NCBI RefSeq assembly: GCF_000513295.1
Contig: NC_023065.1
Coordinates: 1,984,001-2,048,000, forward strand
Origin: Magnetospirillum gryphiswaldense MSR-1 v2
Lineage (GTDB): Bacteria; Pseudomonadota; Alphaproteobacteria; Rhodospirillales; Magnetospirillaceae
Direction of reading: 5' to 3'
Length of the DNA stretch: 64,000 nt
In this document: positions 1 through 64,000 of the stretch, in pieces
Position numbering within the stretch: the stretch's first letter is position 1
Layout: every line of letters starts with the position of its first letter
Translations under genes and position numbers: made by a program
Notes under the pieces: generated by a model
Told to the model about the DNA's origin: nothing
Seen by the model: only the letters and a program-made list of their open reading frames with translations
Database searches by the model: none

Positions 1-1
1 T

Positions 2-1702
2 GGCTTCGCCACCTGCGCCCGCATCCGCGCCATGCCCGAGTGGTCCGACATCCCCATCCTGGTGCAGACGGCGCTGACCACGCCGCAAGACGTGCTGGCC
101 TGCTTCCAGGCCGGCGCCTCGGACGTGGTGGTCAAGCCGATCCGACCGGCGGAACTGACCGCACGCCTGCGCGTGCACCTGGAAAACCGCCGCATGCTCC
201 GCACGCTGCGCGACGCCAATCAGCGCATCCACAAGGAGATGCTGGGGGCGCGTGAGATGCAGCGCACCTTGTTTCCCTCGGCGACGGCGCTGGACCAGTT
301 GCGGGCCGAACACGGCCTGTGCATCGAAGGCAAGGTCGAGCCGTTGGACGGCGTCGGCGGCGACATTTGGGGATTGCATCCGCTCAGCGACACCTTGGTC
401 GCGGTGATGGTGGCGGACTTCTCCGGCCACGGTCTGATGGCGGCGTTGAATACCTTTTGGCTGCATGCCTTCGTCAGCAAACAGGCGGCGGCCATGCGCC
501 AGCCGGCGGAGTTTCTGAAGCTGCTCAACGGCGCCTTGCGGGCCAATCTGATGCGCGGCCATTTCGCCACCTTCTTTTTCGGCCTGATCGACCTGGAGCG
601 TGACGAATTGCATTGGGCCGGTGCCGGCGCGCCCAAGCCGATCCTGGTGCTGAACGACGAATTCCATGAACTGGACACCACCGGCCTGCCCCTGGGCCTG
701 ACCGATCGCGCCATTTACGGCAGTCATTCGGTGGCATTTCCGCCCGGGGCCTGCCTGCTGGTGTTCAGCGACGGCCTGACCGACATCGCCAGTCAAGACG
801 GCACCCGCATCGAAGCCCATGGCCTGATGCAACGCTTGCGCCCACATCTGCTCGCCAACCCGGCCACAAACCTGGCCGGTATCCTGGAAGCGGTGGCCCC
901 AGCCGGCCAAACCCGGCTGAGCGACGACACCACGGCGGTGTGGATCCGCCGCCGTCCACGGGAAGCAAACGACCTGATCGACCCGCGCCACCTGTGCCTG
1001 AGCGGCATCGAGTTGGAACAGGTCAAATGGTGGGTGACCTTGCTGGCCCTGCCCTACCGCGTCACCCCCATACCAGGGCAGCCCAGCCGTCCGATCCATC
1101 TGATCGCCAGCGGCGAGGACCAACTTCTGAACAATGCCTTCGACTGCAATTTCGCCGCCATCGTCGAGATCATCGCCGATCAATTGGGCGAGGAACCGCC
1201 GGAAGAGCTGGTGCTGCCGCCCAGCGACACCCATATGCTGGTTTCCCTGACCACCACCACCGCCTATCGCCTGCCCTTGGCCATGCTGGTGTGCGATAGC
1301 CTGCTGGCCCGCGGCATGATCAGCGAACCGGCCAAGGGCAGCATCCTGCTGGCCTTGCAGGAAGCCATCGCCAATGGCGTCGTCCATGGCAATCTGGAAC
1401 TGCATTCGCCACGCCGCGCCTTCGAAAACATGCGGGCCTATTGGGCGGAAATCCGCAACCGTCTGGCCGACCCGGCCAAGGCCCGACGCAGAATCACCAT
1501 CGACTGCCACCTGCGTGACGACCTGATCTGCATCACCGTTACCGACCAGGGACGCGGCTACAACCCCGAAACCGTACAGGACCGCGACCCGTCGCGCCCG
1601 CACGGCAAGGGATTGAAGCTGATCAGCCAATTGGCGGCGGGAATCGAGGTGGGGCTGGGCGGGCGCCAGCACGCCTTGACCTTCCCGCGCGAACTGAACT
1701 GA
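2..1702 (+). CDS. Response regulator with SpoIIE-type PP2C phosphatase and HATPase domains (5' partial)
   Basis: The reading frame is open from the window edge, so the N-terminus is missing. What remains begins in the second half of a receiver domain (ending VVVKPIRPAELTARL, with the conserved Lys-Pro), followed by a linker helix, a SpoIIE/PP2C serine phosphatase domain (GGDIWG and VADFSGHG metal-binding motifs) and a C-terminal GHKL ATPase of the RsbW type (N-box EAIANGVVHGN, G-box DQGRGYNP and GKGLKLI). Such proteins usually act in partner-switching control, dephosphorylating an anti-sigma antagonist while the ATPase acts as kinase or anti-sigma factor. A strong hairpin follows the stop codon. 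Domain calls are confident; the signalling partner is unknown. Confidence 0.85.
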   Translation, partial: GFATCARIRAMPEWSDIPILVQTALTTPQDVLACFQAGASDVVVKPIRPAELTARLRVHLENRRMLRTLRDANQRIHKEMLGAREMQRTLFPSATALDQLRAEHGLCIEGKVEPLDGVGGDIWGLHPLSDTLVAVMVADFSGHGLMAALNTFWLHAFVSKQAAAMRQPAEFLKLLNGALRANLMRGHFATFFFGLIDLERDELHWAGAGAPKPILVLNDEFHELDTTGLPLGLTDRAIYGSHSVAFPPGACLLVFSDGLTDIASQDGTRIEAHGLMQRLRPHLLANPATNLAGILEAVAPAGQTRLSDDTTAVWIRRRPREANDLIDPRHLCLSGIELEQVKWWVTLLALPYRVTPIPGQPSRPIHLIASGEDQLLNNAFDCNFAAIVEIIADQLGEEPPEELVLPPSDTHMLVSLTTTTAYRLPLAMLVCDSLLARGMISEPAKGSILLALQEAIANGVVHGNLELHSPRRAFENMRAYWAEIRNRLADPAKARRRITIDCHLRDDLICITVTDQGRGYNPETVQDRDPSRPHGKGLKLISQLAAGIEVGLGGRQHALTFPRELN

Positions 1703-1708
1703 GCCTCG

Positions 1709-1747
1709 TACCAAGTCTCGATGAGTTCGACTCAGCGAGACTTGGTA
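1709..1747. terminator. Bidirectional hairpin between convergent genes
   Basis: A perfect 12-bp inverted repeat (TACCAAGTCTCG at 1709-1720 and its complement at 1736-1747) encloses a second 5-bp stem TGAGT/ACTCA with a TCG loop. It fills the gap between two stop codons of convergent genes, so it can serve both strands. There is no clear U tract. Confidence 0.7.
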
Positions 1748-2515
1748 TCAGCCCTTGTCGGGCATCCGGGCCCCGATCCAGCCCATCAGGCGGTCAGGCA
1801 AAGCGGCACTCAGCCAGGCACCGAAGGCCATGGGCCAGGGAAAGGCGATGCGTCCCCGATTGCGCGCTAATCCCTTGACCATGATGCGGGCGGCGCGGTC
1901 GGCATCCATCAGGAACGGCATCTTGAATGTGTTCACCGCCGTCATCCGCGTGGTGACGAAGCCGGGACAAATCACCGACACCCTGACGCCATCCCGCGCC
2001 AACAGACCGCGCAGACCTTCGCCCCAGGCCTTTACCGCCGCCTTGGACGCGCAATAGCTTGGCGCCCCCGGCAAGCCACGATAGCCGGCCAAGGACGCCA
2101 TGATGGCGATCTGACCGTGACGGCGACCACGCATGATGTCGATGGCCGGAAACACCGTGTTCATGACACCGTCCACGTTGACGGCGAAAATAGTGCGGGC
2201 CTGATCGGCGCTTTCGCCGCCGCCATCGCCGGTGCCGGCGGAAATGCCGGCATTGGCGATCACCAGATCCAGTGGCCGGATGCCGTCGCATTCCTTGATC
2301 CAGGTGGCCATGGGCACCGCCTGCGTCACGTTGATGACCAAGGCGTGGACCACGGCCTTCCTGGCCCGACAGGCATCGGCGACGTCGTGCAGCCGCTGGC
2401 GGTCGCGCCCCGACAGAAACAAGGTGATGCCGGGCCCGGCATAGGCCAGCGCCAGGGCTTGGCCCAACCCGGACGAGGCGCCGGTGATCAGGATGGCTTG
2501 CGGGCGCCGGCTCAT
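1748..2515 (-). CDS. Short-chain dehydrogenase/reductase (SDR)
   Basis: A 255-residue classical SDR with an N-terminal Rossmann fold. The cofactor motif TGASSGLG is near residue 10, NAG is present mid-protein, and the catalytic Tyr-x3-Lys is seen in YCASKAA. Its substrate cannot be read from sequence. The ATG at 2515 overlaps the stop of hepT by four bases (ATGA), so it is translationally coupled to the toxin-antitoxin pair upstream; the frame is open further upstream but that extension overlaps hepT and looks non-protein-like. A hairpin follows its stop codon. Confidence 0.85.
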   Translation of the reverse strand: MSRRPQAILITGASSGLGQALALAYAGPGITLFLSGRDRQRLHDVADACRARKAVVHALVINVTQAVPMATWIKECDGIRPLDLVIANAGISAGTGDGGGESADQARTIFAVNVDGVMNTVFPAIDIMRGRRHGQIAIMASLAGYRGLPGAPSYCASKAAVKAWGEGLRGLLARDGVRVSVICPGFVTTRMTAVNTFKMPFLMDADRAARIMVKGLARNRGRIAFPWPMAFGAWLSAALPDRLMGWIGARMPDKG

Positions 2516-2856
2516 CCCTTGTCCGCCAACAAGGTTTTGAGCGGGGCGACCAGCGGCGGCAGATCGTTGCGGGCGGCGTCCAGGATGATTTCCGGGTCGA
2601 CCGAATGGTATTCGTGTACCAGGATATTGCGCATGTCGCCGATACGCGACCAAGGCAGTTCCGGGTGACGCTGGATGATGTCGAAGGGGATGCGCTTGGA
2701 CGCCTCGCCCAGAATTTCCAGATTGCGGATCACCGCATCCTGAGTGCGACTGTCAGCGACGAATTGCGCCGTGTTCATGCCGTCCACATAGCTTTCGATA
2801 CGGTCGATGGCTTCCAGCATATCCTCGACGCGGACGCGCCAATCCTTTTGCGTCAT
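2512..2856 (-). CDS. hepT: HepT-like toxin (HEPN RNase, DUF86)
   Basis: A 114-residue protein of the HepT/DUF86 family, a HEPN-fold ribonuclease toxin. The diagnostic R-x4-H-x-Y motif is present as RNILVHEY; in characterised pairs the Tyr is AMPylated by the MntA antitoxin. The ATG at 2856 overlaps the mntA stop by four bases (ATGA), favouring this start over upstream alternatives. The gene in turn overlaps the downstream SDR by four bases. Family identity is firm; activity in this strain is inferred. Confidence 0.85.
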   Translation of the reverse strand: MTQKDWRVRVEDMLEAIDRIESYVDGMNTAQFVADSRTQDAVIRNLEILGEASKRIPFDIIQRHPELPWSRIGDMRNILVHEYHSVDPEIILDAARNDLPPLVAPLKTLLADKG

Positions 2857-3296
2857 GGCTCGCATACCTCGTCGCCGAAGACGGGCAGGCATTCCGCCAG
2901 GATGCGGGCCTTCAGCCTGGGCTTGATATTGTTCTTGGTGATCAGGTCGACCGGACGGCCCAAAACCCCCTCCAGGGCGTGCTTCAATTCCACATAGCGG
3001 AACAGGCCACCGGGCTGGCCGGGCAGGAATTCCACCATCAAATCCACGTCCGACATGGGCCGCGCCTCGTCGCGCACCACCGAGCCGAACAACGACGCAC
3101 CCTTGACGCCGAAGCGTCGGAAAATATCGGCATGGGCGCGCAAAGCGGCCATGACTTCGTCGCGGGTAATGGACTGGCGTTGCCGGCTGACGCGCCCGGC
3201 ATAGGACTTGACCGCCTCGACCTTGTCGGCGGGGACGCGGAGGGTGACATCCACCACATTGGGGCGACCGCGAGCGGGGCGACGACGTTCCTTCAT
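2853..3296 (-). CDS. mntA: MntA-like minimal nucleotidyltransferase antitoxin
   Basis: A small nucleotidyltransferase-fold protein with the G-S-x(n)-D-x-D signature (GSVVRDEARPMSDVDLMVEF) that binds metal and nucleotide. In known MntA-HepT systems this enzyme transfers AMP to the toxin's active-site Tyr. The ATG at 3296 gives 147 residues; a TTG at 3329 with an AAGGGGG-like ribosome site just upstream is an alternative that adds 11 residues. An unusual N-terminal stretch of about 45 residues, rich in Arg, precedes the enzymatic core and may bind DNA for autoregulation (inference). Confidence 0.82.
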   Translation of the reverse strand: MKERRRPARGRPNVVDVTLRVPADKVEAVKSYAGRVSRQRQSITRDEVMAALRAHADIFRRFGVKGASLFGSVVRDEARPMSDVDLMVEFLPGQPGGLFRYVELKHALEGVLGRPVDLITKNNIKPRLKARILAECLPVFGDEVCEP

Positions 3297-3338
3297 CTCT
3301 CCAACATAAACCTGGCCGGGCTTCAGCAAAAGCCCCCT

Positions 3339-4238
3339 TCAGCCGCCGGTATAAGTGACGGTGATCCGCCGCGCCGCCACATGCAAGGTGTCGAAATCGG
3401 CCAGCTTCAACTCACCGATCCGGTTCTTGGCGTCACGGATGCGGTCCATCATCTCGCGCAGGTGGCTGCCGTCGTGCTGCAACAGCTCGGCGGCGCGTTC
3501 GGCCAATTCGGTCAACAGGGTTTCCAGCTTGAACATGCCGGTGATGGTCAGGTCACGATGATTGTGACCGGCGGCGGCGGCGTTCAGCATGGACCGACAT
3601 TCCCATTCGGTGGCGGCGGCAAGGCGTTTGATCCGTTCGGTGCCGAGGGCGCGGCTGGCCTGCTGGCGCAACATTTCATAGCGTTCGGAGGGAATGCCGA
3701 CAGCCCGAGCGGCCAGGGGATTGGGCGCATCGATGGTCGGCGCGCTCTGCGCCCCTTGGCGCGGTCCTTTGCGGCGGTCGGGGCCAAGATAATCGTGGGT
3801 GACGACGAAGGGCTTGCGCCGTGCCCGAAAGGCGTTCAGACGCGTGCTCAGCTGATCGGGTGAAAACGGGATCAGCAGCAGATCGTCGGTGCCGCTGTCC
3901 ACCGCCTTGGCCAGACGCGTCGGCTCGGGGGCGGTCAGCAACAACATGCTGACGATGAACGGATCGGGGCCAAGACGGCCCAGCCGGATCTCGCGCAGCA
4001 AAAAGAAAGTGTCGTGCCCCTCCAACTCGGCGTTCATCACCACGGCATCGAAACCGCCCTGCTCAAGCGCCTTGTGGGCGGTGACGAAACCATGAGCCTC
4101 GACGATGTCACGAATTCCTAGATTATTCAGACCGATGCGGATGGCCTGACGGATCATGCCGTTGGATTCGCAGATCAATACCTTGGCCTTGGACAAGCCC
4201 TGGGGCTGAACCGGCGCCGGCTTCGAAAACGCACTCAT
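3339..4238 (-). CDS. Receiver-like protein lacking phosphorylation residues
   Basis: A 299-residue protein whose first about 130 residues align with response-regulator receivers, but key residues are changed. The phosphoacceptor position is Asn69 (VVMNAEL instead of a V-L-L-D-type strand), the acidic pair is reduced to Glu-Ser (LICESN), and the conserved Lys is replaced in LLIPFSP. A Pro/Arg-rich linker with YLGPDRR follows, then a helical C-terminal domain of about 110 residues with no recognised DNA-binding motif. It is probably a phosphorylation-independent pseudo-receiver adaptor (inference). It is transcribed divergently from yicC. Confidence 0.75.
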   Translation of the reverse strand: MSAFSKPAPVQPQGLSKAKVLICESNGMIRQAIRIGLNNLGIRDIVEAHGFVTAHKALEQGGFDAVVMNAELEGHDTFFLLREIRLGRLGPDPFIVSMLLLTAPEPTRLAKAVDSGTDDLLLIPFSPDQLSTRLNAFRARRKPFVVTHDYLGPDRRKGPRQGAQSAPTIDAPNPLAARAVGIPSERYEMLRQQASRALGTERIKRLAAATEWECRSMLNAAAAGHNHRDLTITGMFKLETLLTELAERAAELLQHDGSHLREMMDRIRDAKNRIGELKLADFDTLHVAARRITVTYTGG

Positions 4239-4398
4239 TGAATTTTGCCTAACGATATGAAACCTCAGGGATATTTTCTGTCAGCTAGCGGCCCTCGGGC
4301 ACACCATATCCCCGAAGTTGCAGGTGCGAACAGCGGGACAAAAGATATTTTTCCCCCTCCCAAAGTCGCAAGCCGGGCTGCCATACCCATGCGGAGTG

Positions 4399-4427
4399 TT
4401 GTTGTGCCCGGCTACCATCGCTATAAC
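4399..4427 (+). promoter_or_regulatory. Sigma70-type promoter upstream of yicC
   Basis: TTGTTG at 4399-4404 and TATAAC at 4422-4427 are separated by 17 bases, placing a start site about 25 bases upstream of the GTG of yicC. Good spacing and position, but consensus matches are common by chance. Confidence 0.45.
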
Positions 4428-4458
4428 CGTGCGATTCCATCCGACGGAGGTATGCACC

Positions 4459-5355
4459 GTGACCATTGCCAGCATGACCGGCTATGCCCGCGCCGAAGGC
4501 CGCGACGCCCAGTGCACCTGGCTGTGGGAAGCCAAAAGCGTCAATGGCAAGGGCCTGGACCTGCGCTGCCGCCTGCCCCACGGTCACGACGCCCTGGAAG
4601 TGGCCGCGCGCGAAGCGGTGACCCGCAAGCTGAAACGCGGCAACGTGCAGATGTCGTTGACCATCTCCGCCAATGCCAGCGCCCAGGCGGTGCGGGTCAA
4701 CCAGGATCTGCTGAACCAATTGGTGGCGCTAGTGGACGAACTTGGCCCCAGCCACCAGAACATCGCCCCCGCCCGCTGGGATGGTTTGCTGGCGATCAAG
4801 GGCGTGCTGGAAGCCGCCGGCGGCGATGAAGGCACCGACGACGAGACTAGGCTTACCCGTGAAGCGGCGCTGAAGCTTGACCTGGACAAGGTTCTGGATG
4901 CCCTGGCCGCCATGCGTCTGAGCGAGGGCGCGCGCATCCAGGAGGTGCTGCTGTCGCAACTGGACGAGATCGGCCAATTGGCCGAGCGGGCCGCCGCCTG
5001 CGCGTCGTTGCGCCCGGAAGCCCTGCGTGAACGGCTGCGCCTCCAGGTGGCGGCGGTGCTGGAAGCGGCACCATCCCTGGCCGAGGACCGCATCGCCCAG
5101 GAAGTGGCGCTGATCGCCGTCAAGTCCGATATCCGCGAAGAACTGGACCGTCTGCGCGCCCATGTGGGCGCCGCCCGCGACCTGATCGGCCAGGGCGGCG
5201 CGGTGGGCCGCAAGCTGGACTTCCTGTCGCAGGAATTCAACCGCGAGGCCAACACCCTGTGTTCCAAGTCGTCGGATGTGGAATTGACCCGCATCGGCCT
5301 GGACCTGAAAGCGGTGATCGATCAGTTCCGCGAACAAGTGCAAAACATCGAATAG
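4459..5355 (+). CDS. yicC: YicC family endoribonuclease
   Basis: A 298-residue YicC/YloC family protein. The typical N-terminus IASMTGYARAEG and the C-terminal DUF1732 region (KLDFLSQEFNREANTL...KAVIDQFREQVQN) are both present. Family members are RNases implicated in small-RNA turnover. The GTG at 4459 is chosen because CGGAGG lies eight bases upstream and it gives the conserved family start; the longer open frame upstream lacks family similarity. The gene is followed 13 bases later by gmk, a conserved neighbour in many bacteria. Confidence 0.92.
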   Translation: MTIASMTGYARAEGRDAQCTWLWEAKSVNGKGLDLRCRLPHGHDALEVAAREAVTRKLKRGNVQMSLTISANASAQAVRVNQDLLNQLVALVDELGPSHQNIAPARWDGLLAIKGVLEAAGGDEGTDDETRLTREAALKLDLDKVLDALAAMRLSEGARIQEVLLSQLDEIGQLAERAAACASLRPEALRERLRLQVAAVLEAAPSLAEDRIAQEVALIAVKSDIREELDRLRAHVGAARDLIGQGGAVGRKLDFLSQEFNREANTLCSKSSDVELTRIGLDLKAVIDQFREQVQNIE

Positions 5356-5368
5356 ACAGGCGACACCC

Positions 5369-6019
5369 ATGACTTTCCCGCCCGCCAATCTGCCTAACGT
5401 GCCGCGCCGCGGCCTGATGCTGGTGTTGTCGTCGCCGTCGGGCGCCGGCAAAAGCACCATTTCCCGCGCGCTCCTGGAGCGCGATGCCGATATCGCCCTG
5501 TCGGTGTCGGCCACCACCCGCCCGCCCCGTCCGGGCGAGGTGGACGGCAAGGATTATCATTTCGTCAGCGTCGAGACCTTCCAGCAGATGGTCGCCGCCG
5601 GCCAGTTCCTGGAACATGCCCGCGTGTTCGACAATTATTACGGCACGCCGCGCCAACCGGTGGAAGACACCCTGGCCGCCGGTCGTGACGTGTTGTTCGA
5701 CATCGATTGGCAGGGCACCCAGCAATTGGGGCAGAACGCGCGGGCCGATCTGGTCACCGTGTTCATCCTGCCGCCGTCCCTGGCCGAACTGGAACGCCGC
5801 CTGCACACCCGCGCCCAGGACAGCGCCGAGGTGGTGGCCAAGCGCATGAGCAAGGCCGGCGACGAAATGAGCCATTGGTTCGAGTACGATTACATCTTGC
5901 TCAATGCCGACATCGACCGCTCCATCGCCCGCGTCCAGGCGGTGCTGGATGCCGAACGGCTGAAACGCGACCGCCAGGTCGGCATGGCCCGCTTTGTCAA
6001 CGGATTACGCGGCCAGTGA
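5369..6019 (+). CDS. gmk: Guanylate kinase
   Basis: A 216-residue guanylate kinase that converts GMP to GDP with ATP. The P-loop (SSPSGAGKST, about residues 21-30), the GMP-binding segment (SATTRPPRPGEVDGKDYHF) and the lid Arg-rich region are all present. It follows yicC in the same direction and its TGA overlaps the GTG start of the next gene (GTGA), suggesting a yicC-gmk-glycosyltransferase operon. Confidence 0.96.
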   Translation: MTFPPANLPNVPRRGLMLVLSSPSGAGKSTISRALLERDADIALSVSATTRPPRPGEVDGKDYHFVSVETFQQMVAAGQFLEHARVFDNYYGTPRQPVEDTLAAGRDVLFDIDWQGTQQLGQNARADLVTVFILPPSLAELERRLHTRAQDSAEVVAKRMSKAGDEMSHWFEYDYILLNADIDRSIARVQAVLDAERLKRDRQVGMARFVNGLRGQ

Positions 6020-6996
6020 GTCACCCGGCAAGCATCCTGGTCTATGTCGGTCTTGACGCCGTCGGCGACGGGCTGATGAAGCTGCCGTTCCTGCGGGCCT
6101 TGCGGGCTGGCTTCCCCGCCGCCCGCATCACTTGGCTGGCCGGCAAGGGCCATACCGTCTATGCCGGCACCCTGGCCCCGGTGGTCGCCGGACTGGTGGA
6201 CGAGGTGGTGGATCAGGCCGGCATCGGCAGCCGGGCGGCGGAATTGTTCGGCCCTCGGCCACTGCATGGCCGCCATTTCGACCTGATCATCGACACCCAG
6301 CGCCGCCTGTTGACCAGCCTGATCCTGCGCCGGGTCCGCCATACCCGTTTCATCTCCGCCGCCGCCGGTTTTTGGCTGTCCTCGGCCCGGCCCGGCTCCG
6401 GCCATGTCCGCCCGCCCGCCATGGTCGGTCAGTTGATGGATCTGGTCACCCTGGCCAAAGGGAGCGTGGTGGAAACCGCCGCCGCCCTGATCATCGACCC
6501 CGCCACCGAAGCCGAGGCCGCCCGCCTGCTGCCGGACGGTCCGGTCTATGTGGGACTGGCCCCTGGGGCCGGTGGGCGGCAGAAATGCTGGCCGCTCGAT
6601 CGCTTTATCGCCGTGGGTGAACATCTGACGCAACAGGGCCGGGTGCCGGTTTTCCTGCTGGGCCCCAATGAAGGCGATTGGGCGATGCCGATTCGCGCCA
6701 CCCTGCCCCAGGCCCTGCTGCCCTTGCAAGCGGCGGACAAGGTAACCCCGCTGTTGACCATCGCCCTGGGCCGGCGCCTGCGCGCGGCCATCGCCAACGA
6801 TTCCGGCACCGGCCACATGCTGGCCGCCGCCGACGTACCGCTGATTTCGCTGTTCGGGCCGACACCGGCGGCCAAGTTCGCCCCCGCCGCCCAGGTGGCG
6901 CGGGTGATCCGGGCGCAGGATCATGGCGGCGAGTCCATGGACCTGATCCCGCTCCAATCCGTGCTGGATGAACTGGCGGCCCTGCTGCCGCTTTGA
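6016..6996 (+). CDS. Glycosyltransferase family 9 (heptosyltransferase-like)
   Basis: A 326-residue GT9 protein of the ADP-heptose:LPS heptosyltransferase superfamily. The N-terminal Rossmann domain shows the family's G-D-xx-MxxPFLRAL pattern, and the C-terminal donor-binding domain has GLAPGAGGRQKCWP and ANDSGTGHMLAAADVPLISLFGPT. It probably adds a sugar to the lipopolysaccharide core; the donor and acceptor are not deducible. The GTG start at 6016 overlaps the gmk stop, so the two are probably translationally coupled. Confidence 0.85.
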   Translation: MSHPASILVYVGLDAVGDGLMKLPFLRALRAGFPAARITWLAGKGHTVYAGTLAPVVAGLVDEVVDQAGIGSRAAELFGPRPLHGRHFDLIIDTQRRLLTSLILRRVRHTRFISAAAGFWLSSARPGSGHVRPPAMVGQLMDLVTLAKGSVVETAAALIIDPATEAEAARLLPDGPVYVGLAPGAGGRQKCWPLDRFIAVGEHLTQQGRVPVFLLGPNEGDWAMPIRATLPQALLPLQAADKVTPLLTIALGRRLRAAIANDSGTGHMLAAADVPLISLFGPTPAAKFAPAAQVARVIRAQDHGGESMDLIPLQSVLDELAALLPL

Positions 6997-7059
6997 CCCC
7001 GACGGCATTAGGGATTACCTTCTGCCCCAATCGACGACTTGCCATGGGACGATTGCAAG

Positions 7060-7584
7060 ATGGATATCAAGGACCACATTCGCGGCATTCCGGACTTTCC
7101 CAAGCCCGGCATCCTGTTCTATGACATCTCGACCCTGTTGGCCCATCCTGATGCTTGGTCGGTGGCCCTGGGCCGCTTGGCCAACGATGTGCGCAAGCTC
7201 CAGCCCGACGTGCTGGCCGGCGTCGAATCCCGCGGCTTTCTGGTGGCGGCGCCGCTGGCGTTGAAGCTGGGCTGTGGCTTCGTCATGCTGCGCAAGAAGG
7301 GCAAGCTGCCGGGCAAGACCATCCGCCATGAATATTCGTTGGAATATGGCACCGACACCATCGAGATCCAGGAAGACGCCATCCAGCCGGGCCAGCGCGT
7401 GGTCATCTTGGACGATTTGCTGGCCACCGGCGGCACCATGTGTGCCGGGGTTGATTTGCTGCGCAAGGTGGGCGGCAACGTCACCGGCGCGGCGGCGATC
7501 ATTGAACTGAATTTCCTGCCCGGTCGCCAGCGTCTGTCGGACATGAACGTTCCGTGCTCGACCTTGGTAGCTTACGACGACTAA
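7060..7584 (+). CDS. apt: Adenine phosphoribosyltransferase
   Basis: A 174-residue purine-salvage enzyme converting adenine and PRPP to AMP. The PRPP-binding motif [13 protein letters not shown] and the family N-terminus [14 protein letters not shown] are present, as is GVESRGF. The ATG at 7060 is preferred over one 21 bases upstream because it gives the family-typical start. It stands 63 bases after the glycosyltransferase gene. Confidence 0.95.
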
Positions 7585-7641
7585 CACACAAAACGTGCGC
7601 GGGCCGGCTGTGGGGGCGGTCGGACAGGGGAAGCCGGACTG

Positions 7642-10593
7642 ATGGATTTAACCTTACAGGCGGCCTTGTTGGGGACGGTGATGGGGGCCGCGGTGTTGAC
7701 CGTGGTCACTCTTTACGGCTGGACCTTGCCCAATGCCCCCAAGGCCTTTGGCTGGTGGGCCGCCGCCTTTTTTCTGGAAACCCTGTCCCGCGCCGTCTTG
7801 ATACCGGATGGCTTGGACATCCGCGCCGACCTGTCCGACGGATTGCATGCCCTGGCTGCCGGTCTGTCCCTGTGCGGTGCCGTTTCCCTGGGGGGACGCC
7901 CGGTTTCCGGCGGCTTGCTGATAGGCGGCCTGCAAGTGGCCATGACCTGGGGGCTGCTGGTCCATCTGGGCCGCGCCAACGGCCTGCTGCCGTTGGATTT
8001 GCCGGTTCTCGGCCTGGGCGGCGGACCGCTTTTGTTGGCCGCTTGGCATTTCCGCGCCCCGCGCCTGCGCGGCGGCCATCAGGCGCCCAATACCCTGGCC
8101 TCCATCGCCTTCGCCCTGCACGGGCTGGTGCTGTTGGCATCGCCCGTCCTCAATTCCGACCACGCCATCGCCGTCTGGGGCTTTTTCGTCGCCCAATTGT
8201 TGTCGGTGCTGATGGCCTTGGCGCTGCTGCTGGAAGTGCTGATGCGGCAGCAGGCGGTGGCGGAAAGCGAAGGCCAACGCGCCAATCTGCTGCAAAGCCG
8301 CTTGGTCGACGCCCTGTCCAGTGTCCAAGACGGCGTCGCCTTGTTCGATCCGCGCGAACGATTGGTGACCGCCAACGACCTGTACCGCCAGTTCATGGCC
8401 CCGGTGGCCGAGATCATCAAGCCCGGCCGCCTGTTTCAAGACATTGTCGATGCCGAGTTCGAAATGGGGGTGGTGCGGCAGGAATGCGAGGTCGTGCGCT
8501 CGGGCAAGCTGGCTGATCACGCGGTGCCGGCGGTGCAGGGCTGCGAGGCGGAACTGTTTGATGGCCGTTGGGTCTCCATCAACGTCTACCCCACCGCCGA
8601 TGGCGGCTATCTGCGCATCCTGCGCGACGTCACCGCCCGGAGGCAGGTGACCGCGTCGCTGCACGACAGTGTCACTTGGCTGCGCGGCATCATGAACACG
8701 GTGGTGGACGGCATCATCACCATCGATGACACCGCTTCCATCCTGTCGTTCAACGCCGCCGCCGAACGCATCTTCGGCTATGGCGCCGACGAGACGGTGG
8801 GCCGCAATGTCAGCATGCTGATGCCCGAACCCTATCATTCCGAACATGACGATTACATGCGCCGCTACGCCGAAACCGGTGAGGCCCGGGTCATCGGCAT
8901 CGGTCGTCAGGTCAAGGGCAAACGCAAGGACGGCACGGTGTTTCCGCTAGAACTGGCGGTGACCCGCATGAACCAGGGCGGGCTGATCACCTATATCGGT
9001 CTGGTGCGTGACATCACCGACCGCAAAAGGGTGGAAGACGCCCTGGTGGAAAGCGAACAGCGCTTCCGCGATCTGGCCGAATCGGCCTCGGACTGGTTCT
9101 GGGAGCTGGATGCCGATCTGCGCTTCACCTTCGTGTCCGGTCGGGTGCGTCAGGTGCTGGGGGTGGGGCCGGGCTATTTCATCGGTCGGCCCTTCAGCGA
9201 TCTGGCCACATCGTGCGAAGACCCACGCGATTGGGATGTACAGCAAAGCCTGATCCGGGGCCGCCGCCCCTTCCGCGGGTTCATCTTTGTCCACCCCATG
9301 CCCAGCGGTGCGGTGAAATTCGTCGAGATGGCCGGGCGTCCGGCCTTCGACGCCGACGGCAAATTCGACGGTTATCGCGGCACCGCCGCCGACATCACGC
9401 CGTTGAAGCGGCACGAGCAGGAACTGGCGACGCAATCGGCCATGCGTCAGACGATCATCGACAACATGGGCCAAGGCGTGGTGGTGTTCGACGGCGACGA
9501 ACGGCTGGTGGCGCTCAACAGCCATGCCCGGCAATTGCTGGACCTGCCGGAAACCGAGATCGAAACCGGCACGTCCAACCTGGAAGCCTTGCTGCTTTAT
9601 CTGGCGGTACAGGGCGAATTCGGCCATTCCGGCGCCATCATGGTCAAGGTCCAGCGCCGTCTGGCCCGTCTGCGCCGCGACCCGCGCCGGGTGTTCGAAC
9701 ATGCCCGTCCCAATGGCAGCGTGCTGGAAATCCGCTCGACCGCCATGCCCGGCGGCGGCCTGATCCTGACCTTCACCGACATCACCGACCGCAAGAAGGT
9801 GGAAGTCACCTTGCGTGAGGCCCGCGACGCCGCCGAGCGCGGCAACCGGGCCAAGGCCACCTTCCTGGCCAATATCAGCCACGAATTGCGGACGCCCTTG
9901 AACGCCATCATCGGCTTTTCCGAACTGATGAAGCACGAAATCTTCGGCCCATTGCAACCGCCGGCCTATCGATCCTATGTGGACGACGTGCATGAAAGCG
10001 GCATGCATCTACTGGAGCTGATCAACGATATCCTGGATATGTCCAAGGCCGAGGCCGGCATGACCGATCTGGTGGAAAGCCCGGTGGACGTGGCGGCGGT
10101 GGTCCGCGCCAGCCTGCGCATGATGGACAAGCGGGCCTCGGCCAACGGCATTTCCCTGGAAGCCGACCTGCCCGACGGCTTGGCCTTCCTGCGCGCCGAT
10201 GAACGGCGCATCCGCCAGATTCTGCTGAACCTGCTGTCCAACGCGGTCAAGTTCACCGACGATGGCGGCATGGTCCGGGTGACCGCCCAGGTGGATGGCC
10301 GCGGCATGGTTATCGAGGTGATCGACACCGGTATCGGCATGACCCCCGAGGATATGGACAAGGTGATGGAACCCTTTGTCCAGGCCGACACCAGACTGTC
10401 GCGCAAATACGAGGGAACCGGGCTGGGCCTGCCCCTGACCAAGGCCCTGGTCAATGCCCATGGCGGCACCATGGAACTGCACTCGATTCCCGATCATGGC
10501 ACCACCGTCACCGTCACCTTCCCGCCCGAGCGGGTCATCGACGACACGCATCTGCTCACCACCGAGGCGGACGAAAGCTGGCGGCGGGGATGA
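7642..10593 (+). CDS. 7-TM multi-PAS sensor histidine kinase
   Basis: A 983-residue membrane kinase. About seven hydrophobic segments occupy residues 1-205, followed by four PAS-like regions (roughly 215-345, 350-465, 470-590, 595-730; the second contains FNAAAERIFGYGADETVGRN). The HisKA domain has its phospho-acceptor His747 in NISHELRTPLNAIIGFSEL, and the HATPase domain carries the N-box NLLSNAVKFTD and G-boxes DTGIGM and GTGLGLPL. There is no receiver domain and no adjacent regulator gene, so it is an orphan kinase. The input signal is unknown. Confidence 0.9.
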   Translation: MDLTLQAALLGTVMGAAVLTVVTLYGWTLPNAPKAFGWWAAAFFLETLSRAVLIPDGLDIRADLSDGLHALAAGLSLCGAVSLGGRPVSGGLLIGGLQVAMTWGLLVHLGRANGLLPLDLPVLGLGGGPLLLAAWHFRAPRLRGGHQAPNTLASIAFALHGLVLLASPVLNSDHAIAVWGFFVAQLLSVLMALALLLEVLMRQQAVAESEGQRANLLQSRLVDALSSVQDGVALFDPRERLVTANDLYRQFMAPVAEIIKPGRLFQDIVDAEFEMGVVRQECEVVRSGKLADHAVPAVQGCEAELFDGRWVSINVYPTADGGYLRILRDVTARRQVTASLHDSVTWLRGIMNTVVDGIITIDDTASILSFNAAAERIFGYGADETVGRNVSMLMPEPYHSEHDDYMRRYAETGEARVIGIGRQVKGKRKDGTVFPLELAVTRMNQGGLITYIGLVRDITDRKRVEDALVESEQRFRDLAESASDWFWELDADLRFTFVSGRVRQVLGVGPGYFIGRPFSDLATSCEDPRDWDVQQSLIRGRRPFRGFIFVHPMPSGAVKFVEMAGRPAFDADGKFDGYRGTAADITPLKRHEQELATQSAMRQTIIDNMGQGVVVFDGDERLVALNSHARQLLDLPETEIETGTSNLEALLLYLAVQGEFGHSGAIMVKVQRRLARLRRDPRRVFEHARPNGSVLEIRSTAMPGGGLILTFTDITDRKKVEVTLREARDAAERGNRAKATFLANISHELRTPLNAIIGFSELMKHEIFGPLQPPAYRSYVDDVHESGMHLLELINDILDMSKAEAGMTDLVESPVDVAAVVRASLRMMDKRASANGISLEADLPDGLAFLRADERRIRQILLNLLSNAVKFTDDGGMVRVTAQVDGRGMVIEVIDTGIGMTPEDMDKVMEPFVQADTRLSRKYEGTGLGLPLTKALVNAHGGTMELHSIPDHGTTVTVTFPPERVIDDTHLLTTEADESWRRG

Positions 10594-10792
10594 TTGTCGC
10601 CTAGTGTGGCGATTCCGAAGGTCGCATCTTCCTGCGAACATCGAAATCACCACACAATTCAATAAATTAGTGGCCTGCTTATCCCAGAATTCCGCCATGC
10701 GAATTTCTGGGGCAGGACACTGGCCGCTATTCCGCCATCGTGCCGGTTCGGGTATGGTCGCCGCCAGCCACCCATCCTTGCGGAAGACTCCC

Positions 10793-11599
10793 ATGCTGTC
10801 CTTGCGTTTGCTTCCCCTGGCTTTCCTGCTGATCGCCGCCCCGGCTTTGGCCCAAGCGCCGGCGCCGGTGGCCGCTCCGCCTCAGGACAAGCCGGCGGTC
10901 GAGGAGGAACGACCGGATTTCCAGCCGCTGCGTCCAGCGGAACCCGACGAGCCGGCGGCTGCGGCCCCCGCCCCGCCCCAACCCTCGACCCCGTCGACGG
11001 TGGCACCGGTCCTGCCGTCCCCGTCTCCGCCGCCGGTGGTCGTTCAGGTTCCGGTTGTCGAGACGGTGCCCCCCGCCGCCGGCCTGCTGCCGGCCTGGGC
11101 CATGGCCCTACTGCTGGTGACCGGGGCCATGCTGGCCGGGCTGTTCGGCATCACCGCCGCCCGCTCCATGCGTCGGGCCGAATTGGCCGAGCGTCGCCGT
11201 GCCACCGCCGCCTGCCTGGCCGCCGAATTGGAAACCCGTCGACTGGCCTTCGACGCCGTCCCCTTGCCGCCCAATGTCGATGCCGGCGTGTCGTTCGTGT
11301 CGGCGGTGATCTCCATGGCCGGCATCGATTGCGCTTTCCGCACCGCCCAGGGCAGCCTGTTCCTGCTGTCGCCGCAACTGGCCGCCCATATCTCGGTGCA
11401 TTATGCCGCCGTGCAGCGTGTGGCCGATTTCGTCAAGGGCCAAAGCCTGGCGGCGGCGGTGCGCATGTTGCAGGCCAACCGCCTGGGCGGCCATCCCTGC
11501 CCCGATGCCGGGGCCATGCGGGAAGCCCATGTGGAACTGGCCGCCGCCTTCCGTGGTCTGGACAAGGTGATCTTGTCGCTCAACGCCTTGCAGCGTTGA
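10793..11599 (+). CDS. Proline-rich secreted/membrane protein of unknown function
   Basis: A 268-residue protein beginning with a signal peptide (LRLLPLAFLLIAAPALAQ), then about 75 residues rich in Pro, Ala and Val, a transmembrane helix (WAMALLLVTGAMLAGLFGI) followed by a basic stretch, and a C-terminal helical domain of about 140 residues that I do not recognise. The architecture suggests an envelope-spanning protein with a periplasmic Pro-rich stalk and a cytoplasmic domain (inference). A longer frame from an ATG at 10754 would spoil the signal peptide. Confidence 0.6.
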   Translation: MLSLRLLPLAFLLIAAPALAQAPAPVAAPPQDKPAVEEERPDFQPLRPAEPDEPAAAAPAPPQPSTPSTVAPVLPSPSPPPVVVQVPVVETVPPAAGLLPAWAMALLLVTGAMLAGLFGITAARSMRRAELAERRRATAACLAAELETRRLAFDAVPLPPNVDAGVSFVSAVISMAGIDCAFRTAQGSLFLLSPQLAAHISVHYAAVQRVADFVKGQSLAAAVRMLQANRLGGHPCPDAGAMREAHVELAAAFRGLDKVILSLNALQR

Positions 11600-11655
11600 C
11601 GGTTTTCGCTTCGGGCGTAGACTGGGAGAAATAAAACCCAGGCTCCGGGGGAAGC

Positions 11656-13008
11656 ATGACCAAGACAAAGACTTTGCCGCTCAAGGTTCGCCCGGATTTC
11701 GTCTGGGGCGGGTCCACCTCGGCCTATCAGATCGAAGGGGCGGCGGCGGAAGATGGCCGAGGCCCCAGCATCTGGGACCTCCATTCGCGCACCAAGGGCC
11801 GCACCGCCAACGGCGATACCGGCGATGTCGCCTGCGACCATTATCACCGCTACCCCGAAGACGTGGCGCTGATGAAGCGCCTGGGCATCGACGCCTATCG
11901 CTTTTCGGTGTCGTGGCCCAGGGTGCTGCCGCGCGGACGCGGTGCCATCAACGACAAGGGCCTGGATTTCTATGACCGCCTGATCGACACGGTGCTGGAA
12001 GCCGACATCACCCCGTGGCTGTGCCTGTATCACTGGGATCTGCCGCAGCGCCTGCACGAGTTGGGCGGCTGGACCAACCGCGACGTGGCCGGCTGGTTCG
12101 CCGATTATTCCACCTTGGTGGTGCGGCGCTTCGGCGACCGGATCAAGCATTTCGCCACCTTCAACGAGCCCAATGTGTGCACCTTGTTCGGCTATGCCAT
12201 GAACTGGTGTGCCCCGGCAGCCGAGGACCGCGCCGCTTATTTCCCCGCCTGCCATCACGTCAATCTGGCCCATGGGGCGGCGGTGGATGTCATCCGCCAT
12301 TGGGTGCCCGACGCTTCCGTCGGCTGCGTTTACAATCTGCAACCCATCCACCCGGCGGATGAAAACTCCGCCGCCGATCGCCGCGCCGCCGAAATTTTGG
12401 ACGCCCATTGGAACCGGGTCTATGCCGACCCGCATATCCTGGGTCATTACCCGGCCCACGTCGCCGCCGATTACGAACCCTATGTGCAGGCCGGCGACAT
12501 GGCCCGCATCTGCCGTCGCCTGGATTGGGTGGGGATGAACCATTACGGCCCCATCTGGGCCAAGGACGATCCAAATTCCCAGCTTGGTTTCGCCTGGGCC
12601 GACGTCAAGGTGGCCGAGGCCCACCCGGAAATCGGCTGGGAAATATTCCCCGAGGCCTTCACCGACCAGTTGATGGAGACCCACCAGCGCTACGGCCTGC
12701 CCATCTACATCACCGAAAATGGTTGTGGTCGGGATGACGACAAGGAATTCGCCGATGCTGCGGGCCGGGTCGATGATTTCTATCGCATCTCGTACCTGAA
12801 GCTGTACACGGCGGCCATGACCACGGCGATCGAACAAGGTGCCGACATTCGCGGCTATTTCATCTGGTCGCTGTTCGATAATTTTGAATGGGGATCGGGC
12901 TACGGCAACCGCTTTGGCATCATCCGCGTCGACTTCCCCACCGGACGACGCACCCCCAAGGCGTCGTTCGACTGGTACGCCGAAACCATCCGGCAAAACC
13001 GAGGCTGA
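11656..13008 (+). CDS. GH1 family beta-glucosidase
   Basis: A 450-residue glycoside hydrolase family 1 enzyme hydrolysing terminal beta-glucosides. The acid/base Glu171 lies in TFNEPN and the nucleophile Glu354 in ITENG; the N-terminus FVWGGSTSAYQIEGAA and the C-terminal WSLFDNFEW are signatures of the family. There is no signal peptide, so it is cytoplasmic and would act on imported disaccharides. GGGGGAAGC immediately upstream of the ATG supplies a ribosome site. Confidence 0.95.
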   Translation: MTKTKTLPLKVRPDFVWGGSTSAYQIEGAAAEDGRGPSIWDLHSRTKGRTANGDTGDVACDHYHRYPEDVALMKRLGIDAYRFSVSWPRVLPRGRGAINDKGLDFYDRLIDTVLEADITPWLCLYHWDLPQRLHELGGWTNRDVAGWFADYSTLVVRRFGDRIKHFATFNEPNVCTLFGYAMNWCAPAAEDRAAYFPACHHVNLAHGAAVDVIRHWVPDASVGCVYNLQPIHPADENSAADRRAAEILDAHWNRVYADPHILGHYPAHVAADYEPYVQAGDMARICRRLDWVGMNHYGPIWAKDDPNSQLGFAWADVKVAEAHPEIGWEIFPEAFTDQLMETHQRYGLPIYITENGCGRDDDKEFADAAGRVDDFYRISYLKLYTAAMTTAIEQGADIRGYFIWSLFDNFEWGSGYGNRFGIIRVDFPTGRRTPKASFDWYAETIRQNRG

Positions 13009-13099
13009 CCCTGATGCGCCCAACGGCCAATGGACGACCGGACTTGCCCGGAACAGAGTGGAGAGCGTGCTGTGATAAAACCGCACGAAGGATATTCAG

Positions 13100-13165
13100 A
13101 TGACGGGTACAGGAATGAGGACGTTCACTGACGAATTTAAGCGCGAAGCCGTTCGCTTGGTTTAG
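13100..13165 (+). pseudogene. IS3-family orfA N-terminal fragment
   Basis: An ATG is followed by 21 codons encoding MRTFTDEFKREAVRLV, the classic start of IS3-family OrfA helix-turn-helix proteins, then a TAG that is created by the left end of the IS630 element. The rest of that IS3 element is absent, so this is a remnant cut by the IS630 insertion. Confidence 0.65.
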
Positions 13166-13172
13166 AGCATTT

Positions 13173-13781
13173 TCACATCGAGCGTCCATATCCGTCGTGG
13201 GCGAAGAAATTGGCGCATTCCTCGGGCGGAAACAGGTCGATGAGTTTTCCGATCACGTCCCATAAGGTGTTGATGGTGCGGGCTTGCGCCTTTCGCAGCA
13301 GGCTCTTGAGCTTGGCGAAGGCGAGCTCGATGGGATTGAGGTCTGGGGAGTAGGGCGGCAGATACCGCAGGGTGGCCCCTCGGGCTTCGATGAGTTGCTT
13401 GACCCCTGCCACCTTGTGGGCGGGCAGATTGTCCATTACGACGATGTCGCCGGGCCGCAAGGTCGGAGCCAGGACCTGCTCGACATAGGCCAGGAAGATC
13501 GCGCCATTCATCGCCTTGTCGATGACGAAGGGGGCGGAGATTCCGTCATGCCGGAGCGCCCCGACGAAGGTGGTCATTTTCCAATGACCGTGCGGCACCG
13601 CAGCCAGCAGCCGCTGACCGCGCGGCGCCCGTCCGTAGCGCCGGGTCATGTTGGTCGATGCCCCGGTTTCATCAAGGAAGACCAAGCGGGTTGGGTCCAG
13701 CGCCGGCTGCTCGGCTCGCCAGGCGATGCGTCCTTCGGCTACGTCGGGACGTTCCTGCTCGGCAGCATGCGCACTCTTTTT
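13173..13781 (-). CDS. IS630 transposase OrfB (DDE catalytic half, read by -1 frameshift)
   Basis: This frame is open from the A7 tract to the stop and has no good start of its own. It encodes the DDE_3 catalytic domain: VFLDETG with the first Asp, [10 protein letters not shown] with the second Asp, and YSPDLNPIE with the Glu. Read continuously with OrfA through a -1 slip at the A7 run it gives one transposase of about 330 residues. Such frameshifting is common in IS630 relatives. Confidence 0.82.
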
Positions 13782-14134
13782 TTCAGACTGAGGTCGAGCC
13801 GCTCAAGCGTGTTCCACAGGCCGCCGACGCTGATCGACACGCCCAATTCGGCCAGAACCCAGGCGCGCAACTCAGCCAGCGTGGCATCGGGCTCGACCTT
13901 GATCTGCGCCTGCAACGCCTCAAGGTGAGCCGCCAGCTTCTGTCCTGGCCGCCCAGGCCGTGGCTTCACCGTCGTCTCGCCGGTGGCCCGGCGGCGGCCT
14001 TGGGCCTTGTAGATGTACGAAACGCTCACCCGGAACAGCGGCGCCACCTCGTAGGCGCTCATGCCGCTGTCCACAGCCGCCAAAACTCTATCGCGCAAGT
14101 CCTGAGAATAGGACTGCCCTGAGCGCCACGTCAT
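13739..14134 (-). CDS. IS630 transposase OrfA (N-terminal HTH half)
   Basis: 131 residues containing the winged-helix DNA-binding region of IS630 transposases ([16 protein letters not shown], then [14 protein letters not shown] and a Pro/Arg GRPG linker). The frame passes through a run of seven A (13777-13783, read on the minus strand) after LSLKK and stops 13 codons later, while the -1 frame continues into the DDE half. It is probably the first part of a frameshifted OrfAB product. Confidence 0.8.
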
Positions 14135-14341
14135 CGCATCATCCTCGGGAGCGTTGTTACCGAAGATGTTGAATCACAAAATGACCTCAGGGGGAATCCT
14201 CTACCGATTCCGCTCGGCGTGAAACCGCTCTAGACCAGCGGGCTGACCTGCCTTGGGAAATTTGATGTGCCCCCGGAAAACTGGATCGTTTTGAGTTAGA
14301 GTTTTCGGATCGGATTTCCCGGCTGGGGAAGGAAGATCGAG

Positions 14342-14608
14342 ATGAAGGCATCGAAGTTCACGGACGCGCAAAAGGCGTTCATCCTGAAGCAAGGCGCGGA
14401 TGGCATTCCGGTTGCGGAAATCTGCCGCAAGGCCGGGATCAGCTAAGCGACGTACTTCAACTGGAAGCGCAAATACGACGGCCTGTTGCCGACCGAGATG
14501 CGGCGACTGCGTCAGTTGGAGGAGGAGAACTCCCAGTTGAAGCGCATCGTCGCCGATCTGACGCTCGACAAAGAAATGCTGCAGGACGTCATCCGCCGAA
14601 AAATGTGA
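14342..14608 (+). pseudogene. IS3-family (IS407-like) orfA with internal stop
   Basis: The frame begins MKASKFTDAQKAFILKQG and resumes after an in-frame TAA (14444-14446) with ATYFNWKRKYDGLLPTEMRR, ending in LTLDKEMLQDVIRRKM, which together make an 88-residue OrfA. The TAA replaces what is normally a Gln codon (IS-Q-ATYFNW), a single-base nonsense change. The last codons overlap the GTG of orfB (GTGA). Confidence 0.8.
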
Positions 14609-15077
14609 ATCCTGTTCTCAAGCGCAAGCTGGTTGACGGGCTTTGCAGGGAATGGGCCGTGTCGATCCGGCGGGCCTGCCGGGTCCTTCAGGTGGACACT
14701 TCGACCTATCACTACAAATCGCGTCGACAAGAACGGGCTGGCCTTCGGCAACGGATCAAGGAGATCGCGGAGACGCGGGTGCGCTACGGCTATCGCCGGG
14801 TGCATGTGTTATTGCGCCGTGAGGGCTGGTCATTGGGGCAGAACCGGACTTACCGGATTTACCGGGAAATGGGCCTACAGCTACGCAACAAAGCCCCGAA
14901 GCGTCGCGTCAAGGCCAAGCTGCGGGAAGATCGGAAGGAGGCGACCCGGCCCAACGAAACCTGGGCATGGATTTCGTTCATGACCAACTGGCTACGGGCC
15001 GAAAGATCCGGGTTTTGACGGTGGTGGACACCTTCTCGCGCTACGTCCCGGTCCTCGACCCGCGTTTCAGCTATCGG
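14605..15077 (+). pseudogene. IS3-family orfB, frameshifted and 3'-truncated
   Basis: The first part (KRKLVDGLCREWAVSIRRAC ... YGYRRVHVLLRREGW) reads to TWAW near 14966 and then must shift frame to continue as MDFVHDQLATGRKIRVLTVV, the start of the DDE integrase core. Similarity ends at FSYR (15077), so two of the three catalytic residues are lost. With the orfA nonsense codon this element is clearly dead. Confidence 0.8.
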
Positions 15078-15218
15078 GCATCTGACGGATGGCTTGCCAT
15101 TGTGGGGCACTCTCGGCGTGATTTACGGCATTATGTAGCAAGCACACCTTCGGAAGCCTCCCCTAACTTCGGTTGTTAGCCTAACGTCCGGATGCTTAAC
15201 TGCATTTGGAGATTTTCG

Positions 15219-15608
15219 ATGGCTGAGAGCCATGTGGTATCGGCGCTGAAGCACAAGCGGGGCGAACTGGCCGGGGAAATCGTTGCGGCGGAACGCCGCA
15301 TCAACGATCTTCGCGCCTCCCTGGTGCATGTGGACGCCACCTTGAAGCTATTCATGGGGTCTTCCGCCAATCCCGAGGCCATTCCGGCCCGTCTGCCCAG
15401 GCCGACGCCGCTGCTGGAACACCCCATGGCGCGAGGCGACCTTACCAAGGCCATTCTGGATGCCGTGCGGCGGGCGGATACCGCCATCACCACCAACGAC
15501 GTGGCCGAAATGGTGGCTGAGGAACTGAGCATTGCCCTGGACGATGACGGGCGGCGGCGGAAGCTGAGCGCATGGGCCTCGCATCGCGCGAGACCCAGAC
15601 CGAATTGA
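15219..15608 (+). CDS. Small coiled-coil hypothetical protein
   Basis: 129 residues starting MAESHVVSALKHKRGELAGEI, with GGAG eight bases before the ATG. The first 50 residues look like an alpha-helical coiled coil and a second helical region (DLTKAILDAVRRADTAITTNDVAEMVAEE) resembles a winged-helix-like module. The C-terminal 20 residues become Arg/Pro-rich and may reflect a frameshift. It lies between a dead IS3 element and the methyltransferase; no function is recognised. The following 15609-15813 holds nothing convincing. Confidence 0.45.
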   Translation: MAESHVVSALKHKRGELAGEIVAAERRINDLRASLVHVDATLKLFMGSSANPEAIPARLPRPTPLLEHPMARGDLTKAILDAVRRADTAITTNDVAEMVAEELSIALDDDGRRRKLSAWASHRARPRPN

Positions 15609-15813
15609 GAACTGATCGCTTCCTGATGATGTCGGTGTTGAACCGCGAAATTCTTGAGGGTGGTGTTCAACGGCGCGTCATGAACAACCGTGACCTTACT
15701 CGGTTCAGCCACATCTTTAATCTGCACCACTGCTGGGGATGGGACGGCGGCCGGCGTCGCCATCCTGATCACTGGAACTATTTCGTCTCGAATGTCCGCA
15801 TCTGGTGCGGCCT

Positions 15814-17067
15814 TTAGGCCGCACGGGACGCCGGCATCGGGGCCTCGGACGCCCGACGCAAATCCTCAAGGCGCAAGGACGTATCCGGCATGATCCATTC
15901 CGTCGGATCAGGCTTGCGCCCGTTCCGCATCCAATCGACACAGGCGCGAATCTGCCAGGCGATCATCGGCGGGACGGCATCACCGATGACGCGATAGCGA
16001 TTGGCGACCGCCCGCGAAGGGAACCGGTAGTGGAACGGGAACCCCTGTAGGGTCGCCATTTCCAGGACGGTAAGCAGGCGGTTGGCCTCCGGATGGGCGT
16101 AACGACCGTTGCCGACATGGGCGCATTCACGCTTGATCGTCGGCGCGGGCCGATCCCACCACATGCGTCCGTACACGTCGGGGTGCGATCCGAGATCGCG
16201 GCTTTCCCAACGCTTCAGGCATTCGGGGGTGCAGAGGTGCCGCGTCTTCGGATTGCGGGCGACATCCACCCAGCTTCCGCCATCGAACGGCGTTGCGGCC
16301 AGCCGCGCGGCGACTTCTTCGCCCATGCCGGGAAAAGCAGCGCCATCGGAGTCCACCGGATTGGCCGCCTGCCACTCCGCGAGCCGGGCGAAGGCGGTCC
16401 TCACCGTCACCGCCTCGGGTGCGACTTTCCAGCCGTCCCATAGGTCTTCGAGAGTCCGGGCCGGGCCGATGCGGGACGCCATGATCAGCGCTCGCTCGCG
16501 CACCTGGGGAAGGCCGAAGTCGGACAGGAAATGCACGTCCTCCCGCACGTCGTACCCGAGCAGTTCCAGCCGCGCCTTGAGTCCCCGCCAATGCTGGGGA
16601 TGGTTGCCGGTGATCAGTTCGCGGGCGTTCTCCATGACGAACGTCTCGGGCAGCAGCGCCTCGATGAAATCGCCGGTTCGGCCGACGAGCGTGTTCCGCT
16701 CCTTGTCCGTGACGTGATTGGCCGGATTGGCGCGTGAAAAGTCGGTGCAGGGTGCACAGGAAATCAGGCAGGACGTTTCCCCGCGCTCCAGCCCCGCCGT
16801 TTCCATCAACTCGGCCGGCGGCAACACCAGCAAATCGGCGGAGATGGGGCGGAGGCCGTGGTTGGCCTCGTAGACCGCGTTGCAGCCGGTTTCGCCCGCC
16901 GCCTTGCCGGAGGGCTTCGCCACTTCGAGATCGACGGCGGCGGCAATCCGCCAACCGTGGCTGCGCGAGAACCCGGCGCTCATCCCTCCTCCGCAGGAGA
17001 AGAGGTCGGTCGCAACCGCGTCATCTCGCGTCGCAGGCCCGGCCGGCCGCGTGATCAGTGCATTCAT
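15814..17067 (-). CDS. DNA (cytosine-5-)-methyltransferase
   Basis: A 417-residue C5-cytosine methyltransferase. Visible motifs are I (DLFSCGGGMSAGF, SAM binding), IV (SCAPCTDFSR with the catalytic Cys of PC), VI (MENAREL), VIII (QVRERALIMA) and X (GDAVPPMIAWQI). The region between VIII and X holds the target-recognition domain, so the recognised sequence is unknown. The ATG at 17067 has AGGAGG seven bases upstream, which decides the start over more distal ATGs. No restriction endonuclease is adjacent; it appears to be an orphan or phage/ICE-type enzyme, 44 bases after a small HTH gene. Confidence 0.9.
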   Translation of the reverse strand: MNALITRPAGPATRDDAVATDLFSCGGGMSAGFSRSHGWRIAAAVDLEVAKPSGKAAGETGCNAVYEANHGLRPISADLLVLPPAELMETAGLERGETSCLISCAPCTDFSRANPANHVTDKERNTLVGRTGDFIEALLPETFVMENARELITGNHPQHWRGLKARLELLGYDVREDVHFLSDFGLPQVRERALIMASRIGPARTLEDLWDGWKVAPEAVTVRTAFARLAEWQAANPVDSDGAAFPGMGEEVAARLAATPFDGGSWVDVARNPKTRHLCTPECLKRWESRDLGSHPDVYGRMWWDRPAPTIKRECAHVGNGRYAHPEANRLLTVLEMATLQGFPFHYRFPSRAVANRYRVIGDAVPPMIAWQIRACVDWMRNGRKPDPTEWIMPDTSLRLEDLRRASEAPMPASRAA

Positions 17068-17111
17068 GGACGCCTCCTGTTCTCGCAATGTACTGTTCCG
17101 CATCCGTTCTT

Positions 17112-17450
17112 TCAACGCGTTTCTTCTGAGCCTGCGGCACTGCCGGATGGGCTCGGCTTCGGCGGCCTGACGAACAGCTCCTCCTGTTTATCGCCGCCGA
17201 ATTTGCCGCCTTTGCCGGCACCCCGGGGCTTCTTCGGGGCGATGTCGATACGGGAAAGCACCTCGCGGTAGTCGATCCCCTTATCGGCCATCTCGCCCAG
17301 AAGGGCCGCGATGATCGCCAGGTGCGTCGGCACCTCGCCCTTCTTGGCGAGGTTAGACAGCGATATCCGGTTCATGCGCACGAGCCCGGCAAAAGCCTTC
17401 AACGTGAGGCCCGCCTTGCCGACATGGCGCTGGAATTCGTCGTAGTTCAT
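17112..17450 (-). CDS. Small HTH (XRE-like) protein
   Basis: A 112-residue protein whose first about 60 residues resemble an XRE-type helix-turn-helix (LKAFAGLVRMNRISLSNLAKKGEVP). The C-terminus is Lys/Gly-rich and charged. It precedes the methyltransferase in the same direction, so it may be a controller-type regulator. A palindrome-like ACAC-N6-GTGT sits at 17464-17477 just upstream and could be its operator (inference). Starts at 17459 or 17462 are possible. Confidence 0.6.
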   Translation of the reverse strand: MNYDEFQRHVGKAGLTLKAFAGLVRMNRISLSNLAKKGEVPTHLAIIAALLGEMADKGIDYREVLSRIDIAPKKPRGAGKGGKFGGDKQEELFVRPPKPSPSGSAAGSEETR

Positions 17451-17550
17451 GGCTCGCATCATTACACCATGATGTGTAGGTCATGCCAGGGTGAAAGCAA
17501 GACATATTTTCATGTTATTAATTCATTCTGGAATGACATTTAGTGTTGCT

Positions 17551-17603
17551 GTGTCATTAAAATGTGACTACACTCAAAGTCACTGGTTAATGACACGGTG
17601 TCA
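17551..17603. promoter_or_regulatory. Cluster of GTGTCA/TGACAC inverted repeats
   Basis: GTGTCATTAA (17551-17560) pairs with TTAATGACAC (17587-17596), with an inner GTGAC/GTCAC stem, and a further palindrome TGACAC-G-GTGTCA spans 17591-17603. The cluster lies immediately upstream of the IS1595 transposase and may be its terminal repeat, an operator for the divergent HTH gene, or both. Confidence 0.5.
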
Positions 17604-17607
17604 CGCC

Positions 17608-18221
17608 ATGCCTCGCAAGACTCCCGGACAGCACTTCCTCCTCAGCGCCAAGGCGCGGAGCCTGTCGTTGCGGGACGTGATGCGGATGACGGACGAAGAG
17701 GCGATGGCCATGTTCCGGGCGATCCGTTGGGCCTCGACCGAAGGCGAGGCTGTCTGCCCGGAATGCGGCTGCGTGGCCTGTTACGCCTACGCCTCGCGCC
17801 CGATCTTCAAGTGCAAGGGCTGCGGCAAGCAGTTCTCCGTCACTTCGGGAACGATCTTCGCCAGCCGTAAGCTGACGATCCGGGATTACCTCCTGGCTAT
17901 CGTCATCTTCATCAACGCGGCCAAGGGTATTTCCTCCCTCCAACTGGCCCGCGATCTCGGCGTCCAATACAAGACGGCCTTCGTCCTGACCCACAAGCTG
18001 CGCGAGGCCATGGCGGCGGAATTGCGGGGAATGGTGCTGAACGGCACCGTCGAGGTGGACGGCTGCTATGTGGGTGGGCATGTCCGCCCGGCCAACCGCA
18101 AGGTGGATCGGGTTGACCGCCGCTTGGCCGAGAACATGAACGGCAAGCGCAAGTGCGTCGTGGTGATGCGTCAGCGCGAGGGCCGCACCCTGCCGTTCGC
18201 CCTCACCAGCGAGGCAGAAGG
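17608..18221 (+). pseudogene. IS1595-family (ISXO2-like) transposase, 3'-truncated
   Basis: The protein starts MPRKTPGQHF and shows the family zinc ribbon (CPECG ... CKGCGKQFSVTSGTIFASRKL) and the start of the ISXO2-type DDE domain (VEVDGCYVGG). Family similarity stops after about 205 residues at LTSEAEG; the remaining frame to 18435 is low-complexity and unrelated. Most of the catalytic domain is therefore missing, cut by rearrangement. Confidence 0.75.
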
Positions 18222-18916
18222 TGTGTCGCTGACCCTCTGCAAACCTCCGTCCTCAAGCTCGGTATCGGTAAGCCGCCGACAACCGCTGCTCAAAGGTTCC
18301 GGGGCAATTGCCCCGTCACCCAAGGGAGGGTCGCGACCCGGGTCACGACCCTTACGGTGGGTCTGTGCGAGGGCAGTTTCCAGCGGAAGCGCAGCCAAAG
18401 AACTCACAGCGTTGGGCTGCTCTGCCGTCCGCTGAAAGTTACAGGTATTTCGACCACGCTTGACCTGATCTGCCATCACAGCACTCCCGCCAACAAATTG
18501 GCCAAAGGGGCGCTGGAGGTCCATATGGGCGAAAAAGAACAAATCGCGAAATTTGCACTACATCTCGGTGGTGGACTCCGGGGCCTTAGCTTTTCTTTCT
18601 CGTGGATGGTAAGCTGGCAAACTACCTCAAGACCAAGAAGATCGCTTAGGCTTCTGGCGGAACGTCACTCATTTGAGGGCGTGCCGCCGTGATTCTGGCC
18701 GCCATCAGTGCGCCCAGTTCAGCGCCGTCCGAAAGAGGTGAAACGAGCGGTAGAGGATGTCCGAAATCGGAATGCCGCGCCGCGCGTCGAGAGGCTTTCG
18801 CCATACATCAATAGCGCCTAAAGTATGTGCCCGCCCGGTTTCGGAGTGCGCCATGCTGAACAACCTCAATATCCTGCAACAGGTACACGCCGGGTAGAGC
18901 GGGGAAGACAGGAAAA
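18222..18916. other. Mosaic of unrecognised remnants between a dead transposase and a kinase
   Basis: No convincing complete gene is seen here. Short pieces look protein-like: a minus-strand frame ending at 18171 and starting near 18470 (MADQVKRGRN...), a plus-strand scrap ending VDGKLANYLKTKKIA at about 18647, and a minus-strand 49-codon frame 18705-18854 (MAHSETGRAHTLGAIDVW...). None is recognised. The segment probably records several deletions and insertions. Confidence 0.4.
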
Positions 18917-21592
18917 ATGACCGGACACGGATTCGACGATCAAGGGAAAAGCCTGCTGTCGCCAGCTGCAAAATCTTCTGCTAGCTTTGATAGCAGACTT
19001 GGGCTGCGGGTTCGGCTGGGGTTGACTGTCGGCGGCCTAGCCTGCGGGCTAGCACTGGCCATTGGCCTTTTGTTTGCCGAACTTGCCCGCAACCATCTTG
19101 CCGAACGGCAGGGGCAGGCGCTAAGCGGGTTGGCGGCCCAGATTCTCGATGCTCTCGATCGCGGCATGTTCGAAAGGTTCCGCGAGATCCAGATCCTAGC
19201 CGAACTGGATGAGTTCCGCTCACCCGCCACTCCCGTCGACAGCAAGCGCCGCATCCTCGAACGGGTCCAGTCCACCTACCAGTACTATGCATGGATAGGC
19301 ATCGCCGATCTTGCCAGCGGTCAGGGACTAGTGGGCACTCAAGGCTATCTCGAGACCCGCGACCTCTCCAAACGTCCGTGGTTCTCCGAGGGAGCCAAAG
19401 CCCCTTATGTCGGTGATGTCCATGACGCATTGCTGCTAGCAAAGCTTCTACCCAATCCGCGAGGCGCCCCCATCTACCTGCTGGATGTGGCCACCCCCAT
19501 CCGCGATCCTGACGGCAACGTGGTCCAGGTCCTGTGCGGCCATCTCCATTGGTGGTGGACCCAGGACGTGGTCAACACCTTCAACAAGCCGACCGACACT
19601 CAGATCTTCCTGATCAGCCGCGAGGGCATCGTGCTGATCGGTACGACTGGCAACGAGGGCGAGGCGTTTTCGCGGATTGCCCCGGCGGGAATGGACCTCG
19701 CTTCGGTCAATCGGGCGGGCGATTTGCTGCGCTGGCAGGACGGAACGATCTATCTGTCCGGTTTCGCGCGCAGCCAGGGCTATCAGAGCTATCCAGGTCT
19801 CGGCTGGACCATCATCGTCCGCCAGAATGAGTCGACGGCCTTGGCCCTGGCTCGCGCGACCCGCGAGCGCATCCTCTGGATAGGCGGTATTGCCGGCCTG
19901 CTGGGAGCGATTGTTGGCTGGCAGTTGGCAGGGCGCCTGGCCGCCCCCATCGAGCGCTTGTCCGCGGCGGCCGCCCGGATCGGCGAGGGCGCGCTGACCG
20001 AGCCTATTCCACTGGTCTCGGGCTATCGTGAGGTGGCGACTCTCGCCAGATCGCTCAGCGGCATGGTCAATTCGCTTACCACCGAGATCGCTGAAAGACG
20101 GGCGGCCGAGGCACAGCTCAAGCTGGCTGCAACGGTCTTCCGCTCCAGCAGCGAAGGCATCTTGATAACCGATGCTGCCAACACCGTTGTCGCCGTCAAC
20201 GATAGTTTCTTTGCCATCACCGGATATCGGCGTGAGGAAATTCTCGGCCAGCGTCCAAGCATTCTCGGGTCAGGCCGGCACGGACCAGATTTCTACATCT
20301 CGATGTGGCAGACCCTCGCCGCGACCGGTGGATGGCAGGGAGAAATCTGGAACCGACGCAAGAATGGCGAGATCTATCCTGAATGGCTGTCCATCAAGGC
20401 CGTCAGCGATGAGAACGGACGACTCGCCAATTATGTGGCGGTATTTCGCGACATCACCGATATCCGCAAGGCCGATGAAGCCATCCGCAAGCTGCAGCGG
20501 GCGGTGGAGCAGAGCCCGGTGGCAATTATCATCACCGACACCGCAGCAAACATTGAATATGTGAACCCGCAGTTCACCCTAAATACAGGTTATTCGTTTG
20601 AGGACGTCGTCGGTCGGAACCCTCGCATCCTCAGGGACGGCGGCAAGTCGGATGCGGAATACAAGGCGCTTTGGGAGACGATTTCGTCGGGGCGGACCTG
20701 GACGGGGGAGTTTTGCAATCGCCGCAAGGATGGTTCGACGTATTGGGAAGAAGCGATCATCGCTCCAATCCGCAACGCGGAGGGGGGCATAACCCATTAT
20801 GTTGCCATCAAGGAGGACGTGACCGCGCGCAAGAAGGCAGAGCGGGAGCTGATGCAAACGCTCGATCTGGTTACGCGCCAGAACAGCGAATTGGAACGAT
20901 TCGCCTACGTTGCGGCTCACGATCTCCAGGAGCCCCTGCGCACGATCACCGCCTTCACCCAGTTGATCGAGCGCCAAATGTCCGAGCGACTGACGGTGGA
21001 AGAAAAGGACTGGATGGGGTTAGTTTCGTCGGCAGCACTGCGAATGTACAGCCTGATCAACGATCTGCTCATCTATTCACGGATCGCCGCCGACACTCCT
21101 CTGAAGATCATCGACATGGGCGTTTGCTGTCGTGAAGCCCTTGACAACGTCCGGCAGTCGCTCGAGGCCACCGGCGGCACGGTGACGGTGGAACCTTTGC
21201 CCAAGGTGCATGGGGACCATCGCCAGATGGTGCAGCTGTGGCAGAACCTTCTGGGCAATTCCATCAAGTTCCACAACCCTCTACGTCCGCTTGCCATTCG
21301 CGTCCAGGCCAGGGAGGACGGCGGTGTGTGGGAATTTTCGGTGACCGACAACGGCATCGGCATCGAAGACAGTGAACACGATATGTTCGACCTGTTCCGT
21401 CGTCAGCACACTGCCGAAAAATATCCCGGCACCGGTATCGGGTTGACCATCTGCAAGCGCATCGTCATGCACCATGGCGGTCGCATCTGGTTTCAAGCGC
21501 GGCCCAATGAGGGTTGCACCTTCTTTTTCACCATCCATTCATCCGTTGCAGTGGAACTGGAAGGCGCTGGGGGATTTCCCGAGACTTCCTAG
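18917..21592 (+). CDS. Cache/HAMP/PAS sensor histidine kinase
   Basis: An 891-residue membrane kinase. A transmembrane helix at about 35-55 and another at about 325-345 bracket a periplasmic Cache-like sensor (with DLSKRPWFSEG and GHLHWWW). HAMP follows, then two PAS domains (FFAITGYRREEILGQRPSIL and FTLNTGYSFEDVVGRNPRIL). The phospho-acceptor His668 lies in the phytochrome-type H-box AAHDLQEPLRTI; the HATPase has NLLGNSIKFHN and GTGIGLTICKRI. AGGA precedes the ATG. It is surrounded by mobile-element debris and has no partner regulator nearby. Confidence 0.88.
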   Translation: MTGHGFDDQGKSLLSPAAKSSASFDSRLGLRVRLGLTVGGLACGLALAIGLLFAELARNHLAERQGQALSGLAAQILDALDRGMFERFREIQILAELDEFRSPATPVDSKRRILERVQSTYQYYAWIGIADLASGQGLVGTQGYLETRDLSKRPWFSEGAKAPYVGDVHDALLLAKLLPNPRGAPIYLLDVATPIRDPDGNVVQVLCGHLHWWWTQDVVNTFNKPTDTQIFLISREGIVLIGTTGNEGEAFSRIAPAGMDLASVNRAGDLLRWQDGTIYLSGFARSQGYQSYPGLGWTIIVRQNESTALALARATRERILWIGGIAGLLGAIVGWQLAGRLAAPIERLSAAAARIGEGALTEPIPLVSGYREVATLARSLSGMVNSLTTEIAERRAAEAQLKLAATVFRSSSEGILITDAANTVVAVNDSFFAITGYRREEILGQRPSILGSGRHGPDFYISMWQTLAATGGWQGEIWNRRKNGEIYPEWLSIKAVSDENGRLANYVAVFRDITDIRKADEAIRKLQRAVEQSPVAIIITDTAANIEYVNPQFTLNTGYSFEDVVGRNPRILRDGGKSDAEYKALWETISSGRTWTGEFCNRRKDGSTYWEEAIIAPIRNAEGGITHYVAIKEDVTARKKAERELMQTLDLVTRQNSELERFAYVAAHDLQEPLRTITAFTQLIERQMSERLTVEEKDWMGLVSSAALRMYSLINDLLIYSRIAADTPLKIIDMGVCCREALDNVRQSLEATGGTVTVEPLPKVHGDHRQMVQLWQNLLGNSIKFHNPLRPLAIRVQAREDGGVWEFSVTDNGIGIEDSEHDMFDLFRRQHTAEKYPGTGIGLTICKRIVMHHGGRIWFQARPNEGCTFFFTIHSSVAVELEGAGGFPETS

Positions 21593-21668
21593 CGCTGCCG
21601 TGCTTGCGCATTGTGGATCAGTGAACGGATTGGCCTGATTGGGCGCTTAGAGGTGACCGTTTTCGGGC

Positions 21669-21845
21669 CTAGCCGTTGTTGCGGACCAGATAGCGGGCAC
21701 GGGCGGTGATGTCGGAACCGGCGGCGGCGATCAGGGTGTTGACGTGGGCGCGGCTGGGCTGGAAGCCCTTGAGCCGGCGGCTGCCCTGGGCGGCCTCGAA
21801 GCCGCCGATCAGGGCACCTACCTTTCGCCGGAAGGCCGACAACAT
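21669..21845 (-). pseudogene. Phage portal protein N-terminal fragment
   Basis: 58 codons from an ATG at 21845 read through LKGFQPSRAHVNTLIAAAGS and ITARARYLVRNNG and then stop. This resembles the start of lambda-type portal proteins, which normally continue for another 400 residues. It follows the gpW-like gene as in lambdoid head modules. It is a truncated prophage relic. Confidence 0.55.
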
Positions 21846-21847
21846 GG

Positions 21848-22057
21848 TCAGAGTCCCTTGGTGGCAACGGCGAGGATCCGCCGACGCGGCTTCTTGCCCT
21901 CGGCTTGGGCAATGCGGCGGTCGAGATCGGCCAGGACGTGATTGGCCTGGGTCAGGTCGTATTGGACCGTGCGGTCACCGACGGTGACGCGGGCGACCAG
22001 GGAATTGCGCCGCGCCAGCACCCGCTCGCGCTCAGCCTTCATCTCGTCGAGAGCCAT
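21848..22057 (-). CDS. gpW-like phage head-tail joining protein
   Basis: A 69-residue protein similar in size and pattern to lambda gpW (a helical N-terminus followed by VTVGDRTVQYDLTQANHVLADLDRRIAQ), which closes the capsid for tail attachment. The order gpW then portal matches phage head operons. The rest of the phage structural module is missing, so it is likely non-functional. Confidence 0.6.
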   Translation of the reverse strand: MALDEMKAERERVLARRNSLVARVTVGDRTVQYDLTQANHVLADLDRRIAQAEGKKPRRRILAVATKGL

Positions 22058-22059
22058 GA

Positions 22060-22642
22060 TCAGTGCATCCCGCTGAACTTGATGATCCGCCGGGGACGGC
22101 GGGCGATCCGGCGGATCTGCCCGGCCTCCGGGTCACTGGCATTGGCAAAGTCCGTGGCCGCCACCTGCTTCTCAAGATCCCGCCATTTGGCCTCCGACCA
22201 GCGGTCGGCGCCGACGATCCAGGCGGCGGACCAGGCGGCGTTCGGTGGCCTTTTCGTCCAGCAGCCAGTTGCCCTCGGGATCGGCCGAGAACAGATGCAT
22301 GGAGATGACCTGATCGACGATGCCGGGCAGTTCGCGCCCTGCCTTCGAGCCCTCCATCTGCGGCTGCCAGGTAATGGCGTTGAACTCGTCGGTGACCTTC
22401 TCCAGCACGCCGACGAAGATCACCGTCTTGCCCGGCGCGTGCTGCAGATGCTTCCTCGCACAAAGGGCGACGCGATTGACTTCTTCCCGCACCGGATCGG
22501 GCAATTGCGAGACGCCGAAGGTGCGGTCGCAGACGAGATGGCCCTCGTGATAGGCGATCAGCTCACCGGGAGCGGCGCTGTCGAGCCAGCCGAGCAAGGC
22601 GCCCTCCCCCACCACCGGCATGGTGTTGGCGGCGGCGATCAC
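22060..22642 (-). pseudogene. Frameshifted phage-type gene of uncertain identity
   Basis: A GTG at 22642 (overlapping the upstream stop as GTGA) opens a frame with MPVVGEGALLGWLDSA and then GKTVIFVGVLEKVTDEFNAI and SKAGRELPGIVDQVISMHLF, the latter reminiscent of the end of phage AAA-type NTPases. The frame degenerates near 22230; the -/+ shifted frame continues WSAAWIVGADRWSEAKWRDL down to a stop at 22060, adjacent to gpW. It looks like a fusion or frameshifted relic of one or two phage genes. Confidence 0.4.
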
Positions 22643-22854
22643 GACACACCTCCCGACACCGGAACGCCGCCCGAAGTGCTTTCGCGCACCTGGGCCGCCT
22701 CGTAGGCGTCGATGTCCTCCTGGCGGTAGACCACCCGGCCGCCGATCTTCAGGTAGCGGGGTCCCAGGCCAAGCCAGCGCCAACGCTCAAGCGTGCGCGG
22801 GCTGAGGCTCCAGCGGCGGGAAAGTTCGATCTGGTTCAGGTGTTTGAGAATCAT
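22639..22854 (-). CDS. AlpA/excisionase-like HTH protein
   Basis: A 71-residue MerR-type helix-turn-helix protein (LNQIELSRRWSLSPRTLERW, then GPRYLKIGGRVVYRQEDIDAYE), the layout of AlpA and HTH_17 excisionase-like regulators encoded by prophages and integrative elements. It begins a small minus-strand phage-remnant operon. Confidence 0.7.
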   Translation of the reverse strand: MILKHLNQIELSRRWSLSPRTLERWRWLGLGPRYLKIGGRVVYRQEDIDAYEAAQVRESTSGGVPVSGGVS

Positions 22855-22964
22855 TGCCGTATCCTTCCGGGCGGTGCGAAAACCTGCGGGAAGGATGGCG
22901 GAGGAGAAGGTAGGAGCCGGGGAGTTGGAAGGGAGGAGCGAAGGTAGGAATGTCGTTCAGGCGC

Positions 22965-22988
22965 AAAAAAGGCCGCCCGAAGGCGGCC
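22965..22988 (-). terminator. Rho-independent terminator after the 23012-24366 operon
   Basis: Read on the minus strand, GGCCGCC-TTCG-GGCGGCC (22971-22988) is a perfect 7-bp stem with a TTCG loop, followed by six T (22965-22970). It lies just downstream of the stop at 23012. Confidence 0.9.
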
Positions 22989-23011
22989 GATCCGAATTCC
23001 ATGCGCTCAGA

Positions 23012-23956
23012 TCACAGGAAAATCCAACACGAGCCACCTTCCTCGGTGATGAACTCCCGCCAGTCCTTGCGGCCACTGAACACCTTGGCCAGCGTGTTGA
23101 CCGAGTCGCTGCATTCGGCCCCCTCCAGCACCTTGGCGGTCAGGCACCGCCCCTGACCAGCCAGGAATGCCTCGACCAGTTGTCGGACCACGTCGCGCTG
23201 CTTTGGTCCCCGGAAGACGTAATCCTTCCCATGGACGGTGACGACATCGAAGTCGGCACTATGGGTCAGCGGCCCGTTATCCGTCGGCACCACGCAGCCC
23301 AGCAGCGTTCCGCGCAAGATCGCCTTGTCCAACTGAACGCCATGATTGTTCGAGACCAAGCCATTGGCGATGGCAATCGCCCTATACTCCGGCGGGAGAG
23401 CGAGATGTTTGGGAAACTCGCCTGCGGTCAGCAGCAGGCTGGGGCCACGAGTGCGCCTTGGCACCAACGCCTCTCCGATACGCTCATGGATATCGGGTCG
23501 TCCCAGCCGCCGGGCCATGTAGATCGGGAACTTCTTCTTGGTCAGGTAATCCTGCCCCAGATCCCACAGGTGATCGGGCACCAGCGTCATTGGCCGGGTG
23601 TTCGCTGGCATGCCAAGAAGACTGATCACGATTTCCGGGAGACGATCGGCGTCGAGCCGGAACGTGCCCAGCCGCAACGGATCGACATCCAGGAACCCCC
23701 GGTCAGGGTGAAAACAGCGGAACTGTCCCGTGATGCCGTCGCGCACGACCGGGACGTCCACTTCCGATTCACCGAAGGTCACCAGAACAGTCTTCCGGTT
23801 GCCGTCGGGAATCAGATAGCCGGCGTCGATCAGCGCCCTCGCCTCGCCGCCAAGCTGTTCGGCCAGGATGCCGGACGAGATGACGGGACGGGCCAACTCC
23901 GCAAATCCCAGCAGAAAGCGCAGGCCCGTCTCCGACAGCGTCGTCACGCGGCTCAA
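23012..23956 (-). CDS. Uncharacterised protein, second gene of a two-gene operon
   Basis: About 314 residues, no recognised domain. The chain is soluble, with an N-terminal helical part (LSETGLRFLLGFAELARPVI), a central basic segment (LTKKKFPIYMARRLGRPDIH) and a C-terminus ending in CWIFL. The start is uncertain: TTG at 23956 overlaps the upstream stop (TTGA), and GTG at 23947 is an alternative. It is coupled to the 137-residue gene upstream and ends in a strong terminator, so the pair is an expressed unit. Its position beside a decayed phosphorothioation-type locus hints at defence (inference only). Confidence 0.6.
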   Translation of the reverse strand: MSRVTTLSETGLRFLLGFAELARPVISSGILAEQLGGEARALIDAGYLIPDGNRKTVLVTFGESEVDVPVVRDGITGQFRCFHPDRGFLDVDPLRLGTFRLDADRLPEIVISLLGMPANTRPMTLVPDHLWDLGQDYLTKKKFPIYMARRLGRPDIHERIGEALVPRRTRGPSLLLTAGEFPKHLALPPEYRAIAIANGLVSNNHGVQLDKAILRGTLLGCVVPTDNGPLTHSADFDVVTVHGKDYVFRGPKQRDVVRQLVEAFLAGQGRCLTAKVLEGAECSDSVNTLAKVFSGRKDWREFITEEGGSCWIFL

Positions 23957-24366
23957 GCGGTCAGTTCCTGGAGGATGCCCCAACGACGCAGGTACTTCTC
24001 CCCGATCAGCCGCTCCTTGTCCGTCTTGTCCTTCAGATCGCAGCCATTGGGGTGCCGCAGCTTCAGGGAAATGGTCCGGCCACGGGGATTGATATCGTCC
24101 GGTTCGAACGGCACCGACAGCATCACCTCGCGGATACGATATCCACCCAGGAAGGGATTGCGGTCTTCGAACAACTGGTTGGCCAGCGAATGGACGTTGT
24201 CCTCCGCCAACCGCGCCTCGATGGTCAGGAAAGCGGACTCGTCGAGAGTTTCGAATTTCACCACGCGCACCCGGACGACCCCGATGCCGTCTTGCGGATC
24301 GGTGGGAAAACGGCGGTCGGTCATGAAGACGGACAGATCATAGTGACGCAACGGCAGAGACCTCAT
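23953..24366 (-). CDS. Uncharacterised protein, first gene of a two-gene operon
   Basis: A 137-residue soluble protein starting MRSLPLRHYDLSVFMTDRRF. It is mostly beta-strand in pattern (GVVRVRVVKFETLDESAFLT, YRIREVMLSVPFEPDDINP), suggesting a small beta-rich fold. No family is recognised. It is divergent from the broken locus at 24441, sharing a 74-base intergenic space. Confidence 0.6.
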   Translation of the reverse strand: MRSLPLRHYDLSVFMTDRRFPTDPQDGIGVVRVRVVKFETLDESAFLTIEARLAEDNVHSLANQLFEDRNPFLGGYRIREVMLSVPFEPDDINPRGRTISLKLRHPNGCDLKDKTDKERLIGEKYLRRWGILQELTA

Positions 24367-24440
24367 CAGGCTCAGTTCCCATCGGGGAAATGGTCCGCAG
24401 GCGCTTTGGCCCTGCCCGTGTATTTGGCCTCAGCGGCGAC

Positions 24441-24596
24441 ATGATCGACGAAATTACGGTCACCGCCGAACAAATCTACGGCCGAGAAGGAGTCAAAGTC
24501 AGCCTGCTTGGTGCCGAGCGCCACCTCAGCCTCCCTACACTCGGAACGGACGAATGGCTGGAACGTCATTTCAAGCGGATTGGAGAGGATCAATGA
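24441..24596 (+). CDS. Small uncharacterised protein
   Basis: 51 residues starting MIDEITVTAEQIYGREG. Its TGA overlaps the next ATG (ATGA at 24593-24596), which supports real translation and coupling. There is no recognised domain. It is the first gene of the decayed divergent unit. Confidence 0.5.
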   Translation: MIDEITVTAEQIYGREGVKVSLLGAERHLSLPTLGTDEWLERHFKRIGEDQ

Positions 24597-24957
24597 TCCG
24601 CCAGCCATTCTTCCGCTCGGTCAACCTGAAGGACGACCTCTCCGTTCCGGAGCGGCTTGGGCATTACCAGCCCACCCGGAAGTCCGCGCCGCTTATCCGC
24701 GCTGTCTTCCAGGCAGGCGCGACAATGGCGATTGCCGCCTATGGCAGCGGAAAGTCCCTGGCGGCCGGTGTCGGCGGCTTGCTCGTTGCCAATTCGGCCG
24801 AGGCGAAAATGGCCCTTGGACCTGTTGTGAAACGCATCGCCGAGGTCGACCGCGACCTGTATCTCTTGGCTCACGAGCGGCTCAGCAGCGAGGCCACGGG
24901 CCAGGTGGCCATGCTGAGCGGCCACGTCCGCGACGTGCCTGCCGCCTTGGCCAAGGG
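24593..24957 (+). pseudogene. P-loop protein N-terminal fragment
   Basis: The frame starts MIRQPFFRSVNLKDD and carries a Walker A-like AAYGSGKSLAAG near residue 50, then VKRIAEVDRDLYLLAHERLS and VAMLSGHVRDVPAALAKG. After about 120 residues the meaningful reading moves to another frame, and this one stops at 25066 in unrelated sequence. It appears to be the first third of an ATPase fused by deletion to the next segment. Confidence 0.55.
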
Positions 24958-26442
24958 GAGCTCCGGGATTACATCGAGGCTAACCTGCGGACGGGCGCAA
25001 TCGCCCTGGCGCCAGGCACCTTTCTCGCCTTCAAGGACCAGGATGCCGAACAGCGGTTCCAGCTAACGCGCTCAAGAGCCCGGCAGTTCTCCTCGATTTC
25101 TGTTCCACGTCTGCTACGCCCCCCGAAACCGGCAAGACTTGTCAAGCCGCCTAAGGAACCCCGGCAGAAGGTTGTTCGGGAACCCAAGGCCCCGCGGCTA
25201 CCAAAGCCGGGGCCTTGGGAAGTCTGCCCAGAGGCGTTCGACGGGCTCCGCCGCAAATGGATGGAGCTGGGCCGTGAACCCGGCCTCGACGAGATCGAGC
25301 GGAAGGAAGAGCTTGAGGCTACCTTCGGCTCGTTCGCAAGGGCTTATCGCGCTGCGCATGGTCGCCTCGACCAGGCCGCTGTCGATGCCTCGCGGACTCA
25401 GCGGTCCGACGACGTCCTGGTTTACCTGGCGCTTCAGACATTCCGTCGACGAAAGCCCTATCGGCATTTGGAGATCGGTCTCCAACGCGACGTGAAGGCA
25501 TTCTTCGGCGACTATGGCTCAGCCACCGAGATGGCGGGCCGCCTGCTCAGAGAGGCAGCCAATCCGCAGTCACTGTCCGTCGCGTGTCAGACCGCCAGCG
25601 AGACCATCGGGGGATGGCTGGTCGACGACCACTACTACCAGGTCCACAGCTCCCTGATCGGCCGATTGCCTGCGGTCTTGAGAATCTACATCGGCTGCGC
25701 GGGCGTGCTGTACGGCGATATGGCTATAGCCGACATCGTCAAAATTCACATCGCCTCGGGCAAGGTGACAGTCATCCAGTGCGATGATTTCTCTGCGCCG
25801 CTCCCTCGGATCATTGAGCGGGTCAAAGTGAGCCTGCGAAACCAAGAAGTCCGCATGTTTAGCTACGGCGAGGCGACAGGGTATGAGCCGCCCATCCTCT
25901 ACATGAAGTCTCGCTTCATGAACGAAGAAATGACGGGTTATGCGGAACAGCTTGAATTCGATGAGCAGATAGGTCTGATCACCAAGGTCAACGAGGATTC
26001 CCGCGGTCCATCCATGGAAGAACTGCTGACAAAGGTCAGGCAGGCGGGCCTGAAGATCGCTGGCAATGCTCTGGTCAAGGACGACCACCCCCCTGCGCTC
26101 GACGACCCCTGCGGCTCCAACCTAACGTACCGAGACCTGATCATCTGCGGCGAGACGGCATTGCGGACCGGACTCCCAAACCTGCCCAAGTCGCTCGAGA
26201 GCTACAAGGCGCTACGCGAGCTGGCCGAGAACGTCCTGGACCCCGTCATCGACTGGTACGGCGCTATTCAACTGACATATGGGTTTTGCTCGCCGGAGCT
26301 GGCGAAGAAGATACCGGGACGCATCTCGGCTCCACCAGCCCCTTCACACGCCGAATCCATCGACTGGCCTAGCACAGTCGACTGTGGAGCGCAAGGTAAC
26401 GCTTGCAATGGAGTGGCGTGGATATCCAGAAGACATAAGTAA
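24958..26442 (+). pseudogene. C-terminal part of a DNA-phosphorothioation-associated putative methyltransferase
   Basis: From ELRDYIEANL onward the pattern matches what I recall of the Dnd-associated putative methyltransferase family (TIGR04096-like): LALQTFRRRKPYRHL, GLQRDVKAFFGDYGSA, LPAVLRIYIGCAGVL, GYEPPILYMKSRFMN, and a terminal LTYRDLIICGETALRTGLPN ... LDPVIDWYGAIQLTYGFCSPEL module. The SAM-binding N-terminal domain is absent, there is no start codon in frame at the junction, and the last about 35 residues look scrambled. Family assignment is from memory of conserved phrases and should be checked. Confidence 0.55.
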
Positions 26443-26626
26443 AAAGGCCGCTAACCCTGTGGATTAGCGACCTGCCGTCACCGGCTAAGAATGTCTGTTT
26501 GGCGACAACTTTCTTAGCCCAGGCAGGCCGCACTGTCAACGGAAAACCGTGAGGTTTCCGAACGGGTTAACTCGTCCCTTTTTTCTACCGTCGTGATGTT
26601 GATCCACGTTCCTCCTTGGAGGGGCG
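26443..26626. other. Hairpin-rich intergenic region before the replication-like gene
   Basis: It holds several structures: GCTAA/TTAGC near 26450-26468, a longer hairpin 26484-26518 (GCTAAGAA...TTCTTAGC with an inner TGTC/GACA stem), a small GGAAAACC/GGTTTCC hairpin, and a near-palindrome ACGGGTTAACTCGT (26562-26575) followed by a T-run. It may contain the terminator of the preceding unit and the operator or promoter of the next gene. Confidence 0.4.
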
Positions 26627-27826
26627 ATGCATAAATCCGAGTACATGCGGTCTCTGTATGAGGCCAGCTTTCACGCATCCCATGCGTTGGGCTCGCAGAG
26701 CCGGACGCTGGAAGCGGCTATTGTCGAGGCGCGCAAGAAGCATGCGCCGGCTCTGATCGGCGCCAGCCTGGAACGTTACCGGCCTTCCCAGCAGGAGGAC
26801 AGGCCGGTCGCGGTCGTTTGCACCAGGCGCCAGCGTGGGCCATCGCGCCGCATGGTCCAGCAGCGCCGTGCCGCGCATGCGCGGGCACGGTGGCCGTGGA
26901 AACTTCAAACCCAATGGCCATGGACCGATGCCGAGGTTTGTCTGATCGACGTGCTGTTGTTCCTGGGCGGCGCCAGCGGTGAATTCGACGTGTACCGGTC
27001 CGAGCTTGAGAACCGGGCCGGTGTCCGTCCATCCACCCAGCGGGCGGCAGAGGCCAAGTTGCGCGATCTCGGCCTGCTGGACGTGATCGAGAACCGCCGT
27101 GAATACGACCGCAACGATGCCAACAGCTACCAGCTCAAAGGGGTCTTGAAAGAAGCCGCCCGTATCTTGTGGGTGCGAAGGGGGGAGGGTACAAAACTTT
27201 GCGCACCCTTCGGGGGTCTTGAGAATCAAGAACCCCATACATCTCCTACATTGGCGCCGCCGACGTTGCTAAAGCGGACGCCTGGACGGCGCCCTCCCGT
27301 CACCCCCGAACCCAAGGCCAGGGCTGAACGCTTCGACCACATCGCCACGGGTGTGCCGACCTCCCCCCAATCAGGGGAGGTATGTAAGTTGCTCGGCAGG
27401 AACCAGCAGGCGAAGCCGGCAGCGGCAAACGCGGCTGGCGATGGTGTCGCTGAAACCGTGGCGTTGGACCTGATCCGCTCATTTCTGCCCGAGGTGGCCC
27501 CGGCAGAGGCACCGCCCGATAACGTGGACGATGCCTTGGCCTTGGCCGACCGACTTCAGCGGACCTATGCCCCGACGCTGTGGCCGCATGTCTGGCGGGC
27601 GTGGCGGAAGCGCTGGGGTCTCACCGCCGCGCTGGCGGTGCTGGAAACCGGATTGATGCGCCGGGGCGGCCAGATCGAGACCAGCGGGGCGCAATACCTG
27701 TCGGGCATCCTGGGGCGGAACCGCCGCCAAGCGCCGGCGCCCGAGGCGACCTTGCAGGCCATGCGGGCATCCCGGCGGGCGCCGGGGCTGGCCCTGGGCC
27801 GCTCCGGGCGGGGGGCGCGGTCATAG
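26627..27826 (+). CDS. RepC-like plasmid replication/winged-helix protein
   Basis: A 399-residue protein with a strong ribosome site (TTGGAGG nine bases before the ATG). Residues about 95-185 form a winged-helix-like domain (WPWTDAEVCLIDVLLFLGGA, ENRAGVRPSTQRAAEAKL). A Pro-rich linker follows, and the C-terminal part (TLWPHVWRAWRKRWGLTAAL ... QIETSGAQYLSGILGRN) resembles the C-terminus of alphaproteobacterial RepC initiators. It may be the replication initiator of a plasmid-derived integrative element. The assignment is tentative. Confidence 0.5.
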   Translation: MHKSEYMRSLYEASFHASHALGSQSRTLEAAIVEARKKHAPALIGASLERYRPSQQEDRPVAVVCTRRQRGPSRRMVQQRRAAHARARWPWKLQTQWPWTDAEVCLIDVLLFLGGASGEFDVYRSELENRAGVRPSTQRAAEAKLRDLGLLDVIENRREYDRNDANSYQLKGVLKEAARILWVRRGEGTKLCAPFGGLENQEPHTSPTLAPPTLLKRTPGRRPPVTPEPKARAERFDHIATGVPTSPQSGEVCKLLGRNQQAKPAAANAAGDGVAETVALDLIRSFLPEVAPAEAPPDNVDDALALADRLQRTYAPTLWPHVWRAWRKRWGLTAALAVLETGLMRRGGQIETSGAQYLSGILGRNRRQAPAPEATLQAMRASRRAPGLALGRSGRGARS

Positions 27827-27831
27827 AAAAT

Positions 27832-28278
27832 ATGATCTCAATCACTATATTTCGTCGTTTTGCTTTTGTTGCCGCCATCTCTTTTCCAGGATTTTCAATG
27901 GCTTCGTCGCCTATGACTGATGGAAAAGTTTTGTTCGTGATCGATGGCGACACCTACCAGATCAGCTATGCCGGTGCCCCCGACGGCGAGCCGGTGCGGG
28001 CACGGCATTTCGACACCCCGGAAAAGGGCGACCAGGCGCAGTGCCCGGCCGAACGGGAAAAGGCGCAGCAAGCCAGCACTTTTGCCCGTCGTCTTCTGCC
28101 CCGTGGGGCAGCAGTGGCATTGTCCGACTTGGGCCGGGATCGCTATGGCCGGCTGTTGGCCACCGTCACCTTGCCGGACGGCACCGACATTGCCGCCCAG
28201 ATGATCGGCGCCGGACTGGCCCGGTCTTATGAGGGCGGGCGAAAGCAGGGGTGGTGCGCCCCTTTTGGGGCGCCATGA
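27832..28278 (+). CDS. Secreted thermonuclease-like (SNase) protein
   Basis: 148 residues: a signal peptide (FAFVAAISFPGFSMAS) and a staphylococcal-nuclease OB fold with VIDGDTYQI, RARHFDTPE (active-site Arg and Asp region) and DLGRDRYGRLLATV. Such nucleases are frequent cargo on conjugative plasmids. It follows the RepC-like gene by five bases and is probably cotranscribed. The ATG at 27832 is chosen because it begins the signal peptide. Confidence 0.8.
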   Translation: MISITIFRRFAFVAAISFPGFSMASSPMTDGKVLFVIDGDTYQISYAGAPDGEPVRARHFDTPEKGDQAQCPAEREKAQQASTFARRLLPRGAAVALSDLGRDRYGRLLATVTLPDGTDIAAQMIGAGLARSYEGGRKQGWCAPFGAP

Positions 28279-28512
28279 CGACCGAGAATGGGGCGTTCCG
28301 CCCCGCGCCGGCAATGGACAAGCGCCGGGCTGCGCCCGTCGTCGGGGGCCGGGATGCCCCGAAAATCCGCAAGCGGATCGCTTCGCGCCCTGCGGGTTTC
28401 GGGAGCTACCCCGCCCGGCCCCCGATCCATGCCTCTGCCCCCCTGATTCTACGACGAGGAAAAGGTGCGCCGCTCGACCCTCGATGCCGCCCTGATCCAG
28501 ATGGAGGTAGCT

Positions 28513-28779
28513 ATGAATATTCGTGTTGGGCAATACCGTGAAGCCATCGACCACCTTTTCCACCTGATCACCGTCGATTATTGCGCCTGCGTCGGCCTTC
28601 GGGAACGAACCACTTGGGCCGGTATTGCCCGCAAGGTTCTGGCTGAGGTCGAACAATTGGAATGCCTCAGGGCCAAAGCCGATGACCGCCGCCGCCAAGC
28701 GCGATGCATTCTGGCCGCCAAGGCGCGCCTTTCCGATTTCCCGGACAATACCGCCTTGATGCCGAATGGGGAGGGTTGA
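28513..28779 (+). CDS. Small hypothetical protein
   Basis: 88 residues, helical, starting MNIRVGQYREAIDHLFHLIT with GGAGG seven bases upstream. It is Cys- and Arg-containing (DYCACVGLRERTTWAGIARK). It is the first of five tightly packed small genes (28513-29914). Upstream 28279-28512 contains an open but Pro/Arg-rich frame that I do not accept as a gene. Function unknown. Confidence 0.5.
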   Translation: MNIRVGQYREAIDHLFHLITVDYCACVGLRERTTWAGIARKVLAEVEQLECLRAKADDRRRQARCILAAKARLSDFPDNTALMPNGEG

Positions 28780-28783
28780 AACC

Positions 28784-28882
28784 ATGACCAGCCCTATCAC
28801 CACTTCCCATCCCGACCATGTTGAAATCGTCCTGACCGACCGTGTGTTGACCGCCCTCCAGGGGCAGGAGCGCTGGTCATGA
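28784..28882 (+). CDS. Very small hypothetical protein
   Basis: A 32-codon frame, MTSPITTSHPDHVEIVLTDR... ending in ERWS. It starts four bases after the previous stop and its TGA overlaps the next ATG (ATGA at 28879-28882), the same coupling as its neighbours, which is the main evidence that it is translated. Confidence 0.4.
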   Translation: MTSPITTSHPDHVEIVLTDRVLTALQGQERWS

Positions 28883-29187
28883 GCATGAGCCAGATCGACA
28901 CGATGACCCCCGGCGCCGCCCAGGCCATCACCTATCACAACCAGGAAGCCGATTCCGCCCATAAGCAGGCCGTGCAGGCTCTCGACACCTACAACCGGGC
29001 CATGCGGCAGTTGCAAGCCGCCTTGGCCCAAGGCGATGGCGACGCCGCTGAACTGGCCGAAGCTTGGGCCGATACCGCCTGGAAGAACGTGCAGGCGCTG
29101 TTGCAGCAGGGCTATCAGCATCGCAATTCCGCCGCCATCGCCGCCGGCATGGCCGCCGAGATCGAGAACGACGGGAGGAAGGCATGA
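28879..29187 (+). CDS. Small Ala/Gln-rich helical protein
   Basis: 102 residues, strongly alpha-helical and rich in Ala and Gln (QALDTYNRAMRQLQAALAQG, GDAAELAEAWADTAWKNVQA). It overlaps the genes on both sides by four bases and so sits in a coupled operon. It may be a coiled-coil structural or accessory protein; no family recognised. Confidence 0.55.
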   Translation: MSMSQIDTMTPGAAQAITYHNQEADSAHKQAVQALDTYNRAMRQLQAALAQGDGDAAELAEAWADTAWKNVQALLQQGYQHRNSAAIAAGMAAEIENDGRKA

Positions 29188-29720
29188 TCGACGACGCCCC
29201 TGGGCCGGTCGCGAAGCTTGTTTCGCCATCCATGTACACGGTTCCCAAATCAAGCCCGCCTGAGGCACCTGAGGCGCCCCCGGTGACCCAGAGCAGCCGG
29301 AAGGAGGAAACAGCGCCCAAGTGCTGCCGCTGGTGCGGCGCGGTGATGCTCAATCCGCGTCGTAATCAGAAATGTTGCAGTGCCGTATGTCGGGAAGCCT
29401 ATGAACGGCAAAAGCGCCAGCAGTCTCGACAGAATACGGCTGAAAAACCGAAGTGCAAATGCCTGTGGTGCGGTGGCGACTTCGACCAGGTGCGCAAGGC
29501 GCAGGAATTTTGCTGCCCGAACCACCAGCAGGCTTTCAACAACTTCTGGAAGGGCAAGGGGCCGGCTCTGGCCAAGGCTCTGCACGCCTGGCGCGTCGGT
29601 AAGGAGCCTGGAGGGTTGACCAAGGTGTGCCGGGAGTTTTCCGCCGCCAGGGAGGAACTTCAGGACAAGCAGGCCAAGGTCAAGGCCGGCACCAGTGATT
29701 CGACGACAAGGAGGACGTGA
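29184..29720 (+). CDS. Double zinc-finger protein
   Basis: A 178-residue protein with two related Cys-rich modules: CCRWCGAVMLNPRRNQKCC-SAVC at about 47-70 and CKCLWCGGDFDQVRKAQEFC-CPNH at about 90-115. Each is followed by a basic or aromatic helix (REAYERQKR, HQQAFNNFWKG). The spacing fits tandem treble-clef/FCS-like zinc fingers for nucleic-acid or protein binding. GGGAGGAAGGC precedes the ATG at 29184, which overlaps the previous stop. Function unknown. Confidence 0.65.
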   Translation: MIDDAPGPVAKLVSPSMYTVPKSSPPEAPEAPPVTQSSRKEETAPKCCRWCGAVMLNPRRNQKCCSAVCREAYERQKRQQSRQNTAEKPKCKCLWCGGDFDQVRKAQEFCCPNHQQAFNNFWKGKGPALAKALHAWRVGKEPGGLTKVCREFSAAREELQDKQAKVKAGTSDSTTRRT

Positions 29721-29722
29721 CG

Positions 29723-29914
29723 ATGGAATACTCGAAAATGCTAAACTGGCTAACGGACTTGGCCGACAATCTTCCAAATGCCGCAGTTTCACTGAAAAAT
29801 GGCATTGATTGCGGTGATATCATGACGATTGGCCTTGACTTGGCTGTCGTCAAAAAATTGGGCGAAACGGCGGATCGTCTGCACTCCAAGCTTTCTATGG
29901 CCCTGAACCACTGA
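29723..29914 (+). CDS. Small hypothetical protein
   Basis: 63 residues starting MEYSKMLNWLTDLADNLPNA, helical and neutral. AGGAGG lies nine bases before the ATG at 29723; a GTG at 29717 overlapping the previous stop is an alternative start. It is the last gene of the cassette and is followed by a strong hairpin. Confidence 0.5.
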   Translation: MEYSKMLNWLTDLADNLPNAAVSLKNGIDCGDIMTIGLDLAVVKKLGETADRLHSKLSMALNH

Positions 29915-29923
29915 GCTTAATCA

Positions 29924-29951
29924 GAGTGGGGGCGGCTGCCCACCCCCACTC
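29924..29951 (+). terminator. Strong GC hairpin ending the small-gene cassette
   Basis: GAGTGGGGG (29924-29932) pairs with CCCCCACTC (29943-29951), ten bases after the last stop codon. There is no U tract, but its position supports a transcription end. Confidence 0.6.
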
Positions 29952-30454
29952 CATTGATCAGAAGAACCTTTCGATGCAGACAGCAAGCAGATAGATCACC
30001 GCTGCTGCCAAGTCTACCCAGGGATTAACCATGGGAACCCCTTTTTTAAAAAGGAATTGAAACCAAGGCCTCAGCATGATTTTAATATGAGTGTCGATCA
30101 TACGAATCAGCTGCCGAAGCCAACTTCGGAACACTTAGCCAAACCCCGTTTTTCCGTGTTGGAGCACGGTAACGGGGTTTGTCGTATTGATATGTTATGC
30201 CCCTTAACTGCAAATAATAGGCAAGGGACTTTTTGTCATCAACCACATTTTCCCCCCGTGGGGTTAAATTTACACATCATATAGATGCAATAATTATCGC
30301 TTTTATGGTGGCTAACGAAGCCCAGGCGAGCTGAGAATTCAGGGGTAGGCGCTTTTGCCATAGTCATACCTAATAGCGAAGAACAGTCTGCGCACAGTCT
30401 TTGACATGGGGATTGCCCAACAGATACCTTTAGGCCCCAGAGCAGGAGCGCAAA
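29952..30454. other. AT-richer non-coding region
   Basis: About 500 bases of lower GC than the flanks, without a convincing gene. A 75-codon plus-strand frame (30057-30284, TTG start) exists but has no family resemblance and spans the hairpin at 30141-30180. The region probably contains the promoter of the toxin-antitoxin pair at 30455 and possibly an RNA gene. Confidence 0.4.
30141..30180. promoter_or_regulatory. Long two-part hairpin in AT-rich DNA
   Basis: AAACCCCGTT (30141-30150) pairs with AACGGGGTTT (30171-30180), and an inner CCGTG (30154-30158) pairs with CACGG (30165-30169), leaving a six-base loop. It could be a terminator, a structured RNA, or a replication or transfer site. Confidence 0.5.
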
Positions 30455-30697
30455 ATGGCTGATTTTTCCAAGCTGGACAGCATGAGTGAAGCCGAAGAAC
30501 GCCGCTTCATCACGGCCTTCACCAATGACCTGGCTAACGATAAGGGCGAAGAGGCCAAGCGCCATCTGGCCGCCGGGCGGGCCATCTATTACGGCGACGA
30601 CCGCCACCCCGATGGTGTGGTCAAGGAATACCCGGATGGCCGACGTCAGTTGGTGACCTTCCAGAATGATACGGAAGTTCTGATCCGGGATTTGTGA
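30455..30697 (+). CDS. Putative antitoxin of the zeta-type pair
   Basis: An 80-residue acidic/basic mixed protein, MADFSKLDSMSEAEERRFIT, with a C-terminal beta-rich part (VVKEYPDGRRQLVTFQNDTE). AGCAGGAG lies upstream of the ATG. It overlaps the zeta-toxin-like gene, matching the usual antitoxin-first order. It does not look like classical epsilon antitoxin, so the role is inferred from context. Confidence 0.6.
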   Translation: MADFSKLDSMSEAEERRFITAFTNDLANDKGEEAKRHLAAGRAIYYGDDRHPDGVVKEYPDGRRQLVTFQNDTEVLIRDL

Positions 30698-31293
30698 TGC
30701 ACCAGGTCTGGATCATTGCCGGCCCCAACGGCAGCGGCAAAACCACCCTGACCCGAAAACACCTGATCGGTCGCCTGCCCGTCATCAACCCCGATGAAAT
30801 CGCCCGGTTACTCAATCCGACAAAACCGGATGCCAGGGAAACGGCGGTACGGGCCGGGCGCGAAGCCCTGACCCAGCGGCGCCAATTGATTACAGGCCGT
30901 CGCAGCTTTGCCGTCGAAACCACGTTTTCGGGCAATCAGGAATTGGCGTTGATGAAAGAGGCGCGGGCCACCGGCTACAAGGTCAATCTGATCTTCGTCT
31001 GCACAGATTCCCCGCTGCTGTCCATCGGTCGGATCGCCTTGCGGGTCAAGGATGGTGGACACCATGTTCCCGGTGCCGACGTCCAGCGCCGCTATCTGCG
31101 CAGTTTAGCCAATCTGCCAAAGGGGCTGGCGCTGGCGGATCGCTCTTGGCTGCTGGACAACACCCGCCCCCGGATGCGCTTGATTGCATCCATTGAACGC
31201 GGTCAGGTCAAATCCATGGCCAACAACATGCCCCGTTGGGTTCGGCAAGCGAAGTTGCAGGTTCTGGAACAAGAGCAAGGCCTGTCGCGCTGA
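30697..31293 (+). CDS. Zeta toxin-like kinase
   Basis: A 198-residue P-loop kinase: Walker A GPNGSGKT at about 9-16, the Asp-containing NPDEIARLL, the catalytic-site ETTFSG, and the Arg-rich lid region. Zeta/PezT toxins phosphorylate UDP-N-acetylglucosamine and block peptidoglycan synthesis; this shorter relative may have another nucleotide-sugar target. The ATG at 30697 overlaps the antitoxin stop (TGATG); a GTG at 30694 is an alternative. Confidence 0.8.
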   Translation: MHQVWIIAGPNGSGKTTLTRKHLIGRLPVINPDEIARLLNPTKPDARETAVRAGREALTQRRQLITGRRSFAVETTFSGNQELALMKEARATGYKVNLIFVCTDSPLLSIGRIALRVKDGGHHVPGADVQRRYLRSLANLPKGLALADRSWLLDNTRPRMRLIASIERGQVKSMANNMPRWVRQAKLQVLEQEQGLSR

Positions 31294-31356
31294 TCGGCAA
31301 ATGGGTGACGCCCGGTGCCGCGAGCTTCGTTCCTCAGCCCCCGCCACCGCCCGTCT

Positions 31357-31371
31357 TAGGCCTTCGGCCTA
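31357..31371. terminator. Short hairpin between convergent genes
   Basis: TAGGCC-TTC-GGCCTA is a perfect 6-bp stem that includes the TAG stop of the recombinase on the minus strand. It separates the zeta-toxin and recombinase genes. No U tract is present. Confidence 0.35.
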
Positions 31372-32946
31372 TGATCCCGCCTCAATGCTGTTCCAGAACT
31401 CCGCCCATCCGCCTTCCCGCAGCTTGATCACGACGGTTTCGCCCTGATGCTTATCCGGGATCGGCGTCAACACAATCTCCGACAGCAGACATTGAAACAT
31501 CAGGCGTTGCTTCGGCACATCGTTGCTCAATTCCACCGACTGGACCGCATTCATCAATCGCGCCCGGATCGCCGCCTCCACCGGCAACGGGGCCGGCAGA
31601 TCGTACGTCAGTTCCGCCCGGATTCTTTCCAGATCGATTTGGAGGGTCAGGATGCGCTCCTTGGCGTTCTCATGATCGACGCCAGACTCAATGGCATCCA
31701 GCAAGCGGACTATTCGGGCCTGGATATCTTGTTCCCGGCGTTCCAGTTCCGTCCGCCGCCGCGATTGACGGGCAAAAAACTCCGTCAGGCCGGGAGTAAA
31801 ATCCGGCCCGGTTTCGATCCGTCGATAGAGAGCACCGAAAGTCCGGGACATCAGGACCGGTTCCTTCGTGCCACGTGAGTTTGCGCAGGACTTGGCGTAC
31901 CGATGGGTCGAGCACAAATAGCGCGTCTCATTGGCCAGAGACTTCGAGCCGCCACACCAGCCGCACTTCACCCAACCGGTCAAGGCGTGCTGATTGTGGA
32001 CACTTAAAATACGTGGCTTTCGGGCCGCTTTTGGCGGTGTTGAACCGATCCGGTCCAGGCGGAGATGCACAGCCTGCCACAGACTGTCATCAATGATCCG
32101 ATATTCCGGGACATGCCTCCGAGTCCACTCTTCCTCTGGGTTGACGATATAGCGCTTTTTATGTGTAACCGGATCACGTACGGACCGCGTGCGGTTATAG
32201 ATCAGGTTGCCGATATAGATTTCGTTGAGAAGGATGCCTTCCTGCTTTTTGGCTGATCCGGCGATGGCATTGCGCTTCCACAGTCCCCCACCAGGCGCGG
32301 GGATGCCCTCGCCGTTCAAATTTTCAATGAGAGCGACGAATTTTGTCCCACTGGCAAATTCAGTGAAAATTCGACGAACGACGGCTGCCGTCGTTTCGTC
32401 GATTTCCCGAACACCGTTGACGGTTCGCCCGCGCTCGTCAACGATTCCCCGCACCACACGATATCCGTAGGGACAAGAGGATGCGGAAAAGCCGGCGGCA
32501 ATGCGGGCAGATTGTCCACGCCTAACTTTCGCCTTCATGTCGCGCAGAAACAGGGCGTTCATGGTCCCTTTCAGACCGATGTGCAGTTCGCTGATCCGGC
32601 CCTCGTGCGCGGTCCAGATCGATGCTTCGTGATACCCGAGGGTTTCATGAAGGGCGGCAATGTCCTTGAGATTGCGCGACAACCGATCCAGGCCTTCGGC
32701 AACGATCATATCGACCCGCCTCATCTGGACCGCTTGAAGCAGTCTGACCAAGCCTGGACGCTGTAGTGTTGCACCGGAAATGGCTGAATCAGAAAAGATC
32801 AAAACGGATTGCGGATCGGTCGGCCCAAAGTTCTCGGCAATCAGTTTCCGACATAAGGCGATTTGATCATCAACCGATGATGGATTCTGCAAATCGCTGG
32901 AATAGCGGGCATAAATGGCGATACGGAAAGGCGGTTTGATCTTCAT
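31369..32946 (-). CDS. Large serine recombinase
   Basis: A 525-residue serine integrase/recombinase. The N-terminal resolvase domain has the catalytic Ser16 in YARYSSDLQ, with SDSAISG and EGLDRLSRN; the recombinase domain contains CPYGYRVV and EIYIGNLIYN, and a zinc ribbon is seen in KCGWCGG...YLCSTHRYAKSC, followed by a coiled coil. Such enzymes integrate phages and mobile islands or excise spacers. It faces the umuD gene across a repeat-rich 315-base gap and is a good candidate for the integrase of this island. Confidence 0.9.
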   Translation of the reverse strand: MKIKPPFRIAIYARYSSDLQNPSSVDDQIALCRKLIAENFGPTDPQSVLIFSDSAISGATLQRPGLVRLLQAVQMRRVDMIVAEGLDRLSRNLKDIAALHETLGYHEASIWTAHEGRISELHIGLKGTMNALFLRDMKAKVRRGQSARIAAGFSASSCPYGYRVVRGIVDERGRTVNGVREIDETTAAVVRRIFTEFASGTKFVALIENLNGEGIPAPGGGLWKRNAIAGSAKKQEGILLNEIYIGNLIYNRTRSVRDPVTHKKRYIVNPEEEWTRRHVPEYRIIDDSLWQAVHLRLDRIGSTPPKAARKPRILSVHNQHALTGWVKCGWCGGSKSLANETRYLCSTHRYAKSCANSRGTKEPVLMSRTFGALYRRIETGPDFTPGLTEFFARQSRRRTELERREQDIQARIVRLLDAIESGVDHENAKERILTLQIDLERIRAELTYDLPAPLPVEAAIRARLMNAVQSVELSNDVPKQRLMFQCLLSEIVLTPIPDKHQGETVVIKLREGGWAEFWNSIEAGS

Positions 32947-33006
32947 GGACGGTCGTTATGACCGCAGGAATGTGCGTTGGCAATTAGGCCGTGCGGTTAG
33001 GCCATC

Positions 33007-33060
33007 TTTCCCCATGTTTCCCCAACTTTCCCCTTGTTTCCCCAACTTTCCCGAAATTTC
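33007..33060. repeat. 10-bp-phased TTTCCCC direct repeats
   Basis: TTTCCCC starts at 33007, 33017, 33027 and 33037, with degenerate copies at 33047 (TTTCCCG) and 33057 (TTTCACC): exactly ten bases apart, with variable three-base spacers. The array lies upstream of the serine recombinase on the side of its promoter. It looks like an iteron or a cooperative protein-binding array. Confidence 0.85.
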
Positions 33061-33084
33061 ACCTGTCGTGTTGTGGCAGGATAG

Positions 33085-33104
33085 GCGCGGTGATATCACC
33101 GCGC
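33085..33104. promoter_or_regulatory. Perfect 20-bp palindrome
   Basis: GCGCGGTGATATCACCGCGC is identical to its complement. It is followed by two further hairpins, CCGCCC/GGGGCGG (about 33107-33122) and GCACCC-TGC-GGGTGC (33134-33148). Placed between the recombinase and umuD, it may be an operator or a recombination core site. Confidence 0.6.
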
Positions 33105-33252
33105 ACCGCCCTGTGGGGCGGCAAGGCTTATTCGCACCCTGCGGGTGCTCAACGTGGAAAATCCGAAACGGATAAAAACAGTCCACGACCTTCCCCCCTT
33201 CCCGTCGGTCTCATGCATGCCCTGTTGCCGAAGCTTGGCGATTGGGGCTATT

Positions 33253-33267
33253 GTTCCTTCTATGTTC
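33253..33267 (+). promoter_or_regulatory. LexA-type box GTTC-N7-GTTC
   Basis: GTTC (33253-33256), seven bases, GTTC (33264-33267) matches the direct-repeat SOS box of alphaproteobacterial LexA. It overlaps the proposed umuD start codon (33262), which is unusual, but the gene downstream is a classic SOS gene. Confidence 0.6.
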
Positions 33268-33732
33268 TCACGACGCGACAACGCCCCGTTACCGCCCGGC
33301 ACTCGTCTGGCATCCTCCCGCGCCTTCGTTCCTGCTGATGGCGCGGCACCCATCTATTCGGCTTTGGTCCCGGCGGGGTTCCCCTCTCCGGCGGACGATC
33401 ATTTGGAAGGCAAGCTCGACCTGCACGAGCTGATGGTGAAGCGCCCCGCCGCAACCTTCTTCTGCCGAGCCGATGGCGACTCAATGACCGGGGCGGGGAT
33501 TCACAGCGGCGATCTGCTGGTGGTTGATCGCTCGGTCCAACCGCAGGACGGCGACATCGTCGTCGCCACGCTGGACGGCGGCCTGACGGTCAAGACCCTG
33601 CGCAAGACCACCGAGGGATGGGAGCTCGCCCCCGCCAATCCGGATTATCCCAGCTTCCCCCTCAACCAGGAGGACGGGGTTCAGATTTGGGGCGTCGTCA
33701 CCTTCGCCGTTTCGACCATAGCCCGACGCTGA
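33262..33732 (+). CDS. umuD: UmuD-like S24 peptidase (DNA polymerase V subunit)
   Basis: 156 residues. Self-cleavage would occur at Ala38-Gly39 in VPAGFPSPA; the catalytic Ser74 is in DGDSMTG and Lys111 in LTVKTLRK. After RecA-stimulated cleavage UmuD' partners UmuC for translesion synthesis. The frame is open further upstream, but the ATG at 33262 gives a normal length. umuC follows after six bases. A LexA-type box overlaps the start. Confidence 0.88.
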   Translation: MFSRRDNAPLPPGTRLASSRAFVPADGAAPIYSALVPAGFPSPADDHLEGKLDLHELMVKRPAATFFCRADGDSMTGAGIHSGDLLVVDRSVQPQDGDIVVATLDGGLTVKTLRKTTEGWELAPANPDYPSFPLNQEDGVQIWGVVTFAVSTIARR

Positions 33733-33738
33733 CCCGCC

Positions 33739-34755
33739 ATGGCCATCTTCGCCTTGGTCGATTGCAACAATTTCTATGTATCCTGCGAGCGGGTGTTCAA
33801 TCCGGCCCTTGAGGGCAAGCCCGTCGTCGTTCTATCCAACAACGATGGCTGTGCGGTGGCGCGTTCCGCCGAAGCCAAGGCCATTGGTGTCCCGATGGGT
33901 GAGCCGGCGTTCAAGCTTCGGCATCTGGTCGAGCGGCACGGCCTGATCATGCAATCATCCAATTATGCCTTGTACGGCGACATGTCCGAGCGGGTGATGT
34001 CCGTGCTGGCCACCTTCGCCCCCGGCGCCGAAGTCTATTCCATCGACGAGTGCTTCCTTGATCTCGACGGGTTATCGGTGCCCGACCTTACCCAATGGTG
34101 CCAGCATGTTCGGGCGACGGTCAAACGCTGGACCGGCATCCCCGTATCGGTGGGGATCGGCGGCACCAAGACGCTGGCCAAGCTCGCCAACCGGCTGGCG
34201 AAGAAGTCGCCCAAGGCCAACGGGGTGCTTGACCTGGTCAGCCATCCCGCTTGGGTCGAGGTGGCGCTGAAGCGCACCCCGGTCGGCGAGGTTTGGGGCA
34301 TCGGGCGGCAATATGCCGGTCATTGTGGGGTTCACGGTATCCTTAGCGCCCATGACCTGACCCAGGCCGAGGACGGTTGGATCAGAAAGACGATGGGGAC
34401 GGTCGGCCTGCGAACAGTGATGGAGTTGCGCGGGGTGGCGGTCCACACCCTCGACACCGAACCGGCGGACAAACAGACAACCTGCTGCTCGCGTTCGTTC
34501 GCCGAAGCGGTCACGCATTATGACCATGTGCATGACGCCGTGTTGACCTTCGCCAGCCGCGCCGCCGAAAAAATCCGGGCTGATGGTCTGGTCGCCGGGG
34601 CTCTCCAGGTGTTCGCCCAGACCGACCGCTTCCGCCGCGATCAGCCCCAGTTCTCGTTGAATGCAATGGTGCGGCTGTCGCCCGCGACAGATTCGACGCC
34701 GCGCCTGATCGCGGCAGCTATCTCTGGGCTGCATTCGGCGTGGCGCGACGGCTAG
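33739..34755 (+). pseudogene. umuC: UmuC Y-family polymerase, 3'-truncated
   Basis: 338 residues against about 420-430 for full-length UmuC. The catalytic core is present: [27 protein letters not shown] and [15 protein letters not shown], then the little-finger domain up to [16 protein letters not shown], where it stops. The missing C-terminus normally continues ...YKKAGVM and carries clamp- and UmuD-interaction regions. The end abuts the stop of the next locus 20 bases away, indicating a rearrangement junction. Activity is doubtful. Confidence 0.85.
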
Positions 34756-34775
34756 TGAATACAAAATTGTCACTG

Positions 34776-36884
34776 CTACGCCCCCCATTCACGGATCAGC
34801 ACGACCATGACCGACCTGGCCAGCCGGCCGATGAGGCTGGAGTTTTCGGCCTCGATGGAGATTGTCCCGATTTCCTCATGGGCGGGCGGCGGGCCTTCGA
34901 GGGCGATGGTCACCCGGGTGATGGCGCCGTCGGGGATGACGGTCTGACCCGAGACCCGTGCGGGAATGTCGCCGCCATGGACGGAGGCCAGCGCCCCGTC
35001 GGGCAGGGTCTTGGCGGGTGACGGATCGATCCGCTGTACGCGCCCGGGCCGGGACGCGCTTTCCATCGCGTGGGGGGAGAAGGTGGCGCCCGCGCCGCCC
35101 TGGATACGGGCAAGATCGTCCTCGGCCACATAGGCGACCGCGATCGGGGCGGAATTTTCCAGGACAAGCCCGAGCTTCTGGCGGGGTGAAAGCCAGTCGC
35201 CGGGCTGCATGTCCGGCAGGATATCGAGGATTCGGCCCTCCATGGGGGCGAGAATAGCGAGGCGATTTGCTTCCGCTTCCAGGACGGCCAGCTCGGCCTG
35301 GGCCTTGCGCAGATCCTCTTGCACGATGCCGGCACGGTCGCGCAGCAAAGGATCGAGGGTGGCGGCTTCAAACTCGGCGGTCTTGCCGTCGATGCGGGCC
35401 TGGGCTACCGCCTTGCGCAAGGCGATGTCGGGGGCGGTGAAGCTCATCAGCACGTCGCCCGGCTTCACCGCCTGCCCATGGGAAACGTGGATTGCTTCCA
35501 GCCGGGCCGGAAAGGGCAAATGGAGGGCGGCGGACCGGCTTCCCTTCATCACCGCTGGCGCGCTCACACTGCCCTGCCAGGGGATGAGGGCGAGCAGGAT
35601 GAGGGCTCCAAGCGTCCCCAGCGTCCAGCGGATACGTGTTCCCGCCATGATGGTCGTCTTCACTTTCTCCCATTCCCGTACCTCGGCCCAGATGGGCCGG
35701 GCAACGAACCACCAGATTTCCACCACGAACAGCATGATGCCCACGGCCTTGATGAAGAAGTGGTAGACCATGACGGCGATACCCAGGAACAGCACCAGGC
35801 GATAGATCCACACCGCCACGGCAAAGGCGATCAGCGCCCGGCGCCTGCCTGCGGGCAGAGGCTCCGGCGGCGGCGTGCCCAGTCCGAACAGCACGTTGCG
35901 CAGCCACCATCGTGCCATGGCGAAGGAACGCGGGTGCAGGTTCGGCATCTCCATCGCGTCCATGGCGATGAAATAGCCGTCGAAGCGCATGAAGGGACTG
36001 AGGTTGATGGCCAGCGACGAGATCCAGGTCAGCGCCGCCAGCACGAAGGTCGCCTGTTTCCATGGCCCCTCGGGCAGGAAAGCCCAAGCCAGGGTTGCCC
36101 AGGCAGCGATGATGAGTTCGGCCAGGATACCCGCCGAGCCGACCTGAAGGCGCTTCTTGCGCTCGGGCAGCATCCAGGTGTCGTTGACGTCGGTGTAGAG
36201 CATGGGCCACAGCACCAGGAAGGCCACCCCCATGCTGGGCACGCGGCAGCCATGGTTCTTGGCGGTGTAGGCATGGGCAAGCTCGTGGATCACCTTCACC
36301 ACCGTGAGCGCGATGCCATAGGACACCAGCCCCGATAGCGAGAAGGTGTCCACCAGGGTGGCGACGAACAGATCCCATTGCCGTCCCGCCAGTATCAGAC
36401 CGATGGTCAGGGCCATCATGGTCGTCACCTGGAACCCGTGCGATCCCAGCCAGCGCACCAACGGCAGTGTCCGGTCGAGCCAGTGATCGGGCCGGACCAG
36501 GGGGATACGGAAGAACAGGTAATGGTGCATCAGCCAGTGGAACCAGGACTGCTTCTCGGCTTCGGCCCGCGACACCAGCCTTTGCGTGTCTTGGGGACCT
36601 GCCGGTCGGGTCAATTGGTTGGCGACCAGAAACTCGGCCACGCCCTTTACGTCGTCGTCCGTGGGATGAAGCGTGGTTTCGGCCGATACCGCCTCGGCGA
36701 TTTTGGCGGGCGTCTCGGCCCACCAGCGGCTAAGGATCTCGAAGGCCGGCCAGGAAATGCGGAAAAAGCGGTTGCGGACCGGGTCGCGGATGGTCCAGGA
36801 CGGCGAGCCGTCGGCTCCGGCGGGGCCGGGATGCAAGGACAGCTCGGTGCGTAGCGTCGGCAGAATACCCATCTCTGTTGTCAT
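34776..36884 (-). CDS. PqqD-like / M50 site-2 protease / HlyD fusion membrane protein
   Basis: A 702-residue multi-domain protein. Residues about 28-95 resemble a PqqD-type winged helix (RNRFFRISWPAFEILSRWW ... DDVKGVAEFLVANQLT). The membrane part has the M50 zinc-protease motif HELAHA (200-205) and the second metal motif FMRFDGY, plus several TM helices up to about 425. A HlyD-like periplasmic adaptor (lipoyl/coiled-coil/barrel) fills about 435-700. It belongs to the minus-strand secretion locus with two HlyD adaptors and a TolC-like protein. It may process and hand over a secreted substrate (inference). Confidence 0.8.
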   Translation of the reverse strand: MTTEMGILPTLRTELSLHPGPAGADGSPSWTIRDPVRNRFFRISWPAFEILSRWWAETPAKIAEAVSAETTLHPTDDDVKGVAEFLVANQLTRPAGPQDTQRLVSRAEAEKQSWFHWLMHHYLFFRIPLVRPDHWLDRTLPLVRWLGSHGFQVTTMMALTIGLILAGRQWDLFVATLVDTFSLSGLVSYGIALTVVKVIHELAHAYTAKNHGCRVPSMGVAFLVLWPMLYTDVNDTWMLPERKKRLQVGSAGILAELIIAAWATLAWAFLPEGPWKQATFVLAALTWISSLAINLSPFMRFDGYFIAMDAMEMPNLHPRSFAMARWWLRNVLFGLGTPPPEPLPAGRRRALIAFAVAVWIYRLVLFLGIAVMVYHFFIKAVGIMLFVVEIWWFVARPIWAEVREWEKVKTTIMAGTRIRWTLGTLGALILLALIPWQGSVSAPAVMKGSRSAALHLPFPARLEAIHVSHGQAVKPGDVLMSFTAPDIALRKAVAQARIDGKTAEFEAATLDPLLRDRAGIVQEDLRKAQAELAVLEAEANRLAILAPMEGRILDILPDMQPGDWLSPRQKLGLVLENSAPIAVAYVAEDDLARIQGGAGATFSPHAMESASRPGRVQRIDPSPAKTLPDGALASVHGGDIPARVSGQTVIPDGAITRVTIALEGPPPAHEEIGTISIEAENSSLIGRLARSVMVVLIREWGA

Positions 36885-36910
36885 TCCCGCCCCCCCATGG
36901 AGACACGGAG

Positions 36911-37204
36911 ATGAGAAGGATCTGGGCAGTCACCACCGCGTTTCTGGCCTTCACCTCCTCGGCCATGGCCGAATCCGATTGCGAATTGGCAAAAGCCGCC
37001 AAGGATATCGCCATCGAAGTCGAACGCTTCAGCACACCGGGCCAGCGTCGCGGCATCGAGGACGTGGCACGCCTGCTGGTTCCGTCCCCCTGCAAGACCA
37101 GCCCGGCTCCCCGCCTGGTTCTGGAGAACGTCGAGCTTGGACTGCTCGCGGAGGACTGGCGCCGAGGCACCGAGGAACTGGAGCAAAGGCGGCTCGACCG
37201 CTGA
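36911..37204 (+). CDS. Small periplasmic protein
   Basis: 97 residues with a clear signal peptide (MRRIWAVTTAFLAFTSSAMA). The mature part is helical with two Cys (SDCELAK, PSPCKTS) that could form a disulfide. It lies on the opposite strand between the M50-HlyD and HlyD genes and has no recognised family. The ATG at 36911 is used because it begins the signal peptide, although the GGAG directly adjoining it is too close for an ideal ribosome site. Confidence 0.5.
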   Translation: MRRIWAVTTAFLAFTSSAMAESDCELAKAAKDIAIEVERFSTPGQRRGIEDVARLLVPSPCKTSPAPRLVLENVELGLLAEDWRRGTEELEQRRLDR

Positions 37205-37209
37205 CATCG

Positions 37210-38496
37210 CTACCATCCAAGCCATTGCCTGATCACGGCCAGCGGTCGACGGAACAGCCAATAGACCAGGGAGACCCGGTCGCCATCCAGGCGGGCAGTG
37301 CCCTTCAATCCGATGCGGGGGATGGCGTCGTCATGGGCAATCTTCGCCCGTACCCGATGGGCCAACACCCCGTCGGGCTTCAAGGTCGCCTCGAAAGCCA
37401 CATAGGACAGCGTGGCCACGACGGGTGACAGCGGGGCGGTGTTGAGGAACAGGACCACTTTCCCGCCCGGCTCCAACGGGATCAAATCAGCGGGCGCCAG
37501 CCAGGCTTCCACCTCCACCTGACGAGGATCGGCCACCGCTAGCACCTTTTCGCCCACGCTGACCGGGCGGCCTATCCATTCGCTGGGATCGTCCATCACC
37601 GCGAGACCGTCGCGGGGCGACTTGACCTGGGCGCGGGTCATCAGGTCTTCGAGCTGGGCGCGTTCGGCCTGTTTCTCCTCCACCTTGGCCTTGAGGACCG
37701 CCCAGCCGGCCTTGGCCTTGGGGTCGAAGAAGGCCTGCTGGGTGGCTTGGTCCAGTTCAGCCTTGGCCGTATCCAGGACCTTGGCCGCCACCTCCAGCTT
37801 GCCGGCGATGGTGGTGCGGTCCAGTTCGAACAGAACGTCACCCGCCACGACACTCTGGTTGGGCTGGGCGCGGACCAATTCGATCACGCCTTCCAGGGGG
37901 GCGCGGATCACCGCCGGGTCCGAGGGGACGATCTCGGCTGAGGCCAGGACTGACAGGCGGACGGGAAAGATCAGGGCCAGGAGGATTCCCGCCGCCACTA
38001 TCCGCTTCCAGCGTGGCAGGCTGGTCAGGCGGTGGCGCCACTGGGACAACGGCGCGGATTGGTGCTTGGCCGCCCAGGCGAAGGCGTAGGCATCGGTCAG
38101 CCGCTGGACGATCGCCGTGGTGCCTTCGTCCCAATCCTCGTCGCGGGCCAGAAGCAGCGTGCCCAGGCGCTTGCCGTCGGCATCCTTCAGCGGCAGGAAC
38201 AATGGCTTGGGCGGCAGCCAATCCGCCCATTCCTCGCGCTCGGCGGAAGAAATTTCCTTGCCGGCCTCATGGAGCTTGAACATCCGTTGCAAGAACAAGG
38301 TGAAGGGCGCGTTCTCCTCCACCGAGGACACTCCCGAAACCGCCACCACCCCCTTGTCCGCCATATGCAGCGCCGCCTGATGGTATTCAGCCAGGGCGCG
38401 GGTGTCGTTGACCATGACGAAAGCGAGCTGGATGGTGGTGCGCGCATTCAGCGCTTGCTCCTCGATCCCCAGCAGGGTGACGAGCGCCTCGCTCAC
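37210..38496 (-). CDS. HlyD-family adaptor with an N-terminal cytoplasmic domain
   Basis: 428 residues. The first about 155 look like a GAF-type cytoplasmic domain (ARTTIQLAFVMVNDTRALAE, PLFLPLKDADGKRLGTLLLA). One transmembrane helix follows (IVAAGILLALIFPVRLSVLA), then a HlyD adaptor (VIRAPLEGVIELVRAQPNQS, a coiled-coil hairpin, VGEKVLAVADPRQVEVEAWL). The GTG start overlaps the upstream stop (GTGA). An adaptor with a sensory-type cytoplasmic domain is atypical and suggests regulated or signal-coupled export. Confidence 0.75.
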   Translation of the reverse strand: MSEALVTLLGIEEQALNARTTIQLAFVMVNDTRALAEYHQAALHMADKGVVAVSGVSSVEENAPFTLFLQRMFKLHEAGKEISSAEREEWADWLPPKPLFLPLKDADGKRLGTLLLARDEDWDEGTTAIVQRLTDAYAFAWAAKHQSAPLSQWRHRLTSLPRWKRIVAAGILLALIFPVRLSVLASAEIVPSDPAVIRAPLEGVIELVRAQPNQSVVAGDVLFELDRTTIAGKLEVAAKVLDTAKAELDQATQQAFFDPKAKAGWAVLKAKVEEKQAERAQLEDLMTRAQVKSPRDGLAVMDDPSEWIGRPVSVGEKVLAVADPRQVEVEAWLAPADLIPLEPGGKVVLFLNTAPLSPVVATLSYVAFEATLKPDGVLAHRVRAKIAHDDAIPRIGLKGTARLDGDRVSLVYWLFRRPLAVIRQWLGW

Positions 38497-39227
38497 TGCG
38501 GGGCCATGCTGATTTTTCCCGTCATTCCCGCCATCAATTCGGGGAAGTCGCCCTTGATCTCGGCGGTGATCTTGACCGAATGGCTGACCGCATCGACCTT
38601 GGCGCCCATGCGGGCGATCCGGCCCGGATAAGTCTTCCTGGTCTCGTCCACCATGATCTGAAGAGAGGTGCCGGGCTTCAAGGTCGTCACCGCCGACGAG
38701 GGTACGATGAATTCGGCGTTCAGCACGGAATCATCCAGAATCTCCAGGATGGCCTGGCCCACCTGGACGTATTGATGGGCGCGGGCCTTCTGCTCCACCA
38801 CCCTGCCCGCGAACGGCGCGGAAATACCGCATTTGGAAGCCACGGCACGGGCCGAGTTAAGCTTGGCCTGCGCCACCGCCGCGTCCCAGCCCGATTTTTC
38901 CGCCTCCAGCGTGCCGGTGGAGTTGAGCTCCAGCAGCCGCTTGTACACTGCCTTGGACTTCTCGGCGGCGGCAAAAACGGCACTGGCCTCATCCACCAGA
39001 GCCCGCTGGATGGTGCAATCGAAGGCCACCAGTTGCTGGCCTTCCTTAAAGCGCTCGCCTTCCTTGACGGTGATACGGTCGATCTTGGCGGGCAGCTCCG
39101 CCGACAGGGTGGTGTAATTCACCGCGACCAGTTGCACGGGAATCACCGGCTCCTGCGCCTCGGCCCCGAAGGACAGAAGGCACAGGAGGGGCGCCACCCA
39201 GCGCTTGAGGGCAATGGGGCTAATCAC
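38493..39227 (-). CDS. Periplasmic HlyD/RND-type adaptor
   Basis: 244 residues with a signal peptide (APLLCLLSFGAEAQ) and the membrane-fusion layout: lipoyl half (ITVKEGERFKEGQQLVAFDC), a short coiled-coil hairpin, second lipoyl half (ISAPFAGRVVEQKARAHQYV) and beta-barrel (GTSLQIMVDETRKTYPGRI). It would bridge an inner-membrane component to the TolC-like protein encoded upstream. It starts at a GTG two bases after the TolC-like stop and is coupled to the next gene by GTGA. Confidence 0.8.
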   Translation of the reverse strand: MISPIALKRWVAPLLCLLSFGAEAQEPVIPVQLVAVNYTTLSAELPAKIDRITVKEGERFKEGQQLVAFDCTIQRALVDEASAVFAAAEKSKAVYKRLLELNSTGTLEAEKSGWDAAVAQAKLNSARAVASKCGISAPFAGRVVEQKARAHQYVQVGQAILEILDDSVLNAEFIVPSSAVTTLKPGTSLQIMVDETRKTYPGRIARMGAKVDAVSHSVKITAEIKGDFPELMAGMTGKISMAPQ

Positions 39228-39228
39228 G

Positions 39229-40860
39229 TCAGTGGCTATCGGCCTGCTCGGCCAGGGCGGCGATCTTGCGGCCCAGCCAGAATAACCCGTCGCGCACCAC
39301 GTCCTCCCGCTCCGGCTCGGCAGCGACGGCCTGTACCTCAGGCGCAGTCACCGGCGCCGGATCGGCCTTCACCGCCGGCGGCATGGAAAGGACGATGGCG
39401 CCGGACAAGCCGTCCAGCGAGTGCGAGGCCACCTTTTCCGGCACCGGATCGGCGCCGATGGTCGATTGCAGCTTGCCGTAGGAGGATTGCATCTGGGCGT
39501 AGGTCTGGAAGCGGCGGAGTTCGGCGGCGATGGCCGAGGTCTCGGTGCTGATGCGCTCGATCTCGTTGACGGTGCCGCCGCGGCTCTGGTTGCCGGCGGC
39601 ATCGGCCAGGCGCTTCTCGATGCCCCACAGCTTGTCGGCCCGCTCGAACTGCTTGGCGGCGCTGGCGAATTGGTGGGACACCACATGGACCTGGGCCAGA
39701 ACCGCCATGCGCAGCGCGATGCGCTTGGCCTCGGCCAGCTTCTCGGCACTTTCCGCATGGGCCATGCGATCCGGCGCCGCCAGCAGGTTGATCAGATTCC
39801 AGGTGACCTTGGTGCCCACATCGTTCCAGCGGTTGTCCACCAGAAAGGAATTGGAATCATACTGGCGCGAGAACGACACGGTGATGCCGGGCAGAAGCTT
39901 CAGGATCTCCTTGTGGGTGTCGTCGAGGGCGATGCGGCTTTGGTAATCCTGTTCGCGCAGATCCGGGTTGTTGATCATGGCGGCCTGTTCCATGGCGCCG
40001 ATGTCCATGGGCCATTCGGGCACGCTCATGCCGCCATTGGCGGGCACATCCAGCTTGAAATCGCTGCCGGGCGCCACGTTGATCAGGGCGGCCAGCTCGG
40101 CCTTGGCCGAGGTCAGTTCCTGGTCGATGGCCTCCAACTGGCGGATGCTTTCCAGCAGGGTCTTCTGGATGCGCAGGCTTTCGATGGGGTTCTTCAGGCG
40201 CTCGCCCTCGACCTTTTCCGAATCCTTCAGCGCCTTCTCGGCCGAGGTGATGGTGTCGGTCACCTTGGCCTTCAAGGTTTGTGCGGCGGCGGCGCGCCAG
40301 AAGGTGAAGCGCACCTCCTGGACCAGATTATTGATGGTCTTGCGCCGCCTCTCACTCGCGATCAGGGCGCGGTCGGCGTTCTGGTGCGCCGTGAAATAGG
40401 ACACGCCGAAATCCAGGATGTTCCAGGTCAGCCCCAGGTCACTGGTGATGGAGAAGCGATCCGCCGAATAGCTGGGGTTCGAGGTGCTGGTGGTCTGGGT
40501 ATAAAGATCGCGCGACCGGGTGGCGTTGGGCTCGGATCGCTCGGTATAGCCGGCATTGGCGGTCAGCTTGGGCAGCAGGTCGAAGCGGTCCAGGCTGGTC
40601 TGCCCCAAGGCCAGCGCCTCTTCCATCATCTTGGCGCGCTTGTCCAGATTGTACTTCAGCACGCGGGCCACCGCATCGGCCAGGGTCAGCGGCTTGGCTA
40701 TCACCTCCTGGCCTTCAAACATGGCTGCGCGGTCGGCCTTGGCCTTGGCGGAGAACTCATCGGCCGTGAACGGCGTCGGCGTCACGGCGCAGGCGCTCAG
40801 CAGGGCGACGGTGGAAACAGCGGCCAGCAGGCGGGCCATGCGAGTGGTAACGACGGTCAT
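39229..40860 (-). CDS. TolC-family outer-membrane efflux lipoprotein
   Basis: A 543-residue outer-membrane factor. The N-terminus has a lipobox (VALLSACAV), the body has two TolC-type repeats of long helices with barrel strands (ADRFSITSDLGLTWNILDFG and TKVTWNLINLLAAPDRMAHA), and a C-terminal tail of about 80 residues is Pro/Ala/Val-rich. It forms the exit duct for the secretion system encoded here, and is first in line after the repeat protein. Confidence 0.85.
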   Translation of the reverse strand: MTVVTTRMARLLAAVSTVALLSACAVTPTPFTADEFSAKAKADRAAMFEGQEVIAKPLTLADAVARVLKYNLDKRAKMMEEALALGQTSLDRFDLLPKLTANAGYTERSEPNATRSRDLYTQTTSTSNPSYSADRFSITSDLGLTWNILDFGVSYFTAHQNADRALIASERRRKTINNLVQEVRFTFWRAAAAQTLKAKVTDTITSAEKALKDSEKVEGERLKNPIESLRIQKTLLESIRQLEAIDQELTSAKAELAALINVAPGSDFKLDVPANGGMSVPEWPMDIGAMEQAAMINNPDLREQDYQSRIALDDTHKEILKLLPGITVSFSRQYDSNSFLVDNRWNDVGTKVTWNLINLLAAPDRMAHAESAEKLAEAKRIALRMAVLAQVHVVSHQFASAAKQFERADKLWGIEKRLADAAGNQSRGGTVNEIERISTETSAIAAELRRFQTYAQMQSSYGKLQSTIGADPVPEKVASHSLDGLSGAIVLSMPPAVKADPAPVTAPEVQAVAAEPEREDVVRDGLFWLGRKIAALAEQADSH

Positions 40861-40883
40861 AACGAAGTGATCCCCTTGAATAC

Positions 40884-41708
40884 TTATGCGTTGCGGGCCA
40901 TGCCGCGCGCCGCAGCCAGCAATTGGGCCTGACGGGCGCCGGACAGGCGGTTCGCCATGCGCAGTTCTTCCTGGAAGGTCGGCTTGCCGGCGAAGGTCTG
41001 GCCCCCAAAGGTCTTACTCGGGCCGAAATCCGACAGCTTGATGACCGGAGCAGCCGGGTCGGGCGCCAGTTCGCCCTGCTGGCCGGGCGCCTGCGGCACC
41101 TCGCCCTGCGGCGGCTGGTTCTCGGAGGCCGGCGGCGCGTTGTTCTGAATGACGCCGCCACCGCCGCGGACCCGAATCTCGAAGGTCGTGCCCACCTCGT
41201 TACCGGCATTGTCACGGGCAACCACCACCACCGACAGGGCGCCGTTAAAGCCTTCTGGCGCTTCACCGACAAAAACCCCCTTGGCAGAATCGAAGGAAAG
41301 CCATGCCGGCAACGGGCGCCCATCGGTCAACTTGGCGGCCAAGGTGATGTTGGCCTCAGCGCTGGTATGCCCAAAGGCATCGATCGGAATGGAGAAATTG
41401 ACCATCCGGCTTTCCGGCAGAACCGCAGGGATTCCCTTTTGCACGAAAAGCGCACCGTCTCGGACGGCGTTGACCGAGGGTGTTCCCACGGCCACTTGGA
41501 AACCGTTGCCGCCGGTCGTGCTCAGGTGCCGCATCGCCTGGAAATTGCCCTGAACCCCTTGAGCGAATTCACCCGCAGGTGCCCGCACGGCGGTGACGAG
41601 GGAAGCACCGGTATCGCCTGTCTGAGCAATCGGAGCCTGGATTTTCACCGAGACGGCCTCCCCCGTCCTTGGCGGGGGGGGCGGAGACGACGACGACGAC
41701 GACGACAT
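40884..41708 (-). CDS. C-terminal part of the DUF4347 repeat protein (separate frame)
   Basis: 274 residues in a different frame from the N-terminal part. From an ATG it reads seven Ser, then PPPPPRTGEAVSVKIQAP, then a putative cadherin/Ig-like domain (PIDAFGHTSAEANITLAAKL ... LPAWLSFDSAKGVFVGEAPE), a Pro/Gln linker and a short helical C-terminus (RMANRLSGARQAQLLAAARG). The Ig-like domain (DGRPLPAWLSFD) is typical of large exported surface proteins. It is most likely the tail of the 41645-43525 protein, split by a frame break at simple repeats. Confidence 0.7.
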   Translation of the reverse strand: MSSSSSSSPPPPPRTGEAVSVKIQAPIAQTGDTGASLVTAVRAPAGEFAQGVQGNFQAMRHLSTTGGNGFQVAVGTPSVNAVRDGALFVQKGIPAVLPESRMVNFSIPIDAFGHTSAEANITLAAKLTDGRPLPAWLSFDSAKGVFVGEAPEGFNGALSVVVVARDNAGNEVGTTFEIRVRGGGGVIQNNAPPASENQPPQGEVPQAPGQQGELAPDPAAPVIKLSDFGPSKTFGGQTFAGKPTFQEELRMANRLSGARQAQLLAAARGMARNA

Positions 41709-43525
41709 GACGCGGTGGAGGGCGGGATGTATCTCCACAGCTCTCTACCATTGGAGCCTTCAGAGGCCGAAAAATACAGGGTGCCGTTCACGTAGATCAT
41801 ATTGGTAGGGGAAGAGCCGGTTGCGCCGGGCCAGATATCCGCGACCCTGCTGGGCGCGTTGATCCCGTCGTATTTCCACAACTCTAGATCGCCGTTGCCT
41901 TCGCCGGCCGAAAAATACAGGGTGCCGTTCGCGTTGGTTATAAATTCTATGGTACCGGGACTTCCGGCGGGGCCGATATTCGCGACCATGCTGGGCGTGT
42001 TGGTCCCGTCGTATTTCCACAGCTCATTACCGTTGGTGCCGTCGCTGGCCGAAAAATACAAGGTGCCGTTCACGTTGGTCAGATATGACAGGCTAGAGTG
42101 GCCTGCGCCGGGGTTGATATCCGCGACCATGCTGGGCGCGTTGACCCCGTCGTATTTCCACAGCTCTTGACCGTTGGTGCCGTCATTGGCCGCAAAATAC
42201 AGGGTGCCGTTCACGTTGATCATATTGCCAGGGGAAGAGCTGTTTGCGCCGGCGCGGATATCCGCGACCCGGCTGGGCGCGTTGGTCCCGTCGTATTTCC
42301 ACAGCTCACTACCATTGGTGCCGTCGTCGGCCCTAAAATACAGGGTGCCGTTCACGTTGGTCAGATATTCTGGGGTAGAGCTGTTTGCGCCGGGGTTGAT
42401 ATCCGCGACCATGCTGGGCGCGTTGACCCCGTCGTATTTCCACAGCTCTTTACCGTTGGTGCCGTCAGTGGCCCCAAAATACAGGGTGCCGTTCACGTTG
42501 GTCATATATTCTGGCACAGAGCTGCTTGCGCCGGGGTTGATATTCGCGACCATGCTGGGCGCGTTGGTCCCGTCATATTTCCACAGCTCTTGACCGGTGG
42601 TGCCGTCAGTGGCCGCAAAATACAGGGTGCCGTTCACGTTGGCCAAATTGTTTGCGCTAGAGCTGTTAGCGCCGGGGTTGATATTTGCGACCATGCTGGG
42701 CGCGTTGATCCTGTCGTATTTCCACAGCTCAATACCGTTGGTGCCGTCATTGGCCCTAAAATACAGGGTGCCGTTCACGTTGACCGGCATACCTACGTTG
42801 CTACTATTTACGCCAGGGTTGATATCCGCGACCATTTCGGGATTGGCAAGCAATCCGTCAACCCCCGCCAGTGCCGCCGCATGGAAATACTGGGACGCAT
42901 CCACATCGCCGGCTTCCAGGTGCCAGTCGCCGCCGAACGCCGCATTGCCGGTGGAATCGGCGGACGCGGCAACCGAACGCCCCGTGATGTCGGACAGGTA
43001 AGCCAGCAGGGCATTCCCCGCACTATCGCCCGCCACGCCGCAAGCCAGCAGGTCGATGCGCCCGCCCTCGGTGATTTGTGCCCCCAGCCCCCTCATGAAC
43101 GTTTGCAACGCGCCGTCGCCGGCAATTCCCGCCAGCGACACGCCGTGATCCGCTGTCAGCTCGAACGCGCCGTTTGCGCCGTGCGAGGCCAGGGCGATGG
43201 ACGAAGCCTGCTGCCCGTCCAGCGCATGGGAAACGCGGGCCAGGATGGCATCCAGGCTGTCGGCGTGGGCGTCATAGCGCACCACCAGCACATCATCCTT
43301 GGCCGCAAGCGCCAGATCAGCACCGTCGGCGACGCGCGAGGATAGCAGCAGAACGCGCGGATTGGCCGTCACCGCGACCGGCATGACGGCATCCGCCCCA
43401 TCCGAATGCGCGTCCACCGCCTCGGCCATGGCCGCGCCGTCGAACATGATGCGCGGTTCAAGCGCCATCATCGGGGCAAAGACCCGACCCGTTGATTGAC
43501 CGGATTTGTGCAAAACCTTGCCCAT
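41645..43525 (-). CDS. DUF4347-domain surface protein with ELW repeats (N-terminal part)
   Basis: 626 residues in this frame. The start MGKVLHKSGQS leads to the conserved MALEPRIMFDGAA motif and a DUF4347 domain at about 57-225 (RVLLLSSRVADG, IALASHGANG, GGRIDLLACGVAGD). Eight 47-residue repeats with NVNGTLYF and ELWKYDGTNAPS fill 231-603, probably beta-propeller blades. The frame then runs into an Arg-rich tail (RRRRRRLRPPRQGRGR) and stops, whereas the other frame gives a Ser/Pro linker and an Ig-like domain. It is the likely substrate of the adjacent TolC/HlyD system (inference). Confidence 0.75.
   Translation of the reverse strand: MGKVLHKSGQSTGRVFAPMMALEPRIMFDGAAMAEAVDAHSDGADAVMPVAVTANPRVLLLSSRVADGADLALAAKDDVLVVRYDAHADSLDAILARVSHALDGQQASSIALASHGANGAFELTADHGVSLAGIAGDGALQTFMRGLGAQITEGGRIDLLACGVAGDSAGNALLAYLSDITGRSVAASADSTGNAAFGGDWHLEAGDVDASQYFHAAALAGVDGLLANPEMVADINPGVNSSNVGMPVNVNGTLYFRANDGTNGIELWKYDRINAPSMVANINPGANSSSANNLANVNGTLYFAATDGTTGQELWKYDGTNAPSMVANINPGASSSVPEYMTNVNGTLYFGATDGTNGKELWKYDGVNAPSMVADINPGANSSTPEYLTNVNGTLYFRADDGTNGSELWKYDGTNAPSRVADIRAGANSSSPGNMINVNGTLYFAANDGTNGQELWKYDGVNAPSMVADINPGAGHSSLSYLTNVNGTLYFSASDGTNGNELWKYDGTNTPSMVANIGPAGSPGTIEFITNANGTLYFSAGEGNGDLELWKYDGINAPSRVADIWPGATGSSPTNMIYVNGTLYFSASEGSNGRELWRYIPPSTASCRRRRRRLRPPRQGRGRPSR
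41674..41708. repeat. Simple-sequence tracts at the frame break: G8 and (GAC)7
   Basis: Eight G at 41674-41681 and seven GAC units at 41686-41706 lie exactly where the reading frame of the DUF4347 protein breaks. One extra base in the homopolymer would join the two frames. Confidence 0.85.
41717..42835 (-). repeat. Eight tandem 141-bp repeats (47 residues each)
   Basis: The repeat start recurs every 141 bases from 42835 down to 41848 with no length change across all eight copies; only the last is trimmed at its end. Conserved core residues are N-G-T-L-Y-F, D-G-T-N-G and E-L-W-K-Y-D-G. Copies differ mainly in the eight-residue loop after NPGANSS. Confidence 0.9.
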
Positions 43526-43562
43526 GCCGCTTCTCGCCCTCGACCCATCATCGCCGTTGGAT

Positions 43563-43591
43563 ATAGTATTGTTCGAAATAGGTGCCTGCAA
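43563..43591 (-). promoter_or_regulatory. Sigma70-type promoter of the DUF4347 gene
   Basis: On the minus strand TTGCAG (43591-43586) and TACTAT (43568-43563) are separated by 17 bases; transcription would start about 30 bases before the ATG at 43525. The CTGAC array lies about 30 bases further upstream, a suitable place for an activator. Confidence 0.55.
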
Positions 43592-43620
43592 TGAAAAACA
43601 GTGTAAAAACATGATGTTAG

Positions 43621-43664
43621 CTGATGAGCCTGACCTTCCCTGACCGAAGCTGACATTGGCTGAC
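43621..43664. repeat. 10-bp-phased CTGAC direct repeats
   Basis: CTGAC begins at 43630, 43640, 43650 and 43660, exactly ten bases apart, with a related CTGAT at 43621. Direct repeats about one helical turn apart are the usual recognition pattern of OmpR/PhoB-type regulators, and such a regulator is encoded at 45696. The array is in the divergent intergenic region between the secretion locus and the kinase. Confidence 0.8.
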
Positions 43665-43710
43665 ACGATTTCATTCAAAGGATGTTTTTTGAGGCAGATG
43701 GGATAATCAG

Positions 43711-45705
43711 ATGTTGTCTTGCCGCCGAAAGGCTCTGAGCGTGATTTTACAGGTCCTGGCCATCCTTGGGCTGCTGGCGGTACTTGTGGATTCTGCCCAG
43801 GCTTCCTCTCCCGTGGTGCTCGACGGTCGGGCCGGCGACGTGGACGGGCGCGGCCATATGGCGATCTTCCGCGATCCCGAGGGCACCCGGACATTGGACG
43901 AGATCATCGGGATTGACGCGGCGGGAAGGTTCAAGCCGATCCCCGGCAATGTGGGGCTTGGCTATACTCCGGACACCATCTGGCTGCGCATGGATCTGGT
44001 CCTGCCGGAAGGCGCCCCGGAGAGGTGGCTACTTGAAGTCATGCCGTCCTATCTCGACCACCTCGACCTTTACCTTCTGCCCCCCGACGGCGTGCGGCAC
44101 GGGGCGACGGCCGGCGACAGGCTCCCGTTCTCGGCCCGAACGGAGGAATACCGGAACTTTCTTTTCCCGCTCCACATCCCGGCGGGAAAAAGCCGTCTCT
44201 ATCTGAGGGTCAAGAGCACCAGCGCGATGACCGTGCTGCCCCGCTTCTGGCAGCCTTCCGCTTTCGAGCACGCCGTCAGCGGCGAGTCCGCCTTGCTCGG
44301 CCTCTATTACGGCGCCCTTCTGACGGTGACGCTCCTCAACCTGATCGGCTTCGCCATCAACCGCCAGAGCATTTACCTGACCTATTCGGGCTACGTGTCA
44401 TTGATCGGCGTGCATTTTTTTGCCATCGACGGATTGCTGGCGCAATTCGCGCTGCCCGATCACCCGCTGATCGCCAACCAGATGCTGGGGGCCACGATGG
44501 GACTGGGGGCGATCTTCGGCTTTCGCTTCTATGCCCAGGTTCTTCGGCTGCCGGGCCGTTTCCCCTGGTCTGATCGGGTGATCTGGGGCATGGCCCTATT
44601 GGGCGGCGCCACGGCAATATCCGCGTTTACGCCTTACTACTCTGCCTTTGCGCCGCTGCTATTGCTCGCGATGATCGCGTCACTTCTTGTCTTTCTGAAA
44701 CCCCTGATCTCCCTTTGGCGCAATCGGGATGCCGAAAGCCGGCTGATCGCGCTCGCCTATACATTTTACGCCGGGCTGCTTTTTACGACGCTGACGGCCG
44801 CCCTTGGCCTTACCGAGCCGACGAAGCTGTCTCTCATAAGCTCGCTGTGCGGAAGCGTGATTCATTTCGCGATCCTGCATTCAAGCCTTTTCCTGCGCGC
44901 TCATCGCGCTCAGCGGGACAAACTCGTCGCCGAAGCCGTTGCTGAAAGAGCGCGGCAGGAAGGAAGCATGGAAAGGGAAATGAGGATCGAGCGCGAGCGT
45001 CTGCTGGACATGATCGGCCACGAAATTCTTACCCCGGTGGCTGTCATCGATGCGGCGAACCAGACGCTTCGGGTCCTTGATACCGATACGTCGCCCGATC
45101 GCGAAAAGCGCTATGACCGGATCGGGGGTGCGGTCGAGCGGTTGAAGGCCATGCTGGATTTGGCCACTCATCGCCAGAACCTGGAGGCCGATTACAGCGA
45201 ACCCGCCCGCCATCCGATCAATATCGAAGGGCTGATGCAGGAAAGTGTCGAGCTTCTTGGTCCCGAGGGGGAAAAGCGGGTAGCGGTTCGCTCCGGCACC
45301 ACACTTCCTTCGGTCCAGGCGGACGAGCGCATGCTCCGTTTCGCTCTCCTCAATCTGCTGGACAACGCGGTGAAGTATTCCCCCCGCAATTCGCCCATCG
45401 AAGTGGACGTTTCGCCTCGTTTCCATGACGGCCGAAGCGGCCTGTGCTGGTCGATCGTCAACGATGGGGCGGCAATTCCGCGCGACATCGAAACCACGAT
45501 TTTCGACAAATATGTTCGCGGCAGCGAGGAAGCCGGCCAAGCCGGCATGGGATTGGGGCTTTACCTGACCCGGTACATCTTCGAACGACATGGGGGATGG
45601 GTGCAACTGGAGGAAAATACGAAGGGAAGAATCTGCTTCCTGGCTTGGCTACCGACCGATACGGAACAGGCCGGAGCGAAGCAGGAGGCCGGCCAATGCG
45701 AATAG
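43711..45705 (+). CDS. 7TMR-DISM sensor histidine kinase
   Basis: 664 residues. A signal peptide (LAVLVDSAQA) is followed by an extracellular 7TMR-DISMED2-like beta domain (about 30-190), seven transmembrane helices (about 195-390) and a kinase core: His437 in DMIGHEILTPVAVIDAAN, N-box NLLDNAVKYSP, and GMGLGLYL. DISMED2 domains are thought to bind carbohydrates or other small ligands. The regulator gene overlaps its end by ten bases, so the two form a two-component pair. Confidence 0.88.
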   Translation: MLSCRRKALSVILQVLAILGLLAVLVDSAQASSPVVLDGRAGDVDGRGHMAIFRDPEGTRTLDEIIGIDAAGRFKPIPGNVGLGYTPDTIWLRMDLVLPEGAPERWLLEVMPSYLDHLDLYLLPPDGVRHGATAGDRLPFSARTEEYRNFLFPLHIPAGKSRLYLRVKSTSAMTVLPRFWQPSAFEHAVSGESALLGLYYGALLTVTLLNLIGFAINRQSIYLTYSGYVSLIGVHFFAIDGLLAQFALPDHPLIANQMLGATMGLGAIFGFRFYAQVLRLPGRFPWSDRVIWGMALLGGATAISAFTPYYSAFAPLLLLAMIASLLVFLKPLISLWRNRDAESRLIALAYTFYAGLLFTTLTAALGLTEPTKLSLISSLCGSVIHFAILHSSLFLRAHRAQRDKLVAEAVAERARQEGSMEREMRIERERLLDMIGHEILTPVAVIDAANQTLRVLDTDTSPDREKRYDRIGGAVERLKAMLDLATHRQNLEADYSEPARHPINIEGLMQESVELLGPEGEKRVAVRSGTTLPSVQADERMLRFALLNLLDNAVKYSPRNSPIEVDVSPRFHDGRSGLCWSIVNDGAAIPRDIETTIFDKYVRGSEEAGQAGMGLGLYLTRYIFERHGGWVQLEENTKGRICFLAWLPTDTEQAGAKQEAGQCE

Positions 45706-46385
45706 TGCTGGTCGAGGACAATTCCGACTTCCGCGAAGAAGTGCAGTTCCATTTGCAGCGGGCCGGACACGAGGTTTTCATCGCCGCCGATGGCGCCGGC
45801 CTCGACCAGGTGCTGGCGGTGCATCACATCGAGATTGCCGTCCTTGACCTGGGGCTTCCCGGCGAGGACGGCCTGTCCATCACCCACCGCCTTCGCATGT
45901 CTCATCCCGAAATCCGGATCTTGATGCTCACCGCACGATCCAGCCAGCATCACCGGATCAGCGGATTGGAAAAAGGGGCCGATTCCTACCTGACCAAGCC
46001 GGTCGACATGCGGGAATTGTGTGCCGTCATCGAGAGCATCCGCAGGCGCATTTCGCCAGCCGTGGCCGACCATCGCGCGCCGGGCTGGACCCTGAGCCTG
46101 TCCACCATGACGATCATGACGCCCAAGGGTGAACGGATCACCTTGACCCCGACCGAAATGCTTCTGCTGCGCCCGCTTGCGGAAGCCGCGCCGGACATCG
46201 TCAGCCGACAGCAATTCGCCAAGGCGCTCGGGCATCGCGAGGAGGATTACGATTACCGGCGTCTTGAGGCCGTCATCAGTCGCTTGCGAAGAAAAATCGC
46301 GACGTCGGATGAGGAAAGCTCTGTGATCAAGCCGGCTCGTGGTAGAGGCTATATCTTCGCCGCGCCAATAACGGTGATCCCCTAG
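45696..46385 (+). CDS. OmpR/PhoB-type response regulator
   Basis: 229 residues: a receiver with Asp51 in AVLDLGLPGEDG, the acidic pair in LVEDNSD and Lys in YLTKPVD, then a winged-helix DNA-binding domain (LTPTEMLLLRPLAEAAPDIV, VISRLRRKI, ARGRGYIF). The ATG at 45696 has AGGAGG seven bases upstream, inside the end of the kinase gene. It may bind the CTGAC direct repeats at 43621-43664 (inference). Confidence 0.9.
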   Translation: MRIVLVEDNSDFREEVQFHLQRAGHEVFIAADGAGLDQVLAVHHIEIAVLDLGLPGEDGLSITHRLRMSHPEIRILMLTARSSQHHRISGLEKGADSYLTKPVDMRELCAVIESIRRRISPAVADHRAPGWTLSLSTMTIMTPKGERITLTPTEMLLLRPLAEAAPDIVSRQQFAKALGHREEDYDYRRLEAVISRLRRKIATSDEESSVIKPARGRGYIFAAPITVIP

Positions 46386-46387
46386 TT

Positions 46388-48286
46388 ATGACGCCACGAA
46401 TCGCCGCCGGTTCACTTCTGATATGCTCGCTGGTGATTTCCGCCGCCAAGGCGGAAACGCCCGTACCCAGGCTGTTCGCCACTCCCAGCTTCGTCGAGAC
46501 CCGCTTCATGCAACGGCATGCCGGCGAGGATGTGCCGCGTCCAATTCTGTTGCCGTCCATTCTGACGGCTACGCCATTCATCTCGCCAAGGCATCCCCCG
46601 CCGCCGGAAGTCATCCACCAGGGCGGGCCGGCGACGGGGATGATGGCGGGGCTTGAAAGCGCTGGAGACGTTGCTTTCTCGGGCATCGCCGCCCGGCAGG
46701 CCATTGATGACACCGTTCTTTGGGCTGGGCTTCGCGCCGACCGGGCCAATCCCTATCGCGACGGTACGGGGCAACGGGTGAATTATGGCTATGAACGCGT
46801 CAGTCCCCAAGCCGTGCTTACCCATCCGCTGGGGCCTCGCACAGGTTTGACGGTTTTTGGCTTGCTCGACAATTTCGAGGAATCGCGAACGCCCCACAGC
46901 GCCACCGACGCCCCCCAGTTCCAGCACGGTCTGGGAACCATCCGGATCGACCACGCCCCGATGGGCTCTGTCTTTGACCGCCTTGAGATCGCGGCCAGCG
47001 TGGATAGCATCACCTACGCTGCGGACAACTTCACTCTACGCGCACCGGGCGCCCTGGGGCTTCGCTATGAAGGAGACTGGATCACCTGGCGCGGCCATGT
47101 GCGTGGCGAGTTCAAGGCCGCCGAGTGGAAGGGCGCCCTCATTCTCGATGCGAGCTTGCTGAAATACCTTACGGTGTTGGACACAAGCCGAGTTACCCAG
47201 GGCCGGAGTTCCTACCGGCTGCCTGACACGGAAATCGCCACGACCGCAATCGCCCTCGAAGGAACTCGCCCCGTCGGTCAGGCAGACAGACTGGCCGCCG
47301 GCCTTCGGCTCGACGTCGTCCACAACTCCGTCGGCATGGCGCATGAGGTGCCCGCCGCATCGGGCGCCAGCGCGGCATCCTACAACCGAGCGGCCCAGGA
47401 GCTCTACGACACCTATTACGGCGCGGGTACTCGCAACGATCCGGTGGACATCAATCTCAGCGGCAAGCTGCGCTATACCCACGCCATCGCCGACGGGGAT
47501 GTCTATGGCGAGGTCCGGCGACTGGTCCGCACGCCCGACCCCGGAGAGCGATTTTTCGCCAGTTCGGGACCAACGGCCCTGATCCAGGTGGGCAATCCAG
47601 GTCTCGCCCCCGAGGCGCACCATGCAATCGAGCTTGGCGGCGAACGCAGGGCCCAGGGGTGGAAAGGGTATTTGTCCCCCGCTGCCGTATCGGGGACCTG
47701 GCAAATCTCCGGGAAGCTGTGGCATGACCGAATCGCTGATTTCATCACCCCCGACCGCGCCAGGGGGCAGTCCGGCATCCTGAAATCCGACGGCGGCATC
47801 ATCTATCGCAATGTTGACGTCGCCATGACCGGCGTGGCCGCCGAGGGACGGTGGAATGCGATGCCCGGTCTGGGCCTTCGCCTGCGCCTGGACTGGACCC
47901 ACGGCGACAATCTGACGGATTCACGCCCGCTCTATCAGGTCGCTCCCCTACATGGTGAGGCCGCAATCGAACGGCGGCTCGCTTTCGCCGACCACCCGAT
48001 CACTCTTGGGGCGGCGACGCGCTTCGCCGACGGCCAGCATCGGGTAGACGATTCGACCACGACCGGATCGGGCCAAGACACCGGCGGCCCAACCGGCGGA
48101 TATGCCGTCTTCGACTTGTTTGCGCGCACCTCGGTCACCGAGCGCTTTCACCTGTCCATGGGAGTCACAAACCTTCTGGACAAGCGATACCAGCAGCACG
48201 TCAATCCGTTGCCTCAGGGCGTCACCACCCAGCCTATCGCGGCGCCCGGTCGGAGTCTTTTTCTCGCCGGAAGACTGGAATTCTGA
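46388..48286 (+). CDS. TonB-receptor-like outer-membrane barrel lacking a plug
   Basis: 632 residues starting two bases after the regulator stop. A signal peptide (LLICSLVISAAKA) precedes about 75 Pro-rich residues and then a beta-barrel with TonB-dependent-receptor features (NPGLAPEAHHAIELGGERRA, GVTNLLDKRYQQHVNPLPQG) ending in the terminal Phe of outer-membrane proteins. The usual plug domain of about 120 residues and TonB box are not seen. It may be a passive porin-like derivative or part of the nearby secretion/sensing system. Confidence 0.7.
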   Translation: MTPRIAAGSLLICSLVISAAKAETPVPRLFATPSFVETRFMQRHAGEDVPRPILLPSILTATPFISPRHPPPPEVIHQGGPATGMMAGLESAGDVAFSGIAARQAIDDTVLWAGLRADRANPYRDGTGQRVNYGYERVSPQAVLTHPLGPRTGLTVFGLLDNFEESRTPHSATDAPQFQHGLGTIRIDHAPMGSVFDRLEIAASVDSITYAADNFTLRAPGALGLRYEGDWITWRGHVRGEFKAAEWKGALILDASLLKYLTVLDTSRVTQGRSSYRLPDTEIATTAIALEGTRPVGQADRLAAGLRLDVVHNSVGMAHEVPAASGASAASYNRAAQELYDTYYGAGTRNDPVDINLSGKLRYTHAIADGDVYGEVRRLVRTPDPGERFFASSGPTALIQVGNPGLAPEAHHAIELGGERRAQGWKGYLSPAAVSGTWQISGKLWHDRIADFITPDRARGQSGILKSDGGIIYRNVDVAMTGVAAEGRWNAMPGLGLRLRLDWTHGDNLTDSRPLYQVAPLHGEAAIERRLAFADHPITLGAATRFADGQHRVDDSTTTGSGQDTGGPTGGYAVFDLFARTSVTERFHLSMGVTNLLDKRYQQHVNPLPQGVTTQPIAAPGRSLFLAGRLEF

Positions 48287-48300
48287 CACGTCGATACGGG

Positions 48301-48632
48301 CTACTTGCCGATGGGCGGCGCTTGCGCCAGCAGGTTCCGCGTCTGCTCAGGATCCGCCGAGCCGCCGAACTCGAAGTCGAAGGCGAACTTGCCGGCCAGC
48401 AAGGTGACGACGGAAATGATGCAGCCGCCGACGGCGGTGTTGCCGTCAACGTGGCCGAACACCATGAAGCCGATGCCGCCGACAATGCCAAGTCCGGCGA
48501 TGACCAGCAGGACATTGCGCGGGTGTTGCTGCGCCCCGCCTTGATGAACTCGCTGTCGCGGGCGCGGGCGTCCTGACGGTCGGCCAGGGTGGCGGTCAGC
48601 GTGGTGAGCGCGCCGGCCAGACGGGCCAACAA
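48301..48632 (-). pseudogene. Small membrane protein, frameshifted
   Basis: One frame encodes LARLAGALTTLTATLADRQD and ARARDSEFIKAGRSNTR; after a CGCGC tract near 48533 the sense passes to another frame, NVLLVIAGLGIVGGIGFMVF with two hydrophobic stretches, ending AQAPPIGK at 48301. The N-terminus also lacks a clear start. It resembles a small two-helix membrane protein. It ends the conjugation module on the minus strand. Confidence 0.45.
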
Positions 48633-48717
48633 CGACCAGCGCGCGCATCTTGAATGCTATGTCCGCTTTTCGGGAACTGTCGCCAACCAAGGAATGACCA
48701 GCTTGGGCGCAAAGCCG

Positions 48718-50490
48718 TCATCGGATTGGGTCAACCTTATCCTTACCGGTGGTTTTCCGCCGGCCTGTCTTCGGCTGGTCGCCCAGGACGTCATCCAGCG
48801 ACAGCGCGTCCTCCACGAATGCCCCCATGTCCCTGGCCAGCACCGGATTGACAGCGACCGGGCGTTTGCTCGCGAGATCGGCAACGATCTTGGCCTGGGC
48901 TTGGATGCCGTCGATCACCACCAGCTCGCCGGCGGCCACAGCCGCCGCCTGATCGGCGTGAAGGTTGCGGGTCGGGCTCGCGATCACGATGCGGCTTTTG
49001 GGATGGTGCAGGCGGACATCCGCCGCCCGTGCCGGCAGATGGCCAGTTTTCGGCACCACGATCACCGGGGCGCCGGTATCCTTGTGCAGGACTGAGGCAG
49101 ATAGGCAGTCCGCTGTGATGATCACCGGCCCGCCATAGGCGGCTTTCTCGCGGGCGAGATCGCCGCCGGGATCGATCACGTGGGTGATGTTTTTATCCGT
49201 GTCGCCCAAATCGGCGGTGCGGCCCTGGCCATCCATGGCCCGCACCGCCCAGATATGCCCCTTGTCGTCGCGAAACGGGAAGATCACCCGCCCGTGCTCA
49301 TCCGCTTTCAGATCCATGTCGCGCAGATCGCGTTTGAGCCAGGGCGTTTCCGGCGGCGTCCAGGCCGAGGCCGACAACCAGGTCTTCAAGGCCGGCGCCA
49401 TGCTGCGCGGCGGCTGATAGGGCCGGCGCTGGAGGGTCGTGGCCTCATCCAGCATGTGGAACAGTTCTTTATAGGTCAGCACGATGGCCAGGGCCAAAGC
49501 ATCCTTGTGGGCTTCGGCCAGCAGGTAATCCTTCCAGTTCCTGATATGCAGCACGCGGCCAAGGAAGCCCGGCTTCTTGGCCTGCGTATAGGCGCGCCAA
49601 AGCCGGTTCTGGCCAGGGTGGCGGGTCATCGGCTTGGGCTGATACGCCTTCTTCTTCGGCGGGGCATTGGCTTTGTTCCGTTCGGGTGGCGCCGCATATG
49701 GCCCCAGGCGGCTTTCCAGCTTGGCCAGCGAGCAGGAGCGGTCAAGCGTGCTGGCCTTCATCCGGCCCTTGCCGTCCACCTGCGCCACGACCAGGCCGGC
49801 GCCGCGCTTCTTCAGCTCGATACCATAGGGTGCCAGCCCTTCATGCACTTCGGCCCAGGTGCTGGCGCCGTCGATCACCTTGATGATCTCGGCTTTGTGT
49901 TCGACCACATGGCGCTCAAAGCTTTGCTGCCAGGTCTTGGCCTCATAGTCCCTGGCCTTGCGTGACACCGGGTTGCGTTCGGCGCCGGCATCGGTCATGC
50001 CCTTATCGACGGTCAGGCCGTATTTCTGTTCCATCTCGCGGGCGATTTTGGCCAAGGTCTTGAAGTCTTGCCGGGGTGTGTGGCAGCGCCCGGTGACCGG
50101 GTGGATTTTGTTGAAGGCCACATGCATGTGGAAATTGTCGGTGTTGATGTGGGTGCCGGCGACACGCTGGTGGTCGCCGTAGCCCAGCGCCTGGGCGAAG
50201 CTGCGTTCGATATCCTGCAACTGATCCTGGGTCAGTTGGTTTTCTTCACCGGGATGGAAGGACATGACAAGGTGATAGGTCTTGTCGGCAATACCGGGTT
50301 TCAGCGTCCGCGTCGCCTCGATCTCGATCAGGGCGGTGTCCAGGTCTTTCAGATCGGCGCCGGCGTCGCAATTGACGATCCAGAACTTGTCGAGCTTCTC
50401 GCCCTTCTCCTTGGCGGCGGCGATATAGCGGCCAAGGTTGGCATAGTCGTCGCGGATTTCGGGCTTACGGTCGATGCGCTTGGCGATCAT
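48718..50490 (-). CDS. Conjugative relaxase (VirD2/TraI type) with Toprim-like C-terminus
   Basis: 590 residues. The relaxase domain has a candidate catalytic Tyr in DDYANLGRYI and the metal-binding His triad in HINTDNFHMHVAFNKIHP. The second half (RVIFPFRDDKGHIWAVRA, GPVIITADCLSAS) mirrors the CHC2/Toprim region of the TraC primase encoded two genes upstream, but its acidic residues are degenerate. The last about 45 residues match the 61-residue protein at 53035. It nicks oriT and pilots the strand through the VirD4/VirB channel. The ATG overlaps the mobC stop (ATGA). Confidence 0.88.
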   Translation of the reverse strand: MIAKRIDRKPEIRDDYANLGRYIAAAKEKGEKLDKFWIVNCDAGADLKDLDTALIEIEATRTLKPGIADKTYHLVMSFHPGEENQLTQDQLQDIERSFAQALGYGDHQRVAGTHINTDNFHMHVAFNKIHPVTGRCHTPRQDFKTLAKIAREMEQKYGLTVDKGMTDAGAERNPVSRKARDYEAKTWQQSFERHVVEHKAEIIKVIDGASTWAEVHEGLAPYGIELKKRGAGLVVAQVDGKGRMKASTLDRSCSLAKLESRLGPYAAPPERNKANAPPKKKAYQPKPMTRHPGQNRLWRAYTQAKKPGFLGRVLHIRNWKDYLLAEAHKDALALAIVLTYKELFHMLDEATTLQRRPYQPPRSMAPALKTWLSASAWTPPETPWLKRDLRDMDLKADEHGRVIFPFRDDKGHIWAVRAMDGQGRTADLGDTDKNITHVIDPGGDLAREKAAYGGPVIITADCLSASVLHKDTGAPVIVVPKTGHLPARAADVRLHHPKSRIVIASPTRNLHADQAAAVAAGELVVIDGIQAQAKIVADLASKRPVAVNPVLARDMGAFVEDALSLDDVLGDQPKTGRRKTTGKDKVDPIR

Positions 50491-50858
50491 CGGCCCGCCC
50501 TGGGGTGAATCTGGTGATGGATTTCCTTCACCGTGGCTTTCAACTGGTCCTGGGTATCCTGGATTTGGACCATCAGCCCGTCGATCCGCGCCACCATGGC
50601 CGTCGTCCAAGTGCCGTCACTTTCATCCAGGGCCAGTTTCAGCAAATTGCCGAGGCGGGCCTGATCGGCGTTCACCTTCAACAGATCGCGGATGGATTGG
50701 GCGCCGGTGAAGGCCGAGGGATCGGGCAGGGTTTGGCCCAGGGCAAAGCGGCGCAGCATTTCCGAAACCGATAGTTTGAACTGGCCGGCCTGGGCTTTGA
50801 CCGTCGCCAATTCCTCGGGCGTGAATGAAACGAGCTGGCGGTGACGTTCGGTGGCCAT
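50487..50858 (-). CDS. mobC: MobC-like relaxosome accessory protein
   Basis: 123 residues with an N-terminal ribbon-helix-helix-like region (RQLVSFTPEELATVKAQAGQ, KLSVSEMLRRFALGQ) and a C-terminal coiled coil, the layout of MobC/TraJ-type proteins that bind oriT and help the relaxase. It directly precedes and overlaps the relaxase gene. The 71 bases upstream (50859-50929) contain a short GC-rich inverted repeat (CGGCCCGCGCCGGCG region) that could be part of oriT. Confidence 0.7.
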   Translation of the reverse strand: MATERHRQLVSFTPEELATVKAQAGQFKLSVSEMLRRFALGQTLPDPSAFTGAQSIRDLLKVNADQARLGNLLKLALDESDGTWTTAMVARIDGLMVQIQDTQDQLKATVKEIHHQIHPRAGR

Positions 50859-50929
50859 GGTCTTTCCCGTCGTTGAAGATGAAGACGGCCCGCGCCGGCG
50901 ATGCCGGGCGGGCCGTTGCTGTCTTGAAA

Positions 50930-53038
50930 TCAGGCGATGCCGCGTTCCTGGCCCTGGGCTTTCGACAGGGCGCCCTCGATGGTGCGCCGGACCCAGCCGG
51001 CACCGCGTGACTGGTGCAGGTCGTTGAAGTCGGTCAGTTTCTGCGGCATTTCTTCGGCGGTGAAGCTGGGGGCGACCATCTTGCCGCCGACCGCCTTGGC
51101 CGCTTCCTCGGCCTTGACCATGCCGACATTGCCGTGGACGTTGGCATGGTCGTTGTCGGCAGCAATCAGGATCGGACGGTCGGGGAACTTGGCCCGTACC
51201 GCTTCGGCCACAGCCTTGAGGTTGGAGGAATCGAAGGCGGAAATCACCGGTCGGCCCGTTTCCTCGAAAATGGTGGCAGCGGTGGCATAACCTTCGGCGA
51301 TGATGATGACGCCCTGTTTGAGTGGGAGCAGGGCATCCAGAGTGCCCTTGCCGGTCACCTCCAGGACGTGGAAGGTGCCCTCTTTGCGGCTGTCCCTGAG
51401 GAACAGCTTGTTCTCCGGGGTGACGGTCTGGATGTTCCACAGGCGTCCCGCCGCATCCCGGCACGGAATGATCATGTGGCCTTCGCCGTTCACTTTGACG
51501 CCGTGGCCTTTCACCCCCTTGGCGGCAAGGTAGGGGCTGTTTTCCGGGTTGGCTTCGCCGGGGAGGTTCTGCCACACCCCATAGGCATTTCTCGCGGCCT
51601 TTTCGGCGGCGGCAAGGCGTTCAGCCTCGCGGGCGGCACGAACATTCGCCGCCTCGGCCTGGATGTGTGCTCGTTCCGCGTCGGTCAGCGACACGCCGGC
51701 AGCCACCCATTTGGTTGTCCCGCCTGCCCGGTAATTGGTGATGTTGCCGGAGGGCCGGCCATCCAGGTAACCGATATAGGAACCACTCAGTTGCTTGGCT
51801 TTGTCGCCTTCGACCGGGCAGCGGTGCCATTGGCCATCCATGACCGGATCGCCCTTGACGATCAGGCCGTGGGTTTTGAGGGCCTGGGCGAATTCCTCCA
51901 CCGGCGACAGTTCCGGCGCCGGCGCCTTGGCCGCCGTCGCCCATTTGCTGAAAGCGGCGGGGTCGGTTCCCTCCGGGACATACCAGGACTTGGCGCCCCG
52001 GTCCCATTTGGCCCCGGCAGCCTTGGCCTCGTTCTTTTCGTCATAAGGGACGGCGATGTAGGTCCGGGGGGTAGGTTCTGCCGCCATGGCCTTCTCCTCG
52101 CGTTCCGGGATGACCTGTTCCGAGGTGACGGCTTGCGGGGTGGCACTGCGTTCCAGTTCCGGTCGCCGTTCCGGTTCCATCACCCAGGTCTTGATGATTT
52201 CAGCGTCGCGGGCTGCGCGGAAAATCTCGTTCTTGTCGTCCTGCAAGGCTTTGAGCCAGGATTCCACGTAAGCCGCGTGATTGGACGGATCGAAGGAAAT
52301 GCCCATGTCGCGGGCCAGCATGTAGCTGGCGATTTCGGCGCGGAGTTCTTCGCGGGCGTAAACTTCGCCACCACGGGGGCCGAATTCACGTTTCAGCCGC
52401 GATTGGTGCCCGGTGGCGTGCCCCAATTCATGCAGGGCGGTTTCGTAATAGGCTTCCGCCGAGCGGAAGAAGTTGCGCGGCGGCAGATGGATTTCGTCGC
52501 TGGCGATCCGATAAAAGGCACGGTTGTTCTGGTCGTGCAGGACCGGCACCCCCGATTCCGCCAACAGCTTTTCCGCCAATGCGTGGCGTTCCGGTTCCGG
52601 CGGCGCCGGCGGGGCGACGAACGGCGCCAGGCCGTCGATCTGTTCGGCGTTGAACACCTTGGCGTAAAAGACGCGGGGGCGTTCAAGCTGGACGTTGTAG
52701 TAACGCTGTTTGCCCTCGTCGTCCAAGACCGGCTTGCCGTCCTGGTCGGTCATGGCGACGCGGTCTGTCCATTGCCAATATTCGATGGTGGCGGACTTTT
52801 CGCCCTTGCGCACTTGCGCCTCGATGCCAGCAGCCTGCTTGTAGGTCATCCAGCGCGGATCGGCGCGGCCCTGCAAGCCGAGCCAAAGATCGTTGATGCC
52901 GCGATAGGCTTTGTTGGTGATCGGATTGAAGGGGCCGGTGCCGATGGTGCCGGCATCCCAAGGCATCATCCAAGGCGCGGTGCCGGCCTCGATGCGGGCG
53001 ATGATCTCGGCGGCGATTTCGTCGCGATAATTACTCAT
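50930..53038 (-). CDS. ArdC/TraC-type antirestriction primase
   Basis: 702 residues. The N-terminal ArdC domain (YRDEIAAEIIARIEAGTAPW, then a metallopeptidase motif HELGHATGH) protects transferred ssDNA from restriction. A short DUF5710-type segment (YDEKNEAKAAGAKWDRGAKSW) links to a CHC2/Toprim primase region (MIIPCRDAAGRLWNIQTV, VIIIAEGYATAATIF with the Toprim Glu, ILIAADNDHAN with DxD). It is probably exported with the DNA to prime strand synthesis in the recipient. The start overlaps the small gene upstream (ATGA). Confidence 0.85.
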   Translation of the reverse strand: MSNYRDEIAAEIIARIEAGTAPWMMPWDAGTIGTGPFNPITNKAYRGINDLWLGLQGRADPRWMTYKQAAGIEAQVRKGEKSATIEYWQWTDRVAMTDQDGKPVLDDEGKQRYYNVQLERPRVFYAKVFNAEQIDGLAPFVAPPAPPEPERHALAEKLLAESGVPVLHDQNNRAFYRIASDEIHLPPRNFFRSAEAYYETALHELGHATGHQSRLKREFGPRGGEVYAREELRAEIASYMLARDMGISFDPSNHAAYVESWLKALQDDKNEIFRAARDAEIIKTWVMEPERRPELERSATPQAVTSEQVIPEREEKAMAAEPTPRTYIAVPYDEKNEAKAAGAKWDRGAKSWYVPEGTDPAAFSKWATAAKAPAPELSPVEEFAQALKTHGLIVKGDPVMDGQWHRCPVEGDKAKQLSGSYIGYLDGRPSGNITNYRAGGTTKWVAAGVSLTDAERAHIQAEAANVRAAREAERLAAAEKAARNAYGVWQNLPGEANPENSPYLAAKGVKGHGVKVNGEGHMIIPCRDAAGRLWNIQTVTPENKLFLRDSRKEGTFHVLEVTGKGTLDALLPLKQGVIIIAEGYATAATIFEETGRPVISAFDSSNLKAVAEAVRAKFPDRPILIAADNDHANVHGNVGMVKAEEAAKAVGGKMVAPSFTAEEMPQKLTDFNDLHQSRGAGWVRRTIEGALSKAQGQERGIA

Positions 53039-53220
53039 TCTTCGCCCCCTTCAGCCACATCGTCGAAGCGGCTTTCCAGGGCGTCGTCGGCATCGAGCGC
53101 GGTTTCCACGAAAGCGCCCATCATTTCAGCGTCGTCGGGATCGACGGGCACCGGCTTGCCGGCGCTGGCCATGTCGGCAATCTGGCTGGCTACGGCCTGA
53201 TTAATTTCCTTGTCGTCCAT
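53035..53220 (-). CDS. Small acidic protein homologous to the relaxase tail
   Basis: 61 residues, strongly acidic. Its whole length aligns with the relaxase C-terminus: ASAGKPVPVDP...MGAFVETALDADDAL against ASKRPVAVNP...MGAFVEDALSLDDVL. It overlaps the traC-like gene by four bases. The shared module may be a coupling-protein recognition or secretion signal (inference). Confidence 0.65.
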   Translation of the reverse strand: MDDKEINQAVASQIADMASAGKPVPVDPDDAEMMGAFVETALDADDALESRFDDVAEGGEE

Positions 53221-53237
53221 GTCATGTCCTCCTGGGG

Positions 53238-53936
53238 TTAAGGCTTGTCTTCCAGCACCGGGGTGATGCCGCCGGCGCCATCCACTTCGATCTCGACGGA
53301 ATGGCGGATTTCGCCGTCGCTATCCGCCCATTCGCGGGAACGGAGCGCGCCCTGGACCAGCATCAGCCGCCCCTTGGTCGCGGTCTTGGCCAGCACCTTG
53401 TCGATCAGCGACGGGGTGAAGGTGACGACGCGCAGCCAGTCGGTCTTGTTCTGCCACTGGCCGGCGCTGTCCTTGTATGAACGGTCCGCCGCCAAGCTGA
53501 ACGACGCCACCTTGCCGCCATCCTGGCCGGGCAAGGTTTTGATATCGGCATGGCCGCCGAGGCGACCGACCAGATGCACCATGTTCATGGCCGGGCTGTC
53601 CGCCGTGATCGGGACGATGCCGCCGGCGGGATCGACCTCAATCTCGACGATGTTCATTTTCTTGCCGTCTTGTTCCCACGCCCGCGCTCGCAGCGCGCCG
53701 TGGATGAACATCATCCGGCCCTTGGTGGCTTCGCTGGTCAGGACATTGTCGATCAGCCACGGCAAATAGGTGACGATTCGGAACCACGAGGTTTCGGTCT
53801 GCCATTTGCTGGCGCGGTTCTTGAAATTGTGATCGACGGCCAATGACAAGGTGGCCACCTTGCCGTTGGTCAGGGTCTTGATTTCGGCATCGGCGCCAAG
53901 GCGACCGGTGACCATGATTGTGTTCTGATTGAACAT
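53238..53936 (-). CDS. ssb: Single-stranded DNA-binding protein with two OB folds
   Basis: 232 residues made of two consecutive SSB-type OB domains: residues 1-115 (IMVTGRLGADAEIKTLTNGK) and 116-232 (VHLVGRLGGHADIKTLPGQD), each with W-R-V/I-V-T and a G-x-LMxVxGALR strand. The acidic DDIPF-type tip that recruits partner proteins is absent; it ends TPVLEDKP. It probably coats the transferred strand. A tandem SSB in one chain is unusual for bacterial plasmids. Confidence 0.82.
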   Translation of the reverse strand: MFNQNTIMVTGRLGADAEIKTLTNGKVATLSLAVDHNFKNRASKWQTETSWFRIVTYLPWLIDNVLTSEATKGRMMFIHGALRARAWEQDGKKMNIVEIEVDPAGGIVPITADSPAMNMVHLVGRLGGHADIKTLPGQDGGKVASFSLAADRSYKDSAGQWQNKTDWLRVVTFTPSLIDKVLAKTATKGRLMLVQGALRSREWADSDGEIRHSVEIEVDGAGGITPVLEDKP

Positions 53937-53945
53937 GTTTCCTCC

Positions 53946-55754
53946 TTACGATTGGCCGGCGGCGCGCAGCCGGGCGGTGATCGGTGACGGCATCGGCGGT
54001 TCGGCCTGGGGGACGCTTTCGTCATTGGCGGCCTCGACGGTGCCGACCGGCGGCATCAGCGAGCGCGCCAACAACGTCTTGTCGAAGAAGTACAAGGGCT
54101 GGCGACCGAGGATCGGCGGGAAGCCGGCGACGAAAGTCAGCATGTCGCCGGCCTTGATGATCTTGGAGCCGTCGCGGTTCTTCTTCGGCGGCTTCAACAG
54201 CATGATTTCATCGTGCGTCATCAGCGGGCGCCCGATCTCCGAGGTGTTGTCGGTGACGTCGCCGCCGAAAATCTGAAACACCCGCCGCCGGGTGCTGCGC
54301 TTGTTCTGGACGATGGTGGTCTTCCCGCACATTTCCGACAGGGTCTTGGCGGTGGCCACGTCGTTGGGGGCGTAGGCGATACGCACCTGACAATTGCCGA
54401 CGATGGAATTCTCCTTGCCGTAAGTGCCCTGCAACTGGATCAGGTCCTGGATGATCAGGAACGCCTTGAGGCCGTAGCCGCGCATGAAGGCGAGCGAGCG
54501 CTCGAAGATTTCCAGTTTGCCGATGGAGGTGAACTCATCGAGCAGCAGCAGCAGGCGGTACTTGAAGGCCGGCTTGCCGTCGGCGCCGACGTTCTGCATC
54601 AGCCGACGCATGTACAGATTGAGGATGATGCGCAACAGCGGGCGCAGACGGTCAATGTCCGATGGCGGCACGATCATGTACAGCGCCGCCGGGCGGTCGC
54701 CGTTCATCAGATCGTTCAGGCGGAAATCGCAGCCGGAAACGTTCCTGGCGATGATCGGGTCGCGATAGAGCGACAGATCGACCTTGGAGGACGAATGCAC
54801 GCCTGATTGTTCCTGGGCGGCGCGGTCCTTCATTTCCTGGGCGGCGGACTGGATCAGGCGGGTGCCGGCCTCGGTCTCGGCCTGGAACTTGCCCATGTCC
54901 ACCAGCAATCCATCAACGCCTTGGCCGACGGCGGTGAGGATGGCATCGACATCGGGTAAGGACGCCACCCGGTTCTCGTCCCGCTTGATCTTGCAGAGCG
55001 TGTACAAGATGATTCCGGTCAGCCAGGCGTAACCGGATTTGGCCCAGAAGTCGGCCAGTCCCTTGCCGTCAGGATCGATGATCATCACCGCGATGTTTTG
55101 CGCGTCGGCAATCTCGTGGTCGGTGCCGATCCGCACCTCGGCCAGCGGATTGTAACGGATTGATCCGGTTGCGGCGGTGGGATCGAATTTGAGGATGCGG
55201 TGTCCCAGCAACGCCCGCCACCCCGAGGTCAGACGCCAGTTCTCACCCTTGATATCCAGCACCAGCACGGAATGCGTCCACGACAGCAAGGTGGGTAGCA
55301 CCAGACCGACACCCTTGCCCGAACCGGTGGGGGCAAAGGCCAGGATGTGTTCCAGGCCGTTGTGCCGCAAGGCCTTGACGCCCCTCAGGAAGCGGCGCAA
55401 GCCACCGACCACCACGCCTTCCTTGCGCCATAGACCGGATTCCTTAATGTCCTTTTTTCTGGCCCAGCGAGCCGAGCCGTGGATGGTCTTGTCGGTGTGC
55501 TCACCATGCACGGTATTGCCGCCGATCCGCATGGCGATGGCCTGGATCAGCAGGATCAGGGCGATGGTGCCGGCGGTGGCGCCGAAGATACCCCACTGGA
55601 TGAAGCCGGGGGGCTGGCCATAGGCTTGCAGGTACTTCCACACCCAGGCCCAGGAATCGCCCTGCGTGGCGTGAAATCCATAGATTTCCTGCCACGCATA
55701 GAACAAGGCGGCAAAAGCGCCGGCAACGGCAAAGGGAATGGCCAGAACGATCAT
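53946..55754 (-). CDS. virD4: VirD4/TraG type IV coupling protein
   Basis: 602 residues: two N-terminal transmembrane helices (IPFAVAGAFAALFYAW and a second near 55), a Walker A motif (TGSGKGVGLVLPTLL), Walker B (LLLLDEFTSIG) and the conserved QDLIQLQGTYG. It is the inner-membrane ATPase that delivers the relaxosome to the VirB channel. It overlaps virB11 by four bases. Confidence 0.92.
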   Translation of the reverse strand: MIVLAIPFAVAGAFAALFYAWQEIYGFHATQGDSWAWVWKYLQAYGQPPGFIQWGIFGATAGTIALILLIQAIAMRIGGNTVHGEHTDKTIHGSARWARKKDIKESGLWRKEGVVVGGLRRFLRGVKALRHNGLEHILAFAPTGSGKGVGLVLPTLLSWTHSVLVLDIKGENWRLTSGWRALLGHRILKFDPTAATGSIRYNPLAEVRIGTDHEIADAQNIAVMIIDPDGKGLADFWAKSGYAWLTGIILYTLCKIKRDENRVASLPDVDAILTAVGQGVDGLLVDMGKFQAETEAGTRLIQSAAQEMKDRAAQEQSGVHSSSKVDLSLYRDPIIARNVSGCDFRLNDLMNGDRPAALYMIVPPSDIDRLRPLLRIILNLYMRRLMQNVGADGKPAFKYRLLLLLDEFTSIGKLEIFERSLAFMRGYGLKAFLIIQDLIQLQGTYGKENSIVGNCQVRIAYAPNDVATAKTLSEMCGKTTIVQNKRSTRRRVFQIFGGDVTDNTSEIGRPLMTHDEIMLLKPPKKNRDGSKIIKAGDMLTFVAGFPPILGRQPLYFFDKTLLARSLMPPVGTVEAANDESVPQAEPPMPSPITARLRAAGQS

Positions 55755-56704
55755 GCGGCGTTCCTTTCGAGAAAGTGACCGTCCTTCATGACCCAGCGGT
55801 CATGGCACGGTTCATAGATGTCGGTGATGCGGCGCCAGCCATCGCTGCTGCGCTTGATCTGGACGATCACGTCCACCAGCTCGGCCAGGAATTCGGGCAC
55901 GCGGGGCATGCTTTGGCCCGACCAGGCGATGTTCTGGTCGAACTTGCGGTGCAGCACCTGATAGGGGCTGGCGGCATGGATGGTGCACATGAAGCCGGTG
56001 ATGCCGGAATTGAGCGAGCCCAAGGCGGCAAAGGCGTTCTGCGTTGAAATCTCCCCGAAAATCACGTTATCGGGGGTGATGCGCATCTGGTGGTCATAAA
56101 GTTGGCGCCAGTCGATCATGCCCGAGGCGCTCGAGGCCTCGCGGGCGGCCAGCAGGGCGACGCCATCCCAGAACCGGTCCATGTGCAGTTCCGGCGTGTC
56201 TTCCAGGGCGACGACGCGCCGATCCTCGGGCAGAAAATCCAGCAGCTTGTTGATGAAGGTGGTCTTGCCGGTGTTGGTGGCCCCCGAAATGATCATGTTC
56301 AATTCCGCCGCCATGGCGGATTTCAGGTATTCGACGATTTCAGGGCTTGCCCCCACCTGTTCCCAGGTGGGGGTGAAGGGGTGCTTGCAGCGGATGGCCA
56401 TGGAGACGCCGTAGGGCGCCGACGATCCGACCAGACACTCGAAACGGTGGCGCACCTCGGGGATTATGCACGACAGCTTGGGCGAGGTGTCGGGGTCGAA
56501 CTTGACCCCGGTGAAGTTGGCCAAGCTGCGGCATATGTCCTCGATGCGGGCCAGGGTCAGTTCCGGCGCGGCCACGGTGATCTTGCCGTGGCCGCGCCGG
56601 TCGATGATGACCTGCTTGGGCCGGGTCATGCGCATTTCGACGGTGGTCGGATCGTCGTAATACGCCGCCAGCGGACGCAGGATGATGGAGATCGCCGACG
56701 ACAT
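55751..56704 (-). CDS. virB11: VirB11 traffic ATPase
   Basis: 317 residues, hexameric secretion ATPase. Walker A SGATNTGKTTFINKLL, the Asp box ALEDTPELH, Walker B region RITPDNVIFGEI and the His box CTIHAASPYQ are present. It energises pilus assembly and substrate transfer. The ATG at 56704 lies two bases from the upstream stop; longer frames start inside the preceding gene. Confidence 0.93.
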   Translation of the reverse strand: MSSAISIILRPLAAYYDDPTTVEMRMTRPKQVIIDRRGHGKITVAAPELTLARIEDICRSLANFTGVKFDPDTSPKLSCIIPEVRHRFECLVGSSAPYGVSMAIRCKHPFTPTWEQVGASPEIVEYLKSAMAAELNMIISGATNTGKTTFINKLLDFLPEDRRVVALEDTPELHMDRFWDGVALLAAREASSASGMIDWRQLYDHQMRITPDNVIFGEISTQNAFAALGSLNSGITGFMCTIHAASPYQVLHRKFDQNIAWSGQSMPRVPEFLAELVDVIVQIKRSSDGWRRITDIYEPCHDRWVMKDGHFLERNAA

Positions 56705-56706
56705 GG

Positions 56707-58890
56707 TCAGAACCCGGTCGGGCAGCCTACGCCCAGTTCCTGAACGTAGTTGGACCATTGCTGCTTCGCTTTTGGGTAGCCAGGTGCCCAGAACTGGCAC
56801 ATGCCGTTTACGCAGTTCGCACCACGGTATGGTTCAGGAACGCTTGAATGGTTGCAGAATTGAGGCCACTGATCGCCGCCGCCATTGTTGCCATCCTGAA
56901 AGGACGCAGTATTGGATTCAGCGCACGTGATGGCGATAACCTGACCTGTCTCGGTGTTTTTCTTTTCCGTTTTGCTGATGTAGTGATCGTAATGGCCAAA
57001 GATCAGTGGATTGAAGGTTGATCCACCGGAATGCCAGCACCAATTAGTGAGTCGAACAGAACTGCTTTTCACGACATTACTGATACACACATCGACGGGG
57101 CCGGTCGGTGTGCCAGTGCCGATTTGCTTGAGGTATTCGCTGTTGTCGGGACGCTGCCACCGTTCGTATTTGGCTGTCTCACGATAGGCCTTGCAGCCGT
57201 CATAGGTCGAAATCCCAGTCGCCTGATCGACAGTTCCATTGGGCAGATAGACCATTTGCGGGGCGCCGGGCAGCACGTCAGACGAGGCGATGGTGTAGGG
57301 TGCGCCATTGACGCTGATCGTGACCGTGGTCAGCGGGTAGGCCCATAACTGATCGTCGTGATTCTGGTAGCCGGTGATGGTGACGCTATGCGGATAGCTC
57401 ACCGATGACGTCTTGCAGGTGGTGACGTATTCCCGCTGACCATTGGTTTTCAGGTAGTAAAAACGCTCCTGGCCATACGAGATGTTGGCCGCCAGGTCGT
57501 GGGTCCATTTCGACGGGTCCATGCAGTCGTCCGTCGTGGACAGAATCGACGATGTTGTCGTATCGGGGGCGCATTCGCCGACGAATTGGGGCACCCCATC
57601 GACGGTAATGCTGATGCGATATTGCTGGATCGCCGTCTTGGTCGTCAGATTGGTGATGGCCGGGCAGATGTTGTTGCCGCCGGCATCCAGATAAATCTTC
57701 TCGTGCTGGAAGCTGCGACCAGTGTCGGTACAGGGCGCGGCCTGATAGGTGACGCCGTCGCGCAAATAGGTCCACATGGACAGTTCATAGGACCGACCGC
57801 CGGCATAGTCGTGGCGAAGGGGGCAATTGGCCGGATTCTCGGTCATGGTCAGCGCCGCCGACTTGGTCGAGTTCTCGCAGCCTCGCGCCTGGGTCTTGGC
57901 GTTGTTGCGATTGATGTAGACCAAAGCCGCCTGCGGTACGGCCTTGTTATCGACGAAGTCCAGGTAGATCGGGCATTCCGCCTCGTCCTCGGTCACGGTG
58001 TAGACCGTTTCCTCGTCCTTCTGGCATTCGCCGACCGGGTGGTTTTCGCCGGCATCGTCGATGTAGTACCACTGGAATTGCGGCCAAGCCTTCATGTTGG
58101 CTATGTCCACAATGTCGATCGGGCACGACGGATAGGATTTCTTCAGGGGATAGCTGGCGGCGCCGTCGGTGCATTCGCCGTCATTGGTCAGCGCGCCATC
58201 GGTGAAGGTCTGGACCTTGCTTTGCTGGAAGGCGGTTTCCTGCACCAGGTCAATTCGTACCGGGCATTCGGCGGTGTTGTTGCGGTATTCGGTCACCGGC
58301 TCCTTTTCTTCGGTGGCCGGCGCGGCGGTGACGGTCGGAGTTTTGTAGCCCGCCGCTTCGGAATTGTTGTCGCCACTGCCGGAAGCCGGGTTTTCCGACA
58401 CGTCGTCCTTGATCTCGCGCTTTTCCTTGTCGTCCGCTTTCGGCGCGGCAAGGCGTTCCAGCGCCGCCACCAGGGCGGATTTGGAACCCGAGACCTCCAT
58501 GGTCTTTTCCGGGAAAAGCTGATTGGTGTCCTTGGCGTCGAATTGCGCCGTCAGACCTTCCGTCGAGATGGTTTCCTCGCGCTCGCCCTTGGCCACCGAC
58601 ATGACCAGGATTTGGCCGATGGATTGGTTTTCAACCGCGACCTTGCGGGCGAAGCCCTTGGCGGTGACGCCCGACAGCAGCGCCGGATCGACGCCTTCGA
58701 TTTGCCCGAGCGAGAACGAGGCGGGCACCGCCTGTTCTGGCAGGGCGACGGTACTCACCGGCCAGATCGGCACCGCCACCTTGTCGGCGGCCCCCGTTCC
58801 GGGGGTAGTCGTCGCCGGCGGGGTTTGGGCAAAACAGGGTGACGACAGGGATAATAGGGCGACCAGTGCCGCCGCGAATTTCATACGCAT
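56707..58890 (-). CDS. Large Cys-rich secreted protein of the conjugation operon
   Basis: 727 residues with a signal peptide (AAALVALLSLSSPCFAQ). After a Pro/Thr segment and an acidic/Ser linker (about 165-215), the remaining 500 residues contain repeated Cys-bearing motifs (AECPVRIDLVQ, PSCPIDIVDI, AECPIYLDFV, ANCPLRHDYA) alternating with GECxxD-type strands, suggesting serial small disulfide-bonded modules. Position between virB11 and virB10 suggests a role at the cell surface comparable to TraN-type mating-pair stabilisation, but no homology is recognised. Confidence 0.6.
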   Translation of the reverse strand: MRMKFAAALVALLSLSSPCFAQTPPATTTPGTGAADKVAVPIWPVSTVALPEQAVPASFSLGQIEGVDPALLSGVTAKGFARKVAVENQSIGQILVMSVAKGEREETISTEGLTAQFDAKDTNQLFPEKTMEVSGSKSALVAALERLAAPKADDKEKREIKDDVSENPASGSGDNNSEAAGYKTPTVTAAPATEEKEPVTEYRNNTAECPVRIDLVQETAFQQSKVQTFTDGALTNDGECTDGAASYPLKKSYPSCPIDIVDIANMKAWPQFQWYYIDDAGENHPVGECQKDEETVYTVTEDEAECPIYLDFVDNKAVPQAALVYINRNNAKTQARGCENSTKSAALTMTENPANCPLRHDYAGGRSYELSMWTYLRDGVTYQAAPCTDTGRSFQHEKIYLDAGGNNICPAITNLTTKTAIQQYRISITVDGVPQFVGECAPDTTTSSILSTTDDCMDPSKWTHDLAANISYGQERFYYLKTNGQREYVTTCKTSSVSYPHSVTITGYQNHDDQLWAYPLTTVTISVNGAPYTIASSDVLPGAPQMVYLPNGTVDQATGISTYDGCKAYRETAKYERWQRPDNSEYLKQIGTGTPTGPVDVCISNVVKSSSVRLTNWCWHSGGSTFNPLIFGHYDHYISKTEKKNTETGQVIAITCAESNTASFQDGNNGGGDQWPQFCNHSSVPEPYRGANCVNGMCQFWAPGYPKAKQQWSNYVQELGVGCPTGF

Positions 58891-58894
58891 GGCC

Positions 58895-59992
58895 TTACTC
58901 CATTTCGGTGATGTACCAGTCGGTGTCGGGGCGGATTTGCACACGGGTGCCCTGTGCCACCTTCAGGATCGGGGTGAGATTGATGGTCTGTTCCAAGGTG
59001 GCGGCGGTGATCTCGCCAAGGCGCTGCGACAATTCCGCCCCGCCTTCGCTCAGCGCCCCGCCATTGCCGGAAAACGTCGAGGAAGAACCCGTGGCCGAGG
59101 CGGTGCTGCTGGAACTGGTGGTGCTGGTGTTGGCGGTGGCCGCCCGGACCGCCGCCGAGATGCCTGCCAGGATAAAGGCGGTGCCGTAGCGTTCGGCGAA
59201 GCGGTTATCCACTTCACCGGATACGCCGGGCTGGCCCTGCTGGTCGGCGATCAGGGCTTTCATGCCGAAGATTTCCGCCCGGCTTTCCGCCAGCAGAATG
59301 CGGGTGCAGCGCAACGGCGCCCGGCTGGAACCGACCTTGTCCAGGCTCTTGAAGGCGCAGACCAGACGCGAGCCCTTGGGGATCAGGATGTTGCGACCGT
59401 GATAGCCGAAGGTGTCACGGCTCACCTGGATCACCACCGGGCCGCCGGTGGAGCCGTCCAGTTGGGTGTTGATGCCGGTTTCCAGGATGCCGGTGATGTA
59501 ACGGTCGGTGGTGATGATGCGGGTGTTGTCCACCGGTCTGGTCGAGGTCAGGCCGGTTTCTTCGTATTCGGTCCCGCCGGCGCCACGTCCGCCCGCACCT
59601 GTGCCCATGGGCAGAATCGGGGAGTGGGGTAGGTCGGTGCCGGCATCGGGCAGTGACACCAGGGAAACCGCCGACGGCGGCGCCCCGGCAGAGCGGTGCA
59701 GATAGCTGGCCCGCACCGCCAGTTCCAACGGATCGGGAGCGGGCGGCGCCGGCGCCGCCGGAGCCGCTACCGGTACCGGTGCCGGCACTTGCACTTCTCG
59801 GATGACTTCCTTCTGGATGATCACCGGCGGCATCACCGGCGCCGGCTTCGGTTCCTCCTTCGGCGCCGGCGGGCGATGCGTCCATGCCGCCGGATCATCC
59901 GCCGGCAGCGGATCAACCGGTGCCGCCGCCGGCTGGCAAGCGCCCGACAAGGTCAGGCCCAGGGCCAAGGCGAGATCGCAGAACGCCGACAT
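58895..59992 (-). CDS. virB10: VirB10/TrbI-like channel protein
   Basis: 365 residues. An N-terminal hydrophobic segment ending SGACQP may act as a signal or lipid anchor rather than the usual cytoplasmic-tail/TM arrangement. A long Pro/Ala region spans the periplasm, then the VirB10 beta-barrel domain (ITGILETGINTQLDGSTGGP, FGYHGRNILIPKGSRLVCAF, RFAERYGTAFILAGISA). It links inner and outer membrane. The ATG at 59992 shares a base with the virB9 stop (TGATG). Confidence 0.88.
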   Translation of the reverse strand: MSAFCDLALALGLTLSGACQPAAAPVDPLPADDPAAWTHRPPAPKEEPKPAPVMPPVIIQKEVIREVQVPAPVPVAAPAAPAPPAPDPLELAVRASYLHRSAGAPPSAVSLVSLPDAGTDLPHSPILPMGTGAGGRGAGGTEYEETGLTSTRPVDNTRIITTDRYITGILETGINTQLDGSTGGPVVIQVSRDTFGYHGRNILIPKGSRLVCAFKSLDKVGSSRAPLRCTRILLAESRAEIFGMKALIADQQGQPGVSGEVDNRFAERYGTAFILAGISAAVRAATANTSTTSSSSTASATGSSSTFSGNGGALSEGGAELSQRLGEITAATLEQTINLTPILKVAQGTRVQIRPDTDWYITEME

Positions 59993-61023
59993 CAGGCCTT
60001 CGCCCCGGCGGTGTACTGGATGCACAGGAAGCGCTTGCCGTTCTTCAGGGTGATCAGCGGCGCCGTGCTTTCGATGATGAACACCGAGCCTTCGACGCGG
60101 GAATTCACCAACTCGTCGATGCCATCGACGGTGACGAACCCGCTGGACAATTCCATGCCGTTCCACTTGGCGCCGTAGCGGACATAGGTGAAAAAGTCAT
60201 CGCGCCAGATGGTTTCCGGCTTCAGTTCCTCATCGCCCGACAGCTTGTAATCGCCCCAGCCGTGGAACTTGGCCGGGTCCACCGGCACGTGGCGGACGAA
60301 ATCCTTCTTGGGGACGGCACCTTGTTGCAGCGCCGACGCCCCTGGCTTGGCCGGCTCCTTCTTTTCCGTGTCGTCAACCACCGGTGCCGGCGCCTCGATT
60401 GCCGCCGGCTTCTCCCGACCGACGATCTTCACGACAAGGTCGGGGACGTTCATGGAATTGACCGTTTCGGACCGGACATAGAGCGGATAGACCGCCCCCG
60501 ATTTGGTGTAGACGTTGACGTTGGTGTCCTGGCCCCAACTGGCGGGCCGGATCGCCAGCTTGTTGGTGGCCTTGATCTTGACCGAGAAGCCGATTGCATC
60601 GCCCGGATCGGCGCTGGTGATCACCGCATCTTCGGGCAGGATCACCGTGGTGGTCATGAATTCGCGGGTGCGGACCTTGTAAACGCAGTCTTCGCACAGC
60701 CGCTGCACATAGACGCCCTGGCGCGGTTCGGCATCGCTCCAAGCGTCCTGTACCTGACCGCCGGCGCCGGGGCGGTTCATTTCGGGAAACACGCCTTCGG
60801 CCTGGAATTCCGCCTGTTGCTTCATGTCCGGCGACATGGGCACCCGAGCAACGGGCTGTTGCTGTGCCGGGACGGTGGATTGCGGCGGGGCCGGGGCCGG
60901 CTGCGCCTTCGCCGGCGGTGTCGCCGGCACCGGCTGGCCCTTGCCGCCGAACGGGGTTTGCGCTTCCGCCGGCATCACGGCCAAGCCCAGCAGCGCCAGG
61001 GCGCCAACAGCGATAACGATCAT
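59992..61023 (-). CDS. virB9: VirB9/TrbG-like outer-membrane complex protein
   Basis: 343 residues with a signal peptide (ALALLGLAVMPAEAQ) and Pro/Gln-rich linker. The N-terminal domain (CEDCVYKVRTREFMTTTVIL, AIGFSVKIKATNKLAIRPAS) and C-terminal domain (FHGWGDYKLSGDEELKPETI, GKRFLCIQY) match the VirB9 pattern. It forms the outer-membrane core with VirB7 and VirB10. The ATG overlaps the virB8 stop by four bases. Confidence 0.85.
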   Translation of the reverse strand: MIVIAVGALALLGLAVMPAEAQTPFGGKGQPVPATPPAKAQPAPAPPQSTVPAQQQPVARVPMSPDMKQQAEFQAEGVFPEMNRPGAGGQVQDAWSDAEPRQGVYVQRLCEDCVYKVRTREFMTTTVILPEDAVITSADPGDAIGFSVKIKATNKLAIRPASWGQDTNVNVYTKSGAVYPLYVRSETVNSMNVPDLVVKIVGREKPAAIEAPAPVVDDTEKKEPAKPGASALQQGAVPKKDFVRHVPVDPAKFHGWGDYKLSGDEELKPETIWRDDFFTYVRYGAKWNGMELSSGFVTVDGIDELVNSRVEGSVFIIESTAPLITLKNGKRFLCIQYTAGAKA

Positions 61024-61781
61024 GAATTCCCCCTTTCCTTGAGCGAGACATCAAGGACGCGCAGCCCCAATGGATTTTCGAATTTTTCGCTTTCCCGCAC
61101 CGTATGCGGGCGTGAGGTGACGGCCAGATAAGCCCGCAGCTTGCGGGTCTCGACCACCTTGCCGCCGCGTTCGTCGGTCTGGACGATATCGACGGCGTAG
61201 CGCCCGATATTGTCGCGGAAGGAAATACGGTCAGCGCTTTCGACGACGACGGAACGGTTGAGCTTGGTGTCGAGCGCGGTGGTGATTTCCTTCAGCCGTT
61301 CGTCGGTGAATTTCTTCCACCAGGTGGTGTCCGAATGCATGTTGGCTTCGCGCATGCGGTCGCCTTGGGACGCGGTGTCGATTTCCAGCAGGATGCGGAC
61401 GTAGCGCCGCACGAAGCTTTCCATCAGCAGATCGAACCCAGGCGTGTCCTTGGTGATCGGCAGCACCCGGACCATGGTGGCGGGATCGACCGGCACGGTC
61501 TTGCCGCCATGCTGTTCGATACGGACCAGACCGAGTTGGACTTCCTTCAACGGCACCAGGGTGGAGATCGCCGAGGCCTGGACGATGACCACACCGCCCA
61601 GGCCGACCACCACCATCACCGTCAAGCGCAGCATCCAGGCCAGCCGGCGGTGTGCCGCCTCGAAGGCATAGGGATCGGCAGCGCGCACGGCGCTGTGATC
61701 GACCGGATTGAATAAGGCCGGTCGCCGGCGTCGGCGGGCTTTGCCTTTGAACAAGCGTTTCAGCCAGGGCAAGCGGTGCAT
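61020..61781 (-). CDS. virB8: VirB8-like inner-membrane assembly protein
   Basis: 253 residues: a basic cytoplasmic N-terminus (LKRLFKGKARRRRR), one transmembrane helix (LRLTVMVVVGLGGVVIVQAS) and a periplasmic NTF2-like domain (FVRRYVRILLEIDTASQGDR, YAVDIVQTDERGGKVVETRK). The ATG at 61781 overlaps the stop of the lipoprotein gene (TGATG); a GTG at 61793 is an alternative. Confidence 0.85.
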   Translation of the reverse strand: MHRLPWLKRLFKGKARRRRRPALFNPVDHSAVRAADPYAFEAAHRRLAWMLRLTVMVVVGLGGVVIVQASAISTLVPLKEVQLGLVRIEQHGGKTVPVDPATMVRVLPITKDTPGFDLLMESFVRRYVRILLEIDTASQGDRMREANMHSDTTWWKKFTDERLKEITTALDTKLNRSVVVESADRISFRDNIGRYAVDIVQTDERGGKVVETRKLRAYLAVTSRPHTVRESEKFENPLGLRVLDVSLKERGNS

Positions 61782-61945
61782 CACGACACCCACTCGTAAC
61801 CCGGGGCGTCATAGGGCACCGGCACGCAGACGCACGGGCTTTTCAGCATCTCGTCGGTGCCGCTGCCGTCCTTCTGGATTTCCCGGCTGCTGCCGCAGGC
61901 GGTCAAGGTGACGGCAAGGAAGAGGCTCAGATACAAAGCTTTCAT
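61781..61945 (-). CDS. VirB7-like small lipoprotein
   Basis: 54 residues: MKALYLSLFLAVTLTACGSS with a lipobox LTAC, then a short mature part with a second pair of Cys (SPCVCVPVPYDAP). AGGAGA lies seven bases upstream of the ATG. Size, lipobox and location next to virB8 fit VirB7, which tethers the VirB9/VirB10 core to the outer membrane. It is too short for routine gene calling. Confidence 0.7.
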   Translation of the reverse strand: MKALYLSLFLAVTLTACGSSREIQKDGSGTDEMLKSPCVCVPVPYDAPGYEWVS

Positions 61946-61983
61946 CACTTTCTCCTGTCGTGAAACAGCACACGGGCGGGCCG

Positions 61984-63036
61984 TTAGGCCCCGCCGCCGG
62001 GCTTGTTGATGTTCTTGAATTTGTCGACGAGGCTTGAAGTCTGGGTTTTGGCTATATCCAGGGCGGGGCCGCCCAGCGCACTGGCGACTTGACCGCTTTT
62101 CTTCATGCCCAACATGGCGCTGGCGGTGGCCCCGGCGGTCATGATGCCGGCGGCGGTATTGGTCAGGGCGGTTTGAGCGATGGAATTGGCAATCGCCGTA
62201 CCCTCGGCGATCAACGCCGTGCCGGCCCAGCCGAGGAACAGGATCACCAGGAAGTCTGGATTTCCGAGCGAGGCGAAATCGTTGAGCTTGTCACCCACCA
62301 AATCGGTGGGCTCAATGGGCAGGCCCTTCACGCCGTAGATGGTCAAGGCGAGGGCTGCGGTACAGGCGAACAGGACCAGGATCGAGGCCAGCAGGGTTTT
62401 TACGCCTGCCTTGGCCATGTCGCGGCCCCAGCCGAAGGCGAAGGCCATGAACAGGAAAGGGGCGAAAACGCCGACCATGGTGGCACGAAAGATGGCGACA
62501 ACCACTTGGGCCGAATAGGCCACGACCAGCAGGAAGTAAGGAACCACCAGAACGATGGCATAGACATAGTTCTGGATTTCGTACAGCGCCCCGGCTTTGG
62601 CGATGGTTTCCGCCGCCTGGAAGACCTTGACAACGGCAAGTTCGCCGTTGGCGGCCAGCGCCACCAGTCCGGTTTTACCGGTGCTGGCTTGGCCGTCGCC
62701 GGCAATGGAAAAGACCGCCGCCGATGAGCCGCCCATGATCGCAAGTGCGGATGAATAGACATATGAAATCAGGGCGTTGGCTTGACTGCCCAGTAGTAGC
62801 CCCGTTATCGTGATAAAGACAAAATCCTGAATTACTTTCCATTTGTCGGTAAGCCGTAGCGGCAATTTTATGGCAGACACGACGACCCAAAGTCCGGCCA
62901 GAGAGGCGAACAACATGAGCATCGGTTCGTACAACGTCGTGCTGAGATCGTTGGTAAAGGACTGGGTAAGCTCGACATATTTTTCCAGCGGCTTGCAGGT
63001 CCAGCACGTGCTGGCCAAATCTTTGGTGTTATCCAT
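61984..63036 (-). CDS. virB6: VirB6/TrbL-like polytopic membrane protein
   Basis: 350 residues with about six hydrophobic segments (PMLMLFASLAGLWVVVSAIK, YAIVLVVPYFLLVVAYSAQV, LLASILVLFACTAALALTIY, FLVILFLGWAGTALIAEGTA). The N-terminal MDNTKDLASTCWTCKPLEK has the Cys pair seen in VirB6/TrbL relatives. It forms part of the inner-membrane pore. Its start codon overlaps that of an opposite-strand gene within CCATGG. Confidence 0.82.
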   Translation of the reverse strand: MDNTKDLASTCWTCKPLEKYVELTQSFTNDLSTTLYEPMLMLFASLAGLWVVVSAIKLPLRLTDKWKVIQDFVFITITGLLLGSQANALISYVYSSALAIMGGSSAAVFSIAGDGQASTGKTGLVALAANGELAVVKVFQAAETIAKAGALYEIQNYVYAIVLVVPYFLLVVAYSAQVVVAIFRATMVGVFAPFLFMAFAFGWGRDMAKAGVKTLLASILVLFACTAALALTIYGVKGLPIEPTDLVGDKLNDFASLGNPDFLVILFLGWAGTALIAEGTAIANSIAQTALTNTAAGIMTAGATASAMLGMKKSGQVASALGGPALDIAKTQTSSLVDKFKNINKPGGGA

Positions 63037-63388
63037 GGCTGTGAGCCTTGTCGTAGTGGTTGGGGATGCTTTTGCCGGTGAAACGGTGCAGCACGGCGCA
63101 ACCACCGGATGGATGGCTGCCAGCATGGCCTGGGCCGAGCGGCTTTATGCCGATGCGGTCCTTTTCGTGGTCCGGGCTTACGAAGCTGTCGTTGAGGTTT
63201 TGCGCTGGGGATTGATGACCCTGGTGGCGCTCGTGATGCTTTCCCTGTTCTTGAAAGGAAAAGCCTCCAAGAACCGTCCTCTTGGCGGTTCGTATGCTGC
63301 CGAAGCCATGATGCTGGGCGAGCACTACGAGAACCCGATTGCGGTAAAGGCTGCCCGTGGTATCCGAAATAAAATATTCGGCCCCTGA
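63035..63388 (+). CDS. Opposite-strand small membrane/secreted protein inside the T4SS operon
   Basis: 117 residues from an ATG; a GTG at 63008 would extend it to a good signal-peptide-like N-terminus (LAKSLVLSMAVSLVVVVGDA). It has a transmembrane helix (LRWGLMTLVALVMLSLFLKG) and a charged C-terminus (SYAAEAMMLGEHYENPIAVK ... NKIFGP). The opposite-strand frame here is His/Gln-rich and not protein-like, so the plus strand is preferred. It converges on the virB5 gene with eight bases between stops. Function unknown. Confidence 0.6.
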   Translation: MAVSLVVVVGDAFAGETVQHGATTGWMAASMAWAERLYADAVLFVVRAYEAVVEVLRWGLMTLVALVMLSLFLKGKASKNRPLGGSYAAEAMMLGEHYENPIAVKAARGIRNKIFGP

Positions 63389-63396
63389 CGGCGCGT

Positions 63397-63999
63397 TCAC
63401 TGATCGCCCTCCTCTTCCAGCTTCAGATCATCCACCGGCAGGCCGGCCTTGATTTGGCCGGCGGCTTGCAGCTTCAGCATCTGCGCTAGAAGCTGGTTCT
63501 GGCTGGCCATGGCGCGGGCTTGCAGGATTTCCGTCTGCGCCTGGACGTGCAGGCGCTCTTGCACGGTTTTCGCCTGGCCTAAATTGGCTTGCAGATCGTC
63601 GGCAGCGTCGGACAGCTTTTCCGCTTGCTGAAGCTGCACATCTGCTTGCGCCAAGCTTCTGACCGAAGTGTCGGCCAGCAGGGCGCTACGATGGGCGGCG
63701 GCGGCATGGCGAAGCGCCTTTTGCTCGTTGAACGGCAGGTTGGCCAGTTTGTCTTGGTTGACGAACAGGGCGTCGCGGTACTTGCCCGAGGTTTCGCAAA
63801 TGGAGGCAAGGTTCAAATCCGTGAACTTGATGCCCCAGCCCATGCCGTCGGGCATCAGGCAGCGAATGTCGCTTTTGATTTGCGCCTGCATCTTCATGAT
63901 GTTGGGGATCGGCAGGGTGATATTGGTGATCTCACCGATGGCGTCCGACACCTCGTTGACGAACTTGCTGATATCGTTGAGGAACATCACGGATTCTTT
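63397..63999 (-). CDS. virB5: VirB5/TrbJ-like minor pilus protein (5' partial)
   Basis: The frame is open to the window edge. It is highly helical and Ala/Gln-rich (LQQAEKLSDAADDLQANLGQ, AMASQNQLLAQMLKLQAAGQ), with CxxC-like pair CLMP...ICETSG, as in VirB5/TrbJ proteins. A GTG and ATG at 63990-63985 could start it, but no signal peptide follows, so the true N-terminus probably lies beyond position 64000. Confidence 0.65.
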   Translation of the reverse strand, partial: KESVMFLNDISKFVNEVSDAIGEITNITLPIPNIMKMQAQIKSDIRCLMPDGMGWGIKFTDLNLASICETSGKYRDALFVNQDKLANLPFNEQKALRHAAAAHRSALLADTSVRSLAQADVQLQQAEKLSDAADDLQANLGQAKTVQERLHVQAQTEILQARAMASQNQLLAQMLKLQAAGQIKAGLPVDDLKLEEEGDQ

Positions 64000-64000
64000 G

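Follow-up and report, generated by a model that had tools for sequence, protein, structure and literature searches.

A predicted export system without ABC or private SecA genes in Magnetospirillum gryphiswaldense MSR-1, and a proposed N-terminal label on its substrates

The five genes between positions 34776 and 43525 of the window (the whole 64,000-nucleotide stretch of the Magnetospirillum gryphiswaldense MSR-1 genome that was analysed) probably encode a tripartite, type I-like exporter, in which a PqqD-like/M50/HlyD fusion and a GAF-like/HlyD protein replace the ABC transporter and which exports labelled, large repeat proteins. Judged from sequence, it is a variant, lacking both SecA and ABC genes, of an export system that is itself a prediction. 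The substrate signal, LEPRIMFDGAA, is newly proposed here and was absent from the preliminary description of this DNA. The gene set is widespread: it occurs in many other Proteobacteria, among them members of several classes, and a plasmid of E. coli carries it too.

The operon and its gene products

The five-gene set was confirmed on the minus strand by open reading frames (ORFs) and Pfam/NCBIfam profiles, in the order repeat protein, TolC lipoprotein, periplasmic HlyD, GAF-like/HlyD and PqqD-like/M50/HlyD fusion, with operon-like intergenic spacing (23, 1, -4 and 325 nt, respectively). No ABC, RND, MFS or SecA gene was found inside the operon. The features are as follows (the SecA type is a sister machine with a secondary SecA, treated below).

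41645-43525, minus strand: substrate N-terminal ORF with label, DUF4347 and ELWxxDGT repeats (ORF, Pfam/NCBIfam profiles)
43430-43462, minus strand: N-terminal label LEPRIMFDGAA, proposed export address (shared motif, genome-wide link to the machine)
42851-43354, minus strand: DUF4347 domain (Pfam; conservation in 12 sequences)
40884-41738, minus strand: substrate C-terminal ORF in another frame, with He_PIG domain and C-terminal motif (ORF, Pfam)
40953-40988, minus strand: C-terminal motif GKPTFQEELRMA, the second of the substrate elements that are conserved (motif counts in relatives)
39229-40860, minus strand: TolC-family outer membrane lipoprotein, lipobox LLSAC (Pfam OEP, E 1.1e-27; N-terminus)
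38493-39227, minus strand: HlyD-type periplasmic adaptor, soluble, whose N-terminus resembles a leader (Pfam HlyD_3, E 9e-17; TIGR01730, 114.5 bits)
37210-38496, minus strand: cytoplasmic GAF-like domain, transmembrane (TM) helix and periplasmic HlyD adaptor (Pfam HlyD; AlphaFold pLDDT 94)
34776-36884, minus strand: fusion of PqqD-like domain, M50 site-2 protease of about seven TM helices and periplasmic HlyD, 702 aa (Pfam, model with pLDDT 87, helix hydropathy, alignments)
36585-36884, minus strand: its PqqD-like N-terminal domain, residues 1-100 (model; alignment to the Pfam-PqqD region of a SecA-type protein)
36273-36287, minus strand: its HExxH zinc-protease motif, residues 200-204 (invariant in 52/52 members, and in 9/9 of the SecA type)
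35718-35720, minus strand: E389, an acidic residue midway along the predicted TM6 (52/52 of the SecA-less type vs 0/9 of the SecA type)
34839-35576, minus strand: its periplasmic HlyD part, residues 437-682 (Pfam, model, best Foldseek match MacA, E 7.7e-14)

Much of the preliminary description was borne out: the five co-directional genes and their place (by ORFs and Pfam domain matches), the TolC-like lipoprotein with two HlyD adaptors, one of them with a cytoplasmic domain (by Pfam OEP and HlyD, the N-termini and the model), and the 702-residue M50 protease/HlyD fusion (by Pfam Peptidase_M50 at residues 191-270, E 1.3e-9, and HlyD_3 at 544-625, E 1.8e-9). The repeat protein is present as well, but its sequence is divided between two ORFs in different frames. 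Its N-terminal ORF is open from 43894 (41645-43894; DUF4347, E 6.6e-29; ELWxxDGT repeats, E 4.7e-128), and the ATG at 43525 was taken as the likely start.

The PqqD-like N-terminus of the fusion held by transitive profile homology and not by a direct Pfam match: Pfam PqqD did not match the window protein (E<=0.1) or any of 52 aligned M50-HlyD members (E<=0.05). We call the domain PqqD-like because the SecA-less M50-HlyD profile matches nine sister proteins over its full length (hhalign, residues 9-701, E 5.9e-74), and the one sister-type protein scanned has Pfam PqqD at 37-101 (E 1.6e-6), a stretch that aligns to the N-terminus of the SecA-less fusion. In the predicted model this domain consists of three strands followed by three helices. 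The M50 protease motif is intact and H200, E201, H204 and D302 (HExxH plus a distal Asp) are invariant in 52 of 52 aligned members, a predicted active site. The daptide MpaP/YydH-LiaK proteases (NF041824, NF058609), which act on peptides, are similar in the M50 part and the region preceding it (NCBIfam daptide_HExxH, residues 63-393, 163.5 bits, below the equivalog cut-off of 300), whereas their models, of 379 and 246 positions, cover none of the HlyD domain.

Pfam GAF did not match the GAF-HlyD protein of the window and was found in 5 of 42 aligned members. In Foldseek searches the HlyD parts of both models (M50 fusion and GAF-HlyD) matched MacA, MexA/AcrA and EmrA; all 50 matches listed for the two models were adaptors, and the searches are therefore uninformative on the PqqD, M50 and GAF-like parts.

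Gene order is conserved among the surveyed loci. GAF-HlyD lies immediately 5' of the M50 gene in 75 of 80 (of the remaining five, four begin at a contig edge and one, L083, has room for the gene, which is absent), and TolC and HlyD were both found upstream in 35 of 80, with constant order in 35/35. Clustering the neighbours of 84 loci gave ten clusters present in at least five loci, which include M50/GAF-HlyD, substrates, TolC, HlyD and ABC (10 loci, raw count), a protein of about 107 aa with a leader-like start (12/84), a cluster whose sampled members resemble PAS/kinase sensors (13/84), one with a median length of 231 aa (10/84), and two antisense clusters taken as shadow ORFs. In the window itself, a histidine kinase/response regulator pair adjoins the operon.

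Labelled substrates and their association with the machine

In the SecA-less type the label has the form LE[PQS]Rx[M/V/L][F/Y]DGA, and a C-terminal element of the GRxx[LF]xxQL type usually accompanies it. In its strict form the C-terminal motif occurs in 43 of 68 upstream ORFs vs 0 of 232 control genes, and may serve as a further substrate signal. At 36 of 68 loci the label could not be checked, because the upstream ORF extends beyond the examined DNA, and at ten of the 68 it was not found, several of these ORFs being spurious or fragments. At one locus on a Phyllobacterium plasmid (L110), the GAF-HlyD/M50-HlyD pair stands beside a protein without a label. The MSR-1 genome has five M50-HlyD genes, and every one of their operons is adjoined by a labelled protein.

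Across genomes, label and machine occur together. The machine was found in 61 of 62 labelled genomes of the phylum sample (78/398 overall; Fisher 6e-55), in 30 of 32 labelled genomes of the family sample (31/55 overall; 4.6e-12) and, at E<=1e-3, in all eight labelled genomes of the class sample (13/289 overall; 1.2e-12), these statistics counting related genomes, which are not independent of one another. The label search gave no match in 17 of 78 machine genomes of the phylum sample and in 4 of 13 of the class sample (E<=0.01), with a label model that was built from proteins adjoining the machine and may thereby be limited in its reach to other label forms. The common N- and C-terminal elements and the genome-wide co-occurrence support the earlier suggestion that the repeat protein is an export substrate. 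M50 proteases frequently act in signalling, and with a histidine kinase/response regulator pair beside the operon one might read the genes as serving signalling or stress, with regulators sensed and cleaved by the GAF-like and M50 parts and the repeat protein adjacent by accident; the association over 398 genomes, the TolC and HlyD partners, and the labelled giant proteins that share an operon with the machine in several classes and on the E. coli plasmid make this very improbable.

The DUF4347 domain that follows the label has S-H-G and Cys motifs that are invariant in 12 sequences and that, we presume, resemble those of clan CD cysteine peptidases. Its profile gave seven weak matches to solved structures: designed TIM barrels, one unrelated entry, and 9qpe, an entry named DUF4347 domain-containing protein (E 0.00096); no peptidase was among them.

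A sister type with a secondary SecA

The M50-HlyD protein of the sister machine is homologous to that of the SecA-less type over its full length (25% identity), and the GAF-HlyD protein of the window finds counterparts in nine of nine sister loci (E 1.6e-8 to 3.2e-14). A SecA gene is present in 8 of the 9 sister loci vs 0 of 86 loci of the SecA-less type; SecA matches also came up in 119 plasmid records, and among the 40 listed at least 12 were of the sister type and the remainder were mostly annotated secA. Loci of this kind, type I-like and with secondary SecA_DEAD proteins, have been described (Kamneva, Poudel & Ward 2015, PMC4452313). As far as the available part of that paper goes, their HlyD/M50 and GAF/HlyD proteins have the same make-up as in the window and an ABC homologue is likewise not found, unlike the window type they possess the secondary SecA, and SecA was proposed as the ATPase and M50 as a possible membrane pore; in the same part no substrate is named and the string LEPR does not occur. 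DUF3467 is found in five of eight annotated sister loci, whereas neighbour clustering gave no such small conserved upstream gene for the window type.

All eight readable giant neighbours in the nine sister loci start with LEPR-XLL or a one-letter variant, three of these labels having been read by eye after the first label pattern did not match them; in three sister loci the giants reach 10,500-12,900 aa. Because these giants, beside a homologous machine, start with LEPR-XLL-like labels, the LEPR label is probably the address of the whole exporter class. We found no report that ties it to the M50-HlyD machine in the literature covered (open-licence PMC, with few subscription papers and no preprints). 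The pairing of label form with machine type is not strict, since at L068 the protein found 1.3 kb downstream of a SecA-less-type machine has the LEPR-XLL form. The profile NF012209 (LEPR-XLL) matched five of five sister-type labels tested and PF07595 (Planc_extracel) three of five, all below its cut-off. As in those families, a short N-terminal LExR motif heads giant proteins in the SecA-less type, but the form here, LE[PQS]RxMFDGAA, scores either under the NF012209 cut-off of 17 or slightly above it (14.0 bits for the window ORF, 19.5 in the genome search). The label is perhaps also linked to Planc_extracel, on weak profile matches and PMC4452313.

The label could instead be the conserved start of DUF4347, inherited with the domain and of no role in targeting, as the S-H-G and Cys motifs come after it in many proteins. 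This seems improbable, for labels also head proteins that lack the S-H-G/Cys pair by a crude pattern (for example L044, L062, L065 and L067), and a cognate form heads the SecA-type giants.

Source of energy and relation to known systems

The preliminary description had reported no ABC or RND pump at the locus, and the survey agrees. Of 80 loci, 11 contain ABC genes, always on the far side of the M50 gene; within the DNA examined none was found upstream, and scanning the loci gave no AcrB-like or EmrB-like protein. An adjacent pump is thus not a constant of homologous loci, and its loss from the window was rejected, none being found upstream or within the operon across the surveyed loci. The idea of a private SecA at another place in the genome was rejected too: MSR-1 has one SecA over the cut-off (plus one sub-threshold match, E 8e-4), and in the class sample the 13 machine genomes have one match apiece (E<=1e-20). 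Another conserved neighbour as motor was rejected as well: of the nine neighbour clusters examined among the 84 loci, only ABC resembled a motor.

On genomics alone, the energy might come from a type I ABC transporter whose gene lies at another site, with the M50 protein a mere processing accessory, because MSR-1, like nearly all its relatives, has other ABC exporters (at E<=1e-100 the LssB model has matches in 54 of the 55 family genomes). We nevertheless think it unlikely: the ABC genes at the loci lie past M50, the operon brings its own TolC and adaptors, and PrtD and LssB show no link to the presence of the machine. In a census that covered these two curated type I ABC families, and in which many full-length ABC exporters fall below the cut-off, PrtD exceeded its cut-off in 9 of the 31 genomes with the machine vs 12 of the 24 without, and LssB in 1 of the 31 vs 1 of the 24 (family sample); neither did so in MSR-1.

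In the mechanism we favour, the paired PqqD-like/M50/HlyD and GAF-like/HlyD proteins would stand in for the ABC transporter at the inner membrane. Their cytoplasmic PqqD-like and/or GAF-like domains would bind the label, the M50 site would trim it or gate release, and the chain would exit by way of the three HlyD-type adaptors and then TolC. As motor, the housekeeping SecA, perhaps with SecYEG, would be most likely, given the private copy of SecA in the sister type. Alternatively a proton gradient may drive export, with E389 in TM6, confined to the SecA-less type, as the candidate residue. Taken further, this would be a secretion system in a class by itself, with the M50-fold fusion as both inner-membrane gate and motor, proton-driven via the buried E389 and reading the LExR address that would also mark the LEPR-XLL/Planc_extracel giants of other bacteria, a proposal we regard as speculative.

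A somewhat stronger competitor, though still the less likely account, is export in two steps, the label being a non-classical Sec signal that leads the protein through the housekeeping SecA/SecYEG to the periplasm, where HlyD/TolC serve the outer-membrane step only. M50 proteases cut inside membranes, and here the label would be removed in the membrane; the SecA genes of the sister loci, the single SecA over the cut-off in MSR-1, and the adaptor and TolC genes of the operon all fit. Against it, the label region lacks a signal-peptide-like hydrophobic core, with a best 12-residue mean hydropathy of 0.72-1.69 in 16 substrates vs 2.12 and 2.23 for the leaders of the window HlyD and TolC, the only two comparators, and the PqqD-like and GAF-like domains point to recognition in the cytoplasm.

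Type I secretion is exemplified by HlyB-HlyD-TolC and, for giant adhesins, by LapBCE. The exporter proposed here resembles it in TolC and HlyD adaptors (Pfam OEP, HlyD_3), very large repeat substrates and a conserved C-terminal element, but differs in the ABC-less operon, the protease fused to an adaptor and the N-terminal label. With the RND, MFS and MacAB pumps (AcrAB, EmrAB and MacAB with TolC) it shares the adaptor fold, without the AcrB-like or EmrB-like partner. If the proposal is true, an exporter without an ABC, RND or MFS motor or a private SecA would change the rule that defines type I-like export, and it would give a function to orphan motifs, LEPR-XLL and perhaps Planc_extracel, found on some of the largest bacterial proteins. 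As M. gryphiswaldense is genetically tractable, the question can be tested in this organism.

The operon in the window and its copies in MSR-1

The minus strand of the window carries, in reading order, a split repeat protein, TolC, HlyD, GAF-like/HlyD and M50/HlyD:

41645-43894, minus strand, repeat protein, N-terminal ORF (ORF call)
40884-41738, minus strand, repeat protein, C-terminal ORF in another frame (ORF call)
39229-40860, minus strand, TolC lipoprotein (domain search)
38493-39227, minus strand, periplasmic HlyD adaptor (domain search)
37210-38496, minus strand, HlyD adaptor with cytoplasmic GAF-like part (domain search)
34776-36884, minus strand, M50/HlyD fusion of 702 residues (domain search)

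With intergenic gaps of 23, 1, -4 and 325 nt, these genes are compatible with an operon. The domains named in the preliminary description were recovered by domain searches, apart from PqqD, for which Pfam gave no match in the M50-HlyD protein of the window or in 52 aligned members. On the plus strand, antisense to the operon, an ORF whose start resembles a leader (36878-37204; a hypothetical protein at this place in the pMSR-1 annotation) occupies the gap between GAF-like/HlyD and M50. The frame change of the repeat protein, at about 41650-41740, is common to both chromosomal copies; in the copy on plasmid pMSR-1 the junction is in frame, yet the N-terminal label (see below) was not found on that copy, and the substrate at another MSR-1 locus (L019) likewise appears broken. 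In the DUF4347 domain (42851-43354), S-H-G and Cys motifs are invariant in the aligned sequences, with a spacing that we take to resemble that of clan CD cysteine peptidases; by analogy, DUF4347 may mediate self-cleavage of the exported protein.

A genome profile search identified five M50-HlyD genes in MSR-1: the window copy, a 99% duplicate at 2.54 Mb, and three distant ones (52-60% identity). Each is adjoined by a protein with a LEPRxMFDGAA N-terminus (two such proteins at one locus), and three more labelled proteins (loci L020, L021 and L022) lie away from any whole M50-HlyD gene. The one in L022 (8952-17675; 2907 aa) lies near a degenerate sixth M50 copy with one in-frame TGA (4104505-4105098 of the MSR-1 genome). 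The duplication at about 2.54 Mb covers window positions 34753-46021 (99.0% identity) and is at least 11,269 nt long, since 46021 is the end of the sequence compared from that copy; it holds the exporter, a 7TMR-DISM histidine kinase and most of a response regulator. On pMSR-1, the M50 protein is identical and the exporter copy is related. An ORF of the UmuC/Y-family polymerases (33739-34755; 338 aa) stops right at the duplication boundary, and a longer version (425 aa) lies near the other copy (locus L016, 4399-5676).

Relatives and the N-terminal label

An M50 profile scan of named genomes returned 563 relatives, of which 80, from alpha-, beta- and gammaproteobacteria and Magnetococcales, were retained. 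GAF-HlyD lies immediately 5' of M50-HlyD in 75 of the 80 loci; among the five loci without it, four begin at a contig edge and L083 is the sole one with room. Both TolC and HlyD were detected upstream in 35/80 loci, a count affected by many incomplete loci and by divergent copies that escape single-query searches, and TolC came first in all 35. In many betaproteobacterial loci the substrate gene lies between HlyD and GAF-HlyD. The whole gene set is present on one E. coli plasmid analysed, including a 4457-aa Ig-like protein whose N-terminus (...FALESRQLFDGAA) is followed by a DUF4347-like stretch; the M50 gene was also found on other plasmids of E. coli, Citrobacter and Hafnia, and 24 out of 5426 complete E. 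coli genomes contain it. In 12 loci (including L017, 11421-11783) a small protein of ~107 aa with a leader-like start immediately follows the M50 gene, and in Phyllobacterium (L110, 7791-12029) the GAF-HlyD/M50-HlyD pair adjoins a protein annotated with a HrpK domain and without the label.

Aligned substrate N-termini share a basic stretch followed by [M/L]-A-L-E-[PQ]-R-x-M-F-D-G-A-A. A model of this label (22 labels, 34 positions) was searched against whole genomes irrespective of position, and the matches were set beside those of the M50 profile, our marker of the machine, in the same genomes. Among the 55 genomes of the family, 32 had the label, 31 the machine and 30 both. Three genomes do not fit: one has a partial M50, and two, assembled in 540 and 920 contigs, are label-only. 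In the phylum sample of 398 genomes (label E<=1e-3; 11 of 89 genomes whose sole machine match was weaker, E 1e-75 to 1e-95, set aside), the label occurred in 62, the machine in 78 and both in 61 (Fisher 6e-55, relatedness ignored); the sole label-only genome is 57% complete, and 17 machine genomes had no label match. In the class sample (289 genomes; label E<=0.01), label and machine were found in 12 and 13 genomes, respectively: three label matches cover only model positions 15-24 and lack M50-HlyD, the other nine are all in machine genomes, and four machine genomes gave no label match.

An ORF immediately upstream of the machine genes was present in 68 of 84 loci; the label was in frame in 22, 36 of the ORFs extend past the sequence edge, and 10 showed no label (several of them spurious or fragment ORFs). 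A C-terminal motif was found in 43/68 of these ORFs in its strict form, compared with 0/232 other genes of the same loci, and in 56/68 versus 15/232 in its loose form; both patterns were written after viewing the sequences and are descriptive, not an independent test.

The SecA-associated type and the question of a motor

The M50-HlyD profile aligns at full length with nine sister proteins (25% identity, E 5.9e-74; nine of 12 full-length plasmid matches were analysed), which have PqqD, M50 and HlyD parts (PqqD from a Pfam match in one of them). A SecA gene (Pfam confirmation on one protein, E 1e-103) adjoins the sister machine in 8/9 loci, the exception being Thalassospira. Loci of this kind with a secondary SecA are described from several phyla by Kamneva et al. 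2015 (PMC4452313), who propose that SecA acts as ATPase and that M50 forms a pore, and who call the broader role unknown. The start of the giant neighbouring gene was legible in eight of the nine loci (Methylosinus, Mesorhizobium, Pontibrevibacter, Pseudosulfitobacter, Thalassospira, Rhodobacteraceae M382, Sinorhizobium and Pseudohalocynthiibacter), and all eight carry [LMIY]EPRxLL[SNA]AD near it; in Rhodobacteraceae M382 some 25 kb separate this start from the machine, and ORFs in broken frames on the same strand lie in between. All five sister labels tested matched NCBIfam LEPR-XLL (27.8-37.7 bits, cut-off 17), and three of the five matched Planc_extracel below its cut-off. A small DUF3467 gene lies between giant gene and machine in five of eight annotated loci of this type (L111, L118, L121, L123, L124).

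Judged from these sequences, the window system belongs to a predicted exporter class as its SecA-less variant. The two label forms mostly go with the two machine types, and each machine type may recognise its cognate label. The pairing is not strict, because in L068 a LEPR-XLL-labelled protein (6889-7767, truncated by the contig end) lies 1.3 kb behind a SecA-less machine.

SecA queries from E. coli and the sister type found 0 of 86 SecA-less loci (80 relatives and six MSR-1 loci, two of which are the same place), and the same queries find 8/9 sister loci. In MSR-1, a single SecA scores over the cut-off and one further match falls below it; in the class sample, all 13 machine genomes gave one match apiece (E<=1e-20). 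AcrB-like and EmrB-like proteins were absent from the 86 loci, and the ABC genes present in 11/80 lie, every one, beyond the M50 gene; thus, a search for SecA, AcrB-like, EmrB-like and ABC genes revealed no private motor for the window's type. A distant ABC protein could serve as energiser, a reading we retain because other ABC exporters are abundant in these genomes; it is unlikely, and the two curated type I ABC families PrtD (9/31 machine genomes vs 12/24 others) and LssB (1/31 vs 1/24) do not track the machine. Export without a pump, the main conclusion of the preliminary description, is supported, and the gene set is real. E389, in mid-TM6, is found in 52/52 proteins of the SecA-less type and 0/9 of the SecA type, a correlation from two clades that serves as no more than a pointer; the two types have their zinc ligands in common, as well as several charged residues.

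Predicted export route

Both structure models are fairly confident: M50/HlyD (pLDDT 87, pTM 0.66), whose HlyD part resembles MacA, and GAF-like/HlyD (pLDDT 94, pTM 0.63). Besides a motor, we infer the following steps. The label would be bound by the cytoplasmic PqqD-like and GAF-like domains and held or cut by the roughly 7-TM M50 part; the chain would then cross an adaptor assembly that the soluble HlyD forms with the two anchored HlyD proteins, and exit via TolC. What is newly identified here are the likely substrates and the proposed address label of this predicted exporter class.
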